Source: a virus. From it: a stretch of DNA of 64,000 nt. Position numbers and translations under genes: made by a program. Where the stretch lies: the IMG/VR virus record IMGVR_UViG_3300042691_038490, positions 30,860 through 94,859 of that record; one strand, given 5' to 3'. The notes below the pieces were generated by a model, which worked only from the letters and a program-made list of their open reading frames with translations, was not told the origin of the DNA and made no database searches. Within the stretch, counting starts at the first letter, position 1, and the number at the start of each line of letters is the position of its first letter. This document shows positions 1 to 64,000 of this stretch, in pieces.

Positions 1-249
1 AATGATCAGTATTCTCTTGAAATTCCTCTTGCAGGATTTAAGAAAGAGAATATTGATATTACTACAAATCAAGAATATCTAACTGTTAGGGCAACTAGAA
101 AAGAAGGCAAAGTAAAATATGAAAAGTCTTTTTACTTGCCTAGAAAAGTAGATCTTACCGAAGTTAAAGCAAAGCATGAAGATGGTTTATTGACTATTAC
201 CTTTGGTAAAGAAAATAAAAAACTACAAAATAAAATCAAAATAGACTAA
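1..249 (+). CDS. hsp20: Small heat shock protein (Hsp20), N-terminus outside window
   Basis: Open from base 1 to TAA at 247-249; 82 residues visible. The alpha-crystallin domain is recognisable: the LEIPLAGFKKENIDI strand pair, YEKSFYLP, and the conserved EDGLLTI near the C-terminus, followed by a short tail with an I-x-I motif (IKI) that normally docks into the neighbouring subunit. ATP-independent holdase that keeps unfolded proteins soluble; Hsp20 genes are common in large T4-like phages. Only the N-terminal arm is missing. A hairpin follows the stop. Confidence 0.9.
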   Translation, partial: NDQYSLEIPLAGFKKENIDITTNQEYLTVRATRKEGKVKYEKSFYLPRKVDLTEVKAKHEDGLLTITFGKENKKLQNKIKID

Positions 250-256
250 TAATAAT

Positions 257-287
257 CTTAGCGTCAAGTTCAAACCTTGGCGCTAAG
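257..287 (+). terminator. Hairpin after hsp20, possible terminator
   Basis: Inverted repeat CTTAGCG / CGCTAAG extended by TCAAG/CTTGG around a 7-nt loop. No clean T-run follows, so termination is uncertain. The right arm runs into the AGTGTAAT motif at 284. Confidence 0.5.
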
Positions 288-294
288 TGTAATA
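284..294 (+). promoter_or_regulatory. Candidate late-promoter motif TAAGTGTAATA
   Basis: Member of the AGTGTAAT motif family seen upstream of about a dozen ATGs in this window. It lies 7 bases before the ATG of the 24-residue membrane peptide at 302. Confidence 0.45.
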
Positions 295-301
295 CTTTTA
301 T

Positions 302-376
302 ATGACACTAGCTTCTTGGTTAATTTGTGGTGCAGTTTTAGTTTATATACTTTATTTAAAAGAGAGAATTAAATAG
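302..376 (+). CDS. Tiny membrane peptide (24 aa)
   Basis: ATG at 302 to TAG; 24 residues with one hydrophobic helix (about residues 2-19) and a basic C-terminus (KERIK). Preceded by the late-type motif at 284. It overlaps the end of the convergent gene at 369-749 by 8 bases. A very similar layout, a 24-residue membrane peptide on the plus strand, occurs at 63587. Function unknown. Confidence 0.4.
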   Translation: MTLASWLICGAVLVYILYLKERIK

Positions 377-749
377 CAGATATAGTAACTGTGCCAGACC
401 ACCCGCTCGCCCCATTATAGTTACCTTCTGGTCGAATCGTGGAGAAGTCTGGCGGCCCAACTCCTGAAAATTTAGCAAAGTTCGAAGATCCTCCAGCGAT
501 TAAGCTAATCAACCAAGGGAATCCACTATAGTATAGTTTATAAGTATCTGTCTCATCATAATAAACAGGTTGCCCACTATTGGTTAAACCACTGTCGTAA
601 AATCTTAAATTATTTATATCTGGCGATAGTCCTACGCCAGTAGCTTTGTATAAATAAGTTCTTGCTTGTGAAACAATTGCTTTTTTAGGAATATATAAAT
701 TTATTCCTCTTGTAAATGAACCTAATTGTTTTGTCCCCTTAACTCTCAT
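369..749 (-). CDS. Unknown protein, possibly virion-associated (126 aa)
   Basis: No family recognised. Gly/Ser/Tyr-rich beta-type sequence without signal peptide or membrane segment, resembling small phage adhesion or decoration proteins. Preceded by the motif TAAAGTGTAAT at 759-769, as are the virion-type genes at 5899-8223, which is the main reason to suspect a late, virion role. Confidence 0.6.
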   Translation of the reverse strand: MRVKGTKQLGSFTRGINLYIPKKAIVSQARTYLYKATGVGLSPDINNLRFYDSGLTNSGQPVYYDETDTYKLYYSGFPWLISLIAGGSSNFAKFSGVGPPDFSTIRPEGNYNGASGWSGTVTISAI

Positions 750-758
750 TATTCTTAA

Positions 759-769
759 ATTACACTTTA
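759..769 (-). promoter_or_regulatory. Candidate late-promoter motif TAAAGTGTAAT
   Basis: Minus-strand copy ending 9 bases before the ATG at 749. It overlaps the stop codon of the gene at 767-1033. Confidence 0.45.
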
Positions 770-1033
770 TTTATCAAGGTAGTCTTCTATGTCTTTTATT
801 AATTTTTTTCTTTTTCTACGCTCTAGAACTGTTACTAGTGTCGCTAAAGAGATCGGAAAAAAGAACCTAAGAAAAAATCCCATATGGTGCTCTTTAGTAA
901 GAAGGTCAAAGTGATTAAGGTAAAGATCGCTGAGTCCGTAAATTGTAAACAAAATAGCTGGAATAAAAACAATAAAAAAGAACTTCTCGTAATGTTCAAG
1001 ATTATTCCACCAATTTATTATTTTAGTAAGCAT
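767..1033 (-). CDS. Small membrane protein with two helices (88 aa)
   Basis: Two predicted membrane helices (about residues 17-37 and 50-68) followed by a basic, cytoplasmic-type tail rich in R and K. Last gene of the minus-strand run that carries the PEP-CTERM proteins. A holin-like role is conceivable from size and topology alone, but no family was recognised. Confidence 0.55.
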   Translation of the reverse strand: MLTKIINWWNNLEHYEKFFFIVFIPAILFTIYGLSDLYLNHFDLLTKEHHMGFFLRFFFPISLATLVTVLERRKRKKLIKDIEDYLDK

Positions 1034-1051
1034 ATCATAATTGCTTACACC

Positions 1052-1375
1052 TTAATATGGAGTAGCTTCTGGAGGGTTTGAATTTATATTACTAGAAACT
1101 GGAGGAATTTGAGTATCTATACTAGATTGCTCTGTTCCACTAGCTGTATCTAATTCTAGGCTTAAGGCTTCATCTAGATTTAATTCGCCATCACCAACGT
1201 TATATGTTGTAGATTTTCCATCCATCTCTATAACGATTGGAGTAGATTGACCATTGATACTTAAAATTATTTCACCCTTGTCGTTTCTTTTTATATTCAT
1301 TTTAATTTGATTTTCTGTATAGACATAAGTTGTCATAAGAATCGCGGCTAATATTAATAGTACTAATGTTTTCAT
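1052..1375 (-). CDS. Exported acidic protein (107 aa)
   Basis: N-terminal hydrophobic segment (residues 3-20) reads as a signal peptide or anchor; the rest is hydrophilic and Asp/Ser/Thr-rich, ending in a Pro-rich tail. Start ATG overlaps the stop of the upstream gene (1372) by ATGA, so it is translationally coupled and belongs to the PEP-CTERM operon. Function unknown. Confidence 0.6.
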   Translation of the reverse strand: MKTLVLLILAAILMTTYVYTENQIKMNIKRNDKGEIILSINGQSTPIVIEMDGKSTTYNVGDGELNLDEALSLELDTASGTEQSSIDTQIPPVSSNINSNPPEATPY

Positions 1376-1611
1376 TTATTTATTTCTCCTGCTGATGTTT
1401 TAATATCTAAATTATTGTTAGTTTCTTTTAATACAATAGATAATCCACAAACTGCTGCGAGAACTAGTAGTAAAATAGCTAAAAAATTAGTTTTTCTTTC
1501 TTGCTGTTTCTTTGTTCTATATTGATTAAAATTTTGTATGAAAACCTCTGTTTCTTTAGAGGATGGTTCATAGTAATTTTTTTTTAATATTGCTCTCAAC
1601 TTATTATCCAT
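1372..1611 (-). CDS. Single-pass membrane protein of the PEP-CTERM operon (79 aa)
   Basis: Start chosen at ATG 1611, which overlaps the end of the PEP-CTERM gene by 8 bases and has AGGAG 11 bases upstream. N-terminal soluble part of about 45 residues, then one membrane helix (about 46-63). The layout (small soluble N-domain, one helix, short outside tail) resembles small anti-sigma-like membrane regulators, but no motif proves it. Confidence 0.55.
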   Translation of the reverse strand: MDNKLRAILKKNYYEPSSKETEVFIQNFNQYRTKKQQERKTNFLAILLLVLAAVCGLSIVLKETNNNLDIKTSAGEINK

Positions 1612-2401
1612 TTCTAAACATTCTCCTATAACCAATTACAGAAGATAATCCTATTAATGCTAAAGAAAAAGAAGATGGTTCTGGTATAACGCCTACATCA
1701 ACAAGCGAGTCTGCGACGTATAATTCTTCTACATAAACTGTTGGAGCTGTGGTTGCTGAACCTTGTCTTAAATTAATTGCAGAAATATTTAATGCTGGTT
1801 CTGCGCCTGTTGTTGAATTCCAATTAGATTGAATTTCTGTGGCTAACGATAGCCTATCATTAACGTTAGGATTTACATACAAACTAAAAGTATCATTTGC
1901 TGCTCCAGCTACTATATCCCAAGCAATAACAATTGAATATAAAGTATTTAGATCAAGCACAGAGCTACCCCATACTGTAAGTGATCCCGTTCCAGATGTT
2001 GACATTAATCCTAAATTAAATCCAGAACCAGAAGCTCTTACAAATAATCTTTGATAAAAATTAGAACTTGTTCCTGCTGGGTCTGATAAACTAAAAAAGT
2101 AATCACCATTCGCTTGAGCATTAACTACAGAAAGATCAATTCTTGTATATAAAGTAGAGACATTTGCTTTTACAGCTTGTGTTTGAAAAGATTTCCAGAC
2201 ATCTTGTCCAGTTGAGCCAACTACTATTTTACCATTAAAATATTGAACTGGATTATTACTCGCAGTAGAAGTTTGATTCCACCCGTTTTGTCCTACTAAA
2301 TTTGCATCAATATAATTTGTATTTAAAGTATCAACAAGAAATGTTGCTGCGTTTATATTAGAAGTTATTGCTATAATTAGTGTTGCTATTAGTTTTTTCA
2401 T
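1604..2401 (-). CDS. PEP-CTERM sorted surface protein A (265 aa)
   Basis: Signal peptide at residues 1-18 (MKKLIATLIIAITSNINA). The middle is a beta-rich, LamG-like region. The C-terminus has the full PEP-CTERM signal: IPEPSSFS, a hydrophobic helix, then YRRMFRNG. In bacteria this tail is cut by exosortase and the protein is anchored or released at the cell surface. Start overlaps the stop of the upstream PEP-CTERM gene (ATGA, 2398-2401). Phage-encoded PEP-CTERM proteins would need the host exosortase, as none is seen in this window. Confidence 0.85.
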   Translation of the reverse strand: MKKLIATLIIAITSNINAATFLVDTLNTNYIDANLVGQNGWNQTSTASNNPVQYFNGKIVVGSTGQDVWKSFQTQAVKANVSTLYTRIDLSVVNAQANGDYFFSLSDPAGTSSNFYQRLFVRASGSGFNLGLMSTSGTGSLTVWGSSVLDLNTLYSIVIAWDIVAGAANDTFSLYVNPNVNDRLSLATEIQSNWNSTTGAEPALNISAINLRQGSATTAPTVYVEELYVADSLVDVGVIPEPSSFSLALIGLSSVIGYRRMFRNG

Positions 2402-3231
2402 AGATTTTTAATCTTTCTAATTAATATTAATGTTACCGCTCCTATCCCTAGCAGAGATGCAGCTGATGGCTCTGGAATACTAACAGCATCAAATGTTACA
2501 AGACTAAATGGAGCTATACTTTGAGTTCCATTTAATTGCCATACTGAAACCGTAAATGTTTCATTTGCTAGCGCATCAATCTCAAATACCGCCATATCAG
2601 GATTGCCATCTCTAGTTAATAATGAAGAAAAAACTGTTCCTGTTGAAGCGCTAAAAATACCTACGTAGTCTGGTGCATAAGTTCCAGAAGCGGCAGTATC
2701 AACAACTATACCAAATCTAAAAGTTGTTGGCGTACTTATAGTAAAATTAAGCGCAATACCAAAATATCCATTATTTGATCCAGACGGAGTGTTGTAAGCG
2801 CCATTATTGACTGATACAGATAGTGCGCCTTGTCTATATAAAGATGAACCATCTGGTCCTCTAAAAATAGGATACCCACCATAATTTACAAATGTACCTG
2901 CTCCTCCAGTCAATGAACTAACGAAAGACGGAGTTGAACTTAAAGAAGGATAAGAGCTACTATTTGTACCTAATAAATTACCAGATCCAGCTGATTCGCC
3001 TATGTTTGCTGCTCCTGGATCCCAAGGCATAGGACGTATTTGAACATATCCAGAAGAACCATATATGTCGCTTCCTATATCATAAGTTTTAGAAACGCTA
3101 GCATTAGACCAATTTTGAACTGTATAACCATTACTTGCATTTCCTGTTTCAGTTCCTACAAAAGTAATTGCAGACTTGAGGCTACTTGTTAATACTAATG
3201 TAGCTATTGCTATTGTTATTAATTTTTTCAT
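2398..3231 (-). CDS. PEP-CTERM sorted surface protein B (277 aa)
   Basis: Signal peptide at residues 1-20 (MKKLITIAIATLVLTSSLKS), Gly/Ser/Asn-rich beta-type body, and a C-terminal sorting tail: IPEPSAASL, a hydrophobic helix, then RKIKNL. Second gene of a three-gene PEP-CTERM run; it starts directly after the stop of the upstream gene and overlaps the next by ATGA. Probably displayed on the host surface during infection or carried in the host envelope. Ligand or activity unknown. Confidence 0.85.
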   Translation of the reverse strand: MKKLITIAIATLVLTSSLKSAITFVGTETGNASNGYTVQNWSNASVSKTYDIGSDIYGSSGYVQIRPMPWDPGAANIGESAGSGNLLGTNSSSYPSLSSTPSFVSSLTGGAGTFVNYGGYPIFRGPDGSSLYRQGALSVSVNNGAYNTPSGSNNGYFGIALNFTISTPTTFRFGIVVDTAASGTYAPDYVGIFSASTGTVFSSLLTRDGNPDMAVFEIDALANETFTVSVWQLNGTQSIAPFSLVTFDAVSIPEPSAASLLGIGAVTLILIRKIKNL

Positions 3232-3957
3232 TTATTTCCTTCTTAAGGCTCTAACTCCAATTAATAGTCCAAAACCTAATAACATTGATGACATTGTTGT
3301 TGGCTCTGGAACGATCTGAAGAGTCATATTATCTACATTAATTGCACCAGAACTATAATTTTGCTGTTGCATTTCTAATCCAAATTGAGCAACTGAAACA
3401 TCATTTGGCACAGTTACTGTGAATTCTCTATATGTCCAAGTATCTAAAGGAGTATTCTTTAAAGATACTAAAACAGATGCCCAATCATAATAATATGAAT
3501 AGTCTGAATTAAAAAACTTAGCATACATAAATGCATCTGTTGTTGTTTGTAATGGATCATAACTTGAGATGTATATATCCATAGAAAATTTAAGTTCTTT
3601 ACCTTGAATATATGGAATCCAGCCATTTGTTGGATCATACCAATCATCGTATATATAACTATTAGATGTTGTTACGTTTCCTGGACCCCAATACAATGGC
3701 CACATTTTACCTAATTTAGAACCACCAGGAGCCACAATATAAGTTCCTGGCTCACCTGTAGCTGGCGCACCATATATTGTATCTCCAGAATTTAATACCG
3801 CTGTATTAGCAGATGGGTATCCACTAAATCCTGTCCATGATCCATCTTCAAAATCTTCAACAAATAATATCTCTGATTTTAAAGAGGTTGCAGACATAAA
3901 AAAAGCCGCAGTTAAAATTGCGGCTGTGCTTCTTAGTATTTTTTTGTATATATTCAT
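3232..3957 (-). CDS. PEP-CTERM sorted surface protein C (241 aa)
   Basis: First of three consecutive PEP-CTERM genes. Signal peptide with a longer N-region (cleavage near residue 28, after SATSLKS). The body starts EILFVEDFEDGSW, the usual opening of a carbohydrate-binding jelly-roll in bacterial PEP-CTERM proteins. Sorting tail VPEPTTMSS, hydrophobic helix, then RALRRK. RBS AGGAACAAGG lies before the ATG. It is the most classical of the three. Confidence 0.85.
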   Translation of the reverse strand: MNIYKKILRSTAAILTAAFFMSATSLKSEILFVEDFEDGSWTGFSGYPSANTAVLNSGDTIYGAPATGEPGTYIVAPGGSKLGKMWPLYWGPGNVTTSNSYIYDDWYDPTNGWIPYIQGKELKFSMDIYISSYDPLQTTTDAFMYAKFFNSDYSYYYDWASVLVSLKNTPLDTWTYREFTVTVPNDVSVAQFGLEMQQQNYSSGAINVDNMTLQIVPEPTTMSSMLLGFGLLIGVRALRRK

Positions 3958-4013
3958 AATCCTTGTTCCTTTTTGTTTGTAGACATCTTAAATTTTATTT
4001 TGTTCAAAGTTTT

Positions 4014-4544
4014 TTACTCCTTTATCCATGCTGTGGTTTTTTGATTATCATCATCAATAAGAATACTATTAAATACTATAGCTCTATATTTATCTTCTAT
4101 CCAATTTGTTATTCTTAGATGATATTCATTTTTATTTCCAGCAGCACCAACTGGCATAGTTCCATAATTACTATCGTAAATCCACAACATTCCTTTATAC
4201 TCAAAAACGCATACAGCATGACCATAGAATTTAGGTATGTTTACTGTATATTCAATTTTTGTTTTATCGAACTCTACATCTACTGTAAGATCAGCTTTAT
4301 AATGATATTGAAAAGCATAAATTTGCGCCCATGTATTTTCATTAGATAATATATAATTAGCATTAGAAGCAAAAGTAACAGAATCAACAAAACAAGAATT
4401 AGGCAGCTTAGATATGCTATGGTTTCTAGCTAAATTAAATCCTATTTTGAGTGCATAGTAAGCTATTATCCCATTTATTAAAAGTACTAGTGTTAGTTTA
4501 CTTTTCCATCCAAACCAATTGAATAAATTTTTAAGCTTATTCAC
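4014..4544 (-). CDS. Membrane-anchored papain/transglutaminase-fold protein (176 aa)
   Basis: One N-terminal membrane helix (about residues 16-34), then a soluble domain with a plausible Cys-His-Asp triad: NSCFVDS, YGHAVCVF and WIYDSNYG in the correct order and spacing for a transglutaminase-like or papain-like cysteine peptidase. It lies 56 bases upstream of the PEP-CTERM run and probably shares its transcript, so a role in processing or anchoring those surface proteins is a fair guess. It lacks the membrane architecture of exosortase. Confidence 0.6.
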   Translation of the reverse strand: MNKLKNLFNWFGWKSKLTLVLLINGIIAYYALKIGFNLARNHSISKLPNSCFVDSVTFASNANYILSNENTWAQIYAFQYHYKADLTVDVEFDKTKIEYTVNIPKFYGHAVCVFEYKGMLWIYDSNYGTMPVGAAGNKNEYHLRITNWIEDKYRAIVFNSILIDDDNQKTTAWIKE

Positions 4545-4580
4545 TATCTCCTTGGATTACACGCAGGAGTTGTATTTAAT

Positions 4581-5897
4581 TTATTTTTTATTTTTATAAT
4601 CTTGCAGACAAGATTTAAATTTAGATTTATCGTCGCCTTGTTTGGTAGGAATACATTCTTTTAAAAACTCGTTAAATTTTTGACCTTCAGTGACCATCAT
4701 TCCTTTATACTCTTCATCATCTTCCATATCATATTTTTCTTCTTTTTCATTTTCTGAAGCTTTACTTTTGCAGTGTTGCTTTTGACTAAAACCTTTTGGA
4801 TTATTACAGTCTATACTTCTTTTGTATTTCATGCTCCATTTAGCTTCTATTTTTTGTAATTGAATTTCTGTTTTACCAAGCATATCGCCTTTCTTCCAAG
4901 TAGCGCCATCATTGGTTGCTTCATAAATTACCGCATATCCCATATCTTCTGGAAGTTCACGAATCTCTTTGACGATACCTTCGCTACCATAGTGCTTGCA
5001 TTGAGCATTAACATTTTTTACTTTATCTCCAACTTTAAACATTGTTGCGCCTTCCATCTCTTCCATTTCTTCAGGTTCTTCGTCTTCTTTATTAAACATT
5101 ACATAGTTATGAATTGTAATCATATAGTCTTCTGCTAGGGCAGCCATAGATTGTAAAAATGGTTCAGTAAGATTTTCTTTTACCATTGGATCGTTAACTT
5201 TATCCATTACGTTCTTTGCGTGTTGATAGATAGAATTAATTGAACCAACGATCATGCCATAGAAATCTTCTTTATAATCTTCATATTCGTCTTCGATATC
5301 TTCCACTTCTTCAACTTGAGCAAGTGAAGGATCTAGTTTTAAAAGTTCTTCTTGATCAAATTCTGTTGTTCCGTCCCATTCATATTCTTCTGCTTGAGCT
5401 CTTTTGATCGCTTCTGGACTTGGACGATCTTTAGAACCTTCTGGTGCTGGGCGATAATTTTTACCCATTCTTTTTTTCTTTTGTTGTATATTGTACCAAA
5501 GCCCTTTGCTTTTTGCTTGAATATCTATCTCTAGTAAGGATTCAGTTTCTTTTTCCTCAGAAGATGCGCATCCTGGTTTTCCACAAGATCCTTTTGTATA
5601 TTGAGTAACAGATTTTCCAGCTTCCCACATTTTACAACTCCAGTATCTTGCTTTATACTTTGGACCTGGATTATCATCGCAAGAGTGACGGGAACGAAAA
5701 GCTTTACGACGAGCTGGATCATCACGACGAATCTCCATATTTGGATCACCAAATTTAACCATTACAATATTACCCTTATCGTTCTTTACATAAACACCAA
5801 ATTTCTTTTTGCTTCCTTGTGGAAGGCGGAATGGTTTATTTAATGGAGCTTTGCCCTTTTTAGCTGCTTTTAATTGCTCTGTAAAGTCTATTTCCAT
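4581..5897 (-). CDS. Conserved marine-phage head/scaffold-region protein (438 aa)
   Basis: The N-terminal domain contains a pattern I know from many large aquatic phages: KFGVYVKNDKGN, FGDPNMEIRRDDPARR, FRSRHSCD, ARYWSCKMW, then a Cys-rich GKPGCA. The middle is strongly acidic and helical, and the C-terminal third carries the motif IDCNNPKGFSQKQHC, also recurrent in phage structural regions. The Cys/His residues suggest a metal-binding fold. It sits directly behind the fibre-type genes. Probable head or prohead-core component; exact role unproven. Confidence 0.7.
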   Translation of the reverse strand: MEIDFTEQLKAAKKGKAPLNKPFRLPQGSKKKFGVYVKNDKGNIVMVKFGDPNMEIRRDDPARRKAFRSRHSCDDNPGPKYKARYWSCKMWEAGKSVTQYTKGSCGKPGCASSEEKETESLLEIDIQAKSKGLWYNIQQKKKRMGKNYRPAPEGSKDRPSPEAIKRAQAEEYEWDGTTEFDQEELLKLDPSLAQVEEVEDIEDEYEDYKEDFYGMIVGSINSIYQHAKNVMDKVNDPMVKENLTEPFLQSMAALAEDYMITIHNYVMFNKEDEEPEEMEEMEGATMFKVGDKVKNVNAQCKHYGSEGIVKEIRELPEDMGYAVIYEATNDGATWKKGDMLGKTEIQLQKIEAKWSMKYKRSIDCNNPKGFSQKQHCKSKASENEKEEKYDMEDDEEYKGMMVTEGQKFNEFLKECIPTKQGDDKSKFKSCLQDYKNKK

Positions 5898-5898
5898 A

Positions 5899-6510
5899 TT
5901 ATATTAATGGTTCTTTAGCTAAGTTGGTTCTTTCCCAAGCTATATATCTTGGTGTTTCAGCACTATAAACATTAACATCACCAACGTAAGCTTGATCACT
6001 TAAGCTTCCACCATCTCCTGCATCTTCATAAGAGCAGCCAGCTAGAACAAAGTTAAAACTTGAATTACTTGCAGCACTACTTCCATACTTTACATAAAGT
6101 TTTCCAGTTGCTAAATTTTGTAAAAATAATTCTCTACGATATATATTATAATTTAATACTTTTGTGTTTGATGTTCCTACTGAATAGTTATTTATTCCTG
6201 TGCTTTGTTCTGGGAAATTTGTTACTGCATCAAATTGTTGAGTAAGATCTGCTTGGAAAACAATTGTACCTTGAACTCCCGCTGGATATGGATCGCCAGT
6301 GATAAATAGTTTATTGTCAATGCTTGTTGTTTCAGCTAATATTCCACTTAAATAAGAATTTGGGCCAAATGTTCCAGCTGCTCCAGTTAGTATATCCTCT
6401 ATGCTATCAAGTTTTCTCCAATCAAGACCTTTAAATCCTGTAAATCCAGGTTCTTCTGTGTAAACTTCTACTACATTTTTATTAAAATTTGGATCGTATA
6501 CATTACCCAT
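5899..6510 (-). CDS. Virion protein sharing an N-terminal anchor with its neighbour (203 aa)
   Basis: The first 40 residues (VYDPNFNKNVVEVYTEEPGF, then TGFKGLDWRKLDSIEDIL) are nearly the same as those of the gene at 6554-7930, at both protein and DNA level, while the remainder is unrelated. That is how short attachment domains of tail or head fibres behave. Starts with ATG at 6510 behind the late-type motif at 6521-6531. Beta-rich body, no signal peptide. Probable structural or adhesion protein. Confidence 0.7.
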   Translation of the reverse strand: MGNVYDPNFNKNVVEVYTEEPGFTGFKGLDWRKLDSIEDILTGAAGTFGPNSYLSGILAETTSIDNKLFITGDPYPAGVQGTIVFQADLTQQFDAVTNFPEQSTGINNYSVGTSNTKVLNYNIYRRELFLQNLATGKLYVKYGSSAASNSSFNFVLAGCSYEDAGDGGSLSDQAYVGDVNVYSAETPRYIAWERTNLAKEPLI

Positions 6511-6520
6511 AGTAAATATT

Positions 6521-6531
6521 ATTACACTTTA
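6521..6531 (-). promoter_or_regulatory. Candidate late-promoter motif TAAAGTGTAAT
   Basis: Lies 10 bases before the ATG at 6510; identical in 11 bases to the copies at 759 and 8232. Confidence 0.5.
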
Positions 6532-6553
6532 AAAATAAAAAATATATTATAAA

Positions 6554-7930
6554 TTATCTAGTTTCTCGCCATTGTAAGCTTGCTAAGGTATTTGTTGAAG
6601 TATTGTTAGATGTAGACATATTCTTAAGTAAAATAGCAAAAATATTACTATCTGTACTATCTATATTTTGACTAATATAACCTCTCTTGGCAGATGTTAT
6701 ACTTCCTAGGTTTGTGGATGCTGATATTGTATTTCCTTGACCACCAGGAGCAACTGTAGTAAATCCAGCAGAAAACATATTAGCTCCAGCAAGATTATAT
6801 CCTGTTGCATTTATATTATATTCAACTACGCTAGTATCATCTGCGCTAACCCATGATCCACCAATTAATGATGCTCCACTTGGAAGGCGCCAAAATTCAT
6901 AAGAACAAGTTTGACTAACGCTATAAAGTTGTGATGTTCCTAATCTAACTACACTTCTATTTGGTTGACCAAAATATCCGGTTTTTAATCTAATTGCTAT
7001 AACTGGGATTGTAGTATTTTCGACAATATTTCTATAGCCAGTAGTTCTTGCAGCAAAATCTACTCCTGCTTCAGTATATCCACCTTCACTAAAAACTGTA
7101 GCGCAAATTTGATCCATCGAATCTGTACCCATTGAAGATGATCCAGAATAATTTCTAATTTCACAACGAACCGGAAGATTTGGATTGCTAATGTATACTG
7201 AATCTTTTAAATTACTATTATAAAATTCATGAGCTGTTACAAATTTTCCTTCATGAACAAATCCAACTCTTACTCTACCAACTCCAAGCCATTCATAGTC
7301 TGTCCAAAATAGTTGTGTTTTAGTTGGATTTAAATTAAATTGTGAAAATCCGTTTCCATTGCATGTATCAGTATTCCAATTGATTTGTGGAATTAGTTCA
7401 TTATATACATATCCAGAAACATTACTTCTTAATCCAAAATATAAACCTCCATCTCCACTTTGCATGAGGTATATGCCATTTTTATCATCGAATAGTCCAA
7501 TTCTTTTATTTGTTCCAGCTCTATATCCTGTAAAATTAAAACTTTGTAAACTTACTTGACTTTTTCCTGGCATATAGTGATGATACATTCTGCTTTGATG
7601 AATTGTAAAATCATTAGTTCCAGTTCCAACTTGTAATACTGCTTTTGCTTTTAAGATATCAAATGAGATAGAAGAATTATTTCCACTTGTTTTTGTTAAG
7701 AGTTCTGTTTCTTCACCATAAACGTGAGAATAGTCTGCTAGAGTAAATGGTTCTGAAACTCTCATTCTTCCAAATGCATCAATATTTGTTGCGCTAGAAG
7801 AATTTCTTAAAAGAGATTCAATATCATCCAATTTATTCCATTCTAAACCTTTAAATCCAGTGAATCCTGGTTCTTCTGTATAAACCTCAACAACATTTTT
7901 ATTAAAATTTGGATCGTATATGTTAGACAT
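6554..7930 (-). CDS. Virion structural protein, FGRxRVS type (458 aa)
   Basis: N-terminal anchor segment of 40 residues shared with the gene at 5899. It is followed at about residue 51 by DAFGRMRVSEPFTLADYSH, a signature recurrent in structural proteins of many large aquatic phages. The long C-terminal part is beta-rich with many Gly, Asn, Ser and Thr, as in receptor-binding or head fibre proteins. Probable fibre or outer virion protein; the precise location on the particle cannot be read from sequence. Confidence 0.75.
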   Translation of the reverse strand: MSNIYDPNFNKNVVEVYTEEPGFTGFKGLEWNKLDDIESLLRNSSSATNIDAFGRMRVSEPFTLADYSHVYGEETELLTKTSGNNSSISFDILKAKAVLQVGTGTNDFTIHQSRMYHHYMPGKSQVSLQSFNFTGYRAGTNKRIGLFDDKNGIYLMQSGDGGLYFGLRSNVSGYVYNELIPQINWNTDTCNGNGFSQFNLNPTKTQLFWTDYEWLGVGRVRVGFVHEGKFVTAHEFYNSNLKDSVYISNPNLPVRCEIRNYSGSSSMGTDSMDQICATVFSEGGYTEAGVDFAARTTGYRNIVENTTIPVIAIRLKTGYFGQPNRSVVRLGTSQLYSVSQTCSYEFWRLPSGASLIGGSWVSADDTSVVEYNINATGYNLAGANMFSAGFTTVAPGGQGNTISASTNLGSITSAKRGYISQNIDSTDSNIFAILLKNMSTSNNTSTNTLASLQWRETR

Positions 7931-7935
7931 ATAGA

Positions 7936-8223
7936 TTAATTTGTATGATAAATAATAGAAACCAATCCTGAAGTCTCTACATAGAGGTCATCTCCTCCAC
8001 AATTTACTGTTGCTGGAAGATTATAATTACCTACTCCAACATATAAAATTACTGCACCAGATGCATCTTTTATTTTAAATGTAGAATTTGCTGTGCAACT
8101 AACTCCAAGAAGATAAATATTTTTACCATTTCCTGGAGAGCTTAAAATAACACCATTTCCACTTCTGCTTACAGATAGAGCTTCTGCCTCAAATCCTGTG
8201 TCTCTAAAAAAATACTTTGACAT
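7936..8223 (-). CDS. Small virion-type protein (95 aa)
   Basis: Short beta-rich protein directly upstream of the 458-residue structural protein, with a start preceded by the late-type motif at 8232-8242. No family recognised. It may be a decoration or fibre-associated protein of the same late operon (7936, 6554). Confidence 0.6.
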   Translation of the reverse strand: MSKYFFRDTGFEAEALSVSRSGNGVILSSPGNGKNIYLLGVSCTANSTFKIKDASGAVILYVGVGNYNLPATVNCGGDDLYVETSGLVSIIYHTN

Positions 8224-8231
8224 ATAAAGCT

Positions 8232-8242
8232 ATTACACTTTA
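8232..8242 (-). promoter_or_regulatory. Candidate late-promoter motif TAAAGTGTAAT
   Basis: Lies 8 bases before the ATG at 8223, between it and phoH. Confidence 0.5.
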
Positions 8243-8971
8243 TTTTTTGCTATCTAGTTCTTCAAATTTTTCAATAATATAGGCTAATATATCATTTCTC
8301 ATAATATCATCTGTGCCAAACTTAAATGTCATAATACCTTTATCAGAACTTTTCTTATCATCAAAAAGGTTATATATTTTTTCAAATCCACTATTTTTAA
8401 TATCTGATTGTCTAATATCACCAATTAATATAAGTTTACTAAATTTACCCATTCTTGTGGTAATTAATAATAAATCATGTATGCTTAAATTTTGGGCTTC
8501 GTCACATATAATATAACTCGCATTAATACTTAGCCCTCGCAAAAATCCTACTGGTAATCCTTTAACTCTTTCCTCCTTCAATAACCTTTCGACTTGTCCC
8601 TTTGGTAATAATTCATGAAGTTTATCCATTAATGGTTGGAGATAAGGGTCTAGTTTACTATGAAGATCACCTTTAAGGAATCCAAGATTGTGGGTAGAAC
8701 TTTCTACTGGATTTCGGATATAAAAAATTTCACCTATCTTTTTACTATTTAAAGCCTGTAAAGCTGCGTATACAGAAAGTAAACTTTTTGCTGTTCCTGC
8801 TGGACCTTTACAGAATACTATTTTTGTATCTTTTGATTGAAGAAGTTGTATAAATTTCTTTTGATTATCTGTCCATTGTAATTCGCGAATATCTAAGAAG
8901 CCTTCAATTTTATCTCTTTGAGGAACTACTGGTGACTTATCTTCTATCTTACGTTTATTTTTTTTAGACAT
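8240..8971 (-). CDS. phoH: PhoH-like ATPase (243 aa)
   Basis: Walker A GPAGTAKS at residues 56-63 and Walker B YIICDEAQN at 153-161, with the family segments IRNPVE and LGFLKGDL. Length and motifs match phage PhoH proteins, which are cytoplasmic P-loop ATPases related to RNA helicases; host homologues are part of the phosphate-starvation regulon and phage roles are still debated. An AATAGTGTAAT motif stands upstream, so it is probably transcribed late with the virion genes. Confidence 0.92.
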   Translation of the reverse strand: MSKKNKRKIEDKSPVVPQRDKIEGFLDIRELQWTDNQKKFIQLLQSKDTKIVFCKGPAGTAKSLLSVYAALQALNSKKIGEIFYIRNPVESSTHNLGFLKGDLHSKLDPYLQPLMDKLHELLPKGQVERLLKEERVKGLPVGFLRGLSINASYIICDEAQNLSIHDLLLITTRMGKFSKLILIGDIRQSDIKNSGFEKIYNLFDDKKSSDKGIMTFKFGTDDIMRNDILAYIIEKFEELDSKK

Positions 8972-8987
8972 TATTACTTACTTAAAT

Positions 8988-8998
8988 ATTACACTATT
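8988..8998 (-). promoter_or_regulatory. Candidate late-promoter motif AATAGTGTAAT
   Basis: Precedes phoH (ATG at 8971) by 16 bases; its outer end overlaps the stop of the glycosyltransferase gene. Confidence 0.4.
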
Positions 8999-9773
8999 TT
9001 ATAATAAAATTGTTTAAATATTCTATATTTTTTAAAGCCATGGGACTATTCTTGGCGTCGCGGATTAAATGTATGTACCCAGTTTTTGAATGTATTTTTA
9101 CATTATAGTCTGTTCTAGAAAAAAGTGTTTTTATTTTTTTATTTAAAATATTACAACTAATAGCAAAATAATATTGTTCACCTATACATGCTTTTAAATC
9201 TGATTTCATATAATAATTTGTTGCCCAAAAATTAGCATTATCTTTATCTAAAATTGTTTTTAATGCTAAGCTTGAATATTTCTCAAAAAAATCTAAATCT
9301 TTTCCTCCTATTATTCCACAATTTGGCGCCCAATTAGATTTAAACTTATCTTCATAAAATTTATTAATACAATATTTTTCGAAAAAATGTAATTGATATC
9401 TTGCATCGCAACCTCTTTCTATAGATTGACAAAATATATCTGAATTAACTAAATCAAATGGTAATTTATTTACTAAAAAAACATCATAATCTAAATGTAA
9501 AAATGGATCTCCATAACTAGCAATCGTTTGATACGCTTTTATTTTACCTAGACTCCAAACATTTTTATATTCTTTCGGTAAAGATTCAAGTTCTGTACTT
9601 ATATTATTCCATTTAAAAATATTTTTTAAGATTTGTTCGCCTTTATAATCTGTTATTAAATTAATTTCATTGTAATGCTGTTTTGCGTAATAAAGGGCTA
9701 CCTTCAATATATTAATAAATTGATATTGTTTAAATGTCTCTTCTTGTGTCCAGAAGGACATATAAACCTTCAT
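8994..9773 (-). CDS. Glycosyltransferase-like protein, DUF6734 type (259 aa)
   Basis: Opens with KVYMSFWTQ and contains VWSLGKIKAYQT and FLHLDYDVFL; the D-x-D is the metal/nucleotide-sugar site of GT-A enzymes. WAPNCGIIGG fits the same group. This pattern corresponds to DUF6734, a glycosyltransferase-like family frequent in phages and bacteria. It would modify virion or host glycans. It stands between virion genes and is more AT-rich than they are. Substrate unknown. Confidence 0.7.
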   Translation of the reverse strand: MKVYMSFWTQEETFKQYQFINILKVALYYAKQHYNEINLITDYKGEQILKNIFKWNNISTELESLPKEYKNVWSLGKIKAYQTIASYGDPFLHLDYDVFLVNKLPFDLVNSDIFCQSIERGCDARYQLHFFEKYCINKFYEDKFKSNWAPNCGIIGGKDLDFFEKYSSLALKTILDKDNANFWATNYYMKSDLKACIGEQYYFAISCNILNKKIKTLFSRTDYNVKIHSKTGYIHLIRDAKNSPMALKNIEYLNNFIIK

Positions 9774-9788
9774 AAATTTTTATAAATA

Positions 9789-10070
9789 TTAAACTAGAGC
9801 GTAACCTTTTTTAAATTTTAGATCTAATTCAAATGCATTTACGGCCAAGCCACGATCAAATCTCTTAATAAAGTCTGCGCCTTTTTTTGGCATTTCAGCT
9901 ATAAACATTTTTTTATCAATTTCTAAAATTACTTGAGATGGTAATACAGAAACATTAGTAATTTTTTTCTTCATCTTACTTTTGATTGCTCTAGCGATTG
10001 CACAATTTTGTGGATTAGCTTTTTCGCCTTCGAGAATATTTCTATCTGTTATCTTTAGGTTTTGTTTCAT
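9789..10070 (-). CDS. Unknown small basic protein (93 aa)
   Basis: Start placed at ATG 10070, because GGAGAA sits a few bases upstream; the earlier ATG at 10082 lies within that ribosome site. Lys-rich, soluble, no motif recognised. The N-terminal part (CAIARAIKSK) resembles a short helical DNA- or protein-binding segment, but this is weak. Overlaps the end of the gene at 10042-10443. Confidence 0.6.
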   Translation of the reverse strand: MKQNLKITDRNILEGEKANPQNCAIARAIKSKMKKKITNVSVLPSQVILEIDKKMFIAEMPKKGADFIKRFDRGLAVNAFELDLKFKKGYALV

Positions 10071-10443
10071 TCTTTTCTCCATTTTTGTTTTTATAAACTA
10101 CTTCAAATGCTTTTGCTTTTGAATTTAATAGTTTAAAAGCTGCTTCAGATTCTTTTCTTATATCTTCATCGCTTATTATCCAGAATTTGCACCAACCTTC
10201 TGGATCTATTGGTCCTTGAATTAATTCACATCTTGGCGAACTACCTTCAAGATAATAAAATACGCAATATTCACATTCTAAATTTTGTTCTTTAAATGGA
10301 TTTTGAGCTGCGCTTATATACTGAATTCCATTTGGTCCAAGTCCACGGTCAAAATATCCATATGTTTGTAAATTAGTTACTATTTTAAGATAAAGATCTT
10401 TTTGGCGTTCTATTAATTTAGGAAATATAAGACCTTCGTTCAT
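10042..10443 (-). CDS. Cys-motif protein with HiPIP-like pattern (133 aa)
   Basis: Contains LECEYCVFYY, SPRCELI and GWCKFW: four cysteines spaced C-x2-C, C, C with the terminal W-C-x-x-W typical of high-potential iron-sulfur proteins. Phages of the same type carry such small proteins near structural genes. It may bind an Fe-S cluster or zinc. Coupled to the upstream gene by ATGA overlap at 10440-10443. A virion role is suggested only by position. Confidence 0.55.
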   Translation of the reverse strand: MNEGLIFPKLIERQKDLYLKIVTNLQTYGYFDRGLGPNGIQYISAAQNPFKEQNLECEYCVFYYLEGSSPRCELIQGPIDPEGWCKFWIISDEDIRKESEAAFKLLNSKAKAFEVVYKNKNGEKNETKPKDNR

Positions 10444-11078
10444 TTTATCTCATTTACACCATATTCGTAATTATCAGAATCTTCTGTGACCCACTTAGGA
10501 CAATTTTCCACGCTATAGATATGACTATTAACTTTGCGTTCAATAAGATTTTGGCCTTGTTTAGTAACAAAGTTTGGATCATATAATCTTAATCTATTAT
10601 TTGGTTGGATGGCAAAATTTCCATTGTCCAGTTGTAATACGTGACCACATTTATGCTGACCAGGATTCTCACTAAATCCAAAATTAAGTTCATTATAATC
10701 ACTATGCGCCCAATCAAGTGTGAATAAGTATGTTCCAAAATGTTCTTTACCAGTTCTAGATAAAAATTTTAATTTTTTATTTTGAAATATAGAGAATTTA
10801 GTTACTGCTATATGATAACTAAAACTGTCCCATAATTCTAATTCGTGAATATCTTGTTCTGGAGTTCCTTCTTTTGAGCAAAATGCGCTAATTGGTGCAT
10901 GCCACCAAATCCCACCATCTTCCATAATAAAGTTAAAAAGTGGCGCTTGAGATGGTAATGATGTTATTCCAAATACTAAAACTTGAAAATATTTATCATG
11001 AGAATCTTGCTGATTGCGTAAATAATTTCCTCTTACATAACATTCAATAGGTGGTATATTTGCGTTAAGAAAAGCCAT
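10440..11078 (-). CDS. Conserved T4-type phage protein of unknown role (212 aa)
   Basis: Begins MAFLNANIPPIECYVRG, an opening I recognise from conserved proteins of marine T4-like phages, with FGITSLPSQAPLF and the segment ISAF following. No enzyme motif. Start preceded by the motif at 11087-11097, and the stop overlaps the next gene, so the three genes 10440, 10042 and 9789 form one late-type unit. Confidence 0.7.
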   Translation of the reverse strand: MAFLNANIPPIECYVRGNYLRNQQDSHDKYFQVLVFGITSLPSQAPLFNFIMEDGGIWWHAPISAFCSKEGTPEQDIHELELWDSFSYHIAVTKFSIFQNKKLKFLSRTGKEHFGTYLFTLDWAHSDYNELNFGFSENPGQHKCGHVLQLDNGNFAIQPNNRLRLYDPNFVTKQGQNLIERKVNSHIYSVENCPKWVTEDSDNYEYGVNEIK

Positions 11079-11086
11079 TTTTCAGA

Positions 11087-11097
11087 ATTACACTAAA
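11087..11097 (-). promoter_or_regulatory. Candidate late-promoter motif TTTAGTGTAAT
   Basis: Ends 8 bases before the ATG at 11078; overlaps the stop region of the gene at 11093. Confidence 0.45.
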
Positions 11098-11533
11098 TAT
11101 AAACACTAAATATACTATCAAATTCAGCTTGAGACAAATACAAGGCTTGACCGTTTTGTGGCTCTATAAATGTAATTTTAATTTCATTATTATCTTCTGT
11201 ATATGCTATATTAATCGCATGACCATTACCATTTGAACGTTTGTAATGTATAACTCCAATTGCAATACTTTCAGCATCACTATCTATATTTTGTTGATAA
11301 TAACCAGAAGAGAATACTTTAAATGCATCTGCAAAATTATCACAATCCCATTTGTGAGACCAATTTAATAGTCTTATAGATCGCAGCCATGTTCTATATT
11401 TTGGATATATTTCATTTTCAATAATATCTTTTTTTGGACAATAATAGCTTCTATCCGCTATTGTAAAATTTTTAGGTATTTTTTGGTTATTATTAAAAAA
11501 TGGCCTAAGTAATTCTTTACCATCAACAATCAT
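11093..11533 (-). CDS. Papain-like fold protein (lectin MOA C-domain type), 146 aa
   Basis: Catalytic-type residues in order: KWDCDNFADAF (Cys), NGHAINI (His) and FIEPQNG (Glu/Gln region). This C-H-E layout matches the small papain-like domain of the agglutinin MOA C-terminus, found in many large phages as a stand-alone protein. It could be a peptidase, or an inactive carbohydrate or peptide binder. First gene of the leftward late block, with the shared palindromic motif 11542-11560 upstream. No signal peptide. Confidence 0.7.
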   Translation of the reverse strand: MIVDGKELLRPFFNNNQKIPKNFTIADRSYYCPKKDIIENEIYPKYRTWLRSIRLLNWSHKWDCDNFADAFKVFSSGYYQQNIDSDAESIAIGVIHYKRSNGNGHAINIAYTEDNNEIKITFIEPQNGQALYLSQAEFDSIFSVYI

Positions 11534-11541
11534 AAATTATT

Positions 11542-11551
11542 TTACACTTTA
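11542..11551 (-). promoter_or_regulatory. Candidate late-promoter motif TAAAGTGTAA, minus half of a divergent pair
   Basis: Forms the left half of the palindrome TTACACTTTATCTGTGTAA (11542-11560); it serves the gene starting at 11533. Confidence 0.45.
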
Positions 11552-11552
11552 T

Positions 11553-11561
11553 CTGTGTAAT
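11553..11561 (+). promoter_or_regulatory. Candidate late-promoter motif CTGTGTAAT, plus half of a divergent pair
   Basis: Right half of the 19-bp palindrome; 7 bases before the ATG at 11569. Confidence 0.4.
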
Positions 11562-11568
11562 ATTTTAT

Positions 11569-11778
11569 ATGCCAGCAGGAAAACAACATACATTTATTGG
11601 TAGAACAGTAGAAGGTTTAAATATATTTACAACTTATAAAGGTATATATAATAATTCAACAACTTATAATGTTGGAAATATTGTTAGATATGAGAACAGT
11701 TTTTACATCAGAATAAATAGCTCGGGCGCAGGAAATTTACCAACAGATGCTAATTATTGGTCAGTATATTCACAATAA
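11569..11778 (+). CDS. Small carbohydrate-binding-like protein (69 aa)
   Basis: The only plus-strand gene of the late block. The segment YNVGNIVRYENSFYI with a final NYWSVYS resembles the chitin/carbohydrate-binding fold (CBM5/12 type: Y-x-x-G-D-x-V-x-Y-x-x-x-x-Y) that is often fused to phage fibres; here it stands alone. Probably a virion adhesion module or fibre tip. Divergently transcribed from 11093 with a shared palindromic motif. Confidence 0.65.
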   Translation: MPAGKQHTFIGRTVEGLNIFTTYKGIYNNSTTYNVGNIVRYENSFYIRINSSGAGNLPTDANYWSVYSQ

Positions 11779-12159
11779 GTAAATCAAAAAGACCTTTTAA
11801 TAAAAATAGCCCCCTGGAAATTTTGACCTTTAAGTATATTCCTTATTATTGATTTTTTATAGATTTCTAAAAAGGGGTAGGGATATACAGTATAAGCTAG
11901 ATAAGATAGATATTAAGCTGTTTATTGTATTATTTAAATAAGGGTTAACATAGAGATAAGTATAGATAAGATAAATAAGTAATATAAATAGTATAATATT
12001 TGATGGAGATTGAAGATAGTACCCCCTCGACGCTTTTGCGATCTCTGTTCGTCTAATTTTTTCAAAAATGGGGTGGTCATATGCAAAATAAAAGGGGATA
12101 GGGTAGCCCAAAAGTCATAAGTCATTGACTATCAATGAAATTTAAATGATAAAAATCTC
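11779..12159 (+). other. Long intergenic stretch at the left edge of the cassette island
   Basis: About 380 bases with no convincing gene. It holds short direct repeats of the type AGATAAG/TAGATAAGATA (11905-11990) and G-runs, and ends in the first half-copy of the island repeat (12111-12140). Two minus-strand reading frames (11857-12111, 11934-12125) are hydrophobic and low in complexity and lack a good ribosome site. It marks a composition change from AT-rich virion genes to higher-GC cassettes. Confidence 0.5.
12111..12140 (+). repeat. Island repeat R0 (single half-unit)
   Basis: Contains AAGTCATTGACTATCAATGA, a single half of the repeat unit found twice in each full copy (R1-R10). It lies just upstream of the first cassette promoter. 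Confidence 0.5.
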
Positions 12160-12187
12160 TTGTGCAATCCCTAAAGTGTGATAGATT
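12160..12187 (+). promoter_or_regulatory. Sigma70-type promoter of the first cassette
   Basis: -35 TTGTGC, 16-nt spacer ending TGTGA, -10 TAGATT; ATG follows 6 bases later. The same arrangement recurs at 13867. Confidence 0.6.
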
Positions 12188-12193
12188 AAGAGT

Positions 12194-12367
12194 ATGAAAG
12201 TTAAAGCAAACATCAAGTTCGACCTAAACGAAACCATCAAACGACTTGAGGCTATCACGGCAGGATACAAAGCATCCGCCCAACGCCTCGACAACATCGT
12301 GGCAGAAGCCCAAGCTAAGAAGGATGAAGCCCATCAGAAGTATATGGGCGAACCCATCGTAAAATAA
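12194..12367 (+). CDS. Small helical cassette protein, paralogue of 13921 (57 aa)
   Basis: 57 residues, mostly one amphipathic helix. Paralogue of the gene at 13921: both contain IKFDLNETI(K/R)RLE followed by a similar helix. It has almost no leader: the ATG is 6 bases after its -10 box. GC content and codon use are clearly higher than in the virion genes. No known family; perhaps a small inhibitor or DNA/protein binder. Confidence 0.6.
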   Translation: MKVKANIKFDLNETIKRLEAITAGYKASAQRLDNIVAEAQAKKDEAHQKYMGEPIVK

Positions 12368-12370
12368 TCA

Positions 12371-12399
12371 TTGACGAAACAACAACCAGAAAGCATACT
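12371..12399 (+). promoter_or_regulatory. Weak sigma70-type promoter upstream of 12407
   Basis: -35 TTGACG, 17-nt spacer, -10 CATACT. The long reading frame here could start at the TTG of this -35 box, so the first ATG (12407) is preferred as start. Confidence 0.4.
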
Positions 12400-12406
12400 A
12401 GCTCAA

Positions 12407-12826
12407 ATGAAAAACCAAATCACCATCACTAAACAACCCTTCGGCAACACAACCGCTTTCCTCTTGGAAGGCAACAAAGGTCAGATCGAAAACTTCCATA
12501 ATGCGATGTATAACTACTCCGCAACTAATGGCGAGTTGCACGATATGGGCAACGGCAAAGCGTTCTACTTCTATGCACAGCCCGAGGCCGTGCTAGAAGC
12601 TATGACCAAGGTTGCTCTCTATGCCCTATGCAATAAGATCAAAGCAAAGGGCTTGAAGGGTGGACTACTCTCCCTTGCAAAGCAGAAAGCACAAAGCAAG
12701 TTCGATAGCATCAAAGAAGGACGCTTCCTTCGCACAGCAATCTCTACCGATGTGTTTAATGTGGGAACGATCAGTGCAGAGAAACCTAGCGACTACTGCG
12801 GTGCGATCAGTAGCGGGAGAGACTAA
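12407..12826 (+). CDS. Cassette family protein 1 (three paralogues in window), 139 aa
   Basis: Belongs to an unrecognised family with three members here (also 15023 and 19745). Shared features in order: an opening beta segment with FGNTTAFLLEG, then ENFHNAMYNYSATNGEL, GKAFYFYAQPE, a helical middle with KGLKGG, and a tail with RFLRTAISTDVF and ISAEK. Soluble, no membrane segment or known catalytic motif. The start is 8 bases after a -10-like box. It overlaps the next gene by one base (TAATG). Family-specific retention in three separate cassettes suggests a useful interaction role such as counter-defence. Confidence 0.7.
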   Translation: MKNQITITKQPFGNTTAFLLEGNKGQIENFHNAMYNYSATNGELHDMGNGKAFYFYAQPEAVLEAMTKVALYALCNKIKAKGLKGGLLSLAKQKAQSKFDSIKEGRFLRTAISTDVFNVGTISAEKPSDYCGAISSGRD

Positions 12827-13203
12827 TGACAGCAGAGATACTTGTTATAGCTTTAACACTCTTGGGTGAAGCTCGGGGCGAAGGCTTCGACGGAATGGCG
12901 GGTGTTGCATCAGTCATCCAGACGCGAGCCATTGAACGCAAGCAGACAGCTTCGCAGGTCTGTCTTGCACCAAAGCAGTTCAGCTTCTGGAATGGTGGAG
13001 TTACCGAAGCACAGAAGCAGAAGTTGCTCGCCAACCCTCAAGCACACAACGCTATTCGTCTTGCTAAACTTGTAGCAGAGAAGCGGATGCCTGATGTGGT
13101 GAATGGTGCGAACCACTACCACACCTTCCAAGTGTCGCCCAAGTGGTCAAAGGGTGAGCAAACAGTCGCAGTAATTAAAAATCACAAGTTCTACCGATTG
13201 TAG
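12826..13203 (+). CDS. Cell wall hydrolase, SleB type (125 aa)
   Basis: Matches the Hydrolase_2/SleB family: LLGEARGEGFDGMAGVASVI, then QVCLAPKQFSFWNGG, GANHYHT and a final HKFYRL. The Glu of GEARGE is the expected catalytic residue of these peptidoglycan lytic transglycosylases. Single domain, no signal peptide, so export would need a holin or host route. Likely endolysin or a lysis-related cassette; it is translationally linked to 12407 by TAATG. Confidence 0.85.
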   Translation: MTAEILVIALTLLGEARGEGFDGMAGVASVIQTRAIERKQTASQVCLAPKQFSFWNGGVTEAQKQKLLANPQAHNAIRLAKLVAEKRMPDVVNGANHYHTFQVSPKWSKGEQTVAVIKNHKFYRL

Positions 13204-13206
13204 GAC

Positions 13207-13234
13207 TTGACAATAAAGAAAGACATGATAAGAT
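13207..13234 (+). promoter_or_regulatory. Sigma70-type promoter
   Basis: -35 TTGACA, 16-nt spacer ending ATGA, -10 TAAGAT; drives 13241 and 13384. Confidence 0.7.
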
Positions 13235-13240
13235 AAAACA

Positions 13241-13384
13241 ATGAATAATACCAATGACAAGATCATCGAGTTGGCATCCAACTTGGTGAATATCATCAAA
13301 GACCTAAACAGCAAGCAATACAACCTCACCGCTGGAGTTTACCTCGCAGAGTTGAGCAACCTACTCGAAATGAGGAAGATCTAA
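13241..13384 (+). CDS. Small helical protein (47 aa)
   Basis: ATG 6 bases after the -10 box; two short helices rich in Leu, Asn and Lys (KIIELASNLV, AELSNLLEM). Overlaps the start of the DUF3846 gene by one base (TAATG), so the two are translated together. No family recognised. Confidence 0.5.
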   Translation: MNNTNDKIIELASNLVNIIKDLNSKQYNLTAGVYLAELSNLLEMRKI

Positions 13385-13764
13385 TGATGGCACGCGCTAT
13401 CCTCATCGACCCATTCACCGAGACTGTCTCACAGGTAACTCTTGTGGACACGAAACTCGAAACTCTCCGCAATCTCATCGAGTGCGAGATCATCACGATG
13501 GCTGGCCTTGCTGATGGTGTGGACATGATCTTAGATGACGAAGGACTCTTGAAAGACTCAAAGTCTCAAGCCTACTTCAAGTTCGGGATCAGCTCTCAAC
13601 CTTTCGCTGGCAAAGCGTTGATCGTTGGCACAGACGAAGAAGGAAACACAGTTTCACTTCCTGAGAGTGTGACAACCGAAAAAGTTTTTGAGAGAGTGAT
13701 CTTTTTCAAACCCTCTGAAAAATATCTGGACGAATCAAAAGAAATTAGAGTTTTGCCCTTTTAA
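13384..13764 (+). CDS. DUF3846-like protein (126 aa)
   Basis: The pattern ILIDPFTETVSQV, then LETLRNLIECEI, ILDDEGLL and GKALIVGTDEEGN matches the DUF3846 family, a small soluble family known from phages, plasmids and mobile elements, with no assigned function. Stop is directly followed by island repeat R1. Confidence 0.65.
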   Translation: MMARAILIDPFTETVSQVTLVDTKLETLRNLIECEIITMAGLADGVDMILDDEGLLKDSKSQAYFKFGISSQPFAGKALIVGTDEEGNTVSLPESVTTEKVFERVIFFKPSEKYLDESKEIRVLPF

Positions 13765-13775
13765 AAGTCTCCCTT

Positions 13776-13847
13776 CGTAAGTTGTTATCCATCAACGACT
13801 TACGCAAGGCGGGTCCCTTGCGTCGTAAGTCGTTATCAATCAACGAG
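13776..13847 (+). repeat. Island repeat R1
   Basis: Two half-units CGTAAGTTGTTATCCATCAA and CGTAAGTCGTTATCAATCAA flank a GC-rich core with the hairpin CAAGG/CCTTG. The left half also folds with itself (CGTAAGTTGTT / AACGACTTACG). Lies between convergent-independent cassettes at 13384 and 13921. Confidence 0.75.
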
Positions 13848-13866
13848 AAATAAATGAAGAAATTTC

Positions 13867-13894
13867 TTGCAAAAAATGAAAAATGTGATAGATT
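13867..13894 (+). promoter_or_regulatory. Sigma70-type promoter
   Basis: -35 TTGCAA, 16-nt spacer ending TGTGA, -10 TAGATT; nearly the same as the promoter of its paralogue at 12160. Confidence 0.6.
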
Positions 13895-13920
13895 ATAAGT
13901 AGAAAGAAAGAAGAAAAAAA

Positions 13921-14067
13921 ATGAAAACAAAAATCAAAATCAAATTCGACCTCAACGAAACAATTCGCCGCTTGGAAGAAATCTCCAAGGGCTATCAAGA
14001 ATCCGCAAAACGGATGGAAAAAATCATCGTCAAAATGGACGAAATCAAAACTCTTAAGAAAGGATAA
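13921..14067 (+). CDS. Small helical cassette protein, paralogue of 12194 (48 aa)
   Basis: Shares IKFDLNETIRRLEE and the following GY-x-(A/E)SA(K/Q)R helix with the 57-residue protein at 12194; the C-terminus is shorter and Lys-rich. Promoter and -10 box are also alike, so the whole cassette head was duplicated. Followed 7 bases later by 14075 in the same transcript. Confidence 0.6.
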   Translation: MKTKIKIKFDLNETIRRLEEISKGYQESAKRMEKIIVKMDEIKTLKKG

Positions 14068-14074
14068 TAAAACA

Positions 14075-14275
14075 ATGATAACAATAAATCCAGAACTATA
14101 CGAAAACAAAAACATATTCCGATATGGTAACGAAAAGCTACTCGTGAAGGTGTTCCCTTCCACGATTGGATATAAAACAATGAGTGCAACCGCTGAAATC
14201 CTCGAAGGTGAGGACAAGGGTAAGTGGACAACCATTTATCTTCGCAAAGGTTTGTATCCCGTTGATGCTCAATAA
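14075..14275 (+). CDS. Unknown small protein (66 aa)
   Basis: Compact beta-type protein (LLVKVFPS, TTIYLRKGLY). No family recognised. Lies 7 bases after 13921 and shares its promoter. Confidence 0.55.
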   Translation: MITINPELYENKNIFRYGNEKLLVKVFPSTIGYKTMSATAEILEGEDKGKWTTIYLRKGLYPVDAQ

Positions 14276-14285
14276 GAAATAAAGT

Positions 14286-14313
14286 TTGACAAAATAGAAA
14301 AATCTGATAGGAT
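14286..14313 (+). promoter_or_regulatory. Sigma70-type promoter
   Basis: -35 TTGACA, 16-nt spacer ending CTGA, -10 TAGGAT; 6 bases before the ATG at 14320. Confidence 0.7.
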
Positions 14314-14319
14314 AAAAAT

Positions 14320-14613
14320 ATGAAAGATAAGAACAAAGCAATCAAACCAGAAATCGGAACCTTCTACCTCTTGACCTACGACAAGACGAAGCATCCTTGG
14401 CTCCCTACCGAAGAAGTCCTCTTTGTGAAGGATAACGAAACCTTCATCAAAATCAGCATCAGCCAAGGTGCTGGTTTTAGCTCTCGTTGGGATTGGGCAA
14501 CCGAAAAAGCGGTGACCATTACCAAGCTCGCAAAAAATCAGCAGCTTGTGGACAAACTCAACCTCTCGGTAGAAATTGGCAGAGACATCGCCAAGGCCGA
14601 ACTTGGAAAATAA
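14320..14613 (+). CDS. Unknown cassette protein (97 aa)
   Basis: Beta-strand rich first half with GTFYLLTYDKTKHPWLP, EEVLFVKD and WDWATEKAVTI; helical C-terminus. It looks like a small SH3/OB-type fold but I cannot name a family. Own promoter, almost leaderless. Confidence 0.6.
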   Translation: MKDKNKAIKPEIGTFYLLTYDKTKHPWLPTEEVLFVKDNETFIKISISQGAGFSSRWDWATEKAVTITKLAKNQQLVDKLNLSVEIGRDIAKAELGK

Positions 14614-14614
14614 A

Positions 14615-14752
14615 ATGAAAAAAATCCTTTTCAAAATAAATAAAAAAACTTACAGGCTCGCCGTGAAAAATGGTGAAGAAAAAAACTTTCTGCGAGAGAG
14701 ATTTTTCTACTATGTTTCTGCGAGTTGCTTGCATCTTCGAGACCTGCTCTAA
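14615..14752 (+). CDS. Possible small basic peptide (45 aa)
   Basis: Opens one base after the preceding stop and runs into repeat R2. Basic and aromatic (RERFFYYV). No distinctive motif; coding status uncertain. Confidence 0.3.
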   Translation: MKKILFKINKKTYRLAVKNGEEKNFLRERFFYYVSASCLHLRDLL

Positions 14753-14823
14753 GTAACTCAGCATCAACGAGTTACGCTCGCAGGGAGGCCGATCCCATAA
14801 ATGCTTAATAATCAATGCTTTAT
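14751..14823 (+). repeat. Island repeat R2
   Basis: Half-units AGTAACTCAGCATCAACGAG and CTTAATAATCAATGCTTTAT flank the core CTCGCAGGGAGGCCG. The core GCAGGGAGG is shared with R5, R6 and R7. Confidence 0.75.
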
Positions 14824-14911
14824 AAATTCATGATCTTAGACTAAAACCTGATGAAATGCTTAAAATCAAAAACGATCTTTGAACAAAACCTAATGGAAGG
14901 CAAAAAATCTA

Positions 14912-14990
14912 AAGTCTTGAGTATCAAAGACTTACGCAACCAACTCCCCCGCGCGCGCAAACCCTTGACTATCAACAACTTGCAACGCTT
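14912..14990 (+). repeat. Island repeat R3
   Basis: Half-units GTCTTGAGTATCAAAGACTT and CCTTGACTATCAACAACTTG flank a CCCCCGCGCGCGC core. Its right end merges with the -35 box of the promoter at 14989. A plus-strand reading frame across it (14851-15048) is not credible coding. Confidence 0.65.
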
Positions 14991-15016
14991 GACAAAACAA
15001 AAATCTCTGATATCCT
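14989..15016 (+). promoter_or_regulatory. Sigma70-type promoter
   Basis: -35 TTGACA, 16-nt spacer ending CTGA, -10 TATCCT; 6 bases before ATG 15023. Confidence 0.7.
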
Positions 15017-15022
15017 CTTTTT

Positions 15023-15385
15023 ATGCAAAACAAAATAAAAATATTTAGCGAACCCTTTGGCCCTAACCTCGCCTATTTGATAGAAGCTGATTTCCTATCT
15101 GCTGAAAGATTTTATAATGCAATTTACAATTTCGGTGGGACGAATTACAAATTGCAAGATCGTGGAAGTGGGAAAGCATTTTACTTTTATGCAGAGCCAG
15201 CGAAGTTTCGCAGAGCTTTAGCTCTCGCTCTCTCAAACAATCTTGAATCATCTTTTGGTGATGGCAACTGGGACTCTCACGGAGAAGCCCTAGCAGACCA
15301 AATCATTTCAGAAATAAAACCATCATCTTTTGTAAGGCGTTCAGTATCAACAGAATATTCTTGCAGAAAATCTTTGACAGAATAG
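15023..15385 (+). CDS. Cassette family protein 2 (120 aa)
   Basis: Second member of the three-gene family (12407, 19745). Shared blocks: FGPNLAYLIEAD, AERFYNAIYNFGGTNYKL, GSGKAFYFYAEP, then ISEIKPSSFVRRSVSTEYS. The KGLKGG block is replaced by a shorter GDGNWDSHGEAL segment, so the middle is variable while the ends are conserved. Lower GC than 12407, hence probably an old divergence rather than a recent copy. Confidence 0.7.
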   Translation: MQNKIKIFSEPFGPNLAYLIEADFLSAERFYNAIYNFGGTNYKLQDRGSGKAFYFYAEPAKFRRALALALSNNLESSFGDGNWDSHGEALADQIISEIKPSSFVRRSVSTEYSCRKSLTE

Positions 15386-15401
15386 TAATCTGTGATACAT
15401 T
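15374..15401 (+). promoter_or_regulatory. Sigma70-type promoter
   Basis: -35 TTGACA (inside the end of the previous gene), 16-nt spacer ending TGTGA, -10 TACATT; 6 bases before ATG 15408. Confidence 0.7.
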
Positions 15402-15407
15402 AGTCGT

Positions 15408-15575
15408 ATGAACAACAACGACATCTCATACCTCGCCTCGATTAACTGCACCGAAGCCTTTGCTGATGCGGAGGCTTTCTTCGACTACATCAATTCCCCT
15501 GATGTAATCAACGAAATGCTGGATAAGATGGCTCCCAGCTTCGATGAAGCTGATACCATCGTGGAGGTCAAATAA
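15408..15575 (+). CDS. Small acidic protein (55 aa)
   Basis: Acidic, helical (EAFADAEAFFDYI, NEMLDKMAPSFDEAD). Followed at once by 15577. Acidic small proteins in such islands often mimic DNA or bind host proteins, but nothing specific is visible. Confidence 0.55.
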   Translation: MNNNDISYLASINCTEAFADAEAFFDYINSPDVINEMLDKMAPSFDEADTIVEVK

Positions 15576-15576
15576 T

Positions 15577-15846
15577 ATGGACTACAAAGCCTCTCTCAAG
15601 GAGTGGATGAGCCAGCATATGCTGGGCGCTCAGGATGTGCGTGACATCCTCAATGAGATGCGTGAGGATGATCGCCTCGCTCTCTCTAAATCGTCAGATC
15701 TTTCTGATGTGGACGATTCGATGGATGGCGACTTTGATTCTGCTATGGCATCGGCTGGCCATGGCACAGACGAAGACTATGGTGGCGGGTGCTATCAGAT
15801 GGAAGACTTCGGCTGGGCTGGTGACGAAAACTTCTGTGGAGAATAA
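15577..15846 (+). CDS. Small acidic protein (89 aa)
   Basis: ATG at 15577, one base after the stop of 15408. Helical N-terminus (VRDILNEMREDDRLAL) and a strongly acidic, Gly-rich C-terminus (DVDDSMDGDFDSA, DEDYGGGCY). No family recognised. High net negative charge is typical for DNA-mimic inhibitors, which is only a suggestion. Confidence 0.55.
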   Translation: MDYKASLKEWMSQHMLGAQDVRDILNEMREDDRLALSKSSDLSDVDDSMDGDFDSAMASAGHGTDEDYGGGCYQMEDFGWAGDENFCGE

Positions 15847-15848
15847 TT

Positions 15849-15965
15849 ATGATTGAAAAATATATACTCGCAATCGCTGGGCCTGGAATTTTTTTCCTTG
15901 CTCTCGCAACATTAGAAACTCTTATCAACTTTGCTGTCTGGTTTTGGGAGCAAAAACATAAGTAG
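15849..15965 (+). CDS. Tiny membrane peptide (38 aa)
   Basis: ATG 2 bases after the previous stop; one hydrophobic helix (about residues 5-33) and a short charged C-terminus EQKHK. Ends at repeat R4. Function unknown. Confidence 0.5.
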   Translation: MIEKYILAIAGPGIFFLALATLETLINFAVWFWEQKHK

Positions 15966-16033
15966 TTAACTATCAACGAGTTACGTCGGCGGGGCCTCGC
16001 CTTACGTAACTACTTGATAATCAAAGACTTCTA
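15962..16033 (+). repeat. Island repeat R4
   Basis: GTTAACTATCAACGAGTTAC and CTTGATAATCAAAGACTTCT flank a core GGCGGGGCCTCGCC. AGTTACGT pairs with ACGTAACT, giving a stem closed over the core. It sits between the rightward and leftward cassettes and could serve as a bidirectional terminator. Confidence 0.75.
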
Positions 16034-16037
16034 AAGC

Positions 16038-16187
16038 TTACATACTAGCTCGCCAACCTTCAAAATCTTCTTCCATCTCTCTTTGCCATTGAACAAAATT
16101 TTTGTTTGCATCTAGTGGAGGATTTTCAGTATCAGTCCACGGATAAAAAGTTTCTAAGTTTTCGTCTAGTAGTTTTTCAATGTTCAT
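16038..16187 (-). CDS. Small acidic protein (49 aa)
   Basis: Start ATG overlaps the TGA of the tiny membrane peptide upstream (ATGA at 16184-16187). Contains ENLETFYPW, NFVQWQREMEEDFEGW. No family recognised. Confidence 0.5.
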   Translation of the reverse strand: MNIEKLLDENLETFYPWTDTENPPLDANKNFVQWQREMEEDFEGWRASM

Positions 16188-16240
16188 AAAAATAAAATTC
16201 CTAAAATAATTCCAAGTAAAATTAAGATAATTGTTTCCAT
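16184..16240 (-). CDS. Possible 18-residue membrane peptide
   Basis: METIILILLGIILGILFL: a single hydrophobic helix with ATGA coupling to 16038-16187. No strong ribosome site, hence low confidence, but similar coupled micro-peptides occur throughout the window. Confidence 0.3.
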   Translation of the reverse strand: METIILILLGIILGILFL

Positions 16241-16249
16241 TGGGACATC

Positions 16250-16885
16250 TTAATGCTTTTTGTAGTTAATTGCAAACTGATTTTTGTCCCAGCACGCACG
16301 ACAATCAGCACACTTGTTGCCTTGTTTAGAGCTAGGGCAATTAAAGTTTCCAACCTTGCTTGCACCGCTAACGCACAAACCAAGGCGTTGAGCGATACCA
16401 ACAGGAGCAGGGCCATCCATCATAAGAGCAGAGAGACGAATAGTTAAATTGGAAGGCACTTCTCCGCCTTTCTCAATATACTCTGAAACGAAAGCATACT
16501 CCCGAGTTGGCAACCAAAAGGAAATATGCGGAAGGTTTTTAGCAACCTGCACAATCTTTTGAAGATGCCATACGCCTTGGATGTCTCCCGAATCATGCCA
16601 TCTGAAATGGGGGTTTTTAACTTTGCCGATCAAATAGGACATAGCCTCAACCCAAAGATCATTGGTAAGAGAAGCAAAACGCTTTTCCATCGCCTCTTGA
16701 ACATTCTTAAAAACATAACGCCCTTTGAGAGCATAGCAGAACGCACAAATACTTCCTGCAACCTTACGCATTTTTTGCCCGATAAGACAACGCTTTGCTG
16801 GCGTTGAGTAGGCATAACCTGGCATCTTCGAAGGTTTAGATAGTGTGCCGACAATAGCTTCGGCTTGCTTTTTGTTTTTGAACAT
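16250..16885 (-). CDS. GP88-family protein (211 aa)
   Basis: Pattern MPGYAYSTPAKRCLIGQKM, CAFCYALKGRYVF, FRWHDSGDIQG, FWLPTREYAF and a C-terminal cysteine cluster (NCPSSKQGNKCADCRACW) correspond to the phage/plasmid gene product 88 family. The C-x2-C-Y-A motif and distal cysteines suggest a metal or Fe-S centre, like radical-SAM relatives. Function unknown; frequent on mobile elements. Own promoter just upstream. Confidence 0.8.
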   Translation of the reverse strand: MFKNKKQAEAIVGTLSKPSKMPGYAYSTPAKRCLIGQKMRKVAGSICAFCYALKGRYVFKNVQEAMEKRFASLTNDLWVEAMSYLIGKVKNPHFRWHDSGDIQGVWHLQKIVQVAKNLPHISFWLPTREYAFVSEYIEKGGEVPSNLTIRLSALMMDGPAPVGIAQRLGLCVSGASKVGNFNCPSSKQGNKCADCRACWDKNQFAINYKKH

Positions 16886-16891
16886 AAAATA

Positions 16892-16919
16892 AATCTAACA
16901 TAATTTTTTCTTGTGACAA
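16892..16919 (-). promoter_or_regulatory. Sigma70-type promoter of the GP88-family gene
   Basis: -35 TTGTCA, 16-nt spacer ending ATGT, -10 TAGATT. Confidence 0.6.
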
Positions 16920-16937
16920 GTTTTTTTTACAGTTAAA

Positions 16938-17000
16938 TCTCGTTGAATATCAATGACTTACAACCGCAGGGAGGTCGCCTCTGTAAGTCGTTAATGCTTA
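16938..17000 (+). repeat. Island repeat R5
   Basis: Perfect 8-bp closing stem GACTTACA / TGTAAGTC around the core CCGCAGGGAGGTCGCC, preceded by TCTCGTTGAATATCAAT. Right arm is shortened at the end of the ArdC-like gene. Confidence 0.8.
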
Positions 17001-17834
17001 AGCAGTTGCAGTTTCTGCTTCTGGAATCTCTTCGCTTTCTTTTTTACCAATGAAAGCGTCAAATCTTTTTTGAGCTTTACTAGAAGCTGAAATAATAAAA
17101 TTCATATCCTTTTTTAATACTTGGAGCCAACTAGAAAGATAACTCGCAGAATTGTTAAAACATTTTTCAGAATCAATTCCGCAGAAGTTAAGACAGAGAC
17201 TAGCAAAAATCTCTGCGGTCAATTCTTCTTTGCTATAATTCTGTGAACCAAATCCGTTCTTCACTTCATCATTAGTCGCCTTGTGCATAGCGTGACCAAT
17301 CTCGTGAAACGCAGTGGAGTAATACTCCTCAACGCTGTTGAAGTTTTCTTTTGGAGGAAGGTCGATCTTATGTTCCTGCGGATAATAACAGGCACGACTT
17401 CCGCCGTGCTTAATCTTAATAATGCACTTGTTAATCAACTTCTCTGCTTCTTCTACTGGAGAAAAATCGAGTTTCTTAACTTCGGGTTGTTTCCACTTGA
17501 TGTTCTCGACATCACTTAACCCAAAAACTTTGTAATATCTCATCATAGGAAACCCAGTGCTTTCGTCATCTTTGTTTTTTAGGAGCTTGTAATAAACTAC
17601 CAGATGAGCTTTGGCACCTTTCTTGATGTTTCCGCCAAGTTCTTTGATCTGGTTAAAGGTAAAGAAAAAGTCATCAGAGGAAACCATACGAAGCAAAAAT
17701 TGGTTTATGCCCCTATAATTCTTTTTTGAAATGCCGTTGCAAAGATCAAAAACTTTCCAAGGCTTCTGCCAAGGGCAAGTTCCATTGTTGAGGGCTTCGA
17801 TGAATTTTTCAGTGATAATTTCGTTTACTTTCAT
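16998..17834 (-). CDS. ardC: ArdC-like antirestriction protein (278 aa)
   Basis: Two-domain ArdC layout. Residues 1-115 form the ssDNA-binding N-domain (GTCPWQKPW, KNYRGINQFLL, GGNIKKGAKA, YYKVFGLSDVE). The C-domain is an M78-like zinc metallopeptidase with FHEIGHAM (HExxH at 177-181) and the downstream Glu in ELTAEIFASL. ArdC proteins protect incoming DNA from restriction. Acts in the host cytoplasm early; own sigma70-type promoter upstream. Confidence 0.9.
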   Translation of the reverse strand: MKVNEIITEKFIEALNNGTCPWQKPWKVFDLCNGISKKNYRGINQFLLRMVSSDDFFFTFNQIKELGGNIKKGAKAHLVVYYKLLKNKDDESTGFPMMRYYKVFGLSDVENIKWKQPEVKKLDFSPVEEAEKLINKCIIKIKHGGSRACYYPQEHKIDLPPKENFNSVEEYYSTAFHEIGHAMHKATNDEVKNGFGSQNYSKEELTAEIFASLCLNFCGIDSEKCFNNSASYLSSWLQVLKKDMNFIISASSKAQKRFDAFIGKKESEEIPEAETATA

Positions 17835-17840
17835 AGCTTA

Positions 17841-17868
17841 AATATATCACTTTTTTTCTTTTTGTCTA
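17841..17868 (-). promoter_or_regulatory. Sigma70-type promoter of the ardC-like gene
   Basis: -35 TAGACA, 16-nt spacer ending GTGA, -10 TATATT; 6 bases before the ATG. Confidence 0.6.
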
Positions 17869-17877
17869 CAAATAAAT

Positions 17878-17941
17878 CTCATTCACCATCAACAACTTAC
17901 AACTGCAGGGAGGTTGCCTTTGTAACTCTCTAATAATCAAT
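17878..17941 (+). repeat. Island repeat R6
   Basis: TCTCATTCACCATCAACAAC, core CTGCAGGGAGGTTGCC, then TGTAACTCTCTAATAATCAA. Core shared with R2, R5 and R7. Confidence 0.75.
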
Positions 17942-17953
17942 AGAATAAAAATG

Positions 17954-17981
17954 TTGACATAAAACAAAAATATGATAATCT
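17954..17981 (+). promoter_or_regulatory. Sigma70-type promoter
   Basis: -35 TTGACA, 16-nt spacer ending ATGA, -10 TAATCT. Confidence 0.7.
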
Positions 17982-18004
17982 ATAAAAAGAAAAGAGGTAA
18001 TAAA

Positions 18005-18145
18005 ATGATGCACGATATATTTGATGACGAAATAACCTTGAAAATCTGGGCTAAAAAAATGCTCGATGATCAAGCTATGGAAAGAGCATTAGAGACTCAA
18101 GCAGAACTCGATGCTGACCATATGCGTGATATGGGCGAGAGTTAA
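18005..18145 (+). CDS. Small acidic helical protein (46 aa)
   Basis: Start at ATG 18005 behind an AGAGGT ribosome site. Acidic helix (IFDDEITLKIW, MERALETQAELDADH). Single-gene cassette between repeats R6 and R7 and thus the clearest example of the island's cassette layout. Function unknown. Confidence 0.55.
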   Translation: MMHDIFDDEITLKIWAKKMLDDQAMERALETQAELDADHMRDMGES

Positions 18146-18217
18146 TAACTCGCTCATTATCAATAACTTATAACCGCAGGGAGGTCGCTTGCGTAAACCT
18201 TTGATAATCAAGTGCTT
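18142..18217 (+). repeat. Island repeat R7
   Basis: Half-units TAATAACTCGCTCATTATCA and TTGATAATCAAGTGCTTA flank the core CCGCAGGGAGGTCGC. It begins in the stop codon of 18005 and ends at the 3' end of tRNA-Glu. Confidence 0.75.
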
Positions 18218-18288
18218 AGGGCTAAACGGATTCGAACCGATACACCCTCATTGAAAGCGAGGAGTCCTAACCATTAGACGATAGCCCC
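18217..18288 (-). tRNA. tRNA-Glu (anticodon TTC)
   Basis: Full cloverleaf on the minus strand: acceptor GGGGCTA with TAGCCCT (first pair G-U), anticodon arm CCTCG-CTTTCAA-TGAGG, T-loop TTCGAAT. CCA is not encoded. One mismatch in the T-stem. Confidence 0.9.
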
Positions 18289-18349
18289 AAAATATAGTAT
18301 TTAACTTATTATATTAGGTATTTTTGTATTTATCAATTAGTATTTGCTA

Positions 18350-18360
18350 TTTAGTGTAAT
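18350..18360 (+). promoter_or_regulatory. Candidate late-promoter motif TTTAGTGTAAT
   Basis: Twenty bases before the ATG at 18381; the only AGTGTAAT copy inside the cassette island. Confidence 0.4.
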
Positions 18361-18380
18361 CTCTTTTAGAATTGTATTAG

Positions 18381-18584
18381 ATGAAAAGCAAAACTGAGAT
18401 GGATCAAGTATTCAAAAACTCAAAGTTATATCAAGAATTCCTCAAAGAGCGTGAGGAAATATTAAAACACAAATGGCTTGAAAGCGAGAAAGCTGGTAAG
18501 GATGTAGGATTCGAATGGGCACTTCTTGATTGGAACTTTCATCACCGCACAGGTTGGAAAAGCGAACACAGTAATTTCTTCTAA
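18381..18584 (+). CDS. Small conserved-type protein (67 aa)
   Basis: Contains KHKWLESEKAGKDVGFEWAL and DWNFHHRTGW, a short motif that I have seen in small bacterial and phage proteins (HKWxxSEKAGxDxGFExAxxDW) without an assigned function. Followed by the opposite-strand small RNA candidate. Confidence 0.6.
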   Translation: MKSKTEMDQVFKNSKLYQEFLKEREEILKHKWLESEKAGKDVGFEWALLDWNFHHRTGWKSEHSNFF

Positions 18585-18585
18585 A

Positions 18586-18722
18586 AAATTTTAGCTCTTC
18601 CGCTCTCTCTATTCTAGAACTAGAGAAAATATAATACCCACCTTTACCTGCCTCAGACTCTGGGCATTGGGGCTTCAAGGGCTCTTAATGGGAGAGTCAC
18701 TCCACACCTTGCGGAAAGAACT
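18586..18722 (-). ncRNA. Candidate small RNA, about 137 nt
   Basis: GC-rich block (18597-18720) in AT-rich surroundings with no good reading frame. Minus-strand promoter TTGCAC-N16-TAAGAT directly upstream, and a strong terminator of the previous gene separates it. The ends pair: TTCCGC near the 5' end with GCGGAA near the 3' end, followed by a T6 run. Inner helices include CTCT/AGAG and CTCTA/TAGAG. No match to 6S, SRP or known riboswitch motifs seen. Confidence 0.45.
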
Positions 18723-18728
18723 ATAGTT

Positions 18729-18756
18729 ATCTTACCATACTTTTGTTTTAGTGCAA
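18729..18756 (-). promoter_or_regulatory. Sigma70-type promoter of the candidate small RNA
   Basis: -35 TTGCAC, 16-nt spacer ending ATGG, -10 TAAGAT. Directly follows the terminator at 18757-18786. Confidence 0.55.
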
Positions 18757-18786
18757 TAAAAAAGGCGAGATTTTTTAGGTCTCGCC
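18757..18786 (-). terminator. Rho-independent terminator after 18812-19072
   Basis: Minus strand GGCGAGA / TCTCGCC stem with a 9-nt loop, followed by TTTTTTATT. Confidence 0.85.
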
Positions 18787-18811
18787 CTTTCTATAAATAA
18801 TCTCTCTGTTT

Positions 18812-19072
18812 TTAGACTGGCGAGAGACCTCCAGCAATCCGATCATAACGGAACTGACGATGTCCGAATCCGTCACGACCAGAGAAGCACCAAGAGATGA
18901 AAAGCTTTTTTCCAGCCTTGGAAATATAATGAGTGGTAGGAACGCCAACGATGTAAGTATAAGTCTCGGTTCCATTGTAAGGCTTATAGTTGATGATATA
19001 CCGCTGTCCTAGCACGAACCAGAACAGACCCTTAATCATCTCCCACAGGGTGATGTTGTTTTGTTTCTTCAT
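18812..19072 (-). CDS. Unknown small protein (86 aa)
   Basis: Hydrophobic N-terminal half (MIKGLFWFVLG) and a beta-rich rest (TYTYIVGVPTTHY). No family recognised. Monocistronic: own promoter (19079-19106) and own terminator (18757-18786). Confidence 0.6.
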   Translation of the reverse strand: MKKQNNITLWEMIKGLFWFVLGQRYIINYKPYNGTETYTYIVGVPTTHYISKAGKKLFISWCFSGRDGFGHRQFRYDRIAGGLSPV

Positions 19073-19078
19073 TTAATA

Positions 19079-19106
19079 ATCATACCATAACTTCATTTTT
19101 CTGCAA
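19079..19106 (-). promoter_or_regulatory. Sigma70-type promoter
   Basis: -35 TTGCAG, 16-nt spacer ending ATGG, -10 TATGAT. Confidence 0.6.
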
Positions 19107-19114
19107 GAAAAGAA

Positions 19115-19188
19115 TCTCGTTGATAGTCAATGACTTACGCGGCGAAAGTCCCCGCCGCTGTAACTACTTAATACTCAACAACTTATAA
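19115..19188 (+). repeat. Island repeat R8
   Basis: CTCGTTGATAGTCAATGACT and CTTAATACTCAACAACTTAT flank a core with stem GCGGCG / CGCCGC. Confidence 0.75.
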
Positions 19189-19196
19189 AAATTAAA

Positions 19197-19358
19197 TTAT
19201 TCTTCTGATTCTTTCCAATTAGGATGCGCTTTAGCCCATTTAACAAAAACAACTTCGAGCTCTGCTAAGTACTTATCTATTTGAGATATGAGTTTAGGAT
19301 CTTCATCCTTGAGGATTCTTTTTTCTAGTATTTTACTGATCCTATTTTCACTTTTCAT
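19197..19358 (-). CDS. Small charged helical protein (53 aa)
   Basis: Start placed at ATG 19358 (MKSENRIS); a longer frame to 19394 has no ribosome site. Alternating Lys/Glu, probably one or two helices, ending WAKAHPNWKESEE. Unknown. Confidence 0.45.
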   Translation of the reverse strand: MKSENRISKILEKRILKDEDPKLISQIDKYLAELEVVFVKWAKAHPNWKESEE

Positions 19359-19429
19359 ATATAGTATTTTACAGTGCAGTGAGAAATAATTCAATTATTA
19401 TTTTTGGGATAAGTGATTTTAGGAAAAAA

Positions 19430-19543
19430 TTATTTTAAATGTGTAATTATAATTTTCGCTAACTCGATTATTGCTCCCCACGAAATACTTCCCACCATCA
19501 TTAAAATAAAAATCCAAATAAAATTCTTTTCGTACCATCTCAC
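19430..19543 (-). CDS. Possible small membrane protein (37 aa, GTG start)
   Basis: GTG at 19543; one hydrophobic helix (about residues 8-24, FIWIFILMMVGSISW). No clear ribosome site. Confidence 0.3.
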   Translation of the reverse strand: MRWYEKNFIWIFILMMVGSISWGAIIELAKIIITHLK

Positions 19544-19584
19544 ATAAAATGTTTACATAAGAAAAAATCTTTTGGGAAAAATTC

Positions 19585-19660
19585 TCGCTTTCAGCAGGGA
19601 TCGAACCTGCAACCTACGGATTAGAAATCCGTTGCTCTATCCAATTGAGCTATGAAAGCG
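19585..19660 (-). tRNA. tRNA-Arg (anticodon TCT)
   Basis: Acceptor CGCTTTC/GAAAGCG, anticodon arm ACGGA-TTTCTAA-TCCGT, T-arm GCAGG-TTCGATC-CCTGC. Reads AGA, a codon favoured in AT-rich phage genes. Confidence 0.93.
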
Positions 19661-19665
19661 ATATG

Positions 19666-19738
19666 TCGCCTAGGTCGGACTCGAACCGACACTCGAACGA
19701 TTTTAAGTCGTTTGTCTCTGCCATTGGACTACTAGGCG
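19666..19738 (-). tRNA. tRNA with Leu anticodon TAA but short variable loop
   Basis: Acceptor CGCCTAG/CTAGGCG, anticodon arm AACGA-CTTAAAA-TCGTT, T-arm GTCGG-TTCGAGT-CCGAC, discriminator A. Variable loop is only 5 nt (CGAGT), whereas bacterial tRNA-Leu is class II with a long arm. Reads UUA if charged with Leu. Only three good D-stem pairs. Confidence 0.8.
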
Positions 19739-19744
19739 GATCTT

Positions 19745-20140
19745 TTAGCTGTCAGTATCTAACTTTTCAGCCGAAACTTGTCCGAGAGAATAAGTAGGCT
19801 CAATCTGTGCTGTGCGAACAAAATTCTCAACAGGAATCTTGCTGATAGTATTCTTAACTCGATTCATAACAACCTGCTTCATTCCACCTTTTAGTCCAGT
19901 AAACTTTTTACCAAACTTATCTGTCATACCATTCATAACATACTTAAACATCACACGCTCTAACTTCTCAAGGGTAATCCAGAAATAAGCAAAGTCATCT
20001 GCCATCCATTGAAGTTCACCATTAGTGCCGCCCCAATTATAGACGCGATTATGAAATTGCTCGATGCGGTCTTTAGAACCTTTAATTCCAATAACCCAAT
20101 TTGCTCCGAGGTTTTGTTTGAATAATTTGATTTGTCTCAT
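19745..20140 (-). CDS. Cassette family protein 3 (131 aa)
   Basis: Third member of the 12407/15023 family, here on the minus strand. Shared blocks: LGANWVIGIKGS, EQFHNRVYNWGGTNGELQW, FAYFWITLEK, FTGLKGGMKQ, then VENFVRTAQIEPTYS and VSAEKLD. The GKAFYFYA block is degraded to DDFAYFWIT. Preceded by a TTGACA-type promoter and located inside the tRNA cluster. Confidence 0.7.
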   Translation of the reverse strand: MRQIKLFKQNLGANWVIGIKGSKDRIEQFHNRVYNWGGTNGELQWMADDFAYFWITLEKLERVMFKYVMNGMTDKFGKKFTGLKGGMKQVVMNRVKNTISKIPVENFVRTAQIEPTYSLGQVSAEKLDTDS

Positions 20141-20149
20141 AGTTTTTTT

Positions 20150-20177
20150 AGTTTAACAGGGTTTGATTTTTTGTCAA
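20150..20177 (-). promoter_or_regulatory. Sigma70-type promoter
   Basis: -35 TTGACA, 16-nt spacer, -10 TAAACT, upstream of cassette family protein 3. Confidence 0.65.
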
Positions 20178-20196
20178 GGGTTTTGTTGAAATTTTT

Positions 20197-20268
20197 TGGA
20201 CCGCGTAGGACTCGAACCTACAACCAATTGGTTAAAAGCCAACTGCTCTACCATTGAGCTAGCAGTCC
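20197..20268 (-). tRNA. tRNA-Lys (anticodon TTT)
   Basis: Acceptor GGACTGC/GCGGTCC, anticodon arm GTTGG-CTTTTAA-CCAAT, T-arm GTAGG-TTCGAGT-CCTAC. Confidence 0.93.
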
Positions 20269-20276
20269 GAAAATCT

Positions 20277-20349
20277 TGGGCATACTAGGATTCGAACCTA
20301 GGACCAAGGCATTATGAGTGCCCTGCTCTAACCGCTGAGCTATACGCCC
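20277..20349 (-). tRNA. tRNA with CAT anticodon, probably Ile2
   Basis: Acceptor GGGCGTA/TATGCCC, anticodon arm GGGCA-CTCATAA-TGCCT, T-arm CTAGG-TTCGAAT-CCTAG. Overall it resembles the lysidine-modified tRNA-Ile2 of bacteria (GGGC start, GGTTAGAGCA D-arm) more than elongator Met. Confidence 0.85.
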
Positions 20350-20355
20350 AATACT

Positions 20356-20568
20356 TTAACCAGAGCAAATCTCCGTAGGAAATTCGCTAGGTTCGGGAAC
20401 TAGCTTAAAGGCAACATTAAAAGCCTTGCTGATCCTATAAAGATCCTGCAAGGAATAAGTGTTCTGCCTTGCTGCTTCTCTGATTCTGCTGTCCATAATA
20501 TAAGCCCTACGCTCACCAAAGATAACTCTGGTGTAGTAAGGTGTCCATTGAGGTGTTTTGTTTGTCAT
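20356..20568 (-). CDS. Unknown small basic protein (70 aa)
   Basis: Start at ATG 20568 (MTNKTPQW). Segment RVIFGERRAYIMDSRIREAA followed by a helix (LQDLYRISKAFNVAFKLV) that looks like part of a helix-turn-helix. Short distance to a TTGACT-N16-TATATT promoter. No confident family. Confidence 0.55.
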   Translation of the reverse strand: MTNKTPQWTPYYTRVIFGERRAYIMDSRIREAARQNTYSLQDLYRISKAFNVAFKLVPEPSEFPTEICSG

Positions 20569-20574
20569 AGGTTT

Positions 20575-20602
20575 AATATACAATAGTTTGATAAATAGTC
20601 AA
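20575..20602 (-). promoter_or_regulatory. Sigma70-type promoter
   Basis: -35 TTGACT, 16-nt spacer ending TTG, -10 TATATT. Confidence 0.65.
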
Positions 20603-20646
20603 TAAAAATAATTGGTTAAACATCAAGAGTTTACATATAATAAGAT

Positions 20647-20740
20647 TGGTACGAGGGGCAGGATTCGAACCTGCATTTTGCCCAAATCTAGAGCGACCAC
20701 ATTATAAGTGTGGGGTCTTAACCAGTTAGACGACCCTCGC
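20647..20740 (-). tRNA. tRNA with Ile anticodon TAT and long variable arm, CCA encoded
   Basis: Acceptor GCGAGGG/CCCTCGT (first pair G-U), anticodon arm CCACA-CTTATAA-TGTGG, T-arm GCAGG-TTCGAAT-CCTGC, then ACCA. Variable region of 22 nt with stem GCTC/GGGC, as in Leu/Ser/Tyr tRNAs; an Ile anticodon on a class II body is atypical. Confidence 0.8.
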
Positions 20741-20772
20741 ATCAGCTCCGTAGCTAGTATCGGCCTCCGCTT

Positions 20773-20943
20773 TTAGGCTTTTCTATCCGAGCCAATCTTT
20801 TTAATCACGACCTTCGTGCCGTCTGGCCATGCACGGATAACCTTTTTCCAAAAGTCAGCCTCTGCTTCAGCTTCTTTTAGATCGGTGTGCATATCCTCGC
20901 TAACACGAATCCCATCACGCAAAACGATATATCTTACATTCAT
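20773..20943 (-). CDS. Unknown small protein (56 aa)
   Basis: Start overlaps the stop of 20940-21170 (ATGA). Short alpha/beta protein (RYIVLRDGIRVSEDM, KEAEAEADFWKKVI, GTKVVIKKI), similar in look to small phage proteins that decorate early regions. No family recognised. Confidence 0.55.
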   Translation of the reverse strand: MNVRYIVLRDGIRVSEDMHTDLKEAEAEADFWKKVIRAWPDGTKVVIKKIGSDRKA

Positions 20944-21170
20944 TCTTCTACCTCCGCAACGATTTCGTTGTCAAATAATGAGCCACCATCAACCTTGTCG
21001 CAAATAACGATGTCATTACTGCCATCATCACCAGCATACACGGCACGAAGTTTCCTTACTTGACTATATTCTTTTTTAGTCCATTGACTCTCTGGAACGC
21101 CAAGGACTTGCAGAGCCTCGACTCTCTCTGGAGGGATCGCCTCACCACTTACTGCACAATGATAGGTCAT
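20940..21170 (-). CDS. DksA/TraR-like small protein lacking zinc cysteines (76 aa)
   Basis: Opens HCAVSGEAIPPERVEALQVL, which resembles the C4 zinc region of DksA/TraR-type proteins (C-x2-C-G-x2-I-x3-R), but only one Cys is present, so the zinc site is lost or the likeness is superficial. Promoter 21178-21205 upstream; coupled to 20773 by ATGA. Confidence 0.45.
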   Translation of the reverse strand: MTYHCAVSGEAIPPERVEALQVLGVPESQWTKKEYSQVRKLRAVYAGDDGSNDIVICDKVDGGSLFDNEIVAEVEE

Positions 21171-21177
21171 AGTTGTG

Positions 21178-21205
21178 ATTGTAATATGTTTTTATATTCT
21201 GTCAA
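21178..21205 (-). promoter_or_regulatory. Sigma70-type promoter
   Basis: -35 TTGACA, 16-nt spacer, -10 TACAAT; 7 bases before the ATG at 21170. Confidence 0.7.
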
Positions 21206-21561
21206 GCAATTTTGCGGGGACGGCCTCGACCACGCTTTTCACCACTAGGCAGAATAGATGTTGCATTGTAGTTTGTTAGTTTCTCCTGCAAATAATCAAA
21301 ACGCTTGTTAGCATCCTCGATTGAATTGCAAGTGAAAGCCCAATCACCCCATTGACTATCGCTAGGATACATTTCTGCTGGGGGCATCTTTACCCCTGCG
21401 ATCTCATATCCATTGTGCTTTTTGATAGCAATAACTTCATAATGATAGTTTTCACTTTCGGGGTCATCTAATTGCTTTTTGTAAATAGCGATGTCACCAT
21501 CACGCTTTACCTGCTGAAGTTTGAATCCCTTGCTAGTAAAAGATTCTTCAAGAATTTTCAA
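21202..21561 (-). CDS. Conserved phage/plasmid-type protein with AT-hook tail (119 aa)
   Basis: Body contains YHYEVIAIKKHNGYEI and the motif MYPSDSQWGDWAFT, common in small phage proteins (PSxxxWGxxxWT). The C-terminus GEKRGRGRPRKIA is an AT-hook (RGRP), indicating possible minor-groove DNA binding. Overlaps the end of 21548-21703. Confidence 0.6.
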   Translation of the reverse strand: MKILEESFTSKGFKLQQVKRDGDIAIYKKQLDDPESENYHYEVIAIKKHNGYEIAGVKMPPAEMYPSDSQWGDWAFTCNSIEDANKRFDYLQEKLTNYNATSILPSGEKRGRGRPRKIA

Positions 21562-21703
21562 TCTTCACTCCTTCTGGAAGCCAGCCTTTAGGGTCAAGGT
21601 TTTCACCCATATAGCCGACTTGAGTTTCTTGTTTAGTTTTAGGGTCAATAGAAAAGAGAGCATAGCCACCTTCAGCCAGCTTCTTTACTTTAGTGATGTT
21701 CAT
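21548..21703 (-). CDS. Unknown small protein (51 aa)
   Basis: First gene of the unit with 21202: ATG at 21703, 7 bases after a TATAAT box. Sequence ends GWLPEGVKIENS. Unknown function. Confidence 0.55.
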   Translation of the reverse strand: MNITKVKKLAEGGYALFSIDPKTKQETQVGYMGENLDPKGWLPEGVKIENS

Positions 21704-21709
21704 ATGATA

Positions 21710-21737
21710 ATTATAGTATGCTTTTAGATTAATTCAA
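21710..21737 (-). promoter_or_regulatory. Sigma70-type promoter
   Basis: -35 TTGAAT, 16-nt spacer ending ATAC, -10 TATAAT. Confidence 0.65.
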
Positions 21738-22070
21738 GACAAAAATATCACGACCAATAACACCTGCCCACTTTGCTTTATATACAGGCTTTTTAGTATC
21801 AGAATAAACAAAGCTCTTATACTTATAAGGATTGTAAGTCACCTTGCGTTCTAGTTGATCAATAGGCCATCCTTCATCCCTATGCCCACAAACAAATGCG
21901 TGAACATTCTTACGCTTCTCTCTAAGAACCCTGGAGCGACCTGCTTGACTCACTCGAAATTCTACATCTTTCAAAAAGAACTCTGAACTATGCTCTAATA
22001 CTTTTCCTTTGAGCATAATGCTTAAACAATGTTTATGTAAATTGTAATAGACTTTGTGTTTTGCTTTCAC
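21729..22070 (-). CDS. Conserved mobile-element protein (113 aa)
   Basis: Pattern VYYNLHKHCLSI, then FRVSQAGRSRVLREKRKNVH and AFVCGHR is widespread in phages and plasmids of aquatic bacteria, without an assigned function. The Arg-rich helix and GRSRVLREKRKNVHAFV block suggest nucleic-acid binding. Own promoter at 22078. Confidence 0.65.
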   Translation of the reverse strand: MKAKHKVYYNLHKHCLSIMLKGKVLEHSSEFFLKDVEFRVSQAGRSRVLREKRKNVHAFVCGHRDEGWPIDQLERKVTYNPYKYKSFVYSDTKKPVYKAKWAGVIGRDIFVLN

Positions 22071-22077
22071 TCCCTTA

Positions 22078-22105
22078 ACTATAAGATAAATTCTAAAAAT
22101 GTCAA
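22078..22105 (-). promoter_or_regulatory. Sigma70-type promoter
   Basis: -35 TTGACA, 16-nt spacer ending ATCT, -10 TATAGT. Confidence 0.7.
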
Positions 22106-22110
22106 GAGAT

Positions 22111-22188
22111 ATAAGTGCTTGATAATCAAAGAGTTACGCAAGCCGAGCCCCCGCATGCGTAAATCCTTGGTAGTCAATGACTTATAAT
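22111..22188 (+). repeat. Island repeat R9
   Basis: GCTTGATAATCAAAGAGTTA and CCTTGGTAGTCAATGACTTA flank the core GCCGAGCCCCCGCATGC. Confidence 0.75.
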
Positions 22189-22202
22189 CCATCAAATCTA
22201 AG

Positions 22203-22233
22203 CAAAAAAATGCGAGGGGGTTTGCCCCTCGCA
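22203..22233 (-). terminator. Rho-independent terminator of the DUF932 gene
   Basis: Minus strand GCGAGGGG / CCCCCTCGC with CAAA loop followed by a T7 run. Confidence 0.9.
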
Positions 22234-22255
22234 CTTGTTAAGGTTTCGTTTTAGT

Positions 22256-23113
22256 TTAGGCGACCAGTTTCAAGAGGTCTTCGTCACGAGTTTTGCCCGA
22301 GAAGACTTTGAGTAGGTCACGGTTGACTCGCTCGCTGTACTCGTAGCGCTCTTGCGAGACATTGCGAGTAAGGAATTGCGTTGCCGCATTGTAGAGGTTG
22401 TACAGATTGCGATCCGTATCCTCCTCGTACTGCGGATTGCGCCAAACAGCCTCGATCCCTTCGCGCACCTTGCCAGAGATAACGTCTTTCTCTTCCAGCT
22501 TGGTGAGCAGGTTCAAGCCCTGTTCGTCAGTGAGCGCCCGTTGCGCCAGTTTGTTGAAAACTTGCGCTTGAGACTCAACGCTATCACACGCACGAGCCAA
22601 CGCATCACCAACAAAGTCCAGATTGACCGCAAGCGTGTGGCGCTTAGTCATGCTGAACTCCTTGGAGAGCGAGGTCATGCCGTTGGTGCAAACGAGACGC
22701 AGGAAGCCTAGGGACAACGAAACACGGCAGGAGCGGTCATAACTATTGTTAACGACCAGTCGCAAGCCGAGAATGTCACCCTTGGCGCGCTTGCCCATGG
22801 GCTTCAACTCCGTTTTGAAATCGGGGAAGTCATAGGAAGCGTAGAAGCGAGAACCGTCACGCACAACAAACTTCTTCGAATTGTAATTCGAGAGCTTGCC
22901 ATGAGTGGCGAGGTTGCTTTCCACCATCTCGATGAGGTCTGCATTCTTCACCACACCATACTGCTCGGTGCAAACTCCGAGCGTAATGGGTTCGGCGGTG
23001 TCACGGCGCACCATGCCGAAGTATCCTGTCCTCTTGCCGTCAGTTGTGAGGAGTGGCTCTTGATGTACATCAAAATCGTATACATCTTGAGCGGGTTTGG
23101 TTGTTCTAGCCAT
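22256..23113 (-). CDS. DUF932 (phage/plasmid-like) protein (285 aa)
   Basis: Residues 1-130 show the DUF932/TIGR03299 pattern (TEQYGVVKNADLIEMVESNL, GSRFYASYDFPDF, VVNNSYDRSCRVSLSLGFLR, then LVCTNGMT). Family is common on plasmids and phages, function unknown, sometimes expressed very highly. GC content is well above the window average, so it is a recent arrival. Own promoter and own strong terminator make it an independent cassette. Confidence 0.85.
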   Translation of the reverse strand: MARTTKPAQDVYDFDVHQEPLLTTDGKRTGYFGMVRRDTAEPITLGVCTEQYGVVKNADLIEMVESNLATHGKLSNYNSKKFVVRDGSRFYASYDFPDFKTELKPMGKRAKGDILGLRLVVNNSYDRSCRVSLSLGFLRLVCTNGMTSLSKEFSMTKRHTLAVNLDFVGDALARACDSVESQAQVFNKLAQRALTDEQGLNLLTKLEEKDVISGKVREGIEAVWRNPQYEEDTDRNLYNLYNAATQFLTRNVSQERYEYSERVNRDLLKVFSGKTRDEDLLKLVA

Positions 23114-23119
23114 AGATTA

Positions 23120-23147
23120 ATAGTACCACACTTTTATAATCTGACAA
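23120..23147 (-). promoter_or_regulatory. Sigma70-type promoter of the DUF932 gene
   Basis: -35 TTGTCA, 16-nt spacer ending GTGG, -10 TACTAT; 6 bases before ATG. Confidence 0.65.
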
Positions 23148-23215
23148 GATTTTTTTTCATGTCAGAAGATAATGGCCTTAAAGGTTTTACGTAATGTGAA
23201 TAACTTTTTTTAAAA

Positions 23216-23286
23216 GGTGTTGAATATCAACGACTTACGCGCGCGGGGGGCGCGCCCCTATAACTCCTTAATAATAAGCAACTTAC
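23216..23286 (+). repeat. Island repeat R10
   Basis: GGTGTTGAATATCAACGACT and CTTAATAATAAGCAACTTAC flank the GC core CGCGCGGGGGGCGCGCCCC. Last copy in the window; no copies seen to the right. Confidence 0.75.
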
Positions 23287-23742
23287 TTAAACCACACTAA
23301 ATTTAATATTATTCTTTCTGTACTCTCTTACTTTCCTCATAGCATATAAAGAGGCATCTACTTCACTTAATTTAGCTCTAGTTCCCATGTTATATTTTCT
23401 TATTTTCTTAACTCCATGATAAAATTTCCTTTTCTTGTATTGCCAAATATGTCTTACTTCATGGGCAATTAATTCAATTAATGATTCTTCCCAGCTATAA
23501 GTTTTAACAGGTAAATATCCCCTCATACCACCGCTAATATATGGCTTAATATACTTTGAATAAGCTGGAACAGCAATATGCGCCCTCATGCTTCCACTCC
23601 AAGCCCTACCATGCCAACCTAATTTAGTATTACCAAAATCTATTTTTCGGATATCTTTAAGGTGCAACCCTTGGGGCAAGCACCATTTAACCATCTCTTT
23701 TAATTTATCTGAACATAATTTAGTAGTGTTGATGAGCTTCAT
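23287..23742 (-). CDS. SprT/zincin-like metalloprotein (151 aa)
   Basis: Contains the zinc motif IELIAHEVRHIWQY (HExxH) and a downstream SEVDASLYAMRKVREY that supplies the third ligand (Glu/Asp), the layout of short zincin metallopeptidases. Basic and Tyr-rich. Own promoter at 23750. Substrate unknown; a DNA-protein crosslink or peptidase role would be guesswork. Confidence 0.65.
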   Translation of the reverse strand: MKLINTTKLCSDKLKEMVKWCLPQGLHLKDIRKIDFGNTKLGWHGRAWSGSMRAHIAVPAYSKYIKPYISGGMRGYLPVKTYSWEESLIELIAHEVRHIWQYKKRKFYHGVKKIRKYNMGTRAKLSEVDASLYAMRKVREYRKNNIKFSVV

Positions 23743-23749
23743 ACTCTCA

Positions 23750-23777
23750 ACTATAATCTAAATTAATCTAAAGTCAA
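23750..23777 (-). promoter_or_regulatory. Sigma70-type promoter
   Basis: -35 TTGACT, 16-nt spacer ending AGAT, -10 TATAGT. Confidence 0.65.
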
Positions 23778-23957
23778 TTAATATCTGGCGGTAATTACAG
23801 GATGTCCTTCGTCTAAAACATCACAGGATTCATCAGTAAATAATAAAGTGGCTCTACGATATTCGTTATCAGTATCTATAATAGTAATATCACTATTTAA
23901 TTGGCTCTCATTCATATTCTTAAGTTTATTTAAGAGGTCTCTATAAGTATTTGTCAT
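23778..23957 (-). CDS. Unknown small protein (59 aa)
   Basis: ATG at 23957 immediately after the stop of 23958-24203. Acidic alpha/beta sequence (TYRDLLNKLKNM, SDITIIDTD, ATLLFTDES, HPVITARY), a pattern seen in small phage early proteins. No function assigned. Confidence 0.6.
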   Translation of the reverse strand: MTNTYRDLLNKLKNMNESQLNSDITIIDTDNEYRRATLLFTDESCDVLDEGHPVITARY

Positions 23958-24203
23958 TTAATTAAATATCCTATATTGTTTAGCGGCCTTAATTAATTTT
24001 TTTCTAATACTCTCATTATTAACATTAACTGTTCCGCCCCATTCTATTTTCTTTATTTCTCTGCCACATATTTCATTATTTCCATCAAAGGATTCAACAA
24101 CATAGTATTTATTATCACCTATTTGGAAATCATAGGATATTTTAACATTTCTAGATATTAAATTAACATCAGCTTTAGAAGATGCGGGATGTGTTAGGCT
24201 CAT
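23958..24203 (-). CDS. Unknown small protein (81 aa)
   Basis: Beta-rich N-half (VKISYDFQIGDNKYYVVESF) and a basic C-terminal helix (IRKKLIKAAKQYRIF). Preceded by a TTGACT-N16-TATAGT promoter and in one unit with 23778. Confidence 0.6.
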   Translation of the reverse strand: MSLTHPASSKADVNLISRNVKISYDFQIGDNKYYVVESFDGNNEICGREIKKIEWGGTVNVNNESIRKKLIKAAKQYRIFN

Positions 24204-24209
24204 ATATTT

Positions 24210-24237
24210 ACTATATATTAAATTCTTATTTAGTCAA
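24210..24237 (-). promoter_or_regulatory. Sigma70-type promoter
   Basis: -35 TTGACT (inside the end of the 24226 gene), 16-nt spacer, -10 TATAGT. Confidence 0.6.
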
Positions 24238-24345
24238 TTTATTTTTCTTCTTTTTCTTATCAGACTTAAGCCACTCTTTAGACCATTGAATAAAGATCTT
24301 ATAGTTATTCTTTTTACCTTTTTGATGTCCAAAGCGAAAGCTCAT
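24226..24345 (-). CDS. Small very basic protein (39 aa)
   Basis: ATG directly downstream of the previous stop. SFRFGHQKGKKNNYKIF, then IQWSKEW and a Lys-rich tail. Likely nucleic-acid binding by charge only. Confidence 0.45.
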   Translation of the reverse strand: MSFRFGHQKGKKNNYKIFIQWSKEWLKSDKKKKKNKLTK

Positions 24346-24346
24346 A

Positions 24347-24526
24347 TTATTTCCAGTCTAAAACAAAATGATTTTTAAGATTTTCCGCTAGTTCTTTTGC
24401 TTTTTGTTCATTTTCTGCTTCTACTTGAAGATATGCAGAACACATTTTTTCTACTTTAACAAAATACATCTTTTTATGTAAGAACCTTTCAATCTCATCT
24501 GATGGTGCAATTCCGCTAAAATTCAT
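24347..24526 (-). CDS. Unknown small protein (59 aa)
   Basis: Central strand YFVKVEKMCSAYLQVEAENE and an Ala/Lys/Glu helix (QKAKELAENLKNH): the DpnD/PcfM-like look of a beta strand pair plus helix. ATGA overlap with 24523-24750. Confidence 0.5.
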   Translation of the reverse strand: MNFSGIAPSDEIERFLHKKMYFVKVEKMCSAYLQVEAENEQKAKELAENLKNHFVLDWK

Positions 24527-24750
24527 TTTGCTTCTTGTATATTATTTACTTTGTTTTCTATTTGCTCTAGCAGAGCAGGATCTAGAATTGTAAAGCCTTC
24601 CTGTGTTTGCAGGTAAGCATCAATAATAGTATAGTCCTCATCAATGTGTTCTTTATATACTATATTATCATTATATCCTTCTGCTTCAATAACATAAGTA
24701 TCTACTGTTATTGTCTGGGACTTTTTGCTAATTATTTTAATATCACTCAT
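24523..24750 (-). CDS. Unknown small acidic protein (75 aa)
   Basis: Acidic beta-type protein (QTITVDTYVIEAEGYNDN) with a C-terminal helix. Coupled to 24347 by ATGA. Unknown. Confidence 0.55.
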   Translation of the reverse strand: MSDIKIISKKSQTITVDTYVIEAEGYNDNIVYKEHIDEDYTIIDAYLQTQEGFTILDPALLEQIENKVNNIQEAK

Positions 24751-24752
24751 AA

Positions 24753-24953
24753 TTAAAGTTTAACCCAAGTTGCGCCAATTCCTTTGAGGAAACTCCTTAC
24801 GCTCTTGTAAGTTGTCCAATAGCTAGACTCATCACAAGGAGGATTGATTCTACGAGCTTTCCAAACCTTCTTGCGGTGATAGGATTTAATCCTGTCGCCA
24901 AAGAGGTATGGGTTGTAATTCGTGACTGCCATAACTTCATAATGTGGGTTCAT
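24753..24953 (-). CDS. Unknown small basic protein (66 aa)
   Basis: Contains YEVMAVTNYNPYLFGDRIKS and CDESSYWTTYKSVRSFLKGI. Higher GC than neighbours. First gene of the unit behind promoter 24960. Confidence 0.55.
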   Translation of the reverse strand: MNPHYEVMAVTNYNPYLFGDRIKSYHRKKVWKARRINPPCDESSYWTTYKSVRSFLKGIGATWVKL

Positions 24954-24959
24954 TCTATG

Positions 24960-24987
24960 AATATACCCTAGATTAATTTATTGTCAA
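24960..24987 (-). promoter_or_regulatory. Sigma70-type promoter
   Basis: -35 TTGACA, 16-nt spacer ending AGGG, -10 TATATT; 6 bases before ATG. Confidence 0.65.
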
Positions 24988-25061
24988 TAGTGATTCAAAT
25001 AAATATAAATAGCCGCAAAAGCTATAATAAGAAAAGATAATATTGTATCGCCAGTAATCAT
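24984..25061 (-). CDS. Tiny membrane peptide (25 aa)
   Basis: ATGA-coupled to the exported protein upstream (25058-25061). One hydrophobic helix (LSFLIIAFAAIYIYL). Unknown. Confidence 0.45.
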   Translation of the reverse strand: MITGDTILSFLIIAFAAIYIYLNHY

Positions 25062-25261
25062 TTCTTTGTTTCTCCAAAATAGATATAATGATATTTACCA
25101 GTATAATCTTTATGTATAGAGTATAGTCTACCTTGTCTGACTTCGTGCTGGGGACAGCATCTAGTATGAATATCCTCTGCTCTTGCAAGTGGAGCAATAA
25201 CCCCATACATCACAAGCATAAGAGCCCAAAACAATAAGAACTTAACTATCATTTCGCTCAT
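25058..25261 (-). CDS. Small exported protein (67 aa)
   Basis: Signal peptide (residues 1-28, FLLFWALMLVMYGVIAPLAR then A-E cleavage region) followed by a short Cys-pair domain (RCCPQHEVRQGRLYS, YTGKYHYIYFGE). A longer alternative frame in 24973-25206 is a shadow. Confidence 0.55.
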   Translation of the reverse strand: MSEMIVKFLLFWALMLVMYGVIAPLARAEDIHTRCCPQHEVRQGRLYSIHKDYTGKYHYIYFGETKK

Positions 25262-25327
25262 ATAATTTGTATATTAGACTATCATAGCAAATAATATCTT
25301 TGAATCTTAGAATCTCTAGACTAAAGC

Positions 25328-25531
25328 TCACGCCTCGTCCTCATCATCAGATTCAATATTAATAATATCAAAGTGATAATCAACTTCATCGAAGTTAGCA
25401 TCGCAATCTTCTGCTCGCTCTAGTGCAAGCTCCTCTGCTTCTGCTAGAGTCTCTGCCTCGACTTCGATCTCAGCTTCGGCGATTTGATTTCTTTGAATTG
25501 TGATTGTGTATTTTTTTAAGGTGTCGCTCAT
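25328..25531 (-). CDS. Small acidic DpnD/PcfM-like protein (67 aa)
   Basis: KKYTITIQRNQIAEAEIEVE and AETLAEAEELALERAED: beta strand followed by a helix with the VxAxxxxEAxxxA pattern of DpnD-PcfM-like mobile-element proteins, then an acidic tail. Own promoter 25538. Confidence 0.6.
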   Translation of the reverse strand: MSDTLKKYTITIQRNQIAEAEIEVEAETLAEAEELALERAEDCDANFDEVDYHFDIINIESDDEDEA

Positions 25532-25790
25532 AATCTAAATATACTGGAAATTCTTTTGATGTCAAGTCCTTGTGATCTGTTCCAGGATAACGACTTACCA
25601 ATTCTGCTTTAAAAAAGTCTGCTTCGAATCCTGTCACATCTTTGATAGCTTGAGCGCCTCTGCAATTTAGATTACCAAAACCTATATCAGCTTTGTATTT
25701 ACTTAAGTCTACTATAATACTATTTGGCAAAGTGCCATTAATAATGCCGTTGGGTTGTTTGTATTTGATATCGTATAATCTGTATTTCAT
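25470..25790 (-). CDS. Unknown protein (106 aa)
   Basis: N-terminal 85 residues look coding (YRLYDIKYKQPNG, GFGNLNCRGAQAI, TGFEADFFKAELV). The last 20 residues overlap the start of 25328-25531 by 62 bases and are basic and low in complexity, so the annotated C-terminus may come from a lost stop or reading through the next promoter. Confidence 0.5.
   Translation of the reverse strand: MKYRLYDIKYKQPNGIINGTLPNSIIVDLSKYKADIGFGNLNCRGAQAIKDVTGFEADFFKAELVSRYPGTDHKDLTSKEFPVYLDYERHLKKIHNHNSKKSNRRS
25538..25565 (-). promoter_or_regulatory. Sigma70-type promoter
   Basis: -35 TTGACA, 16-nt spacer ending CCAG, -10 TATATT; lies inside the 3' end of the 25470 frame. Confidence 0.65.
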
Positions 25791-25798
25791 ATTTAATG

Positions 25799-25870
25799 AG
25801 CCAGAAATCGGATTCGAACCGATGACCTACGGTTTACAAAACCGTTGCACTACCGCTGTGCTATTCTGGC
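25799..25870 (-). tRNA. tRNA-Thr (anticodon TGT)
   Basis: Acceptor GCCAGAA/TTCTGGC, anticodon arm ACGGT-TTTGTAA-ACCGT, T-arm ATCGG-TTCGAAT-CCGAT. Confidence 0.93.
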
Positions 25871-25901
25871 AACTTGCCCTGTATTTAATATTATTAAAGG
25901 A

Positions 25902-26099
25902 TTATTTCTTTTTGTCAAGAATATTCTCTTCATTTACCCATTGAGCATAAACTAAATCAACATAAATATAATATCTAATAGAATAATCCCAATTGTATTT
26001 TGCTTCTCTTATATCTGTTATTTCACCGGTAGCTTGTTCATTTTTATACTTACAAAAGAATAATACTTTATCGCCTATTTTATATTTTGGTTTGTTCAT
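25902..26099 (-). CDS. SH3/KOW-like small protein (65 aa)
   Basis: Starts YKIGDKVLFFCKYKNEQA then TGEITDIREA: the typical G-D-x-V entry of small SH3-like barrels. ATGA-coupled to the tiny membrane peptide upstream. Unknown partner. Confidence 0.5.
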   Translation of the reverse strand: MNKPKYKIGDKVLFFCKYKNEQATGEITDIREAKYNWDYSIRYYIYVDLVYAQWVNEENILDKKK

Positions 26100-26167
26100 A
26101 GACCAATTAGATATTTAGCAATAGCAAATATTATGATACCAATAATTAAAGTATAAACGTATTCCAT
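26096..26167 (-). CDS. Tiny membrane peptide (23 aa)
   Basis: MEYVYTLIIGIIIFAIAKYL forms one helix; ends in ATGA overlap with 25902. Behind the AGTGTAAT motif at 26187. Confidence 0.4.
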   Translation of the reverse strand: MEYVYTLIIGIIIFAIAKYLIGL

Positions 26168-26186
26168 ACCATCTTTCACACCTAAA

Positions 26187-26197
26187 ATTACACTAAA
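26187..26197 (-). promoter_or_regulatory. Candidate late-promoter motif TTTAGTGTAAT
   Basis: Nineteen bases before the ATG at 26167, just downstream of the structured RNA's 3' end. Confidence 0.4.
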
Positions 26198-26213
26198 ATA
26201 AAAAGAAAAATAT

Positions 26214-26557
26214 GGTTTCGGCGACACCAAAAAACGCTCACAGGATATATGGTTACAGCAGGGTTCCGCTTTGCTATAACGTCCAATCTGTGATCTTCTG
26301 CGGAAAGCTTTCCACTAGCATTTCAGCACCCTAATGTGCATCTCGTCTAGTGATTCGGTTAGTACAACCATTTTCTATTGAGGGATCATCCACGGCTCGC
26401 CAAATACGAGGCGATATTTATTCCTTGGTTTGGGTTGGATAACCCTTAATTAACCCCCATTGATATCAAAGAACTGCGGGGGACGAAGGTCCAATAGGAG
26501 ATCAACCCTACCATAACCTTCATTACATCCTCTCGCACCCGAGAGTTTGCCCCGCAT
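26214..26557 (-). ncRNA. Highly structured candidate RNA, about 345 nt, family not recognised
   Basis: GC-richer block without credible reading frame. Promoter TTGACG-N17-TAATAT directly upstream (26564-26592); 3' end GGTGTCG/CGAAACC hairpin then T-rich tail. Helices read 5' to 3': CTCTCG/CGAGAG; GGAC/GTCC; CCCCC/GGGGG (long loop); GGGTT/AACCC; TCGCC/GGCGA; GGTT/AACC; CACTAG/CTAGTG enclosing GCAC/GTGC; CACAG/CTGTG enclosing GTTATAGC/GCTGTAAC. No tmRNA, RNase P, 6S, SRP or group I intron signatures were found. Size and setting near tRNAs recall the large phage RNAs GOLLD and ROOL, but it is shorter. Confidence 0.6.
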
Positions 26558-26563
26558 AATTAT

Positions 26564-26592
26564 ATATTAATTGTTTTTTTATTTTTCGTCAA
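26564..26592 (-). promoter_or_regulatory. Sigma70-type promoter of the structured RNA
   Basis: -35 TTGACG (within the C-terminal codons of the 26579 gene), 17-nt spacer, -10 TAATAT; start expected near 26557. Confidence 0.6.
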
Positions 26593-26698
26593 GTTTTTTT
26601 TCTACATCACCCACTCCCAATAGATCGCCAAGCAAAGCCCCGAAAAAATTAAAACAATCTCCATATGATAAATTTTTCTCCATTTCTTTTTTGCTCAT
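26579..26698 (-). CDS. Small amphipathic protein (39 aa)
   Basis: MSKKEMEKNLSYGDCFNFFG, then ALLGDLLGVGDV and a charged tail. Its last codons contain the -35 box of the structured RNA. A TATAAT box stands upstream of the ATG. Confidence 0.45.
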   Translation of the reverse strand: MSKKEMEKNLSYGDCFNFFGALLGDLLGVGDVEKKLDEK

Positions 26699-26744
26699 AC
26701 AAGTATTATACATCAAATACAATATTTTGTAGAACAGTTTTTTT

Positions 26745-26773
26745 TAAAACAGCGGAAGTTTTTCGATACTTCC
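26745..26773 (-). terminator. Hairpin after the DUF6915 gene
   Basis: Minus strand GGAAGT / ACTTCC with 8-nt loop, followed by GCTGTTTT. Moderate terminator. Confidence 0.5.
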
Positions 26774-26847
26774 AAACGATTCACTTATTACGGAAGTGAC
26801 CACCGATGACCTCACCATCACCTCACACAACAAATCTAAATGAGAGT

Positions 26848-27201
26848 CTATGCTGGATTTAATTCCACATCAAGTTTCTTTGTTTTGCCCATCCAACTTT
26901 CTGGCATAATATTCTTAAACCAGTCTTGCATAGAGGGGATTCGTCCCAAATCTTCCATCACGTGTTGTTCGCCAATCCAGCGAGTAGGAATAAGTTTGCC
27001 GTTAGTGGATAGTCTGATCGTGTGACCAAATATCCTCTCACACATAAATATTCCCTCTGCGTGATGTCGCAAAGCTCTGTGGCGAAAATCTGCCATCATC
27101 ATTTTGCTCTCATCAAACCAATCGTGAATAGCTTGATAATCTGATGGAACTCCACCCCACTTCTTGACCGAGGACAACGAGTGATGATAAGGATTAGCCA
27201 T
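26848..27201 (-). CDS. DUF6915 protein (117 aa)
   Basis: The whole protein matches the DUF6915 pattern: MANPYHHSLSSVKKWGG, IHDWFDESKMMMADFRHRAL, RHHAEGIFMCERIFG, WIGEQHVMEDLGRIPS. The many conserved His residues suggest a metal-binding enzyme, but no function is assigned. Overlaps the stop of 27201-27692 by one base. Confidence 0.8.
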   Translation of the reverse strand: MANPYHHSLSSVKKWGGVPSDYQAIHDWFDESKMMMADFRHRALRHHAEGIFMCERIFGHTIRLSTNGKLIPTRWIGEQHVMEDLGRIPSMQDWFKNIMPESWMGKTKKLDVELNPA

Positions 27202-27692
27202 TAGAATGTCTCCGAAGAAGAACGAACACTCTCTACTCGTTCATTAAACTCAAGTTCAATCTTGCGATTAAGAACATCAAAGTTAAATGTTCCGTAGCTA
27301 CCTTCGTTGATCTCCCAACCTCCGTGATATGCCCCTAATCTATCATAGCATATTTCTTCAACAATCGCACTAACATCACCTTCGCCTCCACCAACTTCAA
27401 CAAACTCTTTCTTCTTTTCGTCCCACTGATGTTGATGTCCTAGGTGAGAACCTTTAACAACTAGTTTTGGACAAGACAGCTCTTTGTCTCTGTGGTCTTT
27501 GAAGATAATATCATTGATTTGGCCACTATCTCCACACCCATCAAAAGTGACTTCGATAGAAACTACCCTTGTATCAGCTAAAGTATCAAATAGTGCTTTA
27601 GCATTAACTTTAGATTTTTCTGCTTTCTTTTCTTGACTCTTACGGATTTCCTCCATAATGTCCTTCATATCAATTTTTTTGGTTTTGCTCAT
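27201..27692 (-). CDS. DUF6878-like protein (163 aa)
   Basis: Start at ATG 27692 (MSKTKKID), 7 bases after the -10 box. Contains VTFDGCGDSGQINDI, ICYDRLGAYHGGWEINEGSY then GTFNFDV, the DUF6878 pattern seen in phages and plasmids together with DUF6915, as here. Function unknown; the pair is probably co-transferred. Confidence 0.75.
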   Translation of the reverse strand: MSKTKKIDMKDIMEEIRKSQEKKAEKSKVNAKALFDTLADTRVVSIEVTFDGCGDSGQINDIIFKDHRDKELSCPKLVVKGSHLGHQHQWDEKKKEFVEVGGGEGDVSAIVEEICYDRLGAYHGGWEINEGSYGTFNFDVLNRKIELEFNERVESVRSSSETF

Positions 27693-27698
27693 AAGAAG

Positions 27699-27726
27699 AG
27701 CATACCACACACTTAATCTGTGTCAA
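27699..27726 (-). promoter_or_regulatory. Sigma70-type promoter of the DUF6878/DUF6915 pair
   Basis: -35 TTGACA, 16-nt spacer ending GTGG, -10 TATGCT. Confidence 0.65.
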
Positions 27727-27902
27727 GACCTACGGCGACTTTTCTTTTTCTTCTTAAAAATATTAAAGATATCACACTTATAATTATAAAGTGTTGAGCA
27801 GGCCCAATTGATGCTGTACATTATAACCCATAATAGGAAAACTAATCCAAGTACTCTTATTTCAGAGGATTCAATTAATTTTTCAGTTACTATAAGAAAC
27901 AT
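27723..27902 (-). CDS. Small membrane protein (59 aa)
   Basis: One membrane helix (VLGLVFLLWVIMYSINW) and a basic tail KKKKKSRRRS. Its 3' end forms part of the following promoter. Unknown. Confidence 0.5.
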   Translation of the reverse strand: MFLIVTEKLIESSEIRVLGLVFLLWVIMYSINWACSTLYNYKCDIFNIFKKKKKSRRRS

Positions 27903-27907
27903 ATTAT

Positions 27908-28090
27908 TTAGCTCACTCTTGTTTGTTTATATTTGGTTGCAACGCGACCAAGCATCTCCTCTAGACGCTTAACTTCTTCTTCGTAACCATACTTTTGCCA
28001 TTCCTTAAGATGGGAGATCTGATCAACAATACAATCTTGAATTAATCCCCAATCACTACTGGTAAAATTCTTGTCTGTGTAGTCGCTCAT
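27908..28090 (-). CDS. Small helical protein (60 aa)
   Basis: SSDWGLIQDCIVDQISHLKE and EEEVKRLEEMLGRV: two helices, coiled-coil potential. A TTGACT-N17-TATATT promoter-like sequence precedes it. Unknown. Confidence 0.55.
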   Translation of the reverse strand: MSDYTDKNFTSSDWGLIQDCIVDQISHLKEWQKYGYEEEVKRLEEMLGRVATKYKQTRVS

Positions 28091-28125
28091 ATGATCAATA
28101 TATTTTATTTATTTAGATTAGTCAA

Positions 28126-28254
28126 TTACTTATTTAAAATTTCTATAAGATGATCAATAGTAGGATGCTGAGATGGATCTACTGATTGTTTCGATGCAAT
28201 AAGAGCATAAAGTAATATACTAAGTTCTTCTCTATTAAAAACAAATGTTCTCAT
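28126..28254 (-). CDS. Small protein (42 aa)
   Basis: FNREELSILLYALIASKQSV then HPTIDHLIEIL; helical, no motif. Abuts the stop of 28255. Confidence 0.45.
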   Translation of the reverse strand: MRTFVFNREELSILLYALIASKQSVDPSQHPTIDHLIEILNK

Positions 28255-28518
28255 TTATTTAATATTCCACCTATTTAATTTATAATCATTCCTAGCACGA
28301 GAAACAGACAATCTATTAATCTTATTTAAAGATAAGTTCTTCCTATTTCGCTTTTTAAAAGTCCTATATCTTTTCTTTGTTTTTTGTTTCTTATTTAGCC
28401 AATAGTGAATCGGCTTTGTATCAATATAGTAATATTTTGCTCTTATATATCCAATAATAGGTATAGTGGCGAAAACAATCGCACAGATTAAAAAAGAATA
28501 AGCTAATATTTGATTCAT
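28255..28518 (-). CDS. Membrane-anchored basic protein (87 aa)
   Basis: N-terminal membrane helix (AYSFLICAIVFATIPIIG) and a strongly basic tail (KKQKTKKRYRTFKKRNRK) likely on the cytoplasmic side. Unknown. Confidence 0.55.
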   Translation of the reverse strand: MNQILAYSFLICAIVFATIPIIGYIRAKYYYIDTKPIHYWLNKKQKTKKRYRTFKKRNRKNLSLNKINRLSVSRARNDYKLNRWNIK

Positions 28519-28520
28519 AT

Positions 28521-28757
28521 TTATCTATTTTCCTCTAGTTTATTTAAGATGTCAATTACAATATTTTTATGTTCGTCTTTTAAATTTGAACTATATTTAT
28601 TTAGTATTATTTGAATACTATTATTTCTGAAACTTTTAATAGTATTTATGCTCATCTCATAAGGCATATTTAGCCTTTCCCATTCACTATTTAAACAAAA
28701 GAACAAATAAGATAGTTCATCCTCAGACAAAACTTTAATTTGATTATTTGTTATCAT
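28521..28757 (-). CDS. Unknown small protein (78 aa)
   Basis: Acidic/Asn-rich helical protein (LSEDELSYLFFCLNSEWERL). ATGA-coupled to 28754. Unknown. Confidence 0.5.
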   Translation of the reverse strand: MITNNQIKVLSEDELSYLFFCLNSEWERLNMPYEMSINTIKSFRNNSIQIILNKYSSNLKDEHKNIVIDILNKLEENR

Positions 28758-29302
28758 TTGAATACTTTTTTATTATTTCCATCTCTTATTGCAGGAAATA
28801 TGTCTGGATTATTTGGGCTAGTGCCGTGCTTAAATTCAGTATAATCATCATAGCCATCACCATCAGAATCCACAAGATCACTAGCTGATTTTGCTGGCGT
28901 ATAATTATTTGTTTTACAGATCCATCGTTTATCTACCCAATACCTTTGATCTTTTATTTCTGACTTATTTAGAGCAACAGCTTTTCTATCTTCAATTTCA
29001 CTTTGATATCTTGCTTCTGCTTCGTTAGCAGACTCGTATCCAGATTGATTGTAATTATCTATAATTTTAGTCGCTTTATTTACAAGTCCAATAGTTTCAT
29101 TTAAAGTATCAAAGAATTCTTGAGAGTAACTATTTAGTGTTAATAATATAAGAAACAATGTGGTTTTTGCTAGTCGAAAGGGGTCTAAACTCCTAGCGGG
29201 TTCACCACCAACCAGTCCTTGGGTCACGGCTTCCAAGATATCTTTATTATAATGTTTATTTCCCATAAAATCAATAATAAATCTAAAATAACTTAAAATC
29301 AA
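28754..29302 (-). CDS. Exported or membrane protein with DxDxDG calcium motif (182 aa)
   Basis: Hydrophobic segment LAKTTLFLILLTLNSYSQ (about residues 44-61) reads as a signal peptide behind an unusually long, GC-richer N-terminal extension, so the true start may be further in. The C-terminus has DLVDSDGDGYDDYTEFKHGT followed by SPNNPD, a thrombospondin-type-3/EF-hand-like calcium loop common in secreted proteins of Verrucomicrobiota and Bacteroidota. Probably acts outside the cell or in the periplasm. Confidence 0.6.
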   Translation of the reverse strand: MILSYFRFIIDFMGNKHYNKDILEAVTQGLVGGEPARSLDPFRLAKTTLFLILLTLNSYSQEFFDTLNETIGLVNKATKIIDNYNQSGYESANEAEARYQSEIEDRKAVALNKSEIKDQRYWVDKRWICKTNNYTPAKSASDLVDSDGDGYDDYTEFKHGTSPNNPDIFPAIRDGNNKKVFK

Positions 29303-29709
29303 CCAAAATATTCTAAATCTTCTTTAGCTTTCTTGTCTAGTTTAAAACCAAGAAGTTCTATTATTTCTTTATTTGTCATAGGTTTGGCCGCATTTCCTTT
29401 ATATATGTAATTTTTGTCTACTGCAATAAGATCCCACTCTTTTATATTTAGTTCATATTCATTATTTGTTATTTTTATGGCTACAAAGTTAAGAGTAATC
29501 TTAATTACTATATGTTTGCTTTTATTTTCTAATAGTATTATCTTTTCATCCTCATAAGAGTATATATCATTGACGCTAGTTAGCTTTATTTTCTTTAAAC
29601 TATTAAATAATTCAAGATCAATTATTGCCCAATTCTTTATTATTTTAGGAGGACTCTTTAGCCTATCATAGTATAACTCTAATTTATCTTGTAAAGATTT
29701 AAACTTCAC
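29299..29709 (-). CDS. Unknown protein (136 aa)
   Basis: Soluble, Lys/Ile-rich alpha/beta protein (WAIIDLELFNSLKKIKL, HIVIKITLNFVAIKI, ELLGFKLDKKAKEDL). No family recognised. ATGA overlap with 28754. Confidence 0.55.
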   Translation of the reverse strand: MKFKSLQDKLELYYDRLKSPPKIIKNWAIIDLELFNSLKKIKLTSVNDIYSYEDEKIILLENKSKHIVIKITLNFVAIKITNNEYELNIKEWDLIAVDKNYIYKGNAAKPMTNKEIIELLGFKLDKKAKEDLEYFG

Positions 29710-29740
29710 ATTATTTATTATACTATAAATTCGCCACTAA

Positions 29741-29866
29741 TTATAGTTTTATTAGTTCTCTTATCATTTCAATAGCTAGTAATATCCATAGTATATAAAT
29801 AGCTCTTTTTAGCCATTTTTCTGCTCTATTATTTAGATATTTTAGTTTTTTAAGTATGTAGTTCAC
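29741..29866 (-). CDS. Possible small membrane protein (41 aa, GTG start)
   Basis: Basic N-terminus (NYILKKLKYLNNRAEKWLKR) and one helix (AIYILWILLAI). Weak start site. Confidence 0.3.
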   Translation of the reverse strand: MNYILKKLKYLNNRAEKWLKRAIYILWILLAIEMIRELIKL

Positions 29867-29945
29867 ACCTTATACTACACAAGAAGAAAAGAATATAATT
29901 TATTTTAAATATTTCTCTTGACTTATTTAGATATATAAAAGAAAA

Positions 29946-30170
29946 TCATACCCATTTTATACCATTATCTTTATTATTACTCTTATGTTTCTTTAGTTCT
30001 TTTATGCTCTCTAACAGAGTATTTTTAATATATAAGTAACAATAAACTATTAGTAAAGGAATACATAAAGCTATAAAGAGTAATATCCCTAAACAGAGTA
30101 AAATAGGCTTAATTTCAAGGTTTCCAATACTCATTTCTATACCTAACAAAGACCTAATATAGTTTTTCAT
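29946..30170 (-). CDS. Membrane protein (74 aa)
   Basis: One long or two short helices (LLCLGILLFIALCIPLLIVY) and a charged tail. Last gene of the tiny-membrane-protein cluster (30732 to 29946). Confidence 0.5.
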   Translation of the reverse strand: MKNYIRSLLGIEMSIGNLEIKPILLCLGILLFIALCIPLLIVYCYLYIKNTLLESIKELKKHKSNNKDNGIKWV

Positions 30171-30192
30171 AGCTCTTTTTAATATATCCTTT

Positions 30193-30354
30193 CTATTTAT
30201 CGCCTCTACGCTTAATATACCTTCTAATCTTATTTAAAGCAATACAAATATATACAGATAGCCCCAAAGTTCCCATAACCAAAGCGGTAATACTGATAGC
30301 TATAATCAATAATACTATTGTGCCTTCTAAACTAGAACCATAATAAAAATACAT
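30193..30354 (-). CDS. Membrane protein (53 aa)
   Basis: Start at ATG 30354 with GGAGG 11 bases upstream; it begins 1 base after the stop of the previous peptide. Helix IVLLIIAISITALVMGTLGL and basic C-terminus RRYIKRRGDK. Confidence 0.5.
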   Translation of the reverse strand: MYFYYGSSLEGTIVLLIIAISITALVMGTLGLSVYICIALNKIRRYIKRRGDK

Positions 30355-30355
30355 A

Positions 30356-30448
30356 TTATTTCTTGCCTCCAACAATAAAAACAATAAAATTACATATACC
30401 AATTATTACAAAGGTCGCTAAATTATAGACCCATTCTAAAAATCTCAT
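30356..30448 (-). CDS. Tiny membrane peptide (30 aa)
   Basis: Helix ATFVIIGICNFIVFIVGG with KK at the end; start lies 1 base after the previous stop. Its 3' end carries the ribosome site of 30193. Confidence 0.4.
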   Translation of the reverse strand: MRFLEWVYNLATFVIIGICNFIVFIVGGKK

Positions 30449-30449
30449 A

Positions 30450-30527
30450 TCATTTACCAATATACATATACCCCAAAATGCTCAAGAGTATCATAGATAT
30501 ACCCATTAGTTGATGAAATTCACTCAT
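30450..30527 (-). CDS. Tiny membrane peptide (25 aa)
   Basis: MSEFHQLMGISMILLSILGY; one helix. Starts 2 bases after the stop of 30530. Confidence 0.4.
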   Translation of the reverse strand: MSEFHQLMGISMILLSILGYMYIGK

Positions 30528-30529
30528 AC

Positions 30530-30604
30530 TTATTTGTGGTAATATGCCATAACCATAACACCAAAGATCATCAAAATAACAAATAAAATGTGCCAATTAT
30601 TCAT
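30530..30604 (-). CDS. Tiny membrane peptide (24 aa)
   Basis: MNNWHILFVILMIFGVMVMA; one helix. ATGA-coupled to the upstream 43-residue protein. Confidence 0.4.
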   Translation of the reverse strand: MNNWHILFVILMIFGVMVMAYYHK

Positions 30605-30732
30605 AGTTTCTTTAGTATATCCTTTATATCTTGTTTTGAAAAGCCAAATTTTAGAATGTTGCTTAATACAGCAAAAAGGTAATGCTTCTCTGATTTCTTT
30701 AGCTTACTACCTTTTTTCTTGAATTTAGCCAC
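30601..30732 (-). CDS. Small basic helical protein (43 aa, GTG start)
   Basis: GTG behind AGAGG; KFKKKGSKLKKSEKHYLF then a helix with FSKQDIKDILKKL. First gene of the tiny membrane cluster; possibly cytoplasmic partner of it. Confidence 0.45.
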   Translation of the reverse strand: MAKFKKKGSKLKKSEKHYLFAVLSNILKFGFSKQDIKDILKKL

Positions 30733-30743
30733 GACCTAGCCTC

Positions 30744-31001
30744 TTATTTTGTATCCGTTTTTTCCTGTGCTAATTTACGCTCAAAATCTTTAATTTCTTT
30801 GGCAATATCGTCCGCTTCTTCTTCTAGCAATTCACGCCTATAATCTTCAATTTCTTTAATAGTATCGTCTGCTGGCATATACTCAAAGAGCATATCTACC
30901 AACTCATCTACCGAGGCGTTATAATACAAATCATAGATATACTCTTGTTCATCTTCCGATAGAGTTTCCATATACTCTTTAAGATTTTTAAATTGGCTCA
31001 T
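30744..31001 (-). CDS. Acidic helical protein (85 aa)
   Basis: Strongly acidic helices (LSEDEQEYIYDLYYNASVDE, LLEEEADDIAKEIKDFERKL). Own TTGACA promoter at 31008. Could be a DNA mimic by charge, but nothing specific is visible. Confidence 0.55.
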   Translation of the reverse strand: MSQFKNLKEYMETLSEDEQEYIYDLYYNASVDELVDMLFEYMPADDTIKEIEDYRRELLEEEADDIAKEIKDFERKLAQEKTDTK

Positions 31002-31007
31002 ATAAGG

Positions 31008-31035
31008 ATTCTATTTGATTTTTATGTTTTGTCAA
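31008..31035 (-). promoter_or_regulatory. Sigma70-type promoter
   Basis: -35 TTGACA, 16-nt spacer, -10 TAGAAT; 6 bases before ATG 31001. Confidence 0.65.
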
Positions 31036-31264
31036 TCTTGAGTTTTTTCCAACGGCTTTTCTTATTTTTACTTATAGTTCTTACTTGAATCTGATGAATA
31101 CCTTTTCTAGCCTCTTGAAACTCATCAATACTATCATATCCATCGCCAGTATGGTCATCAAACCAAGTAGCAATACAACTCTCTAGTTTAAAAAGACTTG
31201 AACCAAACTCTAAAGTCTTTTCACTTGGGTCGTCTAAACAAATAATCCTATATTCGTTTTTCAT
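31022..31264 (-). CDS. Unknown small protein (80 aa)
   Basis: EYRIICLDDPSEKTLEFGSS, ATWFDDHTGDGYDSIDEFQE and basic C-terminus. The DxTGDGYDSxxE segment resembles a calcium loop. ATGA-type overlap with 31261. Confidence 0.55.
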   Translation of the reverse strand: MKNEYRIICLDDPSEKTLEFGSSLFKLESCIATWFDDHTGDGYDSIDEFQEARKGIHQIQVRTISKNKKSRWKKLKIDKT

Positions 31265-31533
31265 ACATTATACCACGGCGTTTTATGATATAATTCAATT
31301 TTCCAGTTTTTAGTAATCCAACTAGTAATTTGATCTGTCCAATAGCTAGTTGTAATCTGCCAAAGGTCACGCTCGATACGGATTCTATCAAAGCTATAAT
31401 AGATATATTGATTAACTAGCTCACCATTATTAAAATCTACAACATCAATTTTAATATTAGTTAAAGTCTTGGGAATTGAAACACGAATCTTACCGCCAAC
31501 CGCATATTCACCGATCTTGAATGTTTTTGTCAT
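31261..31533 (-). CDS. Unknown small protein (90 aa)
   Basis: Beta-rich (GEYAVGGKIRVSIPKTLTNI, RIRIERDLWQITTSYW). Unknown; coupled to 31022. Confidence 0.55.
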   Translation of the reverse strand: MTKTFKIGEYAVGGKIRVSIPKTLTNIKIDVVDFNNGELVNQYIYYSFDRIRIERDLWQITTSYWTDQITSWITKNWKIELYHKTPWYNV

Positions 31534-31565
31534 AAGACCGAATATAATTTGAATTTAAATTACGA

Positions 31566-31643
31566 TCAAGAATTATTATTTGAAATCAGATAAACAAACC
31601 AAAGAAAAAATGCTGTGATAGCTAATGGAACAATTAATCCCAT
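31566..31643 (-). CDS. Tiny membrane peptide (25 aa)
   Basis: MGLIVPLAITAFFLWFVYLI; one helix, starts 1 base after the stop of 31645. Confidence 0.4.
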   Translation of the reverse strand: MGLIVPLAITAFFLWFVYLISNNNS

Positions 31644-31644
31644 A

Positions 31645-31899
31645 TCAGTAAATATTTTCTACGAAATGGATAGCTTCTTCTCTAATATACCAATCCCAAG
31701 ATTCTCCTACCAAAACGCAATAATGTTCACTATTAGGAACGCTGGTAATTTTACCATAGAATTGAGTTCCATCTATTTGAAACATAACTTGACGACCAAT
31801 ATTTTTTTCCATATTAACTATCTTTGCTTTATCATTAGTAGAAGTATCCGCAGTTGGTGGATATTTCGCATCATAGTCTAACGGATTTGCATTGTTCAT
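31645..31899 (-). CDS. Unknown small protein (84 aa)
   Basis: Disordered N-terminus, then a small barrel-like part (IGRQVMFQIDGTQFYGKITS). ATGA overlap with the mazG-like gene. Unknown. Confidence 0.55.
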   Translation of the reverse strand: MNNANPLDYDAKYPPTADTSTNDKAKIVNMEKNIGRQVMFQIDGTQFYGKITSVPNSEHYCVLVGESWDWYIREEAIHFVENIY

Positions 31900-32231
31900 C
31901 TTTTATCTCCGCTTCCTTTTATTTTACCTCTATTCATACGATCTTGCAATTTACTTAAATTAAGTTTAGCGACATCTCCAAGATTAACGCCAATCTCATC
32001 TGCGATTGTAGCACAATACCAAAGAACATCGCCAAGTTCATCAAAGATTTCCGCTTTAGCTTTCTCATCTAAATTGCCATTATTATCTCTCATAACCTTC
32101 TTGACTTTATTAGCGACTTCTCCTGCTTCACCAGCAAGTCCTAAAGCAGTATAATACAACCCTTGATTCTTAAATACTTTTGGGTAAAAAGCGGTTCTAC
32201 TAGCATTAGTCTGATAATTGTCAAATGTCAT
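31896..32231 (-). CDS. mazG: MazG-like nucleotide pyrophosphohydrolase (111 aa)
   Basis: All-alpha NTP-PPase with the metal sites of the family: GLAGEAGEVANKVKK (ExxE at 35-38) and FDELGDVLWY (ExxD at 65-68). Hydrolyses (d)NTPs to NMPs and pyrophosphate; phage forms may act on dGTP or on (p)ppGpp-related pools. In view of the purine enzymes at 60-63 kb a role in dNTP remodelling is possible. Coupled to 32228. Confidence 0.9.
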   Translation of the reverse strand: MTFDNYQTNASRTAFYPKVFKNQGLYYTALGLAGEAGEVANKVKKVMRDNNGNLDEKAKAEIFDELGDVLWYCATIADEIGVNLGDVAKLNLSKLQDRMNRGKIKGSGDKR

Positions 32232-32443
32232 TTCTTTTTAGAGATTTTAATTGTGTCCAAGCCTTTGAGTAAAGCATTATTAAAACCAATATTTATATAC
32301 TGGTCATCAGTAATTGTTTCTTTACCAAAGTTAATAAAGTAATCTCTCATAGCATCGCCCATATCTACTTTAAGATCATAGTGAGCTTTCTTAAGAAACT
32401 TACCTACTTTAAGATAGTAAGGGTCTTGCTTCTTCTTCTTCAC
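32228..32443 (-). CDS. Unknown small protein (71 aa)
   Basis: Basic helical (YYLKVGKFLKKAHYDLKVDM). Coupled by ATGA to mazG and by overlap to 32440. Unknown. Confidence 0.55.
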   Translation of the reverse strand: MKKKKQDPYYLKVGKFLKKAHYDLKVDMGDAMRDYFINFGKETITDDQYINIGFNNALLKGLDTIKISKKK

Positions 32444-32619
32444 GCTCTTATCCTACGCTCTTTTCCCTTTTGAGTCAAGAGCAATTTGCTTCTCATCTTC
32501 TCAAACTTTTTAATTATAATTGGATTCTCTACATTTCTTAAAGCCATATCAATAGCATAGATAAGAGAAATCTTATCATCGAAACCTAGTTGATTTAGTT
32601 GAGGAGTTTGCTTATACAT
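32440..32619 (-). CDS. Unknown small protein (59 aa)
   Basis: Start at ATG 32619 (MYKQTPQLN), right after the stop of 32621; a longer frame to 32673 overlaps that gene. Helical, ends in QKGKERRIRA. Confidence 0.5.
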   Translation of the reverse strand: MYKQTPQLNQLGFDDKISLIYAIDMALRNVENPIIIKKFEKMRSKLLLTQKGKERRIRA

Positions 32620-32620
32620 T

Positions 32621-32815
32621 TTATTCTTTATTACCTTTAGTTTTATACGAAAATATCTTTTTTGTCCAGTCAAAATTTTTAGCTGGATAACCTTTGATAT
32701 TTAAAGTAGAAGGTTTATTAAATAAAGCAATCGCTTCATCCAACTTCTTCTCCATACGCTCTAGAATGTCATTCACTTCTTTTAATTGCTCTAACTCTTT
32801 TTTTGAATATGCCAT
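32621..32815 (-). CDS. Coiled-coil small protein (64 aa)
   Basis: KKELEQLKEVNDILERMEKK then a Pro-rich linker. Heptad-like N-terminal helix. Unknown. Confidence 0.5.
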   Translation of the reverse strand: MAYSKKELEQLKEVNDILERMEKKLDEAIALFNKPSTLNIKGYPAKNFDWTKKIFSYKTKGNKE

Positions 32816-32816
32816 A

Positions 32817-33053
32817 TTAAAATTCCTTTCTAAAGACCTTTACATTCATATTAGGATCATTTTTTCCGTTGTCAAGAGTGTTATATTTACTATTGTAAAA
32901 ACTTTGATTATCTTCATCCATACCAACAGGAAACCAACCCTCTTTTTCTTGGACTTGATCTACACTTGCACATCCAATAAAAAAGAAAGTGAGAAAAATC
33001 CAAGCAATTACTATCATAACAAAAGCAACTGCTTTACGAAAATTAAACGCCAT
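32817..33053 (-). CDS. Lipoprotein (78 aa)
   Basis: Signal sequence with lipobox FFIGCAS (lipidated Cys at about residue 29), then a short soluble part. Phage lipoproteins of this size often act in lysis (spanin outer subunit) or superinfection immunity; no partner spanin recognised beside it. Confidence 0.7.
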   Translation of the reverse strand: MAFNFRKAVAFVMIVIAWIFLTFFFIGCASVDQVQEKEGWFPVGMDEDNQSFYNSKYNTLDNGKNDPNMNVKVFRKEF

Positions 33054-33189
33054 CTCTTAACCTAATTGTTTGCGAGATTATTTTATTTTCTTTAACTTCG
33101 ATAACTTCTGCAACGCTCAACCTTGCGTCTTGGCAAGGAGAAAAATTACAGAACCAAGCTATGAAAAATATGTCTATTGGCGACCACAT
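33043..33189 (-). CDS. Small Cys-containing protein with hydrophobic N-terminus (48 aa)
   Basis: MWSPIDIFFIAWFCNFSPCQ then a short charged domain (VAEVIEVKENKIISQTIRL). Overlaps the lipoprotein start by 11 bases. Possibly secreted. Coding status moderate. Confidence 0.4.
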   Translation of the reverse strand: MWSPIDIFFIAWFCNFSPCQDARLSVAEVIEVKENKIISQTIRLRDGV

Positions 33190-33230
33190 AATTTTATTTT
33201 AAATGTTTTTTATTTTATGTCAAATTTTAA

Positions 33231-33261
33231 ATAGGGCATTGGACTTGAACCAATACCCTAT
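33231..33261 (-). other. Hairpin resembling a tRNA T-arm stacked on an acceptor stem
   Basis: Minus strand ATAGGG-T-ATTGG-TTCAAGT-CCAAT-G-CCCTAT. The 5-bp stem with TTCAAGT loop is exactly a T-arm, and the 6-bp outer stem takes the place of the acceptor; the D- and anticodon arms are absent. Lies just after the stop of 33268-33429 and may serve as its terminator or be a tRNA relic. Confidence 0.5.
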
Positions 33262-33267
33262 TATTAA

Positions 33268-33429
33268 TTACTTGGCCGAGACAGAAACTACTGAACCACC
33301 AGTTTTGTTAGCGAAACGCTTACTGGCGATCTTTGCACCACGAAGGGTAGGGTAGCTCTTTGGAGCTACAACTACTTGTCCGCTGGTAGCTTTTACTGAC
33401 CAAGTATATTGGGTTTGAGTTGTATTCAT
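33268..33429 (-). CDS. Small basic protein (53 aa)
   Basis: TWSVKATSGQVVVAPKSYPT then LRGAKIASKRFANKTGG: beta hairpin plus basic helix, like a small DNA- or RNA-binding protein. TTGACA-N16/17-TAATAT promoter-like sequence upstream (33435-33463). Confidence 0.55.
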   Translation of the reverse strand: MNTTQTQYTWSVKATSGQVVVAPKSYPTLRGAKIASKRFANKTGGSVVSVSAK

Positions 33430-33475
33430 ATTGTTATATTAATATATATATTGGATAATGTCAATATATTATTTA

Positions 33476-33673
33476 TTATTTTTTCTTAAATTTTTCTTCA
33501 ACTACTTCGGGGTTAGCATCTTCTTTATTAAAGATTCTGCTTTTAGGAGCTTTGACTCTCTTTCCTGTAATATCTACTCCACGCTTTAGGTTTCCCCAAG
33601 GGTTCATACCAGAGTTTTTAAGGTTATTTTGAAATACCCTAATGTCTTTTAGTTCTTGTTTTGTTAATGCCAT
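33476..33673 (-). CDS. Small basic protein (65 aa)
   Basis: LTKQELKDIRVFQNNLKNSG and GKRVKAPKSRIFNKEDANPE. Unknown, charged and probably partly disordered. Confidence 0.5.
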   Translation of the reverse strand: MALTKQELKDIRVFQNNLKNSGMNPWGNLKRGVDITGKRVKAPKSRIFNKEDANPEVVEEKFKKK

Positions 33674-33712
33674 AGTTAGTATATACTAACTGAATTTAAA
33701 ATTTAGATCAAG

Positions 33713-33799
33713 TTATTTTTTATATTTACAAGCAGAACACCCACAACCCAACTTAATACCAAGCAACCACTTAAACGCTTTTTTTAGCTTTTTTAGCAC
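33713..33799 (-). CDS. Cys-rich micro-peptide overlapping the end of 33771 (28 aa)
   Basis: GTG at 33799 in the +1 frame of the preceding gene, giving MLKKLKKAFKWLLGIKLGCG then CSACKYKK. Alternatively reached from 33771-33980 by slipping on its A7 run. The CGCSACK tail suggests metal binding. Confidence 0.35.
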   Translation of the reverse strand: MLKKLKKAFKWLLGIKLGCGCSACKYKK

Positions 33800-33980
33800 T
33801 TTTCTTTTTAGCTTTCTTTTTCTTTGGTTTAACTTCAATTTCTTCTATTAATTCTTCTTTGTCCCACTCTGCGTCAATAGCTTTTAATTCTTTATGAAGC
33901 GTAATCTTATCTTGAATAGCCCAAACTGCATCTTCAATTTTCCACTTAATACTATCAAAGATATTTAGTAGCCAGTTCAT
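33771..33980 (-). CDS. Small protein with Lys/Ala tail (69 aa)
   Basis: Amphipathic N-terminus (NWLLNIFDSIKWKIEDAVWA), acidic middle and KKKKAKKKSAKKAKKSV tail, like a histone-like tail. Contains an A7 run just before the stop. ATGA-coupled to 33977. Confidence 0.55.
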   Translation of the reverse strand: MNWLLNIFDSIKWKIEDAVWAIQDKITLHKELKAIDAEWDKEELIEEIEVKPKKKKAKKKSAKKAKKSV

Positions 33981-34042
33981 ACGAACCTAACTCCAAAAAT
34001 ACTACCAAGGATGAAACAGCTTGAAATGATTAAAAGTTCCAT
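33977..34042 (-). CDS. Tiny membrane peptide (21 aa)
   Basis: MELLIISSCFILGSIFGVRF; ATGA overlap with 33771-33980. Confidence 0.35.
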   Translation of the reverse strand: MELLIISSCFILGSIFGVRFV

Positions 34043-34065
34043 AATTTCCTTATTTCTATTTACAC

Positions 34066-34272
34066 CTAGTTTTTAGGCTTTTCCTTGGATTTTTTATTAT
34101 GCTCTAGAACATCATCTAGGTATTTATTAATCATATTACGAATAGTTCTTTCCTTCTCTAAATCTTTATGGAAATAGGTTTTTTCTAATTTTAATAATTC
34201 ATCTCGCCAATGATTAAGAGAAGCTATATGTTCAGTTAAAAATTCAATTTTATTAGATTTCTTGGGTGGCAT
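34066..34272 (-). CDS. Charged coiled-coil protein (68 aa)
   Basis: KIEFLTEHIASLNHWRDELL then KTYFHKDLEKERTIRNM; helical, Lys/Glu-rich. Overlaps 34253 by 20 bases. Confidence 0.5.
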   Translation of the reverse strand: MPPKKSNKIEFLTEHIASLNHWRDELLKLEKTYFHKDLEKERTIRNMINKYLDDVLEHNKKSKEKPKN

Positions 34273-34636
34273 TTTTTACCTCTCTTTTCCATATATTAAC
34301 AATTTTTTCTGTATCTGCAACATCATAATACTCATTACTTCTTAAAAGATAAAATGTTTTTTCCGCTGATTCTATCCTATCAGAGATTTTCCTAAAGCCT
34401 TGTTTTAGTTCTTCTTTATCTCTATAATGATAGCTTTGCATATATGGATTTTGACTTTCTTTACTCATAATACTTTGAGTCAGAAGATAGCCATTATGTT
34501 CATCTTTTTGACAAAGAATAACATTTTTATATTTTTCTTTTGAATAAAGATCAGCAAATTCCTTTGATAAGTTTAAATGAAATATACAATTATGATAATA
34601 TACGCCAAAGAAACTGACACTATCATCAATAATCAT
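34253..34636 (-). CDS. Unknown protein (127 aa)
   Basis: Mixed alpha/beta protein (SVSFFGVYYHNCIFHLNLSK, FYLLRSNEYYDVAD). No motif. Starts just downstream of the 3D-domain gene. Confidence 0.55.
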   Translation of the reverse strand: MIIDDSVSFFGVYYHNCIFHLNLSKEFADLYSKEKYKNVILCQKDEHNGYLLTQSIMSKESQNPYMQSYHYRDKEELKQGFRKISDRIESAEKTFYLLRSNEYYDVADTEKIVNIWKREVKNATQEI

Positions 34637-34639
34637 ATA

Positions 34640-35119
34640 CTATATTCTATCAAAAACTTTAACTTTTACAATCTTTGGATGAGTATTAGCGAATCTTATT
34701 GCGTCTTTCTTGTTAAGAAAAAATACATCAATAACTGGATATTTACCACCACTAGCCTTCTTTCTTATAACTGCTGTGCCAGTATCGTGAGCATATCTAA
34801 ATCCAAGATTAGGAATATAAATTCTACTAAAATAAGGAATAATACGAGGATCAACGGCTACTGAAATATTAGGTTTAAGTGTCACACCAGTAGAGCTTTG
34901 ACGCTTTGCACTCCAACTATCTGTATCACCACCTTTTGCCCAATAGGTAGTGATACGAACCTTAATTTCTTTTTTAGGAAGATTAGCTTTTAAGAAGCGA
35001 TCAGTCTTGACACATCTTTCAGAAATCTCTTTGTAAGATGATGATGGTGCGATAATTTCTGGTTTAAATAAAAACCAGATACCACATAACAACACGGATA
35101 AACGGCATAGTATTTGCAT
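34640..35119 (-). CDS. 3D-domain (lytic transglycosylase-like) exported protein (159 aa)
   Basis: Signal peptide-like N-terminus (LSVLLCGIWFLF), then a 3D domain: VRITTYWAKGGDTDSWSAKR, SVAVDPRIIPYFSRIYIP, AHDTGTAVIRK and VIDVFF. The three Asp residues (VDP, HDTG, IDVFF) are the family hallmark; such double-psi barrels cut peptidoglycan (MltA/RlpA relatives). Strong RBS AAGGAGGA and own promoter. Likely lysis or cell-wall entry function in the periplasm. Confidence 0.8.
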   Translation of the reverse strand: MQILCRLSVLLCGIWFLFKPEIIAPSSSYKEISERCVKTDRFLKANLPKKEIKVRITTYWAKGGDTDSWSAKRQSSTGVTLKPNISVAVDPRIIPYFSRIYIPNLGFRYAHDTGTAVIRKKASGGKYPVIDVFFLNKKDAIRFANTHPKIVKVKVFDRI

Positions 35120-35139
35120 AACTTGTCCTCCTTGAATTA

Positions 35140-35168
35140 AATTTAATTTAAATTGAAAAAAATGTCAA
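35140..35168 (-). promoter_or_regulatory. Sigma70-type promoter of the 3D-domain gene
   Basis: -35 TTGACA, 17-nt spacer, -10 TAAATT; AAGGAGGA ribosome site follows. Confidence 0.65.
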
Positions 35169-35288
35169 GCCAGATTAGCTTCTTCTGGCGACCACGAAAC
35201 TCCTATTATAATTATTAGACTTCATAACAAATAGATTACACCCATAACTCGGTATTTTCACCGAATTAAGGGTGGAATCGTATTATAC
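35169..35288 (-). other. Structured intergenic region with nested hairpin
   Basis: CACCC...GGGTG encloses TCGGT/ACCGA (about 35238-35277), then a GTGTAAT motif (35235-35241) and a possible 16-residue frame (35175-35225, MKSNNYNRSFVVARRS). GCCAGA/TCTGGC hairpin at 35168-35188. May end the 35289 transcript. Confidence 0.35.
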
Positions 35289-35465
35289 TTATTTCGTTAC
35301 TAGGACTGAATTACGGAGCTTGGTGGTTAATTTACGCTTATCAAAAGAACGCCAATGACGAGCGTGTTGATTAACCTTGTCAAGAACCTTACTCTCACTA
35401 ATGGTAAATGTGCCATCAGTATTATCAGTCATCTTAACGAAGTATGTTTTAGGTCTAATTGCCAT
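35289..35465 (-). CDS. Small basic protein (58 aa)
   Basis: RPKTYFVKMTDNTDGTFTIS then SKVLDKVNQHARHW and a basic tail. Beta-hairpin plus helix. Unknown. Confidence 0.5.
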   Translation of the reverse strand: MAIRPKTYFVKMTDNTDGTFTISESKVLDKVNQHARHWRSFDKRKLTTKLRNSVLVTK

Positions 35466-35486
35466 AATGATTATATTAATTGATAT

Positions 35487-35900
35487 TTAAGGGTTTGTCA
35501 AATTTAATTTATCGAATTTACCTTGAGCATTACTAAAATAGACATTCTTAAAATTTAATTGTTTAATCATATCACAGCATCCAGAGCAAGGAGCAGAGAA
35601 ATCTAGCATATTATTTCTGTTAATCCTTGTATTTACAAGAGTTAGGCGAGAGCAATCTTCTTCGCCAAGTCTAATTACTGCACTTAATTCACTATGAGTT
35701 CCAACAATATTTGAAATCTTTTCGTTATTTTTATTAACATAATTGTATTTAAGATTAAGAGGATGAGTTTTCGGTGAGTTTAATCCAATACTTATAATAC
35801 GATTACGGTCAAGAATAAAACTAAAATGACGACAACGCAAATCTGCATTATGCTTATTGATAAGAGCATAACTAACCTCAATGATTTTATTAAAATTCAC
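35487..35900 (-). CDS. Cytidine/deoxycytidylate deaminase-fold protein (137 aa)
   Basis: Zinc motifs GTHSELSAVIRLG (T-H-S-E in place of H-A-E) and APCSGCCDMI (PCxxC), with beta strand LTLVNTRINR between. The fold is that of cytidine deaminases, but the small N-terminus and the H-S-E variant make the substrate uncertain (free nucleoside, nucleotide or a modified base). Confidence 0.75.
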   Translation of the reverse strand: MNFNKIIEVSYALINKHNADLRCRHFSFILDRNRIISIGLNSPKTHPLNLKYNYVNKNNEKISNIVGTHSELSAVIRLGEEDCSRLTLVNTRINRNNMLDFSAPCSGCCDMIKQLNFKNVYFSNAQGKFDKLNLTNP

Positions 35901-35924
35901 TAGGTCTTTTTATACTATTTATAT

Positions 35925-36116
35925 TTACTTTTGTAAAGTATTTTTTATATATTCCAAATGATTATCTTTACCTAGTGTTGCATCTAAATAATTACAAATA
36001 TTATCCCATCTCTTATATGATTGATACGCTTTTATCGTGCGATCTAAATTTTTACCAGTAAAGAATCCAAAAAAGAATACAAGACAAAATACTATTATTG
36101 TTTTACTCTTTGTCAT
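35925..36116 (-). CDS. Membrane-anchored small protein (63 aa)
   Basis: Start at ATG 36116 (MTKSKTII), overlapping the end of 36103. Helix IIVFCLVFFFGFFTG and a soluble C-terminal part. Unknown. Confidence 0.5.
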   Translation of the reverse strand: MTKSKTIIVFCLVFFFGFFTGKNLDRTIKAYQSYKRWDNICNYLDATLGKDNHLEYIKNTLQK

Positions 36117-36441
36117 CCTTTCTTTTGTCCATATTTTCGTATTCTTGTTCAATCTTTTTTCCTTCTTGATCTAATTCATCTTGAAAGTCTTTTAAATATT
36201 GGTCAATCTTGTCTAAGTCTGGAGCTTTTGGAGAGTAAATATTGCTAACATAATTTGTATTACTATTGCCAAACAGGATACGAGCGATAGTATAAGCACC
36301 AAGAATCTGCAAGAAAGAAAAATGCAAATCGTAAAGTGGAGCAAAAAGAAAATTCCAAATAACCCAAATAACACCACTATAAACAAAACCAAAGAAAAGA
36401 TAAGTGGTAGCTAAATTAAGCCAATCTACTTTATATTTCAT
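36103..36441 (-). CDS. Membrane protein (112 aa)
   Basis: Two helices (YLFFGFVYSGVIWVIWNFLF and FSFLQILGAYTIARILFG) and a charged C-terminal helix. Coupled to 36441. Unknown. Confidence 0.55.
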   Translation of the reverse strand: MKYKVDWLNLATTYLFFGFVYSGVIWVIWNFLFAPLYDLHFSFLQILGAYTIARILFGNSNTNYVSNIYSPKAPDLDKIDQYLKDFQDELDQEGKKIEQEYENMDKRKDDKE

Positions 36442-36734
36442 TAAATTGTATGGATAAACATTGGGGTAAATTCCCCAACATAAGCACCACGAATATTAAA
36501 TTCAAAGTAATCAATCGCATCTGTTTCTGGATCTTCTTCATCCTCAAATTGTTCTGCAAGAATATTTAAACATTTCTCGATAGAATAAATTGTGACAGGA
36601 TTACCCTGTGAATTTTCTCCAACGCCAAGGAAAGCCTCGTCAAATCCATCTGCGAGTAAAATTTTGTCTACATAATCTGGATATGTAGTTTCAATAAAGT
36701 CGGTAATCTTTTTGCTATGTTTGCTTAATTTCAT
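36441..36734 (-). CDS. Conserved phage protein of unknown role (97 aa)
   Basis: Start at ATG 36734 (MKLSKHSKK). Contains DGFDEAFLGVGENSQGNPVT, IEKCLNILAEQF, DYFEFNIRGAYVGEFTPMF, a pattern I know from large marine phages. Soluble. No assigned function. Confidence 0.65.
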   Translation of the reverse strand: MKLSKHSKKITDFIETTYPDYVDKILLADGFDEAFLGVGENSQGNPVTIYSIEKCLNILAEQFEDEEDPETDAIDYFEFNIRGAYVGEFTPMFIHTI

Positions 36735-36805
36735 AATTGCTAATGTATATGGTGTCCTCTTAACCTTACTTATACTCACATTTTAACTTACACGCAAGTA
36801 TTTTT

Positions 36806-37102
36806 TTAGTTAATCCAAAGTCTATTGATAATCTCCTCTGATTTTTTGTGGGAAACTTTAGAAAGACAAAAGAAAAACTTGCTGACGCTCAATGAAATAG
36901 AGCTAAAAACAGAGAGAATCATTTGATAAGCAAAAAGCACAATCAAAGATAAGTCTGCAAGAATCTCTGATGTTAAAGGTCTTGCAAAAGAAAATAAACC
37001 TTTAATACTTTTAAAGGTTTCAGAAACAACATAACTTGCTGTCATAAGAGCAAGAAAAGCGAAACCAAAAATAGTATTAATAAAATCTGAAACAAATCTC
37101 AT
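36806..37102 (-). CDS. Membrane protein (98 aa)
   Basis: Hydrophobic segments FINTIFGFAFLALMTASYVV and LADLSLIVLFAYQMIL. Unknown. ATGA with 37099. Confidence 0.5.
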   Translation of the reverse strand: MRFVSDFINTIFGFAFLALMTASYVVSETFKSIKGLFSFARPLTSEILADLSLIVLFAYQMILSVFSSISLSVSKFFFCLSKVSHKKSEEIINRLWIN

Positions 37103-37281
37103 CTTTTGAAATGCTTTTTCAGTTTCTTTACAAGACCTTCTACCTTATCGAGTTCTTTCCAATTTACGCCAGCAATATGCTTGTGGTTTTCATCGTGCCA
37201 TTTGATTAAAGTTTTAATATCTTCTTCAAGATCAACAAGGTCTTTGTTTAAGTGCGATACTAATGTTTTTGCATTTTCCAT
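37099..37281 (-). CDS. Helical protein (60 aa)
   Basis: LVSHLNKDLVDLEEDIKTLI, then WKELDKVEGLVKKLKKHF: two-helix coiled coil. Unknown. Confidence 0.5.
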   Translation of the reverse strand: MENAKTLVSHLNKDLVDLEEDIKTLIKWHDENHKHIAGVNWKELDKVEGLVKKLKKHFKR

Positions 37282-37285
37282 AGAT

Positions 37286-37453
37286 TTATCCTAAAAATTT
37301 TCTCAAGTAATCATTCATTTCTTCTTCTTGCTCAATGATATATTTAAACTTAACATAAAACTCGTGGAGTTTATCCGTTGGCATTTCTTCTCTTTTTTCA
37401 TACCACGCAACAAATTCTTTCATTGTGCGAAGTGCCTTAACTGGTTCTTCCAT
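37286..37453 (-). CDS. Helical acidic protein (55 aa)
   Basis: VKALRTMKEFVAWYEKREEM then EFYVKFKYIIEQEEEMN. Similar in style to its neighbours at 37099 and 37475. Unknown. Confidence 0.5.
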   Translation of the reverse strand: MEEPVKALRTMKEFVAWYEKREEMPTDKLHEFYVKFKYIIEQEEEMNDYLRKFLG

Positions 37454-37474
37454 ACAAAAGATAATATACTAGAT

Positions 37475-37678
37475 TTATTTTTTCTTCAACTTTAATTTTG
37501 CGTGATCTGCGAATAACTTTGGGTCGTCTTTATATATTTTTTCAAGACAACTTTTCGTAAATTCTCTTAAATCTTTTTCGTCTTTAATCGCATCTACAAT
37601 TTTTTTAGCCATAGCAGAAAAAGTCTTTTCTTCTTTTTCTATTTCTTTTACTATTCTAGGTTTTTCTTTCTTTGCCAT
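37475..37678 (-). CDS. Charged helical protein (67 aa)
   Basis: EIEKEEKTFSAMAKKIVDAI and FTKSCLEKIYKDDPKLF. Unknown. Confidence 0.5.
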   Translation of the reverse strand: MAKKEKPRIVKEIEKEEKTFSAMAKKIVDAIKDEKDLREFTKSCLEKIYKDDPKLFADHAKLKLKKK

Positions 37679-37693
37679 ACTTCTAATTACACA

Positions 37694-37903
37694 TTAGAAA
37701 TTAAATTCAAACTGCTCTGCTATATATTTTGGATTAGTCTCAAACTTTTCCGAGTATCTTTGGCAGAGTTCATAGTCCGAAAGATGAACATAAAACTCCA
37801 TAACTCTATCCACAAGAGTAGCTTGATCTTCTTTTAGATAGGCTTTCTTTAAGCTATTTAAAATCATATCTCTAGGATTTGTATGTCTAATAACACTATT
37901 CAT
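37694..37903 (-). CDS. Unknown small protein (69 aa)
   Basis: HTNPRDMILNSLKKAYLKED then a helical C-terminus (YVHLSDYELCQRYSEKF). Overlaps 37896. Unknown. Confidence 0.5.
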   Translation of the reverse strand: MNSVIRHTNPRDMILNSLKKAYLKEDQATLVDRVMEFYVHLSDYELCQRYSEKFETNPKYIAEQFEFNF

Positions 37904-38105
37904 TTTCTTTCTCCAATAAAAATTCTGGAATCATATCTTCTTTTGCGTTCTTATCTTCAATAACATCAATCCAGTTCGATAGATTTCCATACTTTACGCC
38001 TTGCATCAAATCTTCATAAAGACATTCAACGGCTCTTTCAACCATTTCTTGATTATCCATATCTACAATATAATTTAAATCTAAACAGACTCGTCCTAGT
38101 TTCAT
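37896..38105 (-). CDS. Unknown small acidic protein (69 aa)
   Basis: ACidic helical (QEMVERAVECLYEDLMQGVK). Coupled by ATGA to 38102. Unknown. Confidence 0.5.
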   Translation of the reverse strand: MKLGRVCLDLNYIVDMDNQEMVERAVECLYEDLMQGVKYGNLSNWIDVIEDKNAKEDMIPEFLLEKENE

Positions 38106-38242
38106 TGTGTATTTTTATACTCCTTTACAAATTCACTAGCTTCCTCAAGAGCATTATTAAAGTGCATTGTCCTACAATCGTGAGGACAATCTTCGTCAGC
38201 TTGATTAACAAGCTCCTCTAGAAGTCTAATTGCTTTTTCCAT
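38102..38242 (-). CDS. Small acidic protein with Cys/His cluster (46 aa)
   Basis: KAIRLLEELVNQADEDCPHD then CRTMHFNNALEEASEF; the D-C-P-H-D-C segment may bind zinc. Unknown. Confidence 0.5.
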   Translation of the reverse strand: MEKAIRLLEELVNQADEDCPHDCRTMHFNNALEEASEFVKEYKNTQ

Positions 38243-38246
38243 ATCT

Positions 38247-38477
38247 TTATTTTGCCTTCTTTTCATCTTTTGTCAAACCAAATCCTAACTTTGGTCTTTC
38301 ATCTTCGCTAAACAATTCTATAACACGAATGTTACTTACCAAATGCCAGTCACTATTAATTTTCATACACATCTTTGCTGGTGAAATTTCTGTGACCTTG
38401 CCTTCTTGAATTGCATATTTATTAATAGGATAATTCAAGTAAAGAATCTTGCGATCAACTAAATCTTCTAGTTTCAT
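38247..38477 (-). CDS. Unknown small protein (76 aa)
   Basis: Short barrel-like sequence (NKYAIQEGKVTEISPAKMCM). ATGA with 38474. Unknown. Confidence 0.5.
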   Translation of the reverse strand: MKLEDLVDRKILYLNYPINKYAIQEGKVTEISPAKMCMKINSDWHLVSNIRVIELFSEDERPKLGFGLTKDEKKAK

Positions 38478-38659
38478 TTATCCTCCGCTTTCATATCGTT
38501 AAAATAAAACTCTATCTTTTCTACCAATTTAATATACTTATCGGTAGCATCATAAGATATAGATATTTCTTCCAAGAAATCTTTATCAGTTAAAAGATCA
38601 CCAAGAAGTTTCATACCTATCTCAATTTCGCCGTCTGTAAAATAAGAAGATGCTTTCAT
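38474..38659 (-). CDS. Unknown acidic small protein (61 aa)
   Basis: GEIEIGMKLLGDLLTDKDFL then a helix. A TTGACT-N17-TATAAA promoter-like sequence lies upstream (38666-38694). Unknown. Confidence 0.5.
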   Translation of the reverse strand: MKASSYFTDGEIEIGMKLLGDLLTDKDFLEEISISYDATDKYIKLVEKIEFYFNDMKAEDK

Positions 38660-38661
38660 AA

Positions 38662-38883
38662 TTAGTTTATATGATTTTTATTGTATATAGTCAATTCAAA
38701 AATTGTCCAGTTTAAAACTATGAGAGAAAAGTTTAGCTTTGGATTATGGTCTGCTTCATAAAAGTCTGTATTAACATTTAAGTCAAAGAAAGTTATACCA
38801 TCTTCTGCTTTTCTTATTTGATAAAAAACACAAAAGTCTATTGCATAATTCTTTGATATAGAAAAAGAAATACAAGGAATCAT
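38662..38883 (-). CDS. Unknown small protein (73 aa)
   Basis: Start at ATG 38883 overlapping the TAA of the glycosylase-like gene (TAATG). Beta-rich, hydrophobic strands (FSLIVLNWTIFELTIYN). Unknown. Confidence 0.5.
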   Translation of the reverse strand: MIPCISFSISKNYAIDFCVFYQIRKAEDGITFFDLNVNTDFYEADHNPKLNFSLIVLNWTIFELTIYNKNHIN

Positions 38884-39557
38884 TAGAAAGGTTTTAGAAC
38901 ATAGCCCCAATAATCGCTATCTGCTTGCTTCTGAATATCATCCCACATAAGACAACGGACGATATAAGATGGAACACCTAACTTATCACAATTATCAATC
39001 CAATGCTTTTCCATCGCTTTGTATTTCATAGCACCAATCTTTGACTTGGTATATTTTAAATTCTCCATACCATAGAAGCGAAGATGGTGAACATCACCAC
39101 ATACAACTTTGGTATGATTAGGATTAATCATCTCCAGAGCAAAGCTAACTTTAGCATAACTCAATCCACGAATACGCTCAACAAGACTATCACGAACCTT
39201 TACATAATGTTTCTTGTTATAGCAAGCGAAGTCTTGAGGGTTCTGCCAAAAATCTTTTGCAAAATCCCAAATATAATCTGTGCGTTCATTCTGACAACCA
39301 ACGCCAGAGCGAGTAAGACGCTTCAACAATTCTTTGCGGTTGTATCTCCAATAAATAAAATCACGAATAGCAAGATAGCCCTTGATATTACCTTCCCAAG
39401 TAGTATGAACAGAGCAGAAAGCAAAAAGCCAACGCCTAAAAATATCTTCATTATTAGTGGGCTTTAGGGTTTCCCAATACTGCTTGTATGCTTCGACCTT
39501 GTGAGCGTGAAGCTCGTTAAAGGTAGCAAAAAACTGATCTGGTTTAGCTGTGTCCAT
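38883..39557 (-). CDS. Putative HhH-GPD-type DNA glycosylase-like protein (224 aa)
   Basis: The block ERIRGLSYAKVSFALEMINP, VVCGDVHHLRFYG, EKHWIDNC and IVRCLMWDDIQ then YWGYVLKPF matches proteins of large aquatic phages whose layout (G-L-x-x-x-K-x-x-F-x-L-E, conserved D-x-H) resembles helix-hairpin-helix DNA glycosylases. Would act in base-excision repair or removal of modified bases. Catalytic Asp would be in CGDVHH. Promoter TTGACT-N16-TATATT upstream. Confidence 0.55.
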   Translation of the reverse strand: MDTAKPDQFFATFNELHAHKVEAYKQYWETLKPTNNEDIFRRWLFAFCSVHTTWEGNIKGYLAIRDFIYWRYNRKELLKRLTRSGVGCQNERTDYIWDFAKDFWQNPQDFACYNKKHYVKVRDSLVERIRGLSYAKVSFALEMINPNHTKVVCGDVHHLRFYGMENLKYTKSKIGAMKYKAMEKHWIDNCDKLGVPSYIVRCLMWDDIQKQADSDYWGYVLKPF

Positions 39558-39563
39558 AGATCA

Positions 39564-39591
39564 AATATAATTTAAATTTAATTTAAGTCAA
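39564..39591 (-). promoter_or_regulatory. Sigma70-type promoter
   Basis: -35 TTGACT, 16-nt spacer, -10 TATATT. Confidence 0.6.
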
Positions 39592-39597
39592 AGAAAA

Positions 39598-39813
39598 TTA
39601 TTGAATAATCCAAACAACTTCGTCAAAGTGCTTACCATCAATGTCTAATACTTCTTGGTGATTGCCATAATACCATTCAGAATTTCTATCTTTTAAGATT
39701 TTCGCTTTTCTTATTACATCAACATAGTTCACTCCATCTTCATATCCTTTCACACAAATACGAGTATCTGGAGATAGAGTTTGAAGATGCTCAATAAGTT
39801 CTTTTGCTGTCAT
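39598..39813 (-). CDS. Unknown small protein (71 aa)
   Basis: Start at ATG 39813 (MTAKELIEHLQTL). LIEHLQTLSPDTRICVKGYE then DIDGKHFDEVVWIIQ; typical alpha/beta small phage protein. Overlaps 39791. Confidence 0.55.
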   Translation of the reverse strand: MTAKELIEHLQTLSPDTRICVKGYEDGVNYVDVIRKAKILKDRNSEWYYGNHQEVLDIDGKHFDEVVWIIQ

Positions 39814-39982
39814 TTTCCATCCAATTTCTTGCGTGATAAGGAGTTGCAAAAGTTTTTACTATCTTTGCGTCCTTAAAAACCCAATTACCTTTAGGAGTAA
39901 TTTGTTCTTCATAGACCGCCCATTTATTCATAGGTTCACCAAACTCATCTTCAAGTTCTTTAATATAACGAATTACTTTCAT
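39791..39982 (-). CDS. Small protein, tandem paralogue of 39979 (63 aa)
   Basis: IRYIKELEDEFGEPMNKWAV then TFATPYHARNWM. Shares the frame Y-I-x-x-(L/I)-x-D-x-(F/Y)-G-x3-x2-W-(A/G)-V-Y-E with 39979, hence a tandem duplication. ATGA overlap between the two. Confidence 0.55.
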   Translation of the reverse strand: MKVIRYIKELEDEFGEPMNKWAVYEEQITPKGNWVFKDAKIVKTFATPYHARNWMENDSKRTY

Positions 39983-40173
39983 TTATTAATTAATTTATCT
40001 AGATAGGCTTGTGCTTGTTTTACTGATTCAAATTGCTTTAGAATCTTTACAGACATTAAAGGTTTTTCTCCTATGTTTTCAAGGGTAATAGTTTTTTCAT
40101 AAACTCCCCAAGAAAGAAGTAGATTGCCGTATTGATCTTTGATTTGATCTATGTATTGATATGTAGTTTTCAT
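39979..40173 (-). CDS. Small protein, tandem paralogue of 39791 (64 aa)
   Basis: YQYIDQIKDQYGNLLLSWGV then KQFESVKQAQAYLDKLI. See 39791. Function unknown; such pairs are usually adaptors of host proteins, which cannot be judged here. Confidence 0.55.
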   Translation of the reverse strand: MKTTYQYIDQIKDQYGNLLLSWGVYEKTITLENIGEKPLMSVKILKQFESVKQAQAYLDKLINK

Positions 40174-40451
40174 TATACTACAATATTAATTTTAGCATTA
40201 AGTTTATAAACTTTATCGCCCTGCTGTTCATCGGGGTCGTTTATAGTATTACGCTTTTTATCACTAAAGTTAAATACTTTGCCATCGTCAAGATTAACAA
40301 TGTTATTTGTTCCATTCTTGATTTTCATAAAAACAGAATGATTGCCTCGTTGGACTGATTCGGGGTCAAAGAAAGAGAAAACTTCTCCTTCTTTTACAGA
40401 ATCAAAGTCTACCATAGCTTCTTTATCTCTTGATGTTATTGTGTATTTCAT
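40173..40451 (-). CDS. Unknown small protein (92 aa)
   Basis: Small beta-barrel look (VKEGEVFSFFDPESVQRGNH, KIKNGTNNIVNLDDGKVFNF). Unknown. Confidence 0.55.
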   Translation of the reverse strand: MKYTITSRDKEAMVDFDSVKEGEVFSFFDPESVQRGNHSVFMKIKNGTNNIVNLDDGKVFNFSDKKRNTINDPDEQQGDKVYKLNAKINIVV

Positions 40452-40455
40452 AAAT

Positions 40456-40773
40456 TTAAAATGGTCTAAAGTTATACATCCTTTCAGCTATCTTACTAAT
40501 ATTTGTTTTGTTTGTCAAACTGAATCCATACTTTTTCTTAAATTTTTCTAGAGCAGTTTTATTAATATTCTCTTTGCCAAAGTCTCCAATAATACTTTCG
40601 TCAGTAATAAGATACTCGCCCCTTTTTAAATTAAATAAACTCATTATTTCTTCAACTTGGTAATGATACTTGTCCACTACTTGAGTATCTGCAAACTCAA
40701 TAATTTGACCATCCATTGAAATTAATTTACCCTTATTAAAGTCAAATCTAGGCTTCATCTGTCGTATTGACAC
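40456..40773 (-). CDS. Unknown protein (105 aa)
   Basis: RFDFNKGKLISMDGQIIEFA then YHYQVEEIMSLFNLKRGEYL. Overlaps 40755. Unknown. Confidence 0.55.
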   Translation of the reverse strand: MSIRQMKPRFDFNKGKLISMDGQIIEFADTQVVDKYHYQVEEIMSLFNLKRGEYLITDESIIGDFGKENINKTALEKFKKKYGFSLTNKTNISKIAERMYNFRPF

Positions 40774-40973
40774 TCAAAAATATGCCCTAACCAATTAACT
40801 CCACATATACTAAAATATTTACTATTAACATTGTAAAATCTTGGAAGCCAATTAAATTTACAAGAATTTAAAATATAAAACGAACCTACCTTACCAAAAG
40901 ATAATCGTTTAATAACTTTACTAATAAAGATATTATTATCATTCGCCCACTTCTCATATTCTTCACTCGTCAT
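40755..40973 (-). CDS. Unknown small protein (72 aa)
   Basis: EYEKWANDNNIFISKVIKRL then FYNVNSKYFSICGVNWLGHI. Coupled to both neighbours by overlap. Confidence 0.5.
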   Translation of the reverse strand: MTSEEYEKWANDNNIFISKVIKRLSFGKVGSFYILNSCKFNWLPRFYNVNSKYFSICGVNWLGHIFECQYDR

Positions 40974-41103
40974 TTTCTTTATTTTCTTTTATAATTTGTT
41001 TTGTTAGTTTATCAAAGTTTTCTGCAAGAGAATAGAGTGATTGATCTATTCCTTGTAAAACACCTTTAATCTGTAATAGTATTCTTGTATTATTATTGTC
41101 CAT
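40963..41103 (-). CDS. Helical small protein (46 aa)
   Basis: LLQIKGVLQGIDQSLYSLAE then KLTKQIIKENKEND. Overlaps 40755 by 11 bases. Unknown. Confidence 0.5.
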   Translation of the reverse strand: MDNNNTRILLQIKGVLQGIDQSLYSLAENFDKLTKQIIKENKENDE

Positions 41104-41106
41104 AAA

Positions 41107-41781
41107 TTAATCCCATAAATCTTTGAAATAAAGTCCAAGCAAAAGAAAACCATTTCTTTGACGCTCATAGGCTTTATTTAGTTTTGTATAATCTGGTTGA
41201 ATATCTCCTCTAGAATCAAACTCTACAAGATAATCTCCACTATCTTGTTTTGTAAGAAACATTTTTCTATCACGAATAGGGTCATAATTAAGTGGATAAA
41301 CTTCATAGAGCTTATCAATCTGACCTTCGGGGTCATCTTCAAGAAGCAAAAATTCAAGTGCAAAAATAATCTCATCTAAAACATTTTCATATTCTTCTTT
41401 GCTCAAAGAATTAGATAAGCCATTCGACTTATCAATAAAGTCTTTCTTTTCTTCATTGTATTCTAAATTGTTTTGATCTGGATTATATGCGACAACCTCT
41501 CCATTAACAATTAAATGATGACGATTAGAAAGGCTTTTAAAGTTCTTGCGAAGATGTTTAATTCGTGGAAGCATAAACTTTGCGGTAGCTTGTGGAAGAT
41601 TCCAACAATCACTATCAGAATAGCCTCTGAAAAGTTTTTGTAATTTATTCTTTAAACCCCACTTAACATTAAAATAAGTATGAGAGTAATAATTAAACTC
41701 ACCAAGAAACCAATTTAAAATAGGATTCTTGTGAAACCTAAAACTTCTCATCAATTCTTCTAATGTTTGTCTATCGCTCAT
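41107..41781 (-). CDS. Conserved phage protein (224 aa)
   Basis: Contains RGYSDSDCWNLPQATAKFML, PRIKHLRKNFKSL and DEIIFALEFLLLEDD, a combination that recurs in proteins of large phages (RGxSDxDxWNLxxxxAxxxLPRL). No catalytic motif; function unknown. Coupled to 41778. Confidence 0.65.
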   Translation of the reverse strand: MSDRQTLEELMRSFRFHKNPILNWFLGEFNYYSHTYFNVKWGLKNKLQKLFRGYSDSDCWNLPQATAKFMLPRIKHLRKNFKSLSNRHHLIVNGEVVAYNPDQNNLEYNEEKKDFIDKSNGLSNSLSKEEYENVLDEIIFALEFLLLEDDPEGQIDKLYEVYPLNYDPIRDRKMFLTKQDSGDYLVEFDSRGDIQPDYTKLNKAYERQRNGFLLLGLYFKDLWD

Positions 41782-42146
41782 AGTTTGCTAATAACTTCTT
41801 TACAATAATTTACCGCATCAGTAACATCTTGCATAGAATAACTTTTATTACATACGCCACCATTAAATACTATATGGCTTTTGCCATTCACAACTGATAC
41901 CATTAATTTACTTCCCGCCACTTGATAAGGATTTCCTTGCCAATCTTTGTGAGTTTCAGCTTTACCATAAAAATAAGCTGTGCCATTAAGATTTTGACTA
42001 TTGATATCTCTCAAACGAATAGTAATGGCATCCATAGGAAATTGATCTGTGCTACTTTTTGGCACAATCTTTGCTGGATTAATTAAACTAGAGCTTTTAA
42101 CTCTTGAATTGTTTTCCCAATAAATTTTATCTATAACTGGATTCAT
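41778..42146 (-). CDS. Unknown protein (122 aa)
   Basis: AITIRLRDINSQNLNGTAYF then GGVCNKSYSMQDVTDAVNYC. Beta-rich. Unknown. Confidence 0.55.
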   Translation of the reverse strand: MNPVIDKIYWENNSRVKSSSLINPAKIVPKSSTDQFPMDAITIRLRDINSQNLNGTAYFYGKAETHKDWQGNPYQVAGSKLMVSVVNGKSHIVFNGGVCNKSYSMQDVTDAVNYCKEVISKL

Positions 42147-42475
42147 AAACCTTCCTCCTTACATTTGTCCTCGTATGCTTTAACTTCTTTGTATTCTTCC
42201 CAACGACCTGCGTTAGCAAGAACATTACTAGTTAAAAGGACTCTGTGTTCATCTTCATTTTTAATATTCTTTTCGTCCCAAGTCAAGAGAATAACGCCAA
42301 GACCAAAATTATCATAATCTTCAATTTTTAATTCTACCCCATCGTTTTCTTCTTGATCTAATACAGATTCAACTGCTCTAGTGCAAGCCTCATTATACCA
42401 ATCAGATTTATTGATCTTCTTGGTATCAATATCAACTTTCGCTGACCAATTATGTCCACTTACATAAATATTCAT
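42143..42475 (-). CDS. Unknown acidic protein (110 aa)
   Basis: YVSGHNWSAKVDIDTKKINK then FGLGVILLTWDEKN. Coupled at both ends by overlaps. Unknown. Confidence 0.55.
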   Translation of the reverse strand: MNIYVSGHNWSAKVDIDTKKINKSDWYNEACTRAVESVLDQEENDGVELKIEDYDNFGLGVILLTWDEKNIKNEDEHRVLLTSNVLANAGRWEEYKEVKAYEDKCKEEGL

Positions 42476-42741
42476 TAGAATGGTAGATCATCCTCCTCAT
42501 CATCTTCTTCTATAAAGTCTAAAACTTTTTCATTTTCTTCCGCTGAACGAAACCAAAGAATAGTATTATCACCAACCTTTTGAGCATCTTGATATTCCAA
42601 AGGACATTTTGCTAAACGCTCTTTTACAATATCTACAAAACGATTTGAAAGACGAATAAACAAACTCTCATCGCCTTCAATCCACTCGTAGGATTCAGCA
42701 AACTCCTCACAAATCATTTTTACTTTTGGATGTAATTTCAT
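42475..42741 (-). CDS. Unknown acidic protein (88 aa)
   Basis: HPKVKMICEEFAESYEWIEG then an acidic tail ending DEEDDLPF. The D-D-x-P-F end resembles single-stranded DNA-binding C-terminal tips (SSB), but the rest is not an OB fold I can recognise. Confidence 0.5.
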   Translation of the reverse strand: MKLHPKVKMICEEFAESYEWIEGDESLFIRLSNRFVDIVKERLAKCPLEYQDAQKVGDNTILWFRSAEENEKVLDFIEEDDEEDDLPF

Positions 42742-42932
42742 AGATTGTTTAGATCAACTTTCTCTGGCTCTCCTTCTTGACAAAGAAGTTGTCCTTTAAT
42801 GTGCGTAAGAGCTTCAACGGCAGAATCTAAATCATACTCTGATGTATCGCTAGTATCAAAGTCAATAGACTCTTGCAACTCAAGAATATCTTGAATAATT
42901 AAATCAATCTTATCAATTTGTTTTTTGTTCAT
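42738..42932 (-). CDS. Acidic small protein (64 aa)
   Basis: KIDLIIQDILELQESIDFDT then DLDSAVEALTHIKGQLL. Helical. Unknown. Confidence 0.5.
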   Translation of the reverse strand: MNKKQIDKIDLIIQDILELQESIDFDTSDTSEYDLDSAVEALTHIKGQLLCQEGEPEKVDLNNL

Positions 42933-43110
42933 TTATCATCTCCTGTGTTAGAGTATCTAGCCTTTTTGCGTCAATGTCAAGAGCAGAAGGATGAATACTC
43001 AAAGTCATATCTAGATGAGGAATAAAGCAATAGAATAGTTTTGCTGTGGAATCGTATGACAAGATTTCCATAGGAGTTCCACGCTTGCTTCTGACTTTAA
43101 CTCTTTTCAC
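42913..43110 (-). CDS. Unknown small protein (65 aa)
   Basis: KVRSKRGTPMEILSYDSTAK then CFIPHLDMTLSIHPSAL. Small beta-type. Overlaps the ends of ruvB-like and 42738 genes. Confidence 0.5.
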   Translation of the reverse strand: MKRVKVRSKRGTPMEILSYDSTAKLFYCFIPHLDMTLSIHPSALDIDAKRLDTLTQEMINEQKTN

Positions 43111-44035
43111 TCAAATGTTCCTTATGATAATCGTGACCTTTCTTTGTCAAAGCACGACCAGTAGGTTTGATTTCAATAAGATGATTTCTCATCAAATATA
43201 ATTCCACATTTCTCTGTAACATATCTTTGGTAAGATTAGTTTTAGCTGAAAGATTGGTAAGTCTCAACTCTCCATATTCCTTGAGCAATTTAATTACATT
43301 AAGTTCAATTTCTGTGAGGCCGAGAGGATAGATAGACAATCTATCTTTAATCTCTAGCCAACCAGTTTTATCTAGTTCTTTGGAATTTTTAGATGCCAAA
43401 TAAGACGAAACTTGATTTGCCATAGATTGAGCTTGGCGAGCATTACCACGGCACACGCTGGCAACTTCATTTAAAATTGATTCGTGAACGCTTTGATTTT
43501 TAGTTTTTAAATTACCGCTAATAATCTTACCAAGATCAATATAAGAATAATCCTCAAGATCAATTCTATAAAGACGATCAAGAAGTGCGTGAAAAATCTT
43601 TTGAGCTTCAGTAGTGCAAAATATAAAACTATTTTGATTAAAACGGAAAGTATAAGTTCCCTCATCAAAAGTAAAATCATTTTGATTTGTGCTATTAGGA
43701 TTTAGTATTGTAAGAAGTGCCATAGTTACATCTCTAGGTAACTCACTTGCTTCATCAAAGATAATCGTAGTGTCCTTATCATAAACATAGGGTAACATAA
43801 TTTGATTAAAGAAACTCTTTACATTTTTAATAGTAGAACAATTAACGATTAGACTCTTTTCTCTTTTCATAAGATTAGCAGTCTTTTGAGCAATAAGAGT
43901 TTTACCACATCCTCTTGGAGCAACAAAAAGAAGATGGGGCATAATCCTCGTTTGATTATATCCATCTAAAAGAAAGTTTAACTTCTTTTTAATTTTATCC
44001 TGTCCTACGATCTCTGAATAGTTTTCTTGCGACAT
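43097..44035 (-). CDS. ruvB: RuvB-like AAA+ ATPase (312 aa)
   Basis: AAA+ fold with Walker A LFVAPRGCGKTLIA, Walker B TIIFDEASEL, sensor 1 FIFCTTEAQKI, arginine finger region LLDRLYRIDLE, and a C-terminal winged helix LGLTEIELNVIKLLKEYGEL plus LMRNHLIEIKPTGRALTKKG, the layout of bacterial RuvB (branch-migration motor). Acts on Holliday junctions or replication forks; no RuvA or RuvC was seen near. A clamp-loader-type role is the alternative. Confidence 0.8.
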   Translation of the reverse strand: MSQENYSEIVGQDKIKKKLNFLLDGYNQTRIMPHLLFVAPRGCGKTLIAQKTANLMKREKSLIVNCSTIKNVKSFFNQIMLPYVYDKDTTIIFDEASELPRDVTMALLTILNPNSTNQNDFTFDEGTYTFRFNQNSFIFCTTEAQKIFHALLDRLYRIDLEDYSYIDLGKIISGNLKTKNQSVHESILNEVASVCRGNARQAQSMANQVSSYLASKNSKELDKTGWLEIKDRLSIYPLGLTEIELNVIKLLKEYGELRLTNLSAKTNLTKDMLQRNVELYLMRNHLIEIKPTGRALTKKGHDYHKEHLSEKS

Positions 44036-44072
44036 AGTAGTTTTATATACCAGTTTAAAAGTAAGATCAAGT

Positions 44073-44285
44073 TTAATTTACTTGAAAATCAATCTGTTCT
44101 TCTAAACTATTATATGTTTTAGTATTGACTTCTTTTTCGATTCCTCTTATGTTTAAATTGTCGAGGAATTTCTTTGATACGATAACAACAGCATCTTGCT
44201 TTAATACTTTGTTAAGTTCGCTCAATGGAATCATTGAGAAACAAAACGAACCTTTTTTGCGACCACGACTAGATTTCATCTTCAT
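44073..44285 (-). CDS. Unknown small basic protein (70 aa)
   Basis: RGRKKGSFCFSMIPLSELNK then DAVVIVSKKFLDNLN. A basic start followed by an alpha/beta part. Overlaps 44269. Confidence 0.5.
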   Translation of the reverse strand: MKMKSSRGRKKGSFCFSMIPLSELNKVLKQDAVVIVSKKFLDNLNIRGIEKEVNTKTYNSLEEQIDFQVN

Positions 44286-44457
44286 TATCCTTTCCGCTTT
44301 CTACCATAGCATTTAATAAATCAAACTTTAATGACTCTAAAACTCCAATAACTTGATAAGCGGTCATATCGCTTTCGTGAGCATATCTTAATATATCTTT
44401 ATATAAGACTTGCCTTAATTGATTTCCAGCGTGACAATTAAAATTTTCTTCACTCAT
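44269..44457 (-). CDS. Unknown small protein (62 aa)
   Basis: FNCHAGNQLRQVLYKDILRY, ESDMTAYQVIGVLESLKFDL; helical. Coupled to 44454 (ATGA). Confidence 0.5.
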   Translation of the reverse strand: MSEENFNCHAGNQLRQVLYKDILRYAHESDMTAYQVIGVLESLKFDLLNAMVESGKDNEDEI

Positions 44458-44705
44458 TTGATTTTTATATTGTATTTAGATATTGTAAATCCTAAACCGA
44501 ATATAGCAAATGTAAAGATTTTTCCATATTCGTATGATTCAAATGAAATGTCTGTCTTTAATTTTAATTTAAATCCAAACCATTTATCATCATAATCATC
44601 AATGTAACCTAGACTAGTGGCTGGTAAGATAACGCCGATTGCCCAATCTTTGCTCTTACCAAACCACCAATCTTTGAAGGCTGGAATTTGTATTCCAAAT
44701 TTCAT
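44454..44705 (-). CDS. Unknown small protein (83 aa)
   Basis: Aromatic, beta-rich (FKDWWFGKSKDWAIGVILPA then a final strand). Abuts rIIB. Unknown. Confidence 0.5.
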   Translation of the reverse strand: MKFGIQIPAFKDWWFGKSKDWAIGVILPATSLGYIDDYDDKWFGFKLKLKTDISFESYEYGKIFTFAIFGLGFTISKYNIKIK

Positions 44706-45626
44706 TTAGCTTTTGATGAATCTCCCTGTTTTTGGGTCACGCTTGTTATGATAATTAACAGAGGATTGCATAGTGCCATCGTTGGCATAATCATTATCCT
44801 CATCTTCATCATCATAATCGCCATCATCTTCATCTTCATATCCAAGCATTTCTTCCATAGCTTCTCTAGCTTCTGGACGATAAGGGTGAATATAATTACC
44901 ATAAGCAATATCGTAAAGGTCTTTATCTAGCGACTTGCGATATAGTGCAACAACTTCTAGCTTGGATGCACGAAGTTTTTGGCAATCACAATCATTAGGC
45001 ACAGAAACAACATCAGCAGGGTTGATCTTAACAATCACAAGATTACCACCGCCATTGAATCCCTTTGCATATTCTTCTGAACCAGCGTGATAACCTTCAG
45101 AACAACCAATCTCTGCATTATCGCAAACTTGATTACGAGGCATCTCACGAACTTGTCCAATAGCGAAGTTATGCTTTCCGCTATACCAATCAGTAAAATC
45201 TGATCGAACACTCTTGTATGCAAGGAAATCGCCGTCTGGAGTTAGAGGCATCTTCTTATGCTCCAAGAATTTGTAAAGCTCATTAACTGCTCTGCGAGAA
45301 GGATTCTCCATTAGCTTGTCAAGAAACTTAACAAGAGGCTCATAAGGCAAACCATTCTTAATAAAGTTGAGGATTCGATCTACAACAATATTATGAATCT
45401 CCTCGCCAGCATAAGTCACAATGCCATCACGAACATCAATCTTGCCGTGAGAGAATCGAACAATAGCTTTGCTCTTGTCTAGAATATCTGGAAGGGCATC
45501 AAATCGTCCTTCACGAATTGCGGTGATAGCGTCTTTCCATACTGGATTTTCGCTAGTAATAGTCTTTGGCTCATCGTTCAATACGATGGTAAGACTACGA
45601 TCTGTTAATATATATGGTATCTTCAT
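44706..45626 (-). CDS. rIIB: RIIB-type protector protein (306 aa)
   Basis: Matches T4 rIIB-like proteins of large phages: SHGKIDVRDGIVTYAGEEIH, then LDKLMENPSRRAVNELYKFL, MPLTPDGDFLAYKSVR and YHAGSEEYAKGF, IVKINPADVVSVPNDCDCQK. It lies right after rIIA on the same transcript. RIIA and RIIB protect against RexAB-type abortive infection and other host defences and sit at the membrane. Acidic tail (DDGDYDDEDED) is characteristic here. Confidence 0.9.
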   Translation of the reverse strand: MKIPYILTDRSLTIVLNDEPKTITSENPVWKDAITAIREGRFDALPDILDKSKAIVRFSHGKIDVRDGIVTYAGEEIHNIVVDRILNFIKNGLPYEPLVKFLDKLMENPSRRAVNELYKFLEHKKMPLTPDGDFLAYKSVRSDFTDWYSGKHNFAIGQVREMPRNQVCDNAEIGCSEGYHAGSEEYAKGFNGGGNLVIVKINPADVVSVPNDCDCQKLRASKLEVVALYRKSLDKDLYDIAYGNYIHPYRPEAREAMEEMLGYEDEDDGDYDDEDEDNDYANDGTMQSSVNYHNKRDPKTGRFIKS

Positions 45627-45647
45627 ATTGATAGTTTTACTCCTTTT

Positions 45648-47864
45648 TTAGTTTTTGTCAATAAGATTTATGTAATCTACTACTTTTTGTAGTTCAGATT
45701 TGCTATCGTATTTCCATCCATAGCTGTCTGGCACAAACACATCTAGCAAACCATACTTCTCTCTAACATCTTTCATTAACTTTAATAGATTATAAGTTGG
45801 CTCTACATCTTTGAATTTAATATCAAAATGTGCGTTCTTTAAAAAGTCTTGCACCTCTGATACTTTCTTAAAGTCTGATTTTGTATAAAACATTACTGCA
45901 CTCAAATATTGAGAGAATGAATCGTTGGTATCTTCAATGGATTCGTGAAGTTTATGCTTTTGAATCCTTTGTGCAAGTTCAACAAAATCATCGCCATCAC
46001 TCTCATTCTGATGCTGTTGCCAATGTTTTGCGTCAATAATCTTTTGAGCAGTTTTATCAAACTCCTCTTGAAGTTTATCTTGCATATAGTCCCAAAGATT
46101 AACAAGGTTTTTATTCTTTTTAATAACCTTCTTTTTGGAAACAAAAGTCTTGCTTTTAATTCCATAAAGCTCTGTGATCTTATCGCCAGTAAATGTCTCA
46201 TACTGATCGAGAGCATCCTTCAAAGAACCATTCCCTAAATTGTGCAGACCATCTTTTGATACTGCTTCGAAAGCGTTGATCTCTACATAGATAGCTTTAT
46301 CATTAGCAAGATCAATACTCATAGTCTCCCAATTAGAAGATTTTGTTCCCCAATTACGAGCATCATCACGCTTAAACTTAAAGATTTGAGAAGAATGTTT
46401 TGGATTCTTACTTACGATTGAATTACCAGAAGTGACTTTTTGAATCTCAATCTTTTCGTAATCAGAGAGTTTGAGATAATTCTTCTCAAGTAATCCAATC
46501 TCTTTGTCAAAAAGATTTTTAGTCGCATCGTCCTTGAAAGCAAAAACATAAGCACCTTCAATCTGCTCGCCAAGTTGATTCCAAAGTGTTGCTAGTCTTA
46601 AAGTTACGCCCATAGCTGAACCAGTATCATTGACTAGAATCTTGTGAGTTTTCTCACAAACAATTCGTGTTTCTTCTGATTCTGAAACTAGCTTGGAGCT
46701 TCTGCGAGATTTAGAATAAAATCTTGCTGTAAGTTTTCCAGTAGAGATTAGATTGCGAACCTTATCTCCAAGAGGAATAATCTGATCGTTAATAACCTTG
46801 CCATTCCAAGTAACTTTGTTATTCAACGAATCACGAATAACATATCCAAGACTACCATAAGTTCCAAACACTTGATGATACAACGCCTTGGCATCAAAGA
46901 CATTATCACAAGTCTTGAATTGATTAGAAATAGATTCTGCGATTTCTTCTTTGATCTTCTTAAACTTTGCTCTGATAGCTTTCTTGGTCTTATCAGTATA
47001 TTCTAGACTCTCACGGCTTGCAGTAATATCAAGTTCGCCAAGAGTAAAGTCTACTTCAAATCCTTGATTGCAAAGACTTTCTAATGTGTCATCTTTGAAA
47101 CCAACATCGCTAGAATCAATATCATATCCAACACCCATAACTGCAATCGAGCTACTACTATGATAATAAGACCTATCATTAGAACCATAATAACGCCAGC
47201 AACTACCTTCAAAAACTGGCTTGCGATCATAGACTGATGCAATATCTTCTTTTCTTGCACCAGTAATTTTAGGCTTGTTCTTGAAATATTTAAATAGCTC
47301 TACTGCGGTCTTGAGAAAAGTCTCGGTATCTTCTTCACGAATTGGCACAGATACAACTACGCCAGTAGGCTCTGAAGATTTTTCTTCTTTGAGCTTTACG
47401 ATCTTACCAATTTTAGTCTCATCAATAAAAGCGTTGTAAGTAGTTTTCTTGCCGTTATGATATGAAATTAAAACAAAGTTATCTCCGTAGCTGAAAGGAG
47501 CAAACTTACCAATACCATAATAACCAATAGCAGAATTACTTTCACGCTTTGTAGATTCACCATAGTAGCAGTAAAGATTTTTAATATCATCGGGCGAAAG
47601 ACCATTACCAAAATCTCTAATAGTTAAAGTAGGGTCTAGCTTGCTAGGAAGTTTAACTTCAATAGGACGCTTGCTACCAGCTTCGATATTCGCATCTTGA
47701 GCATTACAAGCGATCTCACGCAAAACTGCAAGAGGCTTGTTGGAATACAACTGATTGCGAAGAATGTTAAAGATATAAGGAAGTCCAGATTGCTTGATTC
47801 CAAAACTTACTGAATCAAAACTATCAGACTCTACGACTTTGATGGGCTTTTCGATTAATTTCAT
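45648..47864 (-). CDS. rIIA: RIIA-type protector protein (738 aa)
   Basis: GHKL ATPase N-domain: LREIACNAQDANIEAG, LTIRDFGNGLSPDDI, GYYGIGKFAPFSY, the Bergerat-fold signatures shared with Hsp90/MutL and with phage RIIA. Length is close to T4 RIIA (725 aa). Precedes rIIB in one operon, with a TTGACC-N17-TAAATT promoter. Role: counter-defence against membrane-depolarising exclusion systems, with RIIB. Confidence 0.92.
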   Translation of the reverse strand: MKLIEKPIKVVESDSFDSVSFGIKQSGLPYIFNILRNQLYSNKPLAVLREIACNAQDANIEAGSKRPIEVKLPSKLDPTLTIRDFGNGLSPDDIKNLYCYYGESTKRESNSAIGYYGIGKFAPFSYGDNFVLISYHNGKKTTYNAFIDETKIGKIVKLKEEKSSEPTGVVVSVPIREEDTETFLKTAVELFKYFKNKPKITGARKEDIASVYDRKPVFEGSCWRYYGSNDRSYYHSSSSIAVMGVGYDIDSSDVGFKDDTLESLCNQGFEVDFTLGELDITASRESLEYTDKTKKAIRAKFKKIKEEIAESISNQFKTCDNVFDAKALYHQVFGTYGSLGYVIRDSLNNKVTWNGKVINDQIIPLGDKVRNLISTGKLTARFYSKSRRSSKLVSESEETRIVCEKTHKILVNDTGSAMGVTLRLATLWNQLGEQIEGAYVFAFKDDATKNLFDKEIGLLEKNYLKLSDYEKIEIQKVTSGNSIVSKNPKHSSQIFKFKRDDARNWGTKSSNWETMSIDLANDKAIYVEINAFEAVSKDGLHNLGNGSLKDALDQYETFTGDKITELYGIKSKTFVSKKKVIKKNKNLVNLWDYMQDKLQEEFDKTAQKIIDAKHWQQHQNESDGDDFVELAQRIQKHKLHESIEDTNDSFSQYLSAVMFYTKSDFKKVSEVQDFLKNAHFDIKFKDVEPTYNLLKLMKDVREKYGLLDVFVPDSYGWKYDSKSELQKVVDYINLIDKN

Positions 47865-47870
47865 ATATTG

Positions 47871-47899
47871 AATTTAAATTGAATTTTAATTCGGGTCAA
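47871..47899 (-). promoter_or_regulatory. Sigma70-type promoter of rIIA-rIIB
   Basis: -35 TTGACC, 17-nt spacer, -10 TAAATT; 6 bases before the ATG. Confidence 0.6.
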
Positions 47900-47916
47900 G
47901 TGTTTTCTTATTAAAT

Positions 47917-48159
47917 TTATTCAAACTTCCTACATCCTTGATGCTCAAAGGTTAATAGACCGCATCTGTGACTCTGCGGGTTTGAGCATACTCCCCAATC
48001 AGCACCAAGTTCACCATCTAATTTATTAAAGTATTTGCATCCCATAGAGCAATCTGGATAATGTTCTGATTCGTTTTCCCAACGAATTACTTTGCCAAAA
48101 GGTTCATAATCTTCTTCTTTTTTTATTACTACTTTTAGTAGGTGATTGTGATTATTCAT
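47917..48159 (-). CDS. Small Cys-rich protein, DxSxGCKxF...DWGVCxNPxSHR type (80 aa)
   Basis: Start at ATG 48159 (MNNHNHLL), overlapping the stop of the HNH gene. Contains YPDCSMGCKYF, LGADWGVCSNPQSHRCGLLT and FEHQGCRKFE, a well-conserved small family in bacteria and phages with four to five cysteines, probably a zinc-binding fold. Function unknown. Confidence 0.65.
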   Translation of the reverse strand: MNNHNHLLKVVIKKEEDYEPFGKVIRWENESEHYPDCSMGCKYFNKLDGELGADWGVCSNPQSHRCGLLTFEHQGCRKFE

Positions 48160-48730
48160 TATGGTTCGCAACTTTTTTACAAAAAGTTATAAACTCTTCA
48201 TCACCAAGGGCTTGCTTCATAAAATTTATTTTCTTATGAACCCATTGAACATTGTCTTTTGTATAACCTTTAGAAGAATCAATCCTATCTAGGGATGCGG
48301 TTTGATCTTTATGATTCCTAAAATTTCTTACAAAGCAAATATCCAAACCAGACAAAGCACATTTTTTATTTTGTTTAATAAATAATTCCCAAACATATTT
48401 GGGAGAAAGGCTCCATTTAATTTTCCTATAACCAGCTTTTCTTCGTAAATTATGAAAATATCTCAAGTGCATCTCTCCATAACTTTTTAACCTGCAATTT
48501 ACGCATCCTCCTTTATTTTTTTTCTTGTTTAATCCTGCACCACTTATAACTTTTTCCAAGCCACAAACGCATCTACACTTCCATTTTGGAACACCCCATT
48601 TAGATTTACCTACATATCCTATAATTGTATATCCACCAAATTTTTGACCTATTTTATTTTTAATTAAATTTGAATTATGTTGTTTTCCTTCGCATATTTT
48701 ATTGTCTTTTGTATCTAACCAATTATTCAT
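48152..48730 (-). CDS. HNH homing-type endonuclease with N-terminal zinc ribbon (192 aa)
   Basis: N-domain with cysteine pairs (CRCVC and GGCVNC), then an HNH core: CALSGLDICF, TASLDRIDSSKGYTKDNVQW, VHKKINFMKQAL. This is the layout of free-standing phage homing endonucleases. It sits between the DNA ligase gene and a small Cys protein and would promote spread of its own gene. Confidence 0.85.
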   Translation of the reverse strand: MNNWLDTKDNKICEGKQHNSNLIKNKIGQKFGGYTIIGYVGKSKWGVPKWKCRCVCGLEKVISGAGLNKKKNKGGCVNCRLKSYGEMHLRYFHNLRRKAGYRKIKWSLSPKYVWELFIKQNKKCALSGLDICFVRNFRNHKDQTASLDRIDSSKGYTKDNVQWVHKKINFMKQALGDEEFITFCKKVANHNE

Positions 48731-48774
48731 ATAATTATATACACGAAAGAAACAACTAATGGAAACAGGATAAC

Positions 48775-49887
48775 CTATTCGTAGCTTTCTCTGTCAATCG
48801 CTATCACATAGCCAAATCTAGGCACTTGATCTGGCGTATAATTAAAGAATTTTATTGTAGCTTTTTTGCCAACCAGTTTATTTTTATCTTTAAGTAGTTG
48901 AGCTAAATAAGTAAAGTCGCCTTTGATGTTGCTCTTAAAGTTTCTGCCGTGTTTATTTTTGAACACCATATAACCAGCAGTTCCTTTTCTATTGCCTTCA
49001 CCCTCAACAACTTCTAGGATTTCAAATTCTGCGTCCATAAAGTCTTTTCTTTTAAGAAGGTGCTTGCTTCTTTTATTTTCGTAAGTTCTGTCTAGTCTAA
49101 CCATTTGACCTTCATAGCCTTGCTCCATATACATTTCGTATGCTTGGTCTAATTCTTTCTCGTTACTAACTTTTAGAGTTGTTACAACAACAATACTTAT
49201 GTATTTTCTTTTAGTAAGAGCATCAGAAAGTAGTTCGTATCTTTTATAAAAAGAATCACTTTGATCTAGTATTCCAATTCTAGGTGCATCATATACCCAA
49301 TACTGAATATTATCTGCACTTTCCTCTAGTTCTTCATCAGTAGGTTTTGTTCTTTTTACGAGAGAACAAATCTTATTAAAGTCATTCGCAAACTTATCAC
49401 AATATAGCTCGCCGTCTAAAATTGCATTTGGATAATCTTTAAAAAACTTTTCTAGGTTTTCTCGGATATGAGGAGCAGAGATAATTGCTTTGCCGTTTCT
49501 GCTAAACATACCATCTTTTGTAACAATACAACGAATACCATCTAATTTAGGTTGAGATAAAACTGGATAGTTAATATCGTGATCTTCATACTTTTGAGCA
49601 AGCATAGGCTCAAAGTATTGAGTTTTATTAATATCTTTTACATCTTCGAAATAACCAGACTCAAGTTTCTTCTTACGCTTTGCTTCTGCTTCTTTGATCG
49701 CTTGTTCTTCTGGAGTAGTAGCATTAGCTCTGCCAGCGTTCTTTACTTTGCAATCTGTCCACTCATTTGTAATCTTTTCGCCATCTGTTTGACCAGAGAT
49801 TGTGCGATATTGATTTCCTTTGACTTCAATAGTCCACTCTTGAATTTTTCCACTTTTTGTCTTTTTATAAATAGTAGGAAGTTTCAT
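48775..49887 (-). CDS. ATP-dependent DNA ligase (370 aa)
   Basis: Nucleotidyltransferase motif I QPKLDGIRC (Lys114 takes AMP), motif III ILDGELY, motif IV region EGQMVRLD, motif V LLKRKDFMDAEFEI. N-terminal WGR-like segment (about residues 10-60), as in many large-phage ligases. Seals nicks in phage replication and repair with ATP. Own promoter TTGATA-N17-TATATT. Confidence 0.92.
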   Translation of the reverse strand: MKLPTIYKKTKSGKIQEWTIEVKGNQYRTISGQTDGEKITNEWTDCKVKNAGRANATTPEEQAIKEAEAKRKKKLESGYFEDVKDINKTQYFEPMLAQKYEDHDINYPVLSQPKLDGIRCIVTKDGMFSRNGKAIISAPHIRENLEKFFKDYPNAILDGELYCDKFANDFNKICSLVKRTKPTDEELEESADNIQYWVYDAPRIGILDQSDSFYKRYELLSDALTKRKYISIVVVTTLKVSNEKELDQAYEMYMEQGYEGQMVRLDRTYENKRSKHLLKRKDFMDAEFEILEVVEGEGNRKGTAGYMVFKNKHGRNFKSNIKGDFTYLAQLLKDKNKLVGKKATIKFFNYTPDQVPRFGYVIAIDRESYE

Positions 49888-49893
49888 AAAACG

Positions 49894-49922
49894 AATATAG
49901 TTTAAATTTTATTTTATATCAA
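49894..49922 (-). promoter_or_regulatory. Sigma70-type promoter of DNA ligase
   Basis: -35 TTGATA, 17-nt spacer, -10 TATATT. Confidence 0.55.
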
Positions 49923-49929
49923 TCTATTT

Positions 49930-50766
49930 TTATTTTTCAGTCTGCGGTAAAGCAGTAATAAGTTTAAGTCTTTTATAGAAAGCATCTTCTTCTATTATCT
50001 CATATTTCGCTGGACTCCATTCCGAAAAATATTTTGATAATAGTTTATTTTTTTTTGCTAGTTTCCATTTTTCTCCTTCGGAAAATCCATTCTTTAATAT
50101 TTTCTCTGAATATTTTAAATTTTTTACTCTTTCTTCGTTGCTGTGAGGAATATGATAAATATATTTACTTATATTAAAAAAGATAATTCTTTCCAATCCA
50201 ATCCAATCCTTACACCCTTTACCATTATCTTCATAAGATTGAATCTTTTGAGAGGAAAGGGATTTTGTTTTAATTCTTTCAATTAAATCTATATCTTCAA
50301 ATCCCCATACTGACTCTAAATTTTCATTATAACCTTCTCCAAAATCTTTTTTATTAACCAAAAGAAAACCTAGTGAGTAAGGATAAAATTGGCTAGAACC
50401 AGTAATAAAATAATTATCCAAACATTTTCTATTCCCCGCAATCTTTAGGCAATCAATCCAGCCGTCATCAAGATTTAAATAATCTACATCTAGTTTTAGA
50501 AGAATTTGATTTTCGTAATTAGTATTTTGAAAACCAAGATTCCAAGCTAAACAACGATAAAAATATTTTTGATTATCAACTCTTATTATTTTTATATTTT
50601 TATATCTTTTTATTTGATCTTGAACAATAACATTATTTATAATAGGTTTTTGAGAACTCCAATCAACGATGACAAAGTCTTTTATTTTTTCTATTTTTGT
50701 CCAAGTGGGAAGCATTTTCTCCAATGCCTCCTCTCTATTCATTACCGCTATAATACAAGAAATCAT
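49930..50766 (-). CDS. Family 2-like glycosyltransferase, paralogue of 55110 (278 aa)
   Basis: GT-A start ISCIIAVMNREEALEKMLPT, then FVIVDWSSQKPI, CLAWNLGFQNT and LLKLDVDYLN (DxD). It shares about half of its residues with the protein at 55110. These enzymes add a sugar to phage or host glycans, or to DNA; the substrate is not visible. Located between ligase and an AbrB-like regulator. Confidence 0.8.
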   Translation of the reverse strand: MISCIIAVMNREEALEKMLPTWTKIEKIKDFVIVDWSSQKPIINNVIVQDQIKRYKNIKIIRVDNQKYFYRCLAWNLGFQNTNYENQILLKLDVDYLNLDDGWIDCLKIAGNRKCLDNYFITGSSQFYPYSLGFLLVNKKDFGEGYNENLESVWGFEDIDLIERIKTKSLSSQKIQSYEDNGKGCKDWIGLERIIFFNISKYIYHIPHSNEERVKNLKYSEKILKNGFSEGEKWKLAKKNKLLSKYFSEWSPAKYEIIEEDAFYKRLKLITALPQTEK

Positions 50767-50801
50767 TTATAATTCCAGTCTATACTGGATGAGCCAGAAA
50801 G

Positions 50802-50990
50802 TCAAATTTTGTTTTTTTTTGATTCTAAAGGATTTGCAACTCTTAATAAAGAAAAAGTGCCGTCTTTATTGTCGTGCCAATCAATCGTATCACCGATTTT
50901 CCAACCAACTTTTTTCAAGAGAGATTTAGGCAATTCAATATATTGATAGCCGTTTTTTTCTTTTATTTCAATATAATGAGGCTTCTTCAT
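50802..50990 (-). CDS. AbrB/SpoVT-like DNA-binding protein (62 aa)
   Basis: YIELPKSLLKKVGWKIGDTI is the swapped-hairpin AbrB/MazE pattern (I-x-(L/I)-P-K-x-L-x-x-x-G-W-x-x-G-D). Probably a dimeric DNA-binding transcription regulator or orphan antitoxin. No toxin next to it. ATGA overlap with 50987. Confidence 0.75.
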   Translation of the reverse strand: MKKPHYIEIKEKNGYQYIELPKSLLKKVGWKIGDTIDWHDNKDGTFSLLRVANPLESKKNKI

Positions 50991-51637
50991 CTTGGCGTTA
51001 AGAAAGTTATAACTTTTCTAATACCAGTAAATCTAACCCATTCAACTAATCGTGTGACACTATATAGTTTTCTAGTAAGATGCCATCCAAACTTATCAAG
51101 GGGTTTAACATAATAATTAAAATAAGTTCTATAAACTGGACATTTCATTTTTTTATTGTGAGTTTCTAATTCTTTATCCCATTCTATTTGTTGCTCGATT
51201 CTATCTCTAGATGATAGCTTTGTATAATTAGGAATTATAGTTAATTCTTTTACTTCTCCATTAACTACAACACATCTCCAATCTGGATAAAAGTCGGTAG
51301 CGTCAATAGTATCTCCATAAATAACGCATCCAAAAGAGAATGTGCCAGTATAATTTTCTCGCCAAACTTCTTTGCTACTATCTTTTACATATTTTCTATC
51401 CCAAAATAAACCAAATTTACTATCATCTTCTTTTTGTTTTTCTGGAGAAACTTCTTCAAAGTGACCTTCTTCTACAAGTTCAAAAAGTTTATTATCACGA
51501 AGAACATAAGTAACCATAGTATTATCTTCTAATTCTTTTGTCTGATATTCTTCATCACGCCAATTATGATTTAGCGTTTTGAGAGTAGCGTCAAGAGGAA
51601 GCTCTTGTTCTACTTTAAGATAATTAAATAATCCCAT
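50987..51637 (-). CDS. Conserved phage protein, MGLFNxxK type (216 aa)
   Basis: Opens MGLFNYLKVEQELPLDATLK and has DEEYQTKELEDNTMVTYVLR, a start shared by a widespread phage protein family (MGLFDxxxxExPLP, FQTKDL). Mixed alpha/beta. Function unknown. It precedes the AbrB-like gene with a 4-base overlap. Confidence 0.65.
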   Translation of the reverse strand: MGLFNYLKVEQELPLDATLKTLNHNWRDEEYQTKELEDNTMVTYVLRDNKLFELVEEGHFEEVSPEKQKEDDSKFGLFWDRKYVKDSSKEVWRENYTGTFSFGCVIYGDTIDATDFYPDWRCVVVNGEVKELTIIPNYTKLSSRDRIEQQIEWDKELETHNKKMKCPVYRTYFNYYVKPLDKFGWHLTRKLYSVTRLVEWVRFTGIRKVITFLTPR

Positions 51638-51651
51638 AGTAGTATTATAAT

Positions 51652-52311
51652 TTATAATTTTATTAAGTCAATCTTGTTTTTATTATTTATAATTATAAAA
51701 GAAGCTCTTTCTTCGCAAAAACTTCCAGTATTAATATACTTATCAGAGTATTCAGATATATGAGAATGACCGCAAATTACTTTATCATAATTATTATTTT
51801 GAATATATTTTAAAGCATTTCTTTTCATATCAGAGCTTTTTTCTATAAAATCATTTGTTCTGTTCTTAAATAATCTAAAGAAATCGTCTGCAAAAGGAGT
51901 ATAATGTCTAAAGATGTAATACAATTTAATAATAAAATTTGTTATATATTTAAATCTAGAAAAATAAATATCAAAAATATCGCCGTGAACAACAAGAATC
52001 TTTTGGTCTTTTAATTCTATGATAAATTCGTCTTTACAATCGAAGCCGAGAAGAATACTCATAAACTCTGCTTTGAGAAAACAATGATTGCCAATAAGAT
52101 AAATTACTTTCTGTTTCTTTGATAATTTTCTTAATTTAGATAAGACTTTCCAATGACTACCTTTTAAACGATTTAAATTATGATGGTCAAAAAGATCACC
52201 AGCAATTATAATTGTTTTTGCTTTGTATTTTTTTAAAACCTTTAAAAGTTCATCAGTTTTACAATCTTTATCTCCGAGGTGAATATCTGAAACAATAAGA
52301 TATTTATTCAT
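51652..52311 (-). CDS. Calcineurin-like metallophosphatase (219 aa)
   Basis: Start at ATG 52311 (MNKYLIVSDIHLG), overlapping the end of the HNH gene. Metal motifs: SDIHLG, IIAGDLFDHHN, YLIGNHC, VVHGDIFD, CGHSH, the LpxH-like layout (UDP-diacylglucosamine pyrophosphatase relatives). Possibly acts on nucleotides or phospho-signals rather than lipid A. Cytoplasmic. Confidence 0.85.
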   Translation of the reverse strand: MNKYLIVSDIHLGDKDCKTDELLKVLKKYKAKTIIIAGDLFDHHNLNRLKGSHWKVLSKLRKLSKKQKVIYLIGNHCFLKAEFMSILLGFDCKDEFIIELKDQKILVVHGDIFDIYFSRFKYITNFIIKLYYIFRHYTPFADDFFRLFKNRTNDFIEKSSDMKRNALKYIQNNNYDKVICGHSHISEYSDKYINTGSFCEERASFIIINNKNKIDLIKL

Positions 52312-53083
52312 ACTTCCCAATATGGTCGAATGGGTCGTCTGTGTTTATATTATCATTTTTTGTATTTAATCTTTTATATTTTTGTTTTGATTTTGATTTT
52401 CTTCTTTCCATTTTTCTTTGAATATCCGCTTGTTCTTTTTGATATTCTTCGGTCTTTTCTACTGCTTCTTGAATCATTTGATCTAAAAATAATTCATTTT
52501 CATCTATCTTATCTAATGCTTTTTCTGGAAAATTATTTAAATGTCCATACCTATCTAAAAACATTTGTATTATGTATTCATTTCTACAATTTACTGCTAA
52601 TATTTCTGAAATAAAACCTTTTTGATTAATTCTAGTTCTATCTACATTCGCCCAATAATATCCATATCTAAAAACAATTCCACGAAACTTTCCAGAATTA
52701 TTTGCCACATTCCATCTATTATGAAAAGAATCCGATTCTCTTAAATTACTTATAGCATTTGGATATTGAATATTACTTTCTATATGATCTACTTTTTCTG
52801 GTATCCTTCCAGTATGTGCATAATAAATTAATCTATGGATAAGAACATCCGTAAATCCTCTAGACCATATATGCGTATGATCTGGACAAGGAATATCTAC
52901 TCTAATATAAAATCCATCACCTTTTCTTGATCTTCCAAGGGGATTTCTTTTTCCCATTTCCCAATCTTGGCGATTATAAACTTGTCCTCTATAAAAATCA
53001 ATATAAAAATGTTTAAATATATCCTTGTGATTATCGTAAATTATTTTTAACTTATCCTCGCTTTCTTTAAATTCTTTTTTCAT
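52304..53083 (-). CDS. HNH endonuclease (259 aa)
   Basis: HNH_3 core: VLIHRLIYYAHTGRIPEKVD, HIESNIQYPNAISNLRES, then RWNVANNSGKFRG. His and Asn of the motif are present (VDHIESN, ISNLR). C-terminal charged coil (KSKSKQKYKR). Free-standing homing endonuclease; the second in this region. Confidence 0.85.
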   Translation of the reverse strand: MKKEFKESEDKLKIIYDNHKDIFKHFYIDFYRGQVYNRQDWEMGKRNPLGRSRKGDGFYIRVDIPCPDHTHIWSRGFTDVLIHRLIYYAHTGRIPEKVDHIESNIQYPNAISNLRESDSFHNRWNVANNSGKFRGIVFRYGYYWANVDRTRINQKGFISEILAVNCRNEYIIQMFLDRYGHLNNFPEKALDKIDENELFLDQMIQEAVEKTEEYQKEQADIQRKMERRKSKSKQKYKRLNTKNDNINTDDPFDHIGKYE

Positions 53084-53125
53084 ACTAGAGATTATATTAG
53101 TTTATATCTTTTAATTAAAAAGTTT

Positions 53126-54025
53126 TTATAAGTTAGCGAAAGATTGCTCTTTCATTTTTAATTCAAAATCTACATCTATATTATGTCCGTATGTATTTGG
53201 TAAGCGAGTAGCATAATCAGCGTGTTTGCGTGGATTCTTGTGTCCAGCAATACTTTCTGAATAATGGAATAAGGGAATATGATTGCCCCAAGTAATTCGT
53301 GCAAGATGAAACGCTTGTTCTTCTGATAGATTATCTGGATGACATTTGTGATGAAGATAATCGAAAGTAATTGGAATATTAGATACAGAATGAAAATGCT
53401 TCATAAGTTTCTTAATAGACCAGCAAGTATCTTTGTCATCATTCTCAATAACTAGTCTGGACTTTACATCTTGTGATAACCTATCAAAGTTGCTCATAAA
53501 CTTTTTGACGATACTATTTAGATCGCCTTTTGCATTATGTATGTGCATATTCATAGGTGCATCATAGTTAAGTGGACAACCAATCTGCGTCATAAACCAA
53601 CCATAGTGATTTAATTCTTTGATTGTTTTATCTACTGCGTTATCATTGTCACTAGCAAGAACATTGTATTCACTAGGATGACAAGAGACTCTAACATTAG
53701 TAGATTGTATTAGCTTCTTGATACTATCAAATGATACTAGGATTCTATTATAGTCTGGTAAATCTTCTAGCTTTACATTAGCTTTATCATAAGTAATAAG
53801 AGGAAATAAGTCTGATGAAATTCTGTATGTATGGTTATGGTCAGCACAATATTTGATATAGTGATATGTAGTCAGCATATTGTTTAGTATTCTAGAAGAA
53901 AGAGTAGATAGTGCTTCTTGTCTAGACATAGCAGAGAAACGAGCATAAGTCATTGTATTAAACTTAATAGGCTCATCTCTCTCTGCTAGAGATAAAACAA
54001 TACAGCACACTCCTTTTCTGTTCAT
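53126..54025 (-). CDS. uvsE: UV damage endonuclease UvsE/UVDE (299 aa)
   Basis: TIM-barrel UVDE signatures: YRISSDLFPLI, VRVSCHPSEYNVL, MNMHIHNAKGD, VIENDDKDTCW, ITFDYLHHKCHP, LFHYSES then HADYA. Cuts 5' to UV photoproducts and starts repair. Found in light-exposed bacteria and some phages. Own TTGACT-N17-TAAGAT promoter. Confidence 0.93.
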   Translation of the reverse strand: MNRKGVCCIVLSLAERDEPIKFNTMTYARFSAMSRQEALSTLSSRILNNMLTTYHYIKYCADHNHTYRISSDLFPLITYDKANVKLEDLPDYNRILVSFDSIKKLIQSTNVRVSCHPSEYNVLASDNDNAVDKTIKELNHYGWFMTQIGCPLNYDAPMNMHIHNAKGDLNSIVKKFMSNFDRLSQDVKSRLVIENDDKDTCWSIKKLMKHFHSVSNIPITFDYLHHKCHPDNLSEEQAFHLARITWGNHIPLFHYSESIAGHKNPRKHADYATRLPNTYGHNIDVDFELKMKEQSFANL

Positions 54026-54031
54026 ATTAAC

Positions 54032-54060
54032 ATCTTAATAGAAGATACAAGAATAGTCAA
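54032..54060 (-). promoter_or_regulatory. Sigma70-type promoter of uvsE
   Basis: -35 TTGACT, 17-nt spacer, -10 TAAGAT; 6 bases before the ATG. Confidence 0.65.
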
Positions 54061-54066
54061 GAGATA

Positions 54067-54447
54067 TTACTCTACCCTGTCAAAAAATCCATTTGAGTTT
54101 AACCTTGCTGTTCCCAAACACTTATACTTAAAAGTAAAATCATCTGGATGAATAATAGAAAGAAATCTTCTGCCTTCATCTGTTTCATATAGATAATAGT
54201 CTTGACCTATAACGCACTCTATTCTGCACTCAAAAGTATCTACAAAATTATTCCAATTATTAAGAGACACAAGGCTATTGTATTCTGCTTGAAGCTCTTG
54301 TAACCTTGTTTGGATTTTTTTATTTAGATTTAAATGCCTAAGTTCTTGTAGGCCATTAAGATCCGCAAGCTCTATTTTGGGAGCAGAGTATTCTGCTATG
54401 TATGAAGAACTTGCACGATTTTCTAAAGCTCTTTTAAAGTCTGTCAT
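54067..54447 (-). CDS. Unknown protein (126 aa)
   Basis: Helical N-half (ADLNGLQELRHLNLNKKIQT, RLQELQAEYNSLV), then beta strands (FECRIECVIGQDYYLYETD). No family recognised. Start overlaps the stop of 54444 (ATGA). Confidence 0.6.
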   Translation of the reverse strand: MTDFKRALENRASSSYIAEYSAPKIELADLNGLQELRHLNLNKKIQTRLQELQAEYNSLVSLNNWNNFVDTFECRIECVIGQDYYLYETDEGRRFLSIIHPDDFTFKYKCLGTARLNSNGFFDRVE

Positions 54448-54620
54448 TTGTAAATATATGTAGATGAGCCATTTTGCTTTTTTAATTCTTTTTTAATCAA
54501 CGACTTTTGATTTTCCTCTGACCAGTTTATCGTATCATAGTTTTGTTTAAACCTGTGAGAGAAACAATTTCTTGGTGAATCACCTTTTCCAGCTTCTTTA
54601 TTTGGCGTTTTTTCGTTCAC
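54444..54620 (-). CDS. Small conserved-type phage protein (58 aa, GTG start)
   Basis: GTG at 54620 gives MNEKTPNKEAGKGDSPRNCF then RFKQNYDTINW. The GKGDxPR...NYDxIxW pattern is known from small phage proteins (no assigned function). Its first codons lie inside the last unit of the 35-bp tandem repeat. Confidence 0.55.
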   Translation of the reverse strand: MNEKTPNKEAGKGDSPRNCFSHRFKQNYDTINWSEENQKSLIKKELKKQNGSSTYIYK

Positions 54621-54732
54621 AAATATGGCTATTTATTTGGCGTTTTGGTGTTAGCAAATATAGTTATTTATTTGCAAAAATCCTGTTAGCAAATATGAGT
54701 TTATATTTGGGATTTTTTTATTAGTAAATATT
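54596..54732. repeat. 35-bp tandem repeat, about 4 copies
   Basis: Exact period of 35: units 54616-54650, 54651-54685, 54686-54720 plus part units on both sides. Consensus on the plus strand TTAGCAAATATAGTTATTTA then TTTGGCGTTTTGGTG. Ends of each unit pair (TATTTG/CAAATA). Single copies recur at 55065 and 57834. Confidence 0.85.
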
Positions 54733-55024
54733 ACTTTTTAAAATCACCAAGATCACGATCAAAAGAAAACTTACCAGTTTTCTCTACGAGACCTTCGTAA
54801 GTTTCTTCTGTGCATCCTGCCATCTCTGTAAATGGTGCTACTACTGCGAAAATTCCAAATGCTCCAATAGTCGCTGCAGTTGAAATTGGGCGAACAACTA
54901 CTAGATCACCAGTAGCTAAAAAACCATCCGCTACTGGAGTAGTTTCTGTTTGTGTTCCTGTATCAGCAAAGCCTAAAGAGGCTGAGATTAGAAAGACTAA
55001 TATTAGAGTTTTAATTTTATTCAT
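54731..55024 (-). CDS. Small secreted host-type protein (97 aa)
   Basis: Signal peptide (KIKTLILVFLISASLGFA, cleavage after A) then a Thr-rich stretch, DLVVVRPISTAATIGAFGIF and FSFDRDLGDF. The R-P-x4-A-T-x-x-G and final R-x-L-G-D/E-F pattern is known from small exported bacterial proteins, so this is probably host-derived. Driven by a perfect consensus promoter, so probably made very early and strongly. Confidence 0.65.
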   Translation of the reverse strand: MNKIKTLILVFLISASLGFADTGTQTETTPVADGFLATGDLVVVRPISTAATIGAFGIFAVVAPFTEMAGCTEETYEGLVEKTGKFSFDRDLGDFKK

Positions 55025-55033
55025 ATTCTATAT

Positions 55034-55062
55034 ATTATATATGAGTATTATTATATTGTCAA
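55034..55062 (-). promoter_or_regulatory. Perfect consensus sigma70 promoter
   Basis: -35 TTGACA, 17-nt spacer, -10 TATAAT. The 35-bp-type repeat copy lies directly upstream. Confidence 0.9.
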
Positions 55063-55064
55063 TT

Positions 55065-55092
55065 ATATTTGGCATTTTCTTGTTAGCAAATC
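55065..55092. repeat. Single copy of the 35-bp repeat
   Basis: ATATTTGGCATTTTCTTGTT then AGCAAAT; same sequence as the array at 54596, ending 3 bases before the -35 box. Confidence 0.7.
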
Positions 55093-55109
55093 TTGTCTTA
55101 TCTTATATC

Positions 55110-55901
55110 TTAAATCATCTCTACTCTAATATAATTTCCTTGATCTTCTATTACTCGATGCTTTCTTGGTTTCCAGGTCTTTTCTTCAGCTGCAATTTTA
55201 GCGTTCTTCCTAGAGGAAGCGTATAACTTCTCTTTAGAAAAATTATTTTCAGAATTAAACAAATCTTTATAATTTTGTTCATTAATTGCTCTATATTCAT
55301 CTGGATGATCTATATGGTATATATGATTTTTTATATTAAAAAATATAATGTGCCTAACCCCGGGCCATTCATTTGCACTAAATTTTGTATATTTTGGTTG
55401 AGATTTTTCTAATCTTTTGATTAAATCTTGATCCTCATATCCCCAAATTGGAAGTAAGTTTTCGTTATATCCATCTTTAAAATCTCTTTTATTTACAACC
55501 AAAAATCCTAAAGAATTTTCATAAAATTTATATGATCCTGTTATAAAATAATTATCTAAGCTACCATCTTCTTGTAGACACAGGGAATCCATCCAATTTT
55601 CATTTGTGTTTACATAATCTATATCTAATTTCAATAAAATTTGAAAGTTTAAATTAGTATACGTATATCCTAAATTCCAAGCTAAACATCTATTGAAATA
55701 TTTTTCATTTTCTACTCTTATTATCTTTAATTTATTAAATTTTTTCATTTGGTCTTTGACAATTTCATTTTCTATAATTGGTTTACTTGAACTCCAATCG
55801 ACTATTATAAAATCTTTTATTTTATCTATCTTACTCCAAGAAGGAAGCATTTTTTCCAAGTGTTTCTCTCTGTTCATTACTGTTGTGACGCAAGAGATCA
55901 T
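55110..55901 (-). CDS. Family 2-like glycosyltransferase, paralogue of 49930 (263 aa)
   Basis: Same architecture as 49930: ISCVTTVMNREKHLEKMLPS, FIIVDWSSSKPI, CLAWNLGYTYT, LLKLDIDYVN (DxD), FITGSYKFYENSLGFLVVNK. First of three adjacent glycan genes (55110, 55904, 56942). Probably modifies the host surface, the virion or phage DNA. Confidence 0.8.
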   Translation of the reverse strand: MISCVTTVMNREKHLEKMLPSWSKIDKIKDFIIVDWSSSKPIIENEIVKDQMKKFNKLKIIRVENEKYFNRCLAWNLGYTYTNLNFQILLKLDIDYVNTNENWMDSLCLQEDGSLDNYFITGSYKFYENSLGFLVVNKRDFKDGYNENLLPIWGYEDQDLIKRLEKSQPKYTKFSANEWPGVRHIIFFNIKNHIYHIDHPDEYRAINEQNYKDLFNSENNFSKEKLYASSRKNAKIAAEEKTWKPRKHRVIEDQGNYIRVEMI

Positions 55902-55903
55902 TT

Positions 55904-56938
55904 TTATTTATAAATTAAATTTTCTATTACATATTTATTATGTAATCTGATATTTTCTTTAACTATATCAAAATTCTTAATCATTTTTTCATATTCATTT
56001 TCATTTATATTTACAGCTTTTGAAAAAGCTATGGGAAATTCTGCTTCTGAAGAATATAAAAAAGATGGAAATGGATATATCAAATTTGAAAGTTTGCAAT
56101 TTATTGCTGGTTTTCTAAAAGAAAATATATGATTATAATTTGAGCTTGTACAGTCTGTAAAATATCCTCTGATATGGGTTGAAGATAATAAATTCAAAAT
56201 AAAATCAGTTTTATATATCTGTTCGTAAAAATCAATTTCATTTAGATCAGACTTATAAATAATCCTATTACTATCATCAATATGATTCTTCATATTGTCT
56301 GCTGTTTCTCCGAGTATTACGATTTCATAATCTCTTTTCACAAATATATTTTGAGACAAAAATTTATTCAATAATTGAAAATCTCTATATCCCCATTGAA
56401 ATCTTCCTAAAATTGTAAATCTAACTTTTGAGTTATCTGTCAAATGATGTTTAATTGGAAAAGAATTTGCTATAGGATTTTCTGACAATAATATATAATT
56501 TAAACCTATTTGTTGAGAAAAAGGAGATAAACCTACAAATTTAGGATTTTTAAATAAATATTCTTTAGCATATGTTATAAACTTTTCATTTATAGAAGGT
56601 CTATGAAGTAAAAGTATCATATTTTCTATAAAATCTTTTATAATAATATTTTTATATCCTTCAGGTTCACATGGTGAATTTTGATTCTTCTGATCTTTTG
56701 ATCCATTAATAGGAGTAATTAAAAATGCTTTTTTAAAATTTATTCTCAGATCTGGGCTGTATTCTTTTATATAGTTGATATTGTATTTATCACATAAATC
56801 CAACAAGCCATAATCTTTTTCAGAATATATTGTATAAATATATGGCTCAAAATTCAACAGGTCTAATGACCCATATAAAGAAAGAGCAGTTTCAGAATGA
56901 TAAGGCGTATTAAGGATAATCAAAATTTTATCTCTCAT
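55904..56938 (-). CDS. GT-B-type glycosyltransferase-like protein (344 aa)
   Basis: KILIILNTPYHSETALSLYG at the N-terminus, then RFTILGRFQWGYRDFQLLNK and YEIVILGETADNM, which look like the C-terminal nucleotide-sugar domain of GT-B enzymes (GxxxxRKG-like). No clear family. Asn/Ile-rich, low GC. Ends in the start of 55110 operon context. Confidence 0.6.
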   Translation of the reverse strand: MRDKILIILNTPYHSETALSLYGSLDLLNFEPYIYTIYSEKDYGLLDLCDKYNINYIKEYSPDLRINFKKAFLITPINGSKDQKNQNSPCEPEGYKNIIIKDFIENMILLLHRPSINEKFITYAKEYLFKNPKFVGLSPFSQQIGLNYILLSENPIANSFPIKHHLTDNSKVRFTILGRFQWGYRDFQLLNKFLSQNIFVKRDYEIVILGETADNMKNHIDDSNRIIYKSDLNEIDFYEQIYKTDFILNLLSSTHIRGYFTDCTSSNYNHIFSFRKPAINCKLSNLIYPFPSFLYSSEAEFPIAFSKAVNINENEYEKMIKNFDIVKENIRLHNKYVIENLIYK

Positions 56939-56941
56939 ATA

Positions 56942-57598
56942 TTAATATTCTTTAAATATTATAAGTTTTTGATATACATATTTATAAATTTTAAAATTTT
57001 TATTTTTTAATAAAAATTCATCTACAGCTTGAGTTACGCCTATCCCATGGATTGGGCTATCTTTAAATTCTTGATAATAATTTTTATAATCATCAATTAT
57101 TATAAATCCATCTTTACAAATGATGTTTGCTGCATTTTTTAGATCAATATCACAAGTTTCTTTGTCGTGTCCACCATCAATATAAATTATCCTATAAGGT
57201 AATTTATTATTTACAAAACTTAAATATATATGTGGATTTAATATTTTAGAGTCTGATCTAATTAAATTAAATTTTAAGGCAATATTTTTATATTCTAAAA
57301 GATATACTTTTTTTAAATTCTCTATAACTCCAGATTTTGAGCAAGGAAGTCCGCTATTACTAGTATTAAATATTTGATCATCAAAACAATCAACTCCTAT
57401 TATACTTTCTTCTTCTCCTAATAAAAAAGATAAGGGAATAAATGATTTACCTAAATAAACCCCTATTTCTAATAAGTTTCCTTTTACATTAGATTTTTTA
57501 TGAATCTCATTTAATTCTTGTAGGATATATAAAAATTCAAAGTTAAACCATCCAGGAATTTTATCAAAAGCTTCTTTGTATCTATCAATTAGAGCCAT
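56942..57598 (-). CDS. Class I SAM-dependent methyltransferase (218 aa)
   Basis: LLEIGVYLGKSFIPLSFLLG is SAM motif I (E-I-G-x-x-x-G-x-S), then IIGVDCFD, LPYRIIYIDGGHDKET and DGFIIIDDY, the Methyltransf_24 layout used in O-methylation of sugars and small molecules. Together with the neighbouring glycosyltransferases suggests capping of a glycan. Confidence 0.85.
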   Translation of the reverse strand: MALIDRYKEAFDKIPGWFNFEFLYILQELNEIHKKSNVKGNLLEIGVYLGKSFIPLSFLLGEEESIIGVDCFDDQIFNTSNSGLPCSKSGVIENLKKVYLLEYKNIALKFNLIRSDSKILNPHIYLSFVNNKLPYRIIYIDGGHDKETCDIDLKNAANIICKDGFIIIDDYKNYYQEFKDSPIHGIGVTQAVDEFLLKNKNFKIYKYVYQKLIIFKEY

Positions 57599-57599
57599 G

Positions 57600-57815
57600 T
57601 TATATATTTTTTTGAGGAATAAAATTTACTAAAGCTTCATCTCCGTAGACTTTAAATGATTTTAATTTATAGTTCTTTCTTTCAAGCATATTTTTTAATT
57701 CATTGATATATTCACTTTTCATATAGACTACTATGCTTTGGCCATCTTCTATATCTACGCCATATTCATCAGCAAACTCTGAACATATAGCAAGGGCTTC
57801 GCCTTCATTATTCAT
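57600..57815 (-). CDS. Unknown small protein (71 aa)
   Basis: Start at ATG 57815 (MNNEGEALAI), 7 bases after the AGTGTAAT motif; a longer frame to 57845 is possible. Acidic alpha/beta (AICSEFADEYGVDIEDGQSI, VVYMKSEYI). Unknown. Confidence 0.55.
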   Translation of the reverse strand: MNNEGEALAICSEFADEYGVDIEDGQSIVVYMKSEYINELKNMLERKNYKLKSFKVYGDEALVNFIPQKNI

Positions 57816-57822
57816 AATATAG

Positions 57823-57833
57823 ATTACACTATA
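57823..57833 (-). promoter_or_regulatory. Candidate late-promoter motif TATAGTGTAAT
   Basis: Eight bases before ATG 57815, which supports the shorter start. Confidence 0.45.
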
Positions 57834-57863
57834 TATATTTGGCATTTTTCTTTTAGTAAATAA
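57834..57863. repeat. Single copy of the 35-bp repeat
   Basis: TATATTTGGCATTTTTCTTT then TAGTAAATA, between two divergent AGTGTAAT motifs. Confidence 0.6.
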
Positions 57864-57875
57864 GATGGTGTAAAT
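57864..57875 (+). promoter_or_regulatory. Candidate late-promoter motif GATGGTGTAAAT
   Basis: Ten bases before ATG 57886. Same family as TAAAGTGTAAT with one changed base. Confidence 0.4.
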
Positions 57876-57885
57876 TATACTAATT

Positions 57886-58518
57886 ATGTCTGATAGATAT
57901 ATTTATTCTATTACATTAGAAACTAACCCACTTAATCCAACTCCAGAAAGTAAAAAAACTTTTACTAGGAGTTCTGCTGGACTAACTCCATTTTATACTT
58001 CTAATGGTTTAGAAATAATCATTTGGGAGACTTATTTTAATCCTTTTACAGAGGAAAATGAAACAAAATGGAGAAAACGCGCAACAAATAATCCAAGTGG
58101 CGGAGGATTTGTTTCTTTAAATTTAGTTGATTGGTATATTCAACCAGGATATGTATCATTTGCTGGACTTGTGTTTATTAGTTTAGGATACAGGAATAGA
58201 AATTTAATAAAAGGCGATGGTGGAACTGGAAAATTAATTGGTAAATCTTTTATTAGAAAAGTAATCCTGACTGGGGGTTTTGGCGGTGGAGGAGGGAGCG
58301 GACTTGGAAGTTTAATGAATGGAACTTATATTAGAAATAAAGAAAATGAAGACTTTATTCAAATTGAACATACTAATTATAGTATTGTTTTTATAGATCT
58401 TTGGTATTTACTTGAAAATGGTATTGAAGTTTGTGTTTCATCAGATTTAATTAATTGGCAAAACTCCTCTGGAGAAGTACTCACACCTCCAATTGGTCAA
58501 ATATTTTATAAACCATAA
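57886..58518 (+). CDS. Virion-type protein, glycine-rich (210 aa)
   Basis: Beta-rich opening (YIYSITLETNPLNPTPESKK), TNNPSGGGFVSL, then LTGGFGGGGGSGLGSLM. No family, but the late-type motif and isolated plus-strand position recall 11569. Probable structural or fibre-associated protein. Confidence 0.6.
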   Translation: MSDRYIYSITLETNPLNPTPESKKTFTRSSAGLTPFYTSNGLEIIIWETYFNPFTEENETKWRKRATNNPSGGGFVSLNLVDWYIQPGYVSFAGLVFISLGYRNRNLIKGDGGTGKLIGKSFIRKVILTGGFGGGGGSGLGSLMNGTYIRNKENEDFIQIEHTNYSIVFIDLWYLLENGIEVCVSSDLINWQNSSGEVLTPPIGQIFYKP

Positions 58519-58522
58519 AAAT

Positions 58523-58610
58523 CGGAACGAGTAGGATTCGAACCTACGGATGATATTAAACCATCGGCGGTTTAGTAAACCGCTGCTTTAGACCGCTCAG
58601 CCATCGTTCC
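58523..58610 (-). tRNA. tRNA-Ser-like, class II, anticodon ACT
   Basis: Acceptor GGAACGA/TCGTTCC with discriminator G, anticodon arm GCGGT-TTACTAA-ACCGC, long variable arm with GATG/CATC, T-arm GTAGG-TTCGAAT-CCTAC. The frame is typical of tRNA-Ser, but the anticodon is ACT (normally GCT). Confidence 0.85.
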
Positions 58611-58612
58611 AT

Positions 58613-58684
58613 CTGCCTAACTAGGATTCGAACCTAGAACATCCTCGTTAACAGCGAGGCGCACTACCGTTGTGCTATTAGGCA
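58613..58684 (-). tRNA. tRNA-Asn (anticodon GTT)
   Basis: Acceptor TGCCTAA/TTAGGCA, anticodon arm CCTCG-CTGTTAA-CGAGG, T-arm CTAGG-TTCGAAT-CCTAG, discriminator G as expected. Confidence 0.93.
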
Positions 58685-58687
58685 AAA

Positions 58688-59302
58688 TCATTTCAACCAA
58701 ACAGAAGTTGGATTATAAGCTTCTGTATCAAGAAAATCCCACACTTGCCAATCTTTTTCATCTTTTGCATACTTAATAATATTAGAAAGAAAAGCTTGTA
58801 AATCTTCAATATGCCAAACATCATCAAGAAGTTTTTTACCGAGATATCGTGACTGATGAGCTACGTGGTCTGCGTAGCTATATGCAAAAGCAGAGAATGG
58901 AGGAAGAACACATCCCATAGAACAAAGAACTCCTTGCATTCGTGATGCTACTTCTTTGCCACCAACTGAATGCATCGTTACAATAACTCCCGCTGGCTTG
59001 CCAAGAAGATGTTTCTTTCCTTCTATCTCCGTCATCTTTTCAAAAAGTTGTTGCATATTTGATCCCCAAGAGTCCCAATATGTTCCAGTGCAAAATATAA
59101 GAGCATCGCTCTCTTTAATAATATGTCTAACTTTAGGCCAAAAAAAATCTTTATGAAGATGAAGAATTTTAATTTTTATATTTGGGTCAATCTTATTAAT
59201 TTTTTTTCTTATCTTTTTGATAAGAGATCCAGTATTACCATTCTTACCACCGATAGAACCATTAATTATAGTAAGAGTTATTTTCTTTTCTGGCGAGTTC
59301 AT
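58688..59302 (-). CDS. Flavodoxin-fold NAD(P)H-dependent FMN reductase (204 aa)
   Basis: FMN phosphate loop IINGSIGGKNGNTGSLIKKI, then DALIFCTGTYWDSWGSNM and GVIVTMHSVGGKEVASR. The layout matches NADPH-dependent FMN reductases. A phage enzyme of this type could supply electrons to ribonucleotide reductase or detoxify quinones; the partner is not in this window. Overlaps 59262. Confidence 0.85.
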   Translation of the reverse strand: MNSPEKKITLTIINGSIGGKNGNTGSLIKKIRKKINKIDPNIKIKILHLHKDFFWPKVRHIIKESDALIFCTGTYWDSWGSNMQQLFEKMTEIEGKKHLLGKPAGVIVTMHSVGGKEVASRMQGVLCSMGCVLPPFSAFAYSYADHVAHQSRYLGKKLLDDVWHIEDLQAFLSNIIKYAKDEKDWQVWDFLDTEAYNPTSVWLK

Positions 59303-59555
59303 CTATGTGATCCTTTATTATATTATATATTCTTACTTCTTCTGGATTAGCTTCTCTTTCAACTTCATCAAAATTATAAAATACATACTCTTTTAGTTGA
59401 TGATGTTTGAATCTATGTATGCCTTTTCTGTCGTCATCTCTAACAAAGATATACCTAAATGGAAGTGCTTCGTTTTTTAATTTATAAAGATTACCATATT
59501 TGGGATAAAGCGGTTCGCTTTTATCGAGAAAATTTAATATCTTTTTAAAGATCAT
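59262..59555 (-). CDS. Unknown protein (97 aa)
   Basis: LYKLKNEALPFRYIFVRDDD, then FKHHQLKEYVFYNFDEVERE. Charged; no family. Overlaps the reductase start. Confidence 0.55.
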   Translation of the reverse strand: MIFKKILNFLDKSEPLYPKYGNLYKLKNEALPFRYIFVRDDDRKGIHRFKHHQLKEYVFYNFDEVEREANPEEVRIYNIIKDHIDELARKENNSYYN

Positions 59556-59755
59556 AAAATTCCAAAAACTTTAAGTAATACTAAAGAGGATACTGTAGCT
59601 CCAATAAGACTGCTACAAGTTCTAATAATTTCTAGCTTATGATTGTGATGATCTACCCATATCTCGAAAGGATCTCTTAGTTTACCTTTAGCAAGAAGTT
59701 TTCTTCTTTGTTTTTTACTTAACTTTAAATTAGATATGTCTTTTAGTGTTATCAT
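59552..59755 (-). CDS. Membrane-anchored small protein (67 aa)
   Basis: Basic N-half (LKLSKKQRRKLLAKGKLRDP then FEIWVDHHNHKLEI) and a C-terminal helix SSLIGATVSSLVLLKVFGIL, the layout of small phage tail-anchored proteins. ATGA with 59752. Confidence 0.55.
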   Translation of the reverse strand: MITLKDISNLKLSKKQRRKLLAKGKLRDPFEIWVDHHNHKLEIIRTCSSLIGATVSSLVLLKVFGIL

Positions 59756-59931
59756 TTTTTCTTTTTTCTAGATTTGACAGATTTCCAGACTTTATGTTCA
59801 GTATCTAAATCAACACTCCACATCATAACTTTGCTATATATAGAATACCCAAACCCATTAAACCACTGCATTGTGGTTCTGCTTATTATATCACCTATAT
59901 AATATAATAAATATACTGAAAATAATTTCAT
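59752..59931 (-). CDS. Small protein with N-terminal hydrophobic part (59 aa)
   Basis: LFSVYLLYYIGDIISRTTMQ then WFNGFGYSIYSKVM and a Lys-rich end, a known type of small phage protein (YYxGDxISRxMxxF). Unknown function. Confidence 0.5.
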   Translation of the reverse strand: MKLFSVYLLYYIGDIISRTTMQWFNGFGYSIYSKVMMWSVDLDTEHKVWKSVKSRKKKK

Positions 59932-59943
59932 ATTATATAATAT

Positions 59944-60936
59944 TTATATATTTTCTTTATTTCCAGAAAAAGTTATTTCTAATGCTTCGGATAATATATG
60001 ATTTAATTGACTCCTTATAAAGGACTCCATGCTTTGTAGAGTATTAAATTTATAAAGATTGTTATTTTGAAATAGTTTATAGATATGTAGCTTCTCTAGG
60101 ATATCGCATTTATTAATAATTAACCTATTAGTTCCAGAAATCTTTATTGCATCTATGAGTTTATTTAAATTTAACCAATTGACGATTCTGCGTCTACCAG
60201 TAGTTGACCCAAATTCTTGCCCTAATTCTATAAGCATATTTAGTTCTGGATCTTGCCAAAGTGACTCTGGAAAAAGAGGATCAACACCACTCTTTGTATC
60301 ATAAATTTTTGCCACGCCAATGATATCTTTTATCTTTTTGGGCGAAAATCCTAGTGAGCAAGCTGAATATGGTAGAGTTTCGCTACTCGTAACATAAGGA
60401 TAATCACCATAATTAATATCTAACCAAAAACTTTGCGCTCCTTCACAAAGAATATTTCCATAAAGTTCACCATCCCAAAGATATTGTTTATCAATATAAT
60501 CTCTAGCAAGTTTACCAATCCTTAACATTTTATCTCCATAAGCAGGAGCAATACCTTGTCCAGTTGTACCTAGTTTCTTTTTTAGAACTTCAAGATCATA
60601 CTGAATATGCTTCTCAGTAATAATATGAGTTTTTGGACTAACCTTAATTAAAGAAGTATCAAAACCTTCTTTTTTAAGATAGTCTATTTCATCAAAAAAT
60701 TTGTCAACATTAATTACGCAATTAGGACCAATAATACTAAGTTTATTTTGAAAGACTCCACATGGAATTATATGTGTTTTATATTTTTTATCTCCTAGAT
60801 AAACTGTATGACCAGCATTTGGACCACCATTCCAGCGACAAACTATATCATAATTCTTAGATATAGCATTACTTATCTTTCCTTTACCTTCATCTCCCCA
60901 TGCTAGTCCAAATATAATATCAACATAGTTTATCAT
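59944..60936 (-). CDS. purA: Adenylosuccinate synthetase (PurA-type, 330 aa)
   Basis: GTP-dependent ligase that joins IMP and Asp. Motifs: IFGLAWGDEGKGKI (catalytic Asp15), NGGPNAGHT (His43), GTTGQGIAPAYGDKMLRIG, CEGAQSFWLDINYGDYPYV then TSSE, GSTTGRRRIVNW, NKCDIL. At 330 residues it is about 100 shorter than bacterial PurA and near the length of phage PurZ, but it retains the catalytic Asp that PurZ replaces with Ser. Acts with the GMP reductase-like enzyme at 62390. Confidence 0.9.
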   Translation of the reverse strand: MINYVDIIFGLAWGDEGKGKISNAISKNYDIVCRWNGGPNAGHTVYLGDKKYKTHIIPCGVFQNKLSIIGPNCVINVDKFFDEIDYLKKEGFDTSLIKVSPKTHIITEKHIQYDLEVLKKKLGTTGQGIAPAYGDKMLRIGKLARDYIDKQYLWDGELYGNILCEGAQSFWLDINYGDYPYVTSSETLPYSACSLGFSPKKIKDIIGVAKIYDTKSGVDPLFPESLWQDPELNMLIELGQEFGSTTGRRRIVNWLNLNKLIDAIKISGTNRLIINKCDILEKLHIYKLFQNNNLYKFNTLQSMESFIRSQLNHILSEALEITFSGNKENI

Positions 60937-60973
60937 TAGCTAAAAGATTATAGTCAAAATATAAAGGAAATAC

Positions 60974-60983
60974 AAGTGTAAAT
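60974..60983 (+). promoter_or_regulatory. Candidate late-promoter motif AAGTGTAAAT
   Basis: Seven bases before ATG 60991. One of several plus-strand copies. Confidence 0.4.
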
Positions 60984-60990
60984 TATTTGT

Positions 60991-61968
60991 ATGTTTAAAT
61001 ATATTTTAGGCTTTTCTGCTTTTATATTAGCTTCTTGTGCAGCTTTCTTTTCTGTAAAAGGAATAGCGCTTCTTTTTGCTGCAAGTTTCTGGAGTGTTGC
61101 TATTATGGCTGGAAGTCTTGAGTTAGCTAAATTAATATCTGCAAGTTATCTTTATCGTTATTGGAAAGAAACAAACAAGATTCTTAAAAACTATATGTTG
61201 GGCGCAGTTATATTATTGATGAGTATTACTAGTCTTGGTATATTTGGATTCTTATCTGACGCATTTCAACGAAATTTTTCTCAATATAGCCTTAACTTAA
61301 ATAAAATAAATAGTCTTAAAAACCAACAGATATTCATAACCTCTCAAATAGATTTTAATAAAAATAAATTAAAAGATCTTATAGAATTACAAAAGACATA
61401 TCAATTCTCTCTTGATAACGCTGTCAAACAAGATGTAACTACAACAAAAACGACTAGTGGCGGATTATTTTCCTCTGGTAAAACAGAAAAAGTTACAGAT
61501 CAAAAATTATTAGATAGTAAAAATAAAATAGTAGAAAGTTCACAACAAAATATTAATTCTTTATTCACTCAAATATCTACTGTTAGCTCAGATCTTCAAA
61601 ACCAAGAGAAACAAAATTCAGATATCTCTCAAGAGATGATTAAGCTAGAAGCTGATAATACTAAAGGAGAAATTGGAACATTTAAATTTGTAGCAGAAGC
61701 TTTTGGAATGAATATAGAGACTGCTGTTAGGATATTTATCATACTTATAGTAATTGTATTTGATCCTTTAGCTGTTTGTCTTGTTATAGCTTACAACTCA
61801 ATAACAAAAAAACAAGAAAAGGTAGAGCAAAAGCAAATAACTCAAGATCAAAAAATAGAAAAAATTATAGAGAAACCAATCGAAAAACTAAAAGTTATTT
61901 ACCGAGACTTTAAAAGAGGAACAAAAAACCAACATAATCCAGACCTCGCTGATCCTAATATTTCTTGA
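60991..61968 (+). CDS. Membrane protein with central coiled coil (325 aa)
   Basis: Four N-terminal and central hydrophobic segments (ILGFSAFILASCAAFFSVKG, FWSVAIMAGSLELAKLISAS, NYMLGAVILLMSITSLGIF), then a long Lys/Gln/Ser-rich coiled coil (residues about 105-220), a last helix (IFIILIVIVFDPLAVCLVIA) and a charged C-terminal tail. A similar membrane protein with internal coiled coil occurs in many T4-like aquatic phages. Role unknown; late-type motif suggests virion or envelope remodelling. Confidence 0.65.
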   Translation: MFKYILGFSAFILASCAAFFSVKGIALLFAASFWSVAIMAGSLELAKLISASYLYRYWKETNKILKNYMLGAVILLMSITSLGIFGFLSDAFQRNFSQYSLNLNKINSLKNQQIFITSQIDFNKNKLKDLIELQKTYQFSLDNAVKQDVTTTKTTSGGLFSSGKTEKVTDQKLLDSKNKIVESSQQNINSLFTQISTVSSDLQNQEKQNSDISQEMIKLEADNTKGEIGTFKFVAEAFGMNIETAVRIFIILIVIVFDPLAVCLVIAYNSITKKQEKVEQKQITQDQKIEKIIEKPIEKLKVIYRDFKRGTKNQHNPDLADPNIS

Positions 61969-62149
61969 TTTTATAATTTTTATTAGATGGATCTATTTTT
62001 AGAATATGAGCTTTAGCTTTAGATAAGCCATCTTTTGAAGGAGGAAAAACTCCATGAAGAAAATTATCAGTCTTACTAAAGACAGCGTAATACTTATGTT
62101 TTAGTTTCTTCTGTTTCTGTACTATTTTTTTGCTCTTCTTGTTTTTCAT
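61955..62149 (-). CDS. Small basic protein (64 aa)
   Basis: Lys-rich N-terminus, then KYYAVFSKTDNFLHGVFPPS KDGLSKA; a pattern seen in small phage proteins. Overlaps 62094-62360 by 56 bases; start uncertain. Confidence 0.5.
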   Translation of the reverse strand: MKNKKSKKIVQKQKKLKHKYYAVFSKTDNFLHGVFPPSKDGLSKAKAHILKIDPSNKNYKIKKY

Positions 62150-62360
62150 TTACTAATTTCATTAAATGCTCTTTTAGAGCATCTCTAGCTTTATCACAAA
62201 AATCTTGTCCCATTTGTCCACAGCAATTTTTAAATTTTTTACCACTATGTGGACATATAGTATTTCTAGAAATTTTTGGATATATTCTCACTATTGGACT
62301 AAACTCTGTAGCTCTAGCGTATTCTATAGCTGTTAATTTATCTACGTTTTCTTTATCCAT
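62094..62360 (-). CDS. SEC-C-type zinc motif protein (88 aa)
   Basis: TICPHSGKKFKNCCGQMG: SEC-C-like zinc ribbon (C-x-H/C...C-C) in the middle, helical flanks (DKARDALKEHLMKLVNE). SEC-C motifs bind zinc and mediate protein contacts (as in SecA). Probably an adaptor. Acidic C-terminus. Confidence 0.6.
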   Translation of the reverse strand: MDKENVDKLTAIEYARATEFSPIVRIYPKISRNTICPHSGKKFKNCCGQMGQDFCDKARDALKEHLMKLVNEKQEEQKNSTETEETKT

Positions 62361-62389
62361 AATAGATTATATGTTATTAATAATATAAA

Positions 62390-63508
62390 TCAAATCTTTC
62401 CATGAGCAAAGCCTTCATACATACTATTAGGACTATTTCTTACTGCTTGAATTTTATTAGTCCAAAGTCCACCACGCATATCTTTAAGATCTCTAAATCC
62501 TAAGTAGCTCATAGCACTTCTTAAGCCATTAGCAAAATCATAAACTACATCTTCTAGAGATTTATTTTCTATAATTGGGATTAAGGTGTTGTCTCCTTCT
62601 ACAAAAAGATTCTTTTTCGTACCATCATAGAGTTCATAATCTTCTACAACATCTCTGCTAGCCATACCTCTATATTTAGCAAATCTTTTGCCATCTTTTT
62701 CAACGATATCTTCATCATCAATAACATCATATAATCCAGCAAAAATTCGTCCACAGATAACTGCATCACAACCGCTGGCTATAGCTTTTACTAAATCTTT
62801 AGGATATCTAATTCCACCATCAGTTAAAATACTTGGTCTATTAGATGGATCTGGTTGATTTGAGTCAGAATGAAATAAGTCAACTTGAGATAGCTCCCAA
62901 TTTCTAACAGCTTTCCAAGCATAGTAATTCCCAGTTAGACTTGGACATCCTATGCCCGTTTTTACTTGAGTTAAACACATACTTCCAGGACCAATTAAAT
63001 GTCTGAATCCATCAGCTTTTAGGTTGGCTAATCTATATACGCTTTGTTTTGTTAATGTATTACCAACGATTATATCCTGCCTAAATCCAGCTGTTTTATA
63101 CCATCTAAGAAAATCTTCCACATTTTTTGCTAATCCATTTGCTGTATCAAGAAAATATATATCTGTATATGTACTAGAAGCTCTTATCCTATCGTCAGCA
63201 TCTTTAAGACCAATAGCTGTAACACAGAAATTACTTTGATCCTTAATAAATTTAGCTTTTGTAGCTTGATCTTGAACAGACATAAATCTATGTATAACTC
63301 CCGCCCCACCTAGTTTATTAATCTTAACGCAGGATTTTACAGAAGATACTGTGTCCATTGGAGACAAGATAATTGGTATATTAATCTCAAAATTCTTGGA
63401 AATTTTAGTTTTCGTACTGACTTCTTTTCTGGAGTTAATATCTGAAAAATTTGGTAAAAGTGAAATATCATCGTAACTTAGGGCTTCTTTAAATTCTTGT
63501 TTTTGCAT
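62390..63508 (-). CDS. guaC: GMP reductase-like (GuaC) / IMPDH-family enzyme (372 aa)
   Basis: TIM-barrel IMPDH/GMPR family without CBS domains. SYDDISLLPNFSDI, SPMDTVSSVK, IGPGSMCLTQVKTGIGCPSL (Cys178), LTDGGIRYPKDLVKAIASGC, ICGRIFAG, RGMASR. The loop has K-T-G-x-G-(C)-P-x-L like GMP reductase (VKTGVGYPQL) rather than A-G-x-G-V-P-Q of IMPDH. Expected reaction: GMP + NADPH to IMP + NH3. Own promoter-like TTGATT-N17-TAATAT upstream. Confidence 0.8.
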   Translation of the reverse strand: MQKQEFKEALSYDDISLLPNFSDINSRKEVSTKTKISKNFEINIPIILSPMDTVSSVKSCVKINKLGGAGVIHRFMSVQDQATKAKFIKDQSNFCVTAIGLKDADDRIRASSTYTDIYFLDTANGLAKNVEDFLRWYKTAGFRQDIIVGNTLTKQSVYRLANLKADGFRHLIGPGSMCLTQVKTGIGCPSLTGNYYAWKAVRNWELSQVDLFHSDSNQPDPSNRPSILTDGGIRYPKDLVKAIASGCDAVICGRIFAGLYDVIDDEDIVEKDGKRFAKYRGMASRDVVEDYELYDGTKKNLFVEGDNTLIPIIENKSLEDVVYDFANGLRSAMSYLGFRDLKDMRGGLWTNKIQAVRNSPNSMYEGFAHGKI

Positions 63509-63551
63509 TTGACTATATTAGTAATTTTTTTAAAAAAAATCAAGCCAAATC

Positions 63552-63580
63552 TTGACTATGATATAAAAAACTTATATAAT
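63552..63580 (+). promoter_or_regulatory. Sigma70-type promoter
   Basis: -35 TTGACT, 17-nt spacer, -10 TATAAT; drives the micro-peptide and dCMP deaminase. Confidence 0.75.
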
Positions 63581-63586
63581 CACTAA

Positions 63587-63661
63587 ATGATTCAAACATT
63601 CATATGCGTTTTACTTGGTCTTGTGCTATTAATGTATTGGCAATATAAAGATGCAAAATAA
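63587..63661 (+). CDS. Tiny membrane peptide (24 aa)
   Basis: MIQTFICVLLGLVLLMYWQY then KDAK. Almost the same length and design as the peptide at 302-376. Overlaps the start of the deaminase gene by 11 bases. Confidence 0.45.
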   Translation: MIQTFICVLLGLVLLMYWQYKDAK

Positions 63662-63986
63662 TAGAATTTCATTTATCGAAGCTGCTATGTTAACTGCCAC
63701 TATATGGTCTCATAGATCTGAGGATTTACATAAAAAAGTTGGAGCATGTATCCTGAATGAGGAGGGCAGAGTATTGTCTGTTGGTTATAACGGTCTAACT
63801 TCAAAATTGAATAAAGATATTTCATTTTGGGAAAATAGAGATAATAGACGAGACTATGTAGTGCATGCAGAAGTTAATGCTTTAGCACTAATAAAAAAAC
63901 AAGATAATCCATACTTAATTGCTACTACTCTTTTACCATGCTCTCATTGTGCAACTAATATAGCTTGCTATAATATTAAAAAGTAG
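63651..63986 (+). pseudogene. dCMP deaminase, interrupted by a frame change at its C-terminus
   Basis: Zinc motifs VVHAEVNALAL and LLPCSHCATNI identify a dCMP deaminase (dCMP to dUMP, feeding dTMP synthesis). The frame ends at TAG after NIKK, but one base back it reads VVYTEE, the normal continuation of the family. So either an A is missing in the A5 run (63977-63981), or the phage uses -1 frameshifting there. Window ends 14 bases later. Confidence 0.75.
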
Positions 63987-64000
63987 TATATACTGAAGAG

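Follow-up and report, generated by a model that had tools for sequence, protein, structure and literature searches.

Within the window, by which we mean the whole stretch of 64,000 nucleotides of viral DNA that was analysed, two genes of purine metabolism are found on the minus strand. One of them, at positions 59944-60936, encodes a protein of 330 aa that matches the adenylosuccinate synthetase (PurA) family PF00709 (4e-78); the other, at 62390-63508, encodes a protein of 372 aa that matches the IMP dehydrogenase (IMPDH)/GMP reductase family PF00478 (2.3e-62). Both reading frames and both family identities had been proposed in the initial annotation and held up in our analysis. Two more genes lie between them. 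The first encodes a small cysteine-rich protein (62094-62360, minus strand) with what we take to be a SEC-C-like motif, for which the Pfam search gave no match; its cluster is present in 95 of 118 loci and, in most relatives, occupies this same place between the GMP-reductase-like gene and purA. The second (60991-61968, plus strand) encodes a protein of unassigned role with no match in Pfam or PHROG; it belongs to a cluster present in 39 of the 118 loci and also sits between the two genes in some relatives. A dCMP deaminase gene (63651-63986, plus strand, 111 aa; PF00383, 6.4e-14; phrog_174) follows. Note that, as comparison with one relative (L070) shows, its frame is lost in the final bases of the contig; in relatives the protein has about 137 aa. 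Shine-Dalgarno motifs were found for 25 of 100 genes, compared to 10.4 expected, which is a weak hint on the host.

Chance can be excluded for the two purine genes, since close relatives of the PurA and of the GMP-reductase-like protein are present in 66 and 53 viral loci, respectively, and their dN/dS values, each calculated against 7 relatives, are low (0.05-0.12 for PurA and 0.035-0.09 for the GMP-reductase-like protein). Both genes are under purifying selection.

The 330-aa protein is genuinely a PurA, though a shortened one, with the activity predicted from its residues. The catalytic Asp15 pointed out in the initial annotation corresponds to Asp13 of the E. coli enzyme, and this position is conserved in 75/75 members of the phage PurA family. 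The same complete conservation (each 75/75) applies to E. coli K16, to N38, H41, T129, R143, Q224, T239, T300, T301, R303 and R305, which we take to serve the binding of IMP and aspartate, and to K331 and D333, which together with the C-terminal Ser414...Pro417 loop presumably contact the base of GTP. Other positions have changed: that of Ser414 is Phe in 74 of the 75 members, that of Pro417 is mostly Asn or Asp, and that of Val273, on the ribose side, is Ser in all 75. Because of these changes near the ribose and the GTP base, the substrate or cofactor preference of the phage enzyme may differ. Moreover, the E. coli segments 156-199 and 359-385 are missing. Since the shortened protein can't fill the 430-position model, it does not reach the cut-off of the NCBIfam PurA equivalog (257 bits vs 402), and we therefore label it a PurA-family enzyme predicted to work like PurA, not a curated equivalog. 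In the Foldseek search with the AF2 model (pTM 0.82), ranks 1 to 32 were all PurA, with PurZ starting at rank 33. In the PurA tree the phage family adjoins the PurA of Bacteroidota, apart from PurZ and PurZ0. This tree contained 8 of the 75 family members (3 of the 11 chosen were absent from the de-duplicated set), 43 cellular sequences, the PurA of E. coli and 9 further references. Part of the closeness to Bacteroidota stems from the choice of cellular references, namely the best 80 matches to the phage alignment plus 30 loci of one archaeal phylum. The PurA of LR756501, a 735-kb uncultured huge phage, had the top identity (38.8%) among 60 of the 196 PurA phage records listed; it falls in the same wider clade as the phage family, but with 399 aa it is less shortened. 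The shortening of PurA in this phage lineage is independent.

The 372-aa protein is probably an IMPDH-derived GMP reductase, as predicted from its active site and its place in the tree. The catalytic Cys, Thr and Glu (Cys178, Thr180 and Glu304 here) are present in 67/67 members of the phage family, the Arg-Tyr dyad of IMPDH is absent in all 67 and the flap is shortened. As reported in PMC2525682, GMP reductases lack Arg418-Tyr419, have a truncated flap and retain Glu431. The dyad was found in 27 of 29 IMPDH-length rows, and the two exceptions (L271 and L272) are GuaB1-like, sharing the flap GMAS...LF.EG with the phage enzyme. The phage flap, RGMAS, also carries the Gly to Ala change described at Gly415 in the IMPDH-like GMP reductase of trypanosomes (PMC4701174). 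The VKTGIGCPSL loop on which the initial annotation had relied is present, but it discriminates weakly and the flap does so better. As stand-alone evidence we rejected the loop: its Lys is common to GuaC and Bacillus-type GMP reductases, and it is replaced in other phage homologues. The tree, which used 8 of the 67 phage rows, places the family on the IMPDH side (support 98/97). A common clade with GuaC-type GMP reductases is rejected by the AU test (p 2e-51), and one with GuaB1 is not (p 0.13), although the tree does not recover such a clade. The kept Cys, Thr and Glu and the missing dyad make up a GMP-reductase signature, but, as with GuaB1, the protein bearing it groups on the side of IMPDH. 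The protein stays below the cut-off of the NCBIfam GMP reductase equivalogs (132.5/344, 114.5/397 and 117.9/675 bits). The AF2 model, from a 15-row alignment, had a mean pLDDT of only 44.8.

The two genes are linked. The pair is present in 59 of the 66 PurA-bearing phage contigs: in 57 of the 66 loci the GMP-reductase-like gene lies within the fetched stretch, and in another 2 it is found at a different place on the contig. Since the linkage lies mostly inside one lineage, this co-occurrence partly reflects shared descent. Two contigs, of 13.5 and 8.3 kb (L066 and L067), carry the family PurA with no GMP reductase. Another contig (L063) carries a PurA of the family (63% identity) 1.8 kb from a reductase that is 59.9% identical to E. 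coli GuaC; this reductase is left out of the count of 67. None of the other genes of the contig belongs to the clusters shared by the main lineage, to which the contig is unrelated, and it represents an independent pairing of this PurA family with a canonical GuaC-type reductase. The pair lies near genes for ribonucleotide reductase (RNR), dNMP kinase and dCMP deaminase. The RNR large subunit was found in 15 of 16 related contigs and a Pol III alpha-type polymerase in 14 of 16; the RNR small subunit, dNMP kinase, dCMP deaminase and ThyX were also found in relatives. No PurB was detected in 15/15 related contigs.

We propose, with a probability of roughly two in three, that the two phage enzymes would convert GMP through IMP to adenylosuccinate, with the host PurB finishing the route and feeding the supply of dATP. 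This is the guanine-to-adenine route suggested in the initial annotation, and the complete PurA residues, the GMP-reductase-type active site, the conserved linkage and the pairing with a canonical GuaC all speak for it. From the sequences we predict the two activities and their cofactors, a flux in the direction of adenine, the use of the host PurB and a benefit to the phage. The 372-aa enzyme would reduce GMP to IMP, setting ammonia free, and by analogy should use NADPH; the 330-aa PurA would join IMP and aspartate, with GTP, to give adenylosuccinate; and the host PurB would turn this into AMP, from where the RNR of the phage and the dNMP kinase present in relatives could lead onward towards dATP. 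The same two reactions are carried out in E. coli by GuaC and PurA, followed by PurB, and the PurA catalytic and IMP-contact residues tested and the Cys, Thr and Glu of the reductase are kept. Unlike the E. coli system, this one is phage-borne, its PurA is shortened, its reductase comes from the IMPDH side and PurB was not found. During infection of S. aureus by phage K, induction of the host guaC and purA has been reported (PMC9241854).

If the 372-aa protein were instead an IMP dehydrogenase making XMP from IMP, the two enzymes would compete for IMP and no route would exist. We consider this unlikely. The place of the family in the tree speaks for this reading, and the highest NCBIfam score is also that of an IMP dehydrogenase (TIGR01302, 170.6 bits, below the cut-off of 481.5). 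However, the dyad is missing in the whole family, the flap is shortened, the Pfam search found no CBS domain, and the PurA family is combined with a canonical GuaC in the L063 contig. Moreover, GMP reductases of IMPDH ancestry exist: the trypanosome enzyme (PMC4701174) and, by the title of a work cited in PMC11303537, the actinobacterial GuaB1. The phage reductase resembles both in being IMPDH-related, but at about 370 aa it is without the CBS domains that they are reported to carry (PMC4701174, PMC11303537). A little less likely still, the pair could act on deoxynucleotides, taking dGMP from degraded host DNA through dIMP and succino-dAMP to dAMP and bypassing RNR. Recycling of host DNA is common among phages, and the Ser at position 273, unique and invariant, lies on the ribose side; if this reading were true, the altered PurA would let the phage rewrite host G as phage A. 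Against it, these phages have their own RNR, and we would expect a smaller, polar Ser to accommodate or bind a 2'-OH instead. Arg303, which is reported to balance the O2' of IMP (PMC8342488), is also kept in 75/75.

The remaining two readings involve modified bases and both are very improbable. The initial annotation had connected the short PurA with PurZ and PurZ0, which would make 2-aminoadenine nucleotides for Z-DNA. The size of the protein is near that of PurZ, and its sole PHROG match, phrog_1211, is labelled '2-aminooxy adenylosuccinate synthetase'. PurZ (phiVC8, S-2L) and PurZ0 (Gordonia and Microbacterium phages) are likewise short PurA-fold phage enzymes relying on the host PurB, but they differ in having Ser for the catalytic Asp, dGMP as substrate, their own companion genes and DpoZ, and a separate clade. 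This Ser is reported for PurZ and PurZ0 in 100% of 147 phage sequences (PMC12884076); in our alignment it was present in 4/4 PurZ/PurZ0 references, against Asp in 75/75 phage PurA. The annotation had taken Asp15 as speaking against classic PurZ, with a hint that PurZ0 is left open; by PMC12884076 it is not. The phylogeny it had suggested groups the family with bacterial PurA, although the AU test barely rejects a clade of the family with PurZ (p 0.048), and the NCBIfam amino_Aden_PurZ score is 95.7 bits against a cut-off of 300. Searches for DatZ, also suggested there, and for the family-A polymerase DpoZ (PolA) found 0/16 contigs each, with working controls, on contigs that may be incomplete, and tblastn with both gave no match; the polymerase of the relatives is of the Pol III alpha type. 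The MazZ/DUF550 search also gave 0/16, and its positive control matched nowhere either. We rejected a PurZ or PurZ0 identity on the residue, the tree place and the absence of DatZ and DpoZ from these 16 contigs. What is unusual about the pair is its setting and not its chemistry, which by sequence is that of common purine metabolism and differs from the route by which phages are known to make 2-aminoadenine DNA. As for a modified adenine such as 7-deazaadenine made from a modified guanine nucleotide, the precedent is tubercidin biosynthesis, in which TubD, a GMP reductase homologue, and a proposed borrowed PurA/PurB are reported to turn a 7-deazaguanine into a 7-deazaadenine nucleotide (PMC6112128). 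Against this, tblastn of 159 phage loci with E. coli QueC, QueD, QueE and FolE, run with no positive control, yielded, in one locus, only a weak match to a radical SAM protein (E 0.003).

Large phages with GMP reductases of the IMPDH/GMPR fold are known (Bacillus phage G, Caulobacter phage Cr30, Xanthomonas phage XacN1 and Thermus phages), but these are only about 25-29% identical to the phage enzyme and do not join its family in the tree. No record was common to the 56 GMPR/IMPDH phage records and the 60 of 196 PurA records listed, and the literature searched, mostly outside subscription papers, contained no description of a phage GMP reductase and PurA pair. With this lineage come a probable GMP reductase derived from IMPDH and a PurA that was shortened independently, neither of which should be annotated as a Z-DNA gene; note that the PHROG label can overcall Z-genomes.

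Phages turn C into T precursors by means of dCMP deaminase and thymidylate synthase. Here, dCMP deaminase and ThyX would do so, and this lineage would add the purine counterpart, so that the phage could shift both the purine and the pyrimidine pools from G/C to A/T, in keeping with the GC content of its genome, about 30%. A single virus could then drive both base pairs of the pool in the direction of A and T. The system, with just two genes, is small and can be assayed directly, and it would show that the composition of the nucleotide pool, and not its size alone, is under phage control.

The source is a tailed phage, on the basis of matches to a terminase large subunit and to tail fibres within the initial 31 kb of the record, whose 94,859 bases include the window at 30,860-94,859. 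In line with the initial annotation, which had placed a GMP reductase-like gene together with PurA here, two minus-strand ORFs matched adenylosuccinate synthetase (PurA; 59944-60936, 330 aa; PF00709, 4e-78) and the IMPDH/GMP reductase (GMPR) family (62390-63508, 372 aa; PF00478, 2.3e-62). Two genes separate them, one on the plus strand whose role is unknown (60991-61968) and a small one on the minus strand (62094-62360). A plus-strand dCMP deaminase gene (from 63651) diverges from the reductase; its frame is interrupted in the final bases of the window contig, and a relative, L070, continues through there. GC content is 0.328 in the window, and 0.303 and 0.331 in these two enzyme genes; the stretch at 12001-24000, with an ArdC-like/zincin protein and six tRNA genes out of nine, reaches 0.37-0.43 against about 0.3 in the rest. 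The window also has phage-borne genes for an 8-oxoguanine DNA glycosylase-like protein (38883-39557; PF22175) and the UvdE UV endonuclease (53126-54025; PF03851), and an FMN-reductase-like flavoprotein (58688-59302; PF03358; cluster C31, 22 of 118 loci) close to PurA.

Scanning IMG/VR returned 66 loci with relatives of this PurA (57-92% identity) and 53 with relatives of the GMPR-like gene (73-94% identity). The latter gene was within the fetched stretch in 57 of the 66 loci with PurA. The contigs of L008 and L056 have a 371-aa frame matching PF00478 outside that stretch, L063 has a reductase of a different type beside PurA, and no reductase was found in six of the 66, all on contigs of 4.5-13.5 kb. 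Reciprocally, PurA was within the stretch of 49 of the 53 GMPR-like loci and elsewhere on the contig in L118, and was absent from L076, L081 and L115. Since these phages are kin, co-occurrence by itself is weak evidence. Stronger evidence for the pairing came from a positional change and from L063. Of its 66 loci, 46 have PurA next to GMPR and 12 have it directly behind the ribonucleotide reductase (RNR) gene NrdB (8 unclassified). Where a PF00478-type gene was nearby (58 loci, L063 included), both genes shared a strand in 47, with a median gap of 1,505 b, and lay on different strands, some 7.8 kb from each other, in 11. Thus, the position shifted and the pairing was retained. L105 may be a transitional form linking these two arrangements, with one PurA copy behind RNR and the other behind the GMPR-like gene (455-1447 and 11703-12695; 77.6% and 74.9% identical to the window PurA). 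In the other case, L063, a PurA of the family (63% identity) has a 353-aa reductase upstream, at a distance of 1.8 kb and in the same orientation, which shares 59.9% identity with E. coli GuaC and is placed inside the GuaC clade; none of the remaining L063 genes falls in clusters common to the main lineage. Two distinct reductase types accompany one PurA family, and this is the best argument that GMP reductase is the function beside PurA.

Compared with seven relatives, Nei-Gojobori dN/dS ranged from 0.052 to 0.120 in PurA and from 0.035 to 0.090 in the reductase, values that are rough because synonymous sites are near saturation. A third phage context is seen in L066 (7753-8778) and L067 (822-1847), where a short PurA (57% identity) has a deaminase-like ORF upstream and, by eye, an ORF resembling another ribonucleotide reductase downstream; no GMPR was found on these short contigs. 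In L021 alone, a radical SAM protein with a weak QueE match (14561-15541) lies near the pair.

Is the 372-aa protein a GMP reductase or an IMPDH? Its HMM scores were highest for IMPDH, with all cut-offs missed, which counts against the GMPR reading, and in the tree the family belonged to the IMPDH side (98/97), adjoining IMPDH plus GuaB1 (91/85). Monophyly with GuaC-type GMPR was rejected (p 2e-51) but monophyly with GuaB1 was not (p 0.13). The active site points the other way: Cys and Thr of the loop and Glu of the flap were present in 67 of 67 family members, and the Arg-Tyr dyad of the IMPDH flap in none of the 67. According to PMC2525682, GMPR lacks Arg418-Tyr419 and has a truncated flap with Glu431 conserved. 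Among the references, the dyad was found in 27 of 29 IMPDH-length rows and missing from 13 of 14 GMPR-length rows; the one exception among the latter is most probably L267, which the tree places among IMPDHs. The two IMPDH-length rows without it, L271 and L272, look like GuaB1, judged by their position in the tree and by their flap, which (GMAS...LF.EG) is similar to that of the phage (GMAS...LFVEG). GMPRs of IMPDH ancestry are already known, since the trypanosome enzyme is nearer to IMPDHs (PMC4701174) and mycobacterial guaB1 encodes a GMPR, according to a title (Knejzlik et al. 2022) cited in PMC11303537. The trypanosome change of Gly415 to Ala (PMC4701174) also occurs in the phage RGMAS, whereas its second change, at Tyr411, does not. 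We infer, on good grounds, that the phage protein is a GMP reductase.

The PurA assignment is strong. As proposed initially for the window protein, the catalytic Asp is kept: it is among 14 residues named for E. coli PurA, with roles partly from general knowledge, none of which varies across the 75 unique family members. One of these sequences (L038, 10001-10990) has an in-frame stop near the C-terminus. AF2 gave a pTM of 0.82, and in Foldseek ranks 1-32 were all PurA, with PurZ from rank 33. Family members have 324-341 aa and the 110 cellular PurA collected, read apart from the short archaeal form L315, all at least 405. The missing segments overlap those absent from P. horikoshii PurA and PurZ, yet the tree grouped the family with Bacteroidota PurA and the PurA of one huge phage (99/97), a 100/100 branch separating it from archaeal short forms and PurZ/PurZ0; the shortening therefore looks independent. 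Some caution is due here: the family stem is long (2.7), the references were picked by similarity to phage proteins, and a family-PurZ clade was rejected only at p 0.048 (AU test). Position 273 is Ser in 75 of 75 members and Val in 2 of 2 archaeal short forms, 4 of 4 PurZ/PurZ0 and 44 of 44 cellular PurA; in 74 of 75 members Phe replaces Ser414, and Pro417 is mostly Asn or Asp. Since Arg303, which in PurA balances O2' of IMP (PMC8342488), is retained and Val gives way to a polar residue of smaller size, a ribonucleotide would be the better guess for the substrate.

These results also bear on the earlier suggestion of a PurZ/PurZ0 relationship and 2-aminoadenine DNA, which found no support in the tree, in the residues or in searches for the companion genes DatZ and DpoZ. 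In the sequences compiled in PMC12884076, all 147 phage PurZ/PurZ0 (100%) have Ser at the Asp position, and 99% of the PurA group have Asp13. DatZ (PF12917) was found in none of 16 contigs, with a working control, and tblastn with DatZ and DpoZ matched nothing except controls, on relatives' contigs that may be incomplete. PHROG phrog_1211 ('2-aminooxy adenylosuccinate synthetase') matches the Asp-bearing PurA at 59944-60936, and annotations of this kind may lead to overcounting of phages with Z-DNA.

The gene clusters around the pair include both RNR subunits, a dNMP kinase-like protein and dCMP deaminase. Of 16 contigs searched, 15 had the RNR large subunit, and the remaining one was the window's own, which ends beside the pair; Pol III alpha was found in 14 of 16, PolA and PolB in none of 16, and PurB in none of 15. 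In the relative G002 (171.9 kb), a scan of 64 of the 117 ORFs of at least 140 aa identified ThyX, a Pol III alpha-type polymerase, DnaB, RecA, NrdB and dNMP kinase. dUTPase-like stretches matched a PermaG DutZ query in L044 (6864-7196; E 6e-6) and L065 (6240-6491; 0.001).

With active-site residues kept, the pairing retained and a GuaC-type reductase in L063, the guanine-to-adenine route initially proposed, GMP to IMP to adenylosuccinate, is likely on these sequence grounds. The enzymes dCMP deaminase and thymidylate synthase form a known route from C to T precursors, to which GMPR plus PurA would correspond on the purine side. The infection table for phage K on S. aureus lists host guaC (2.42, 2.18, 4.19, 3.69) and purA (2.00, 1.85, 1.75 (P = 0.1), 2.21) as induced (PMC9241854); there the host supplies both steps, whereas the phage studied here carries both genes. 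Nucleotide-pool genes are known from phages; what is unusual is this gene pair and, within it, the version of each of the two enzymes.
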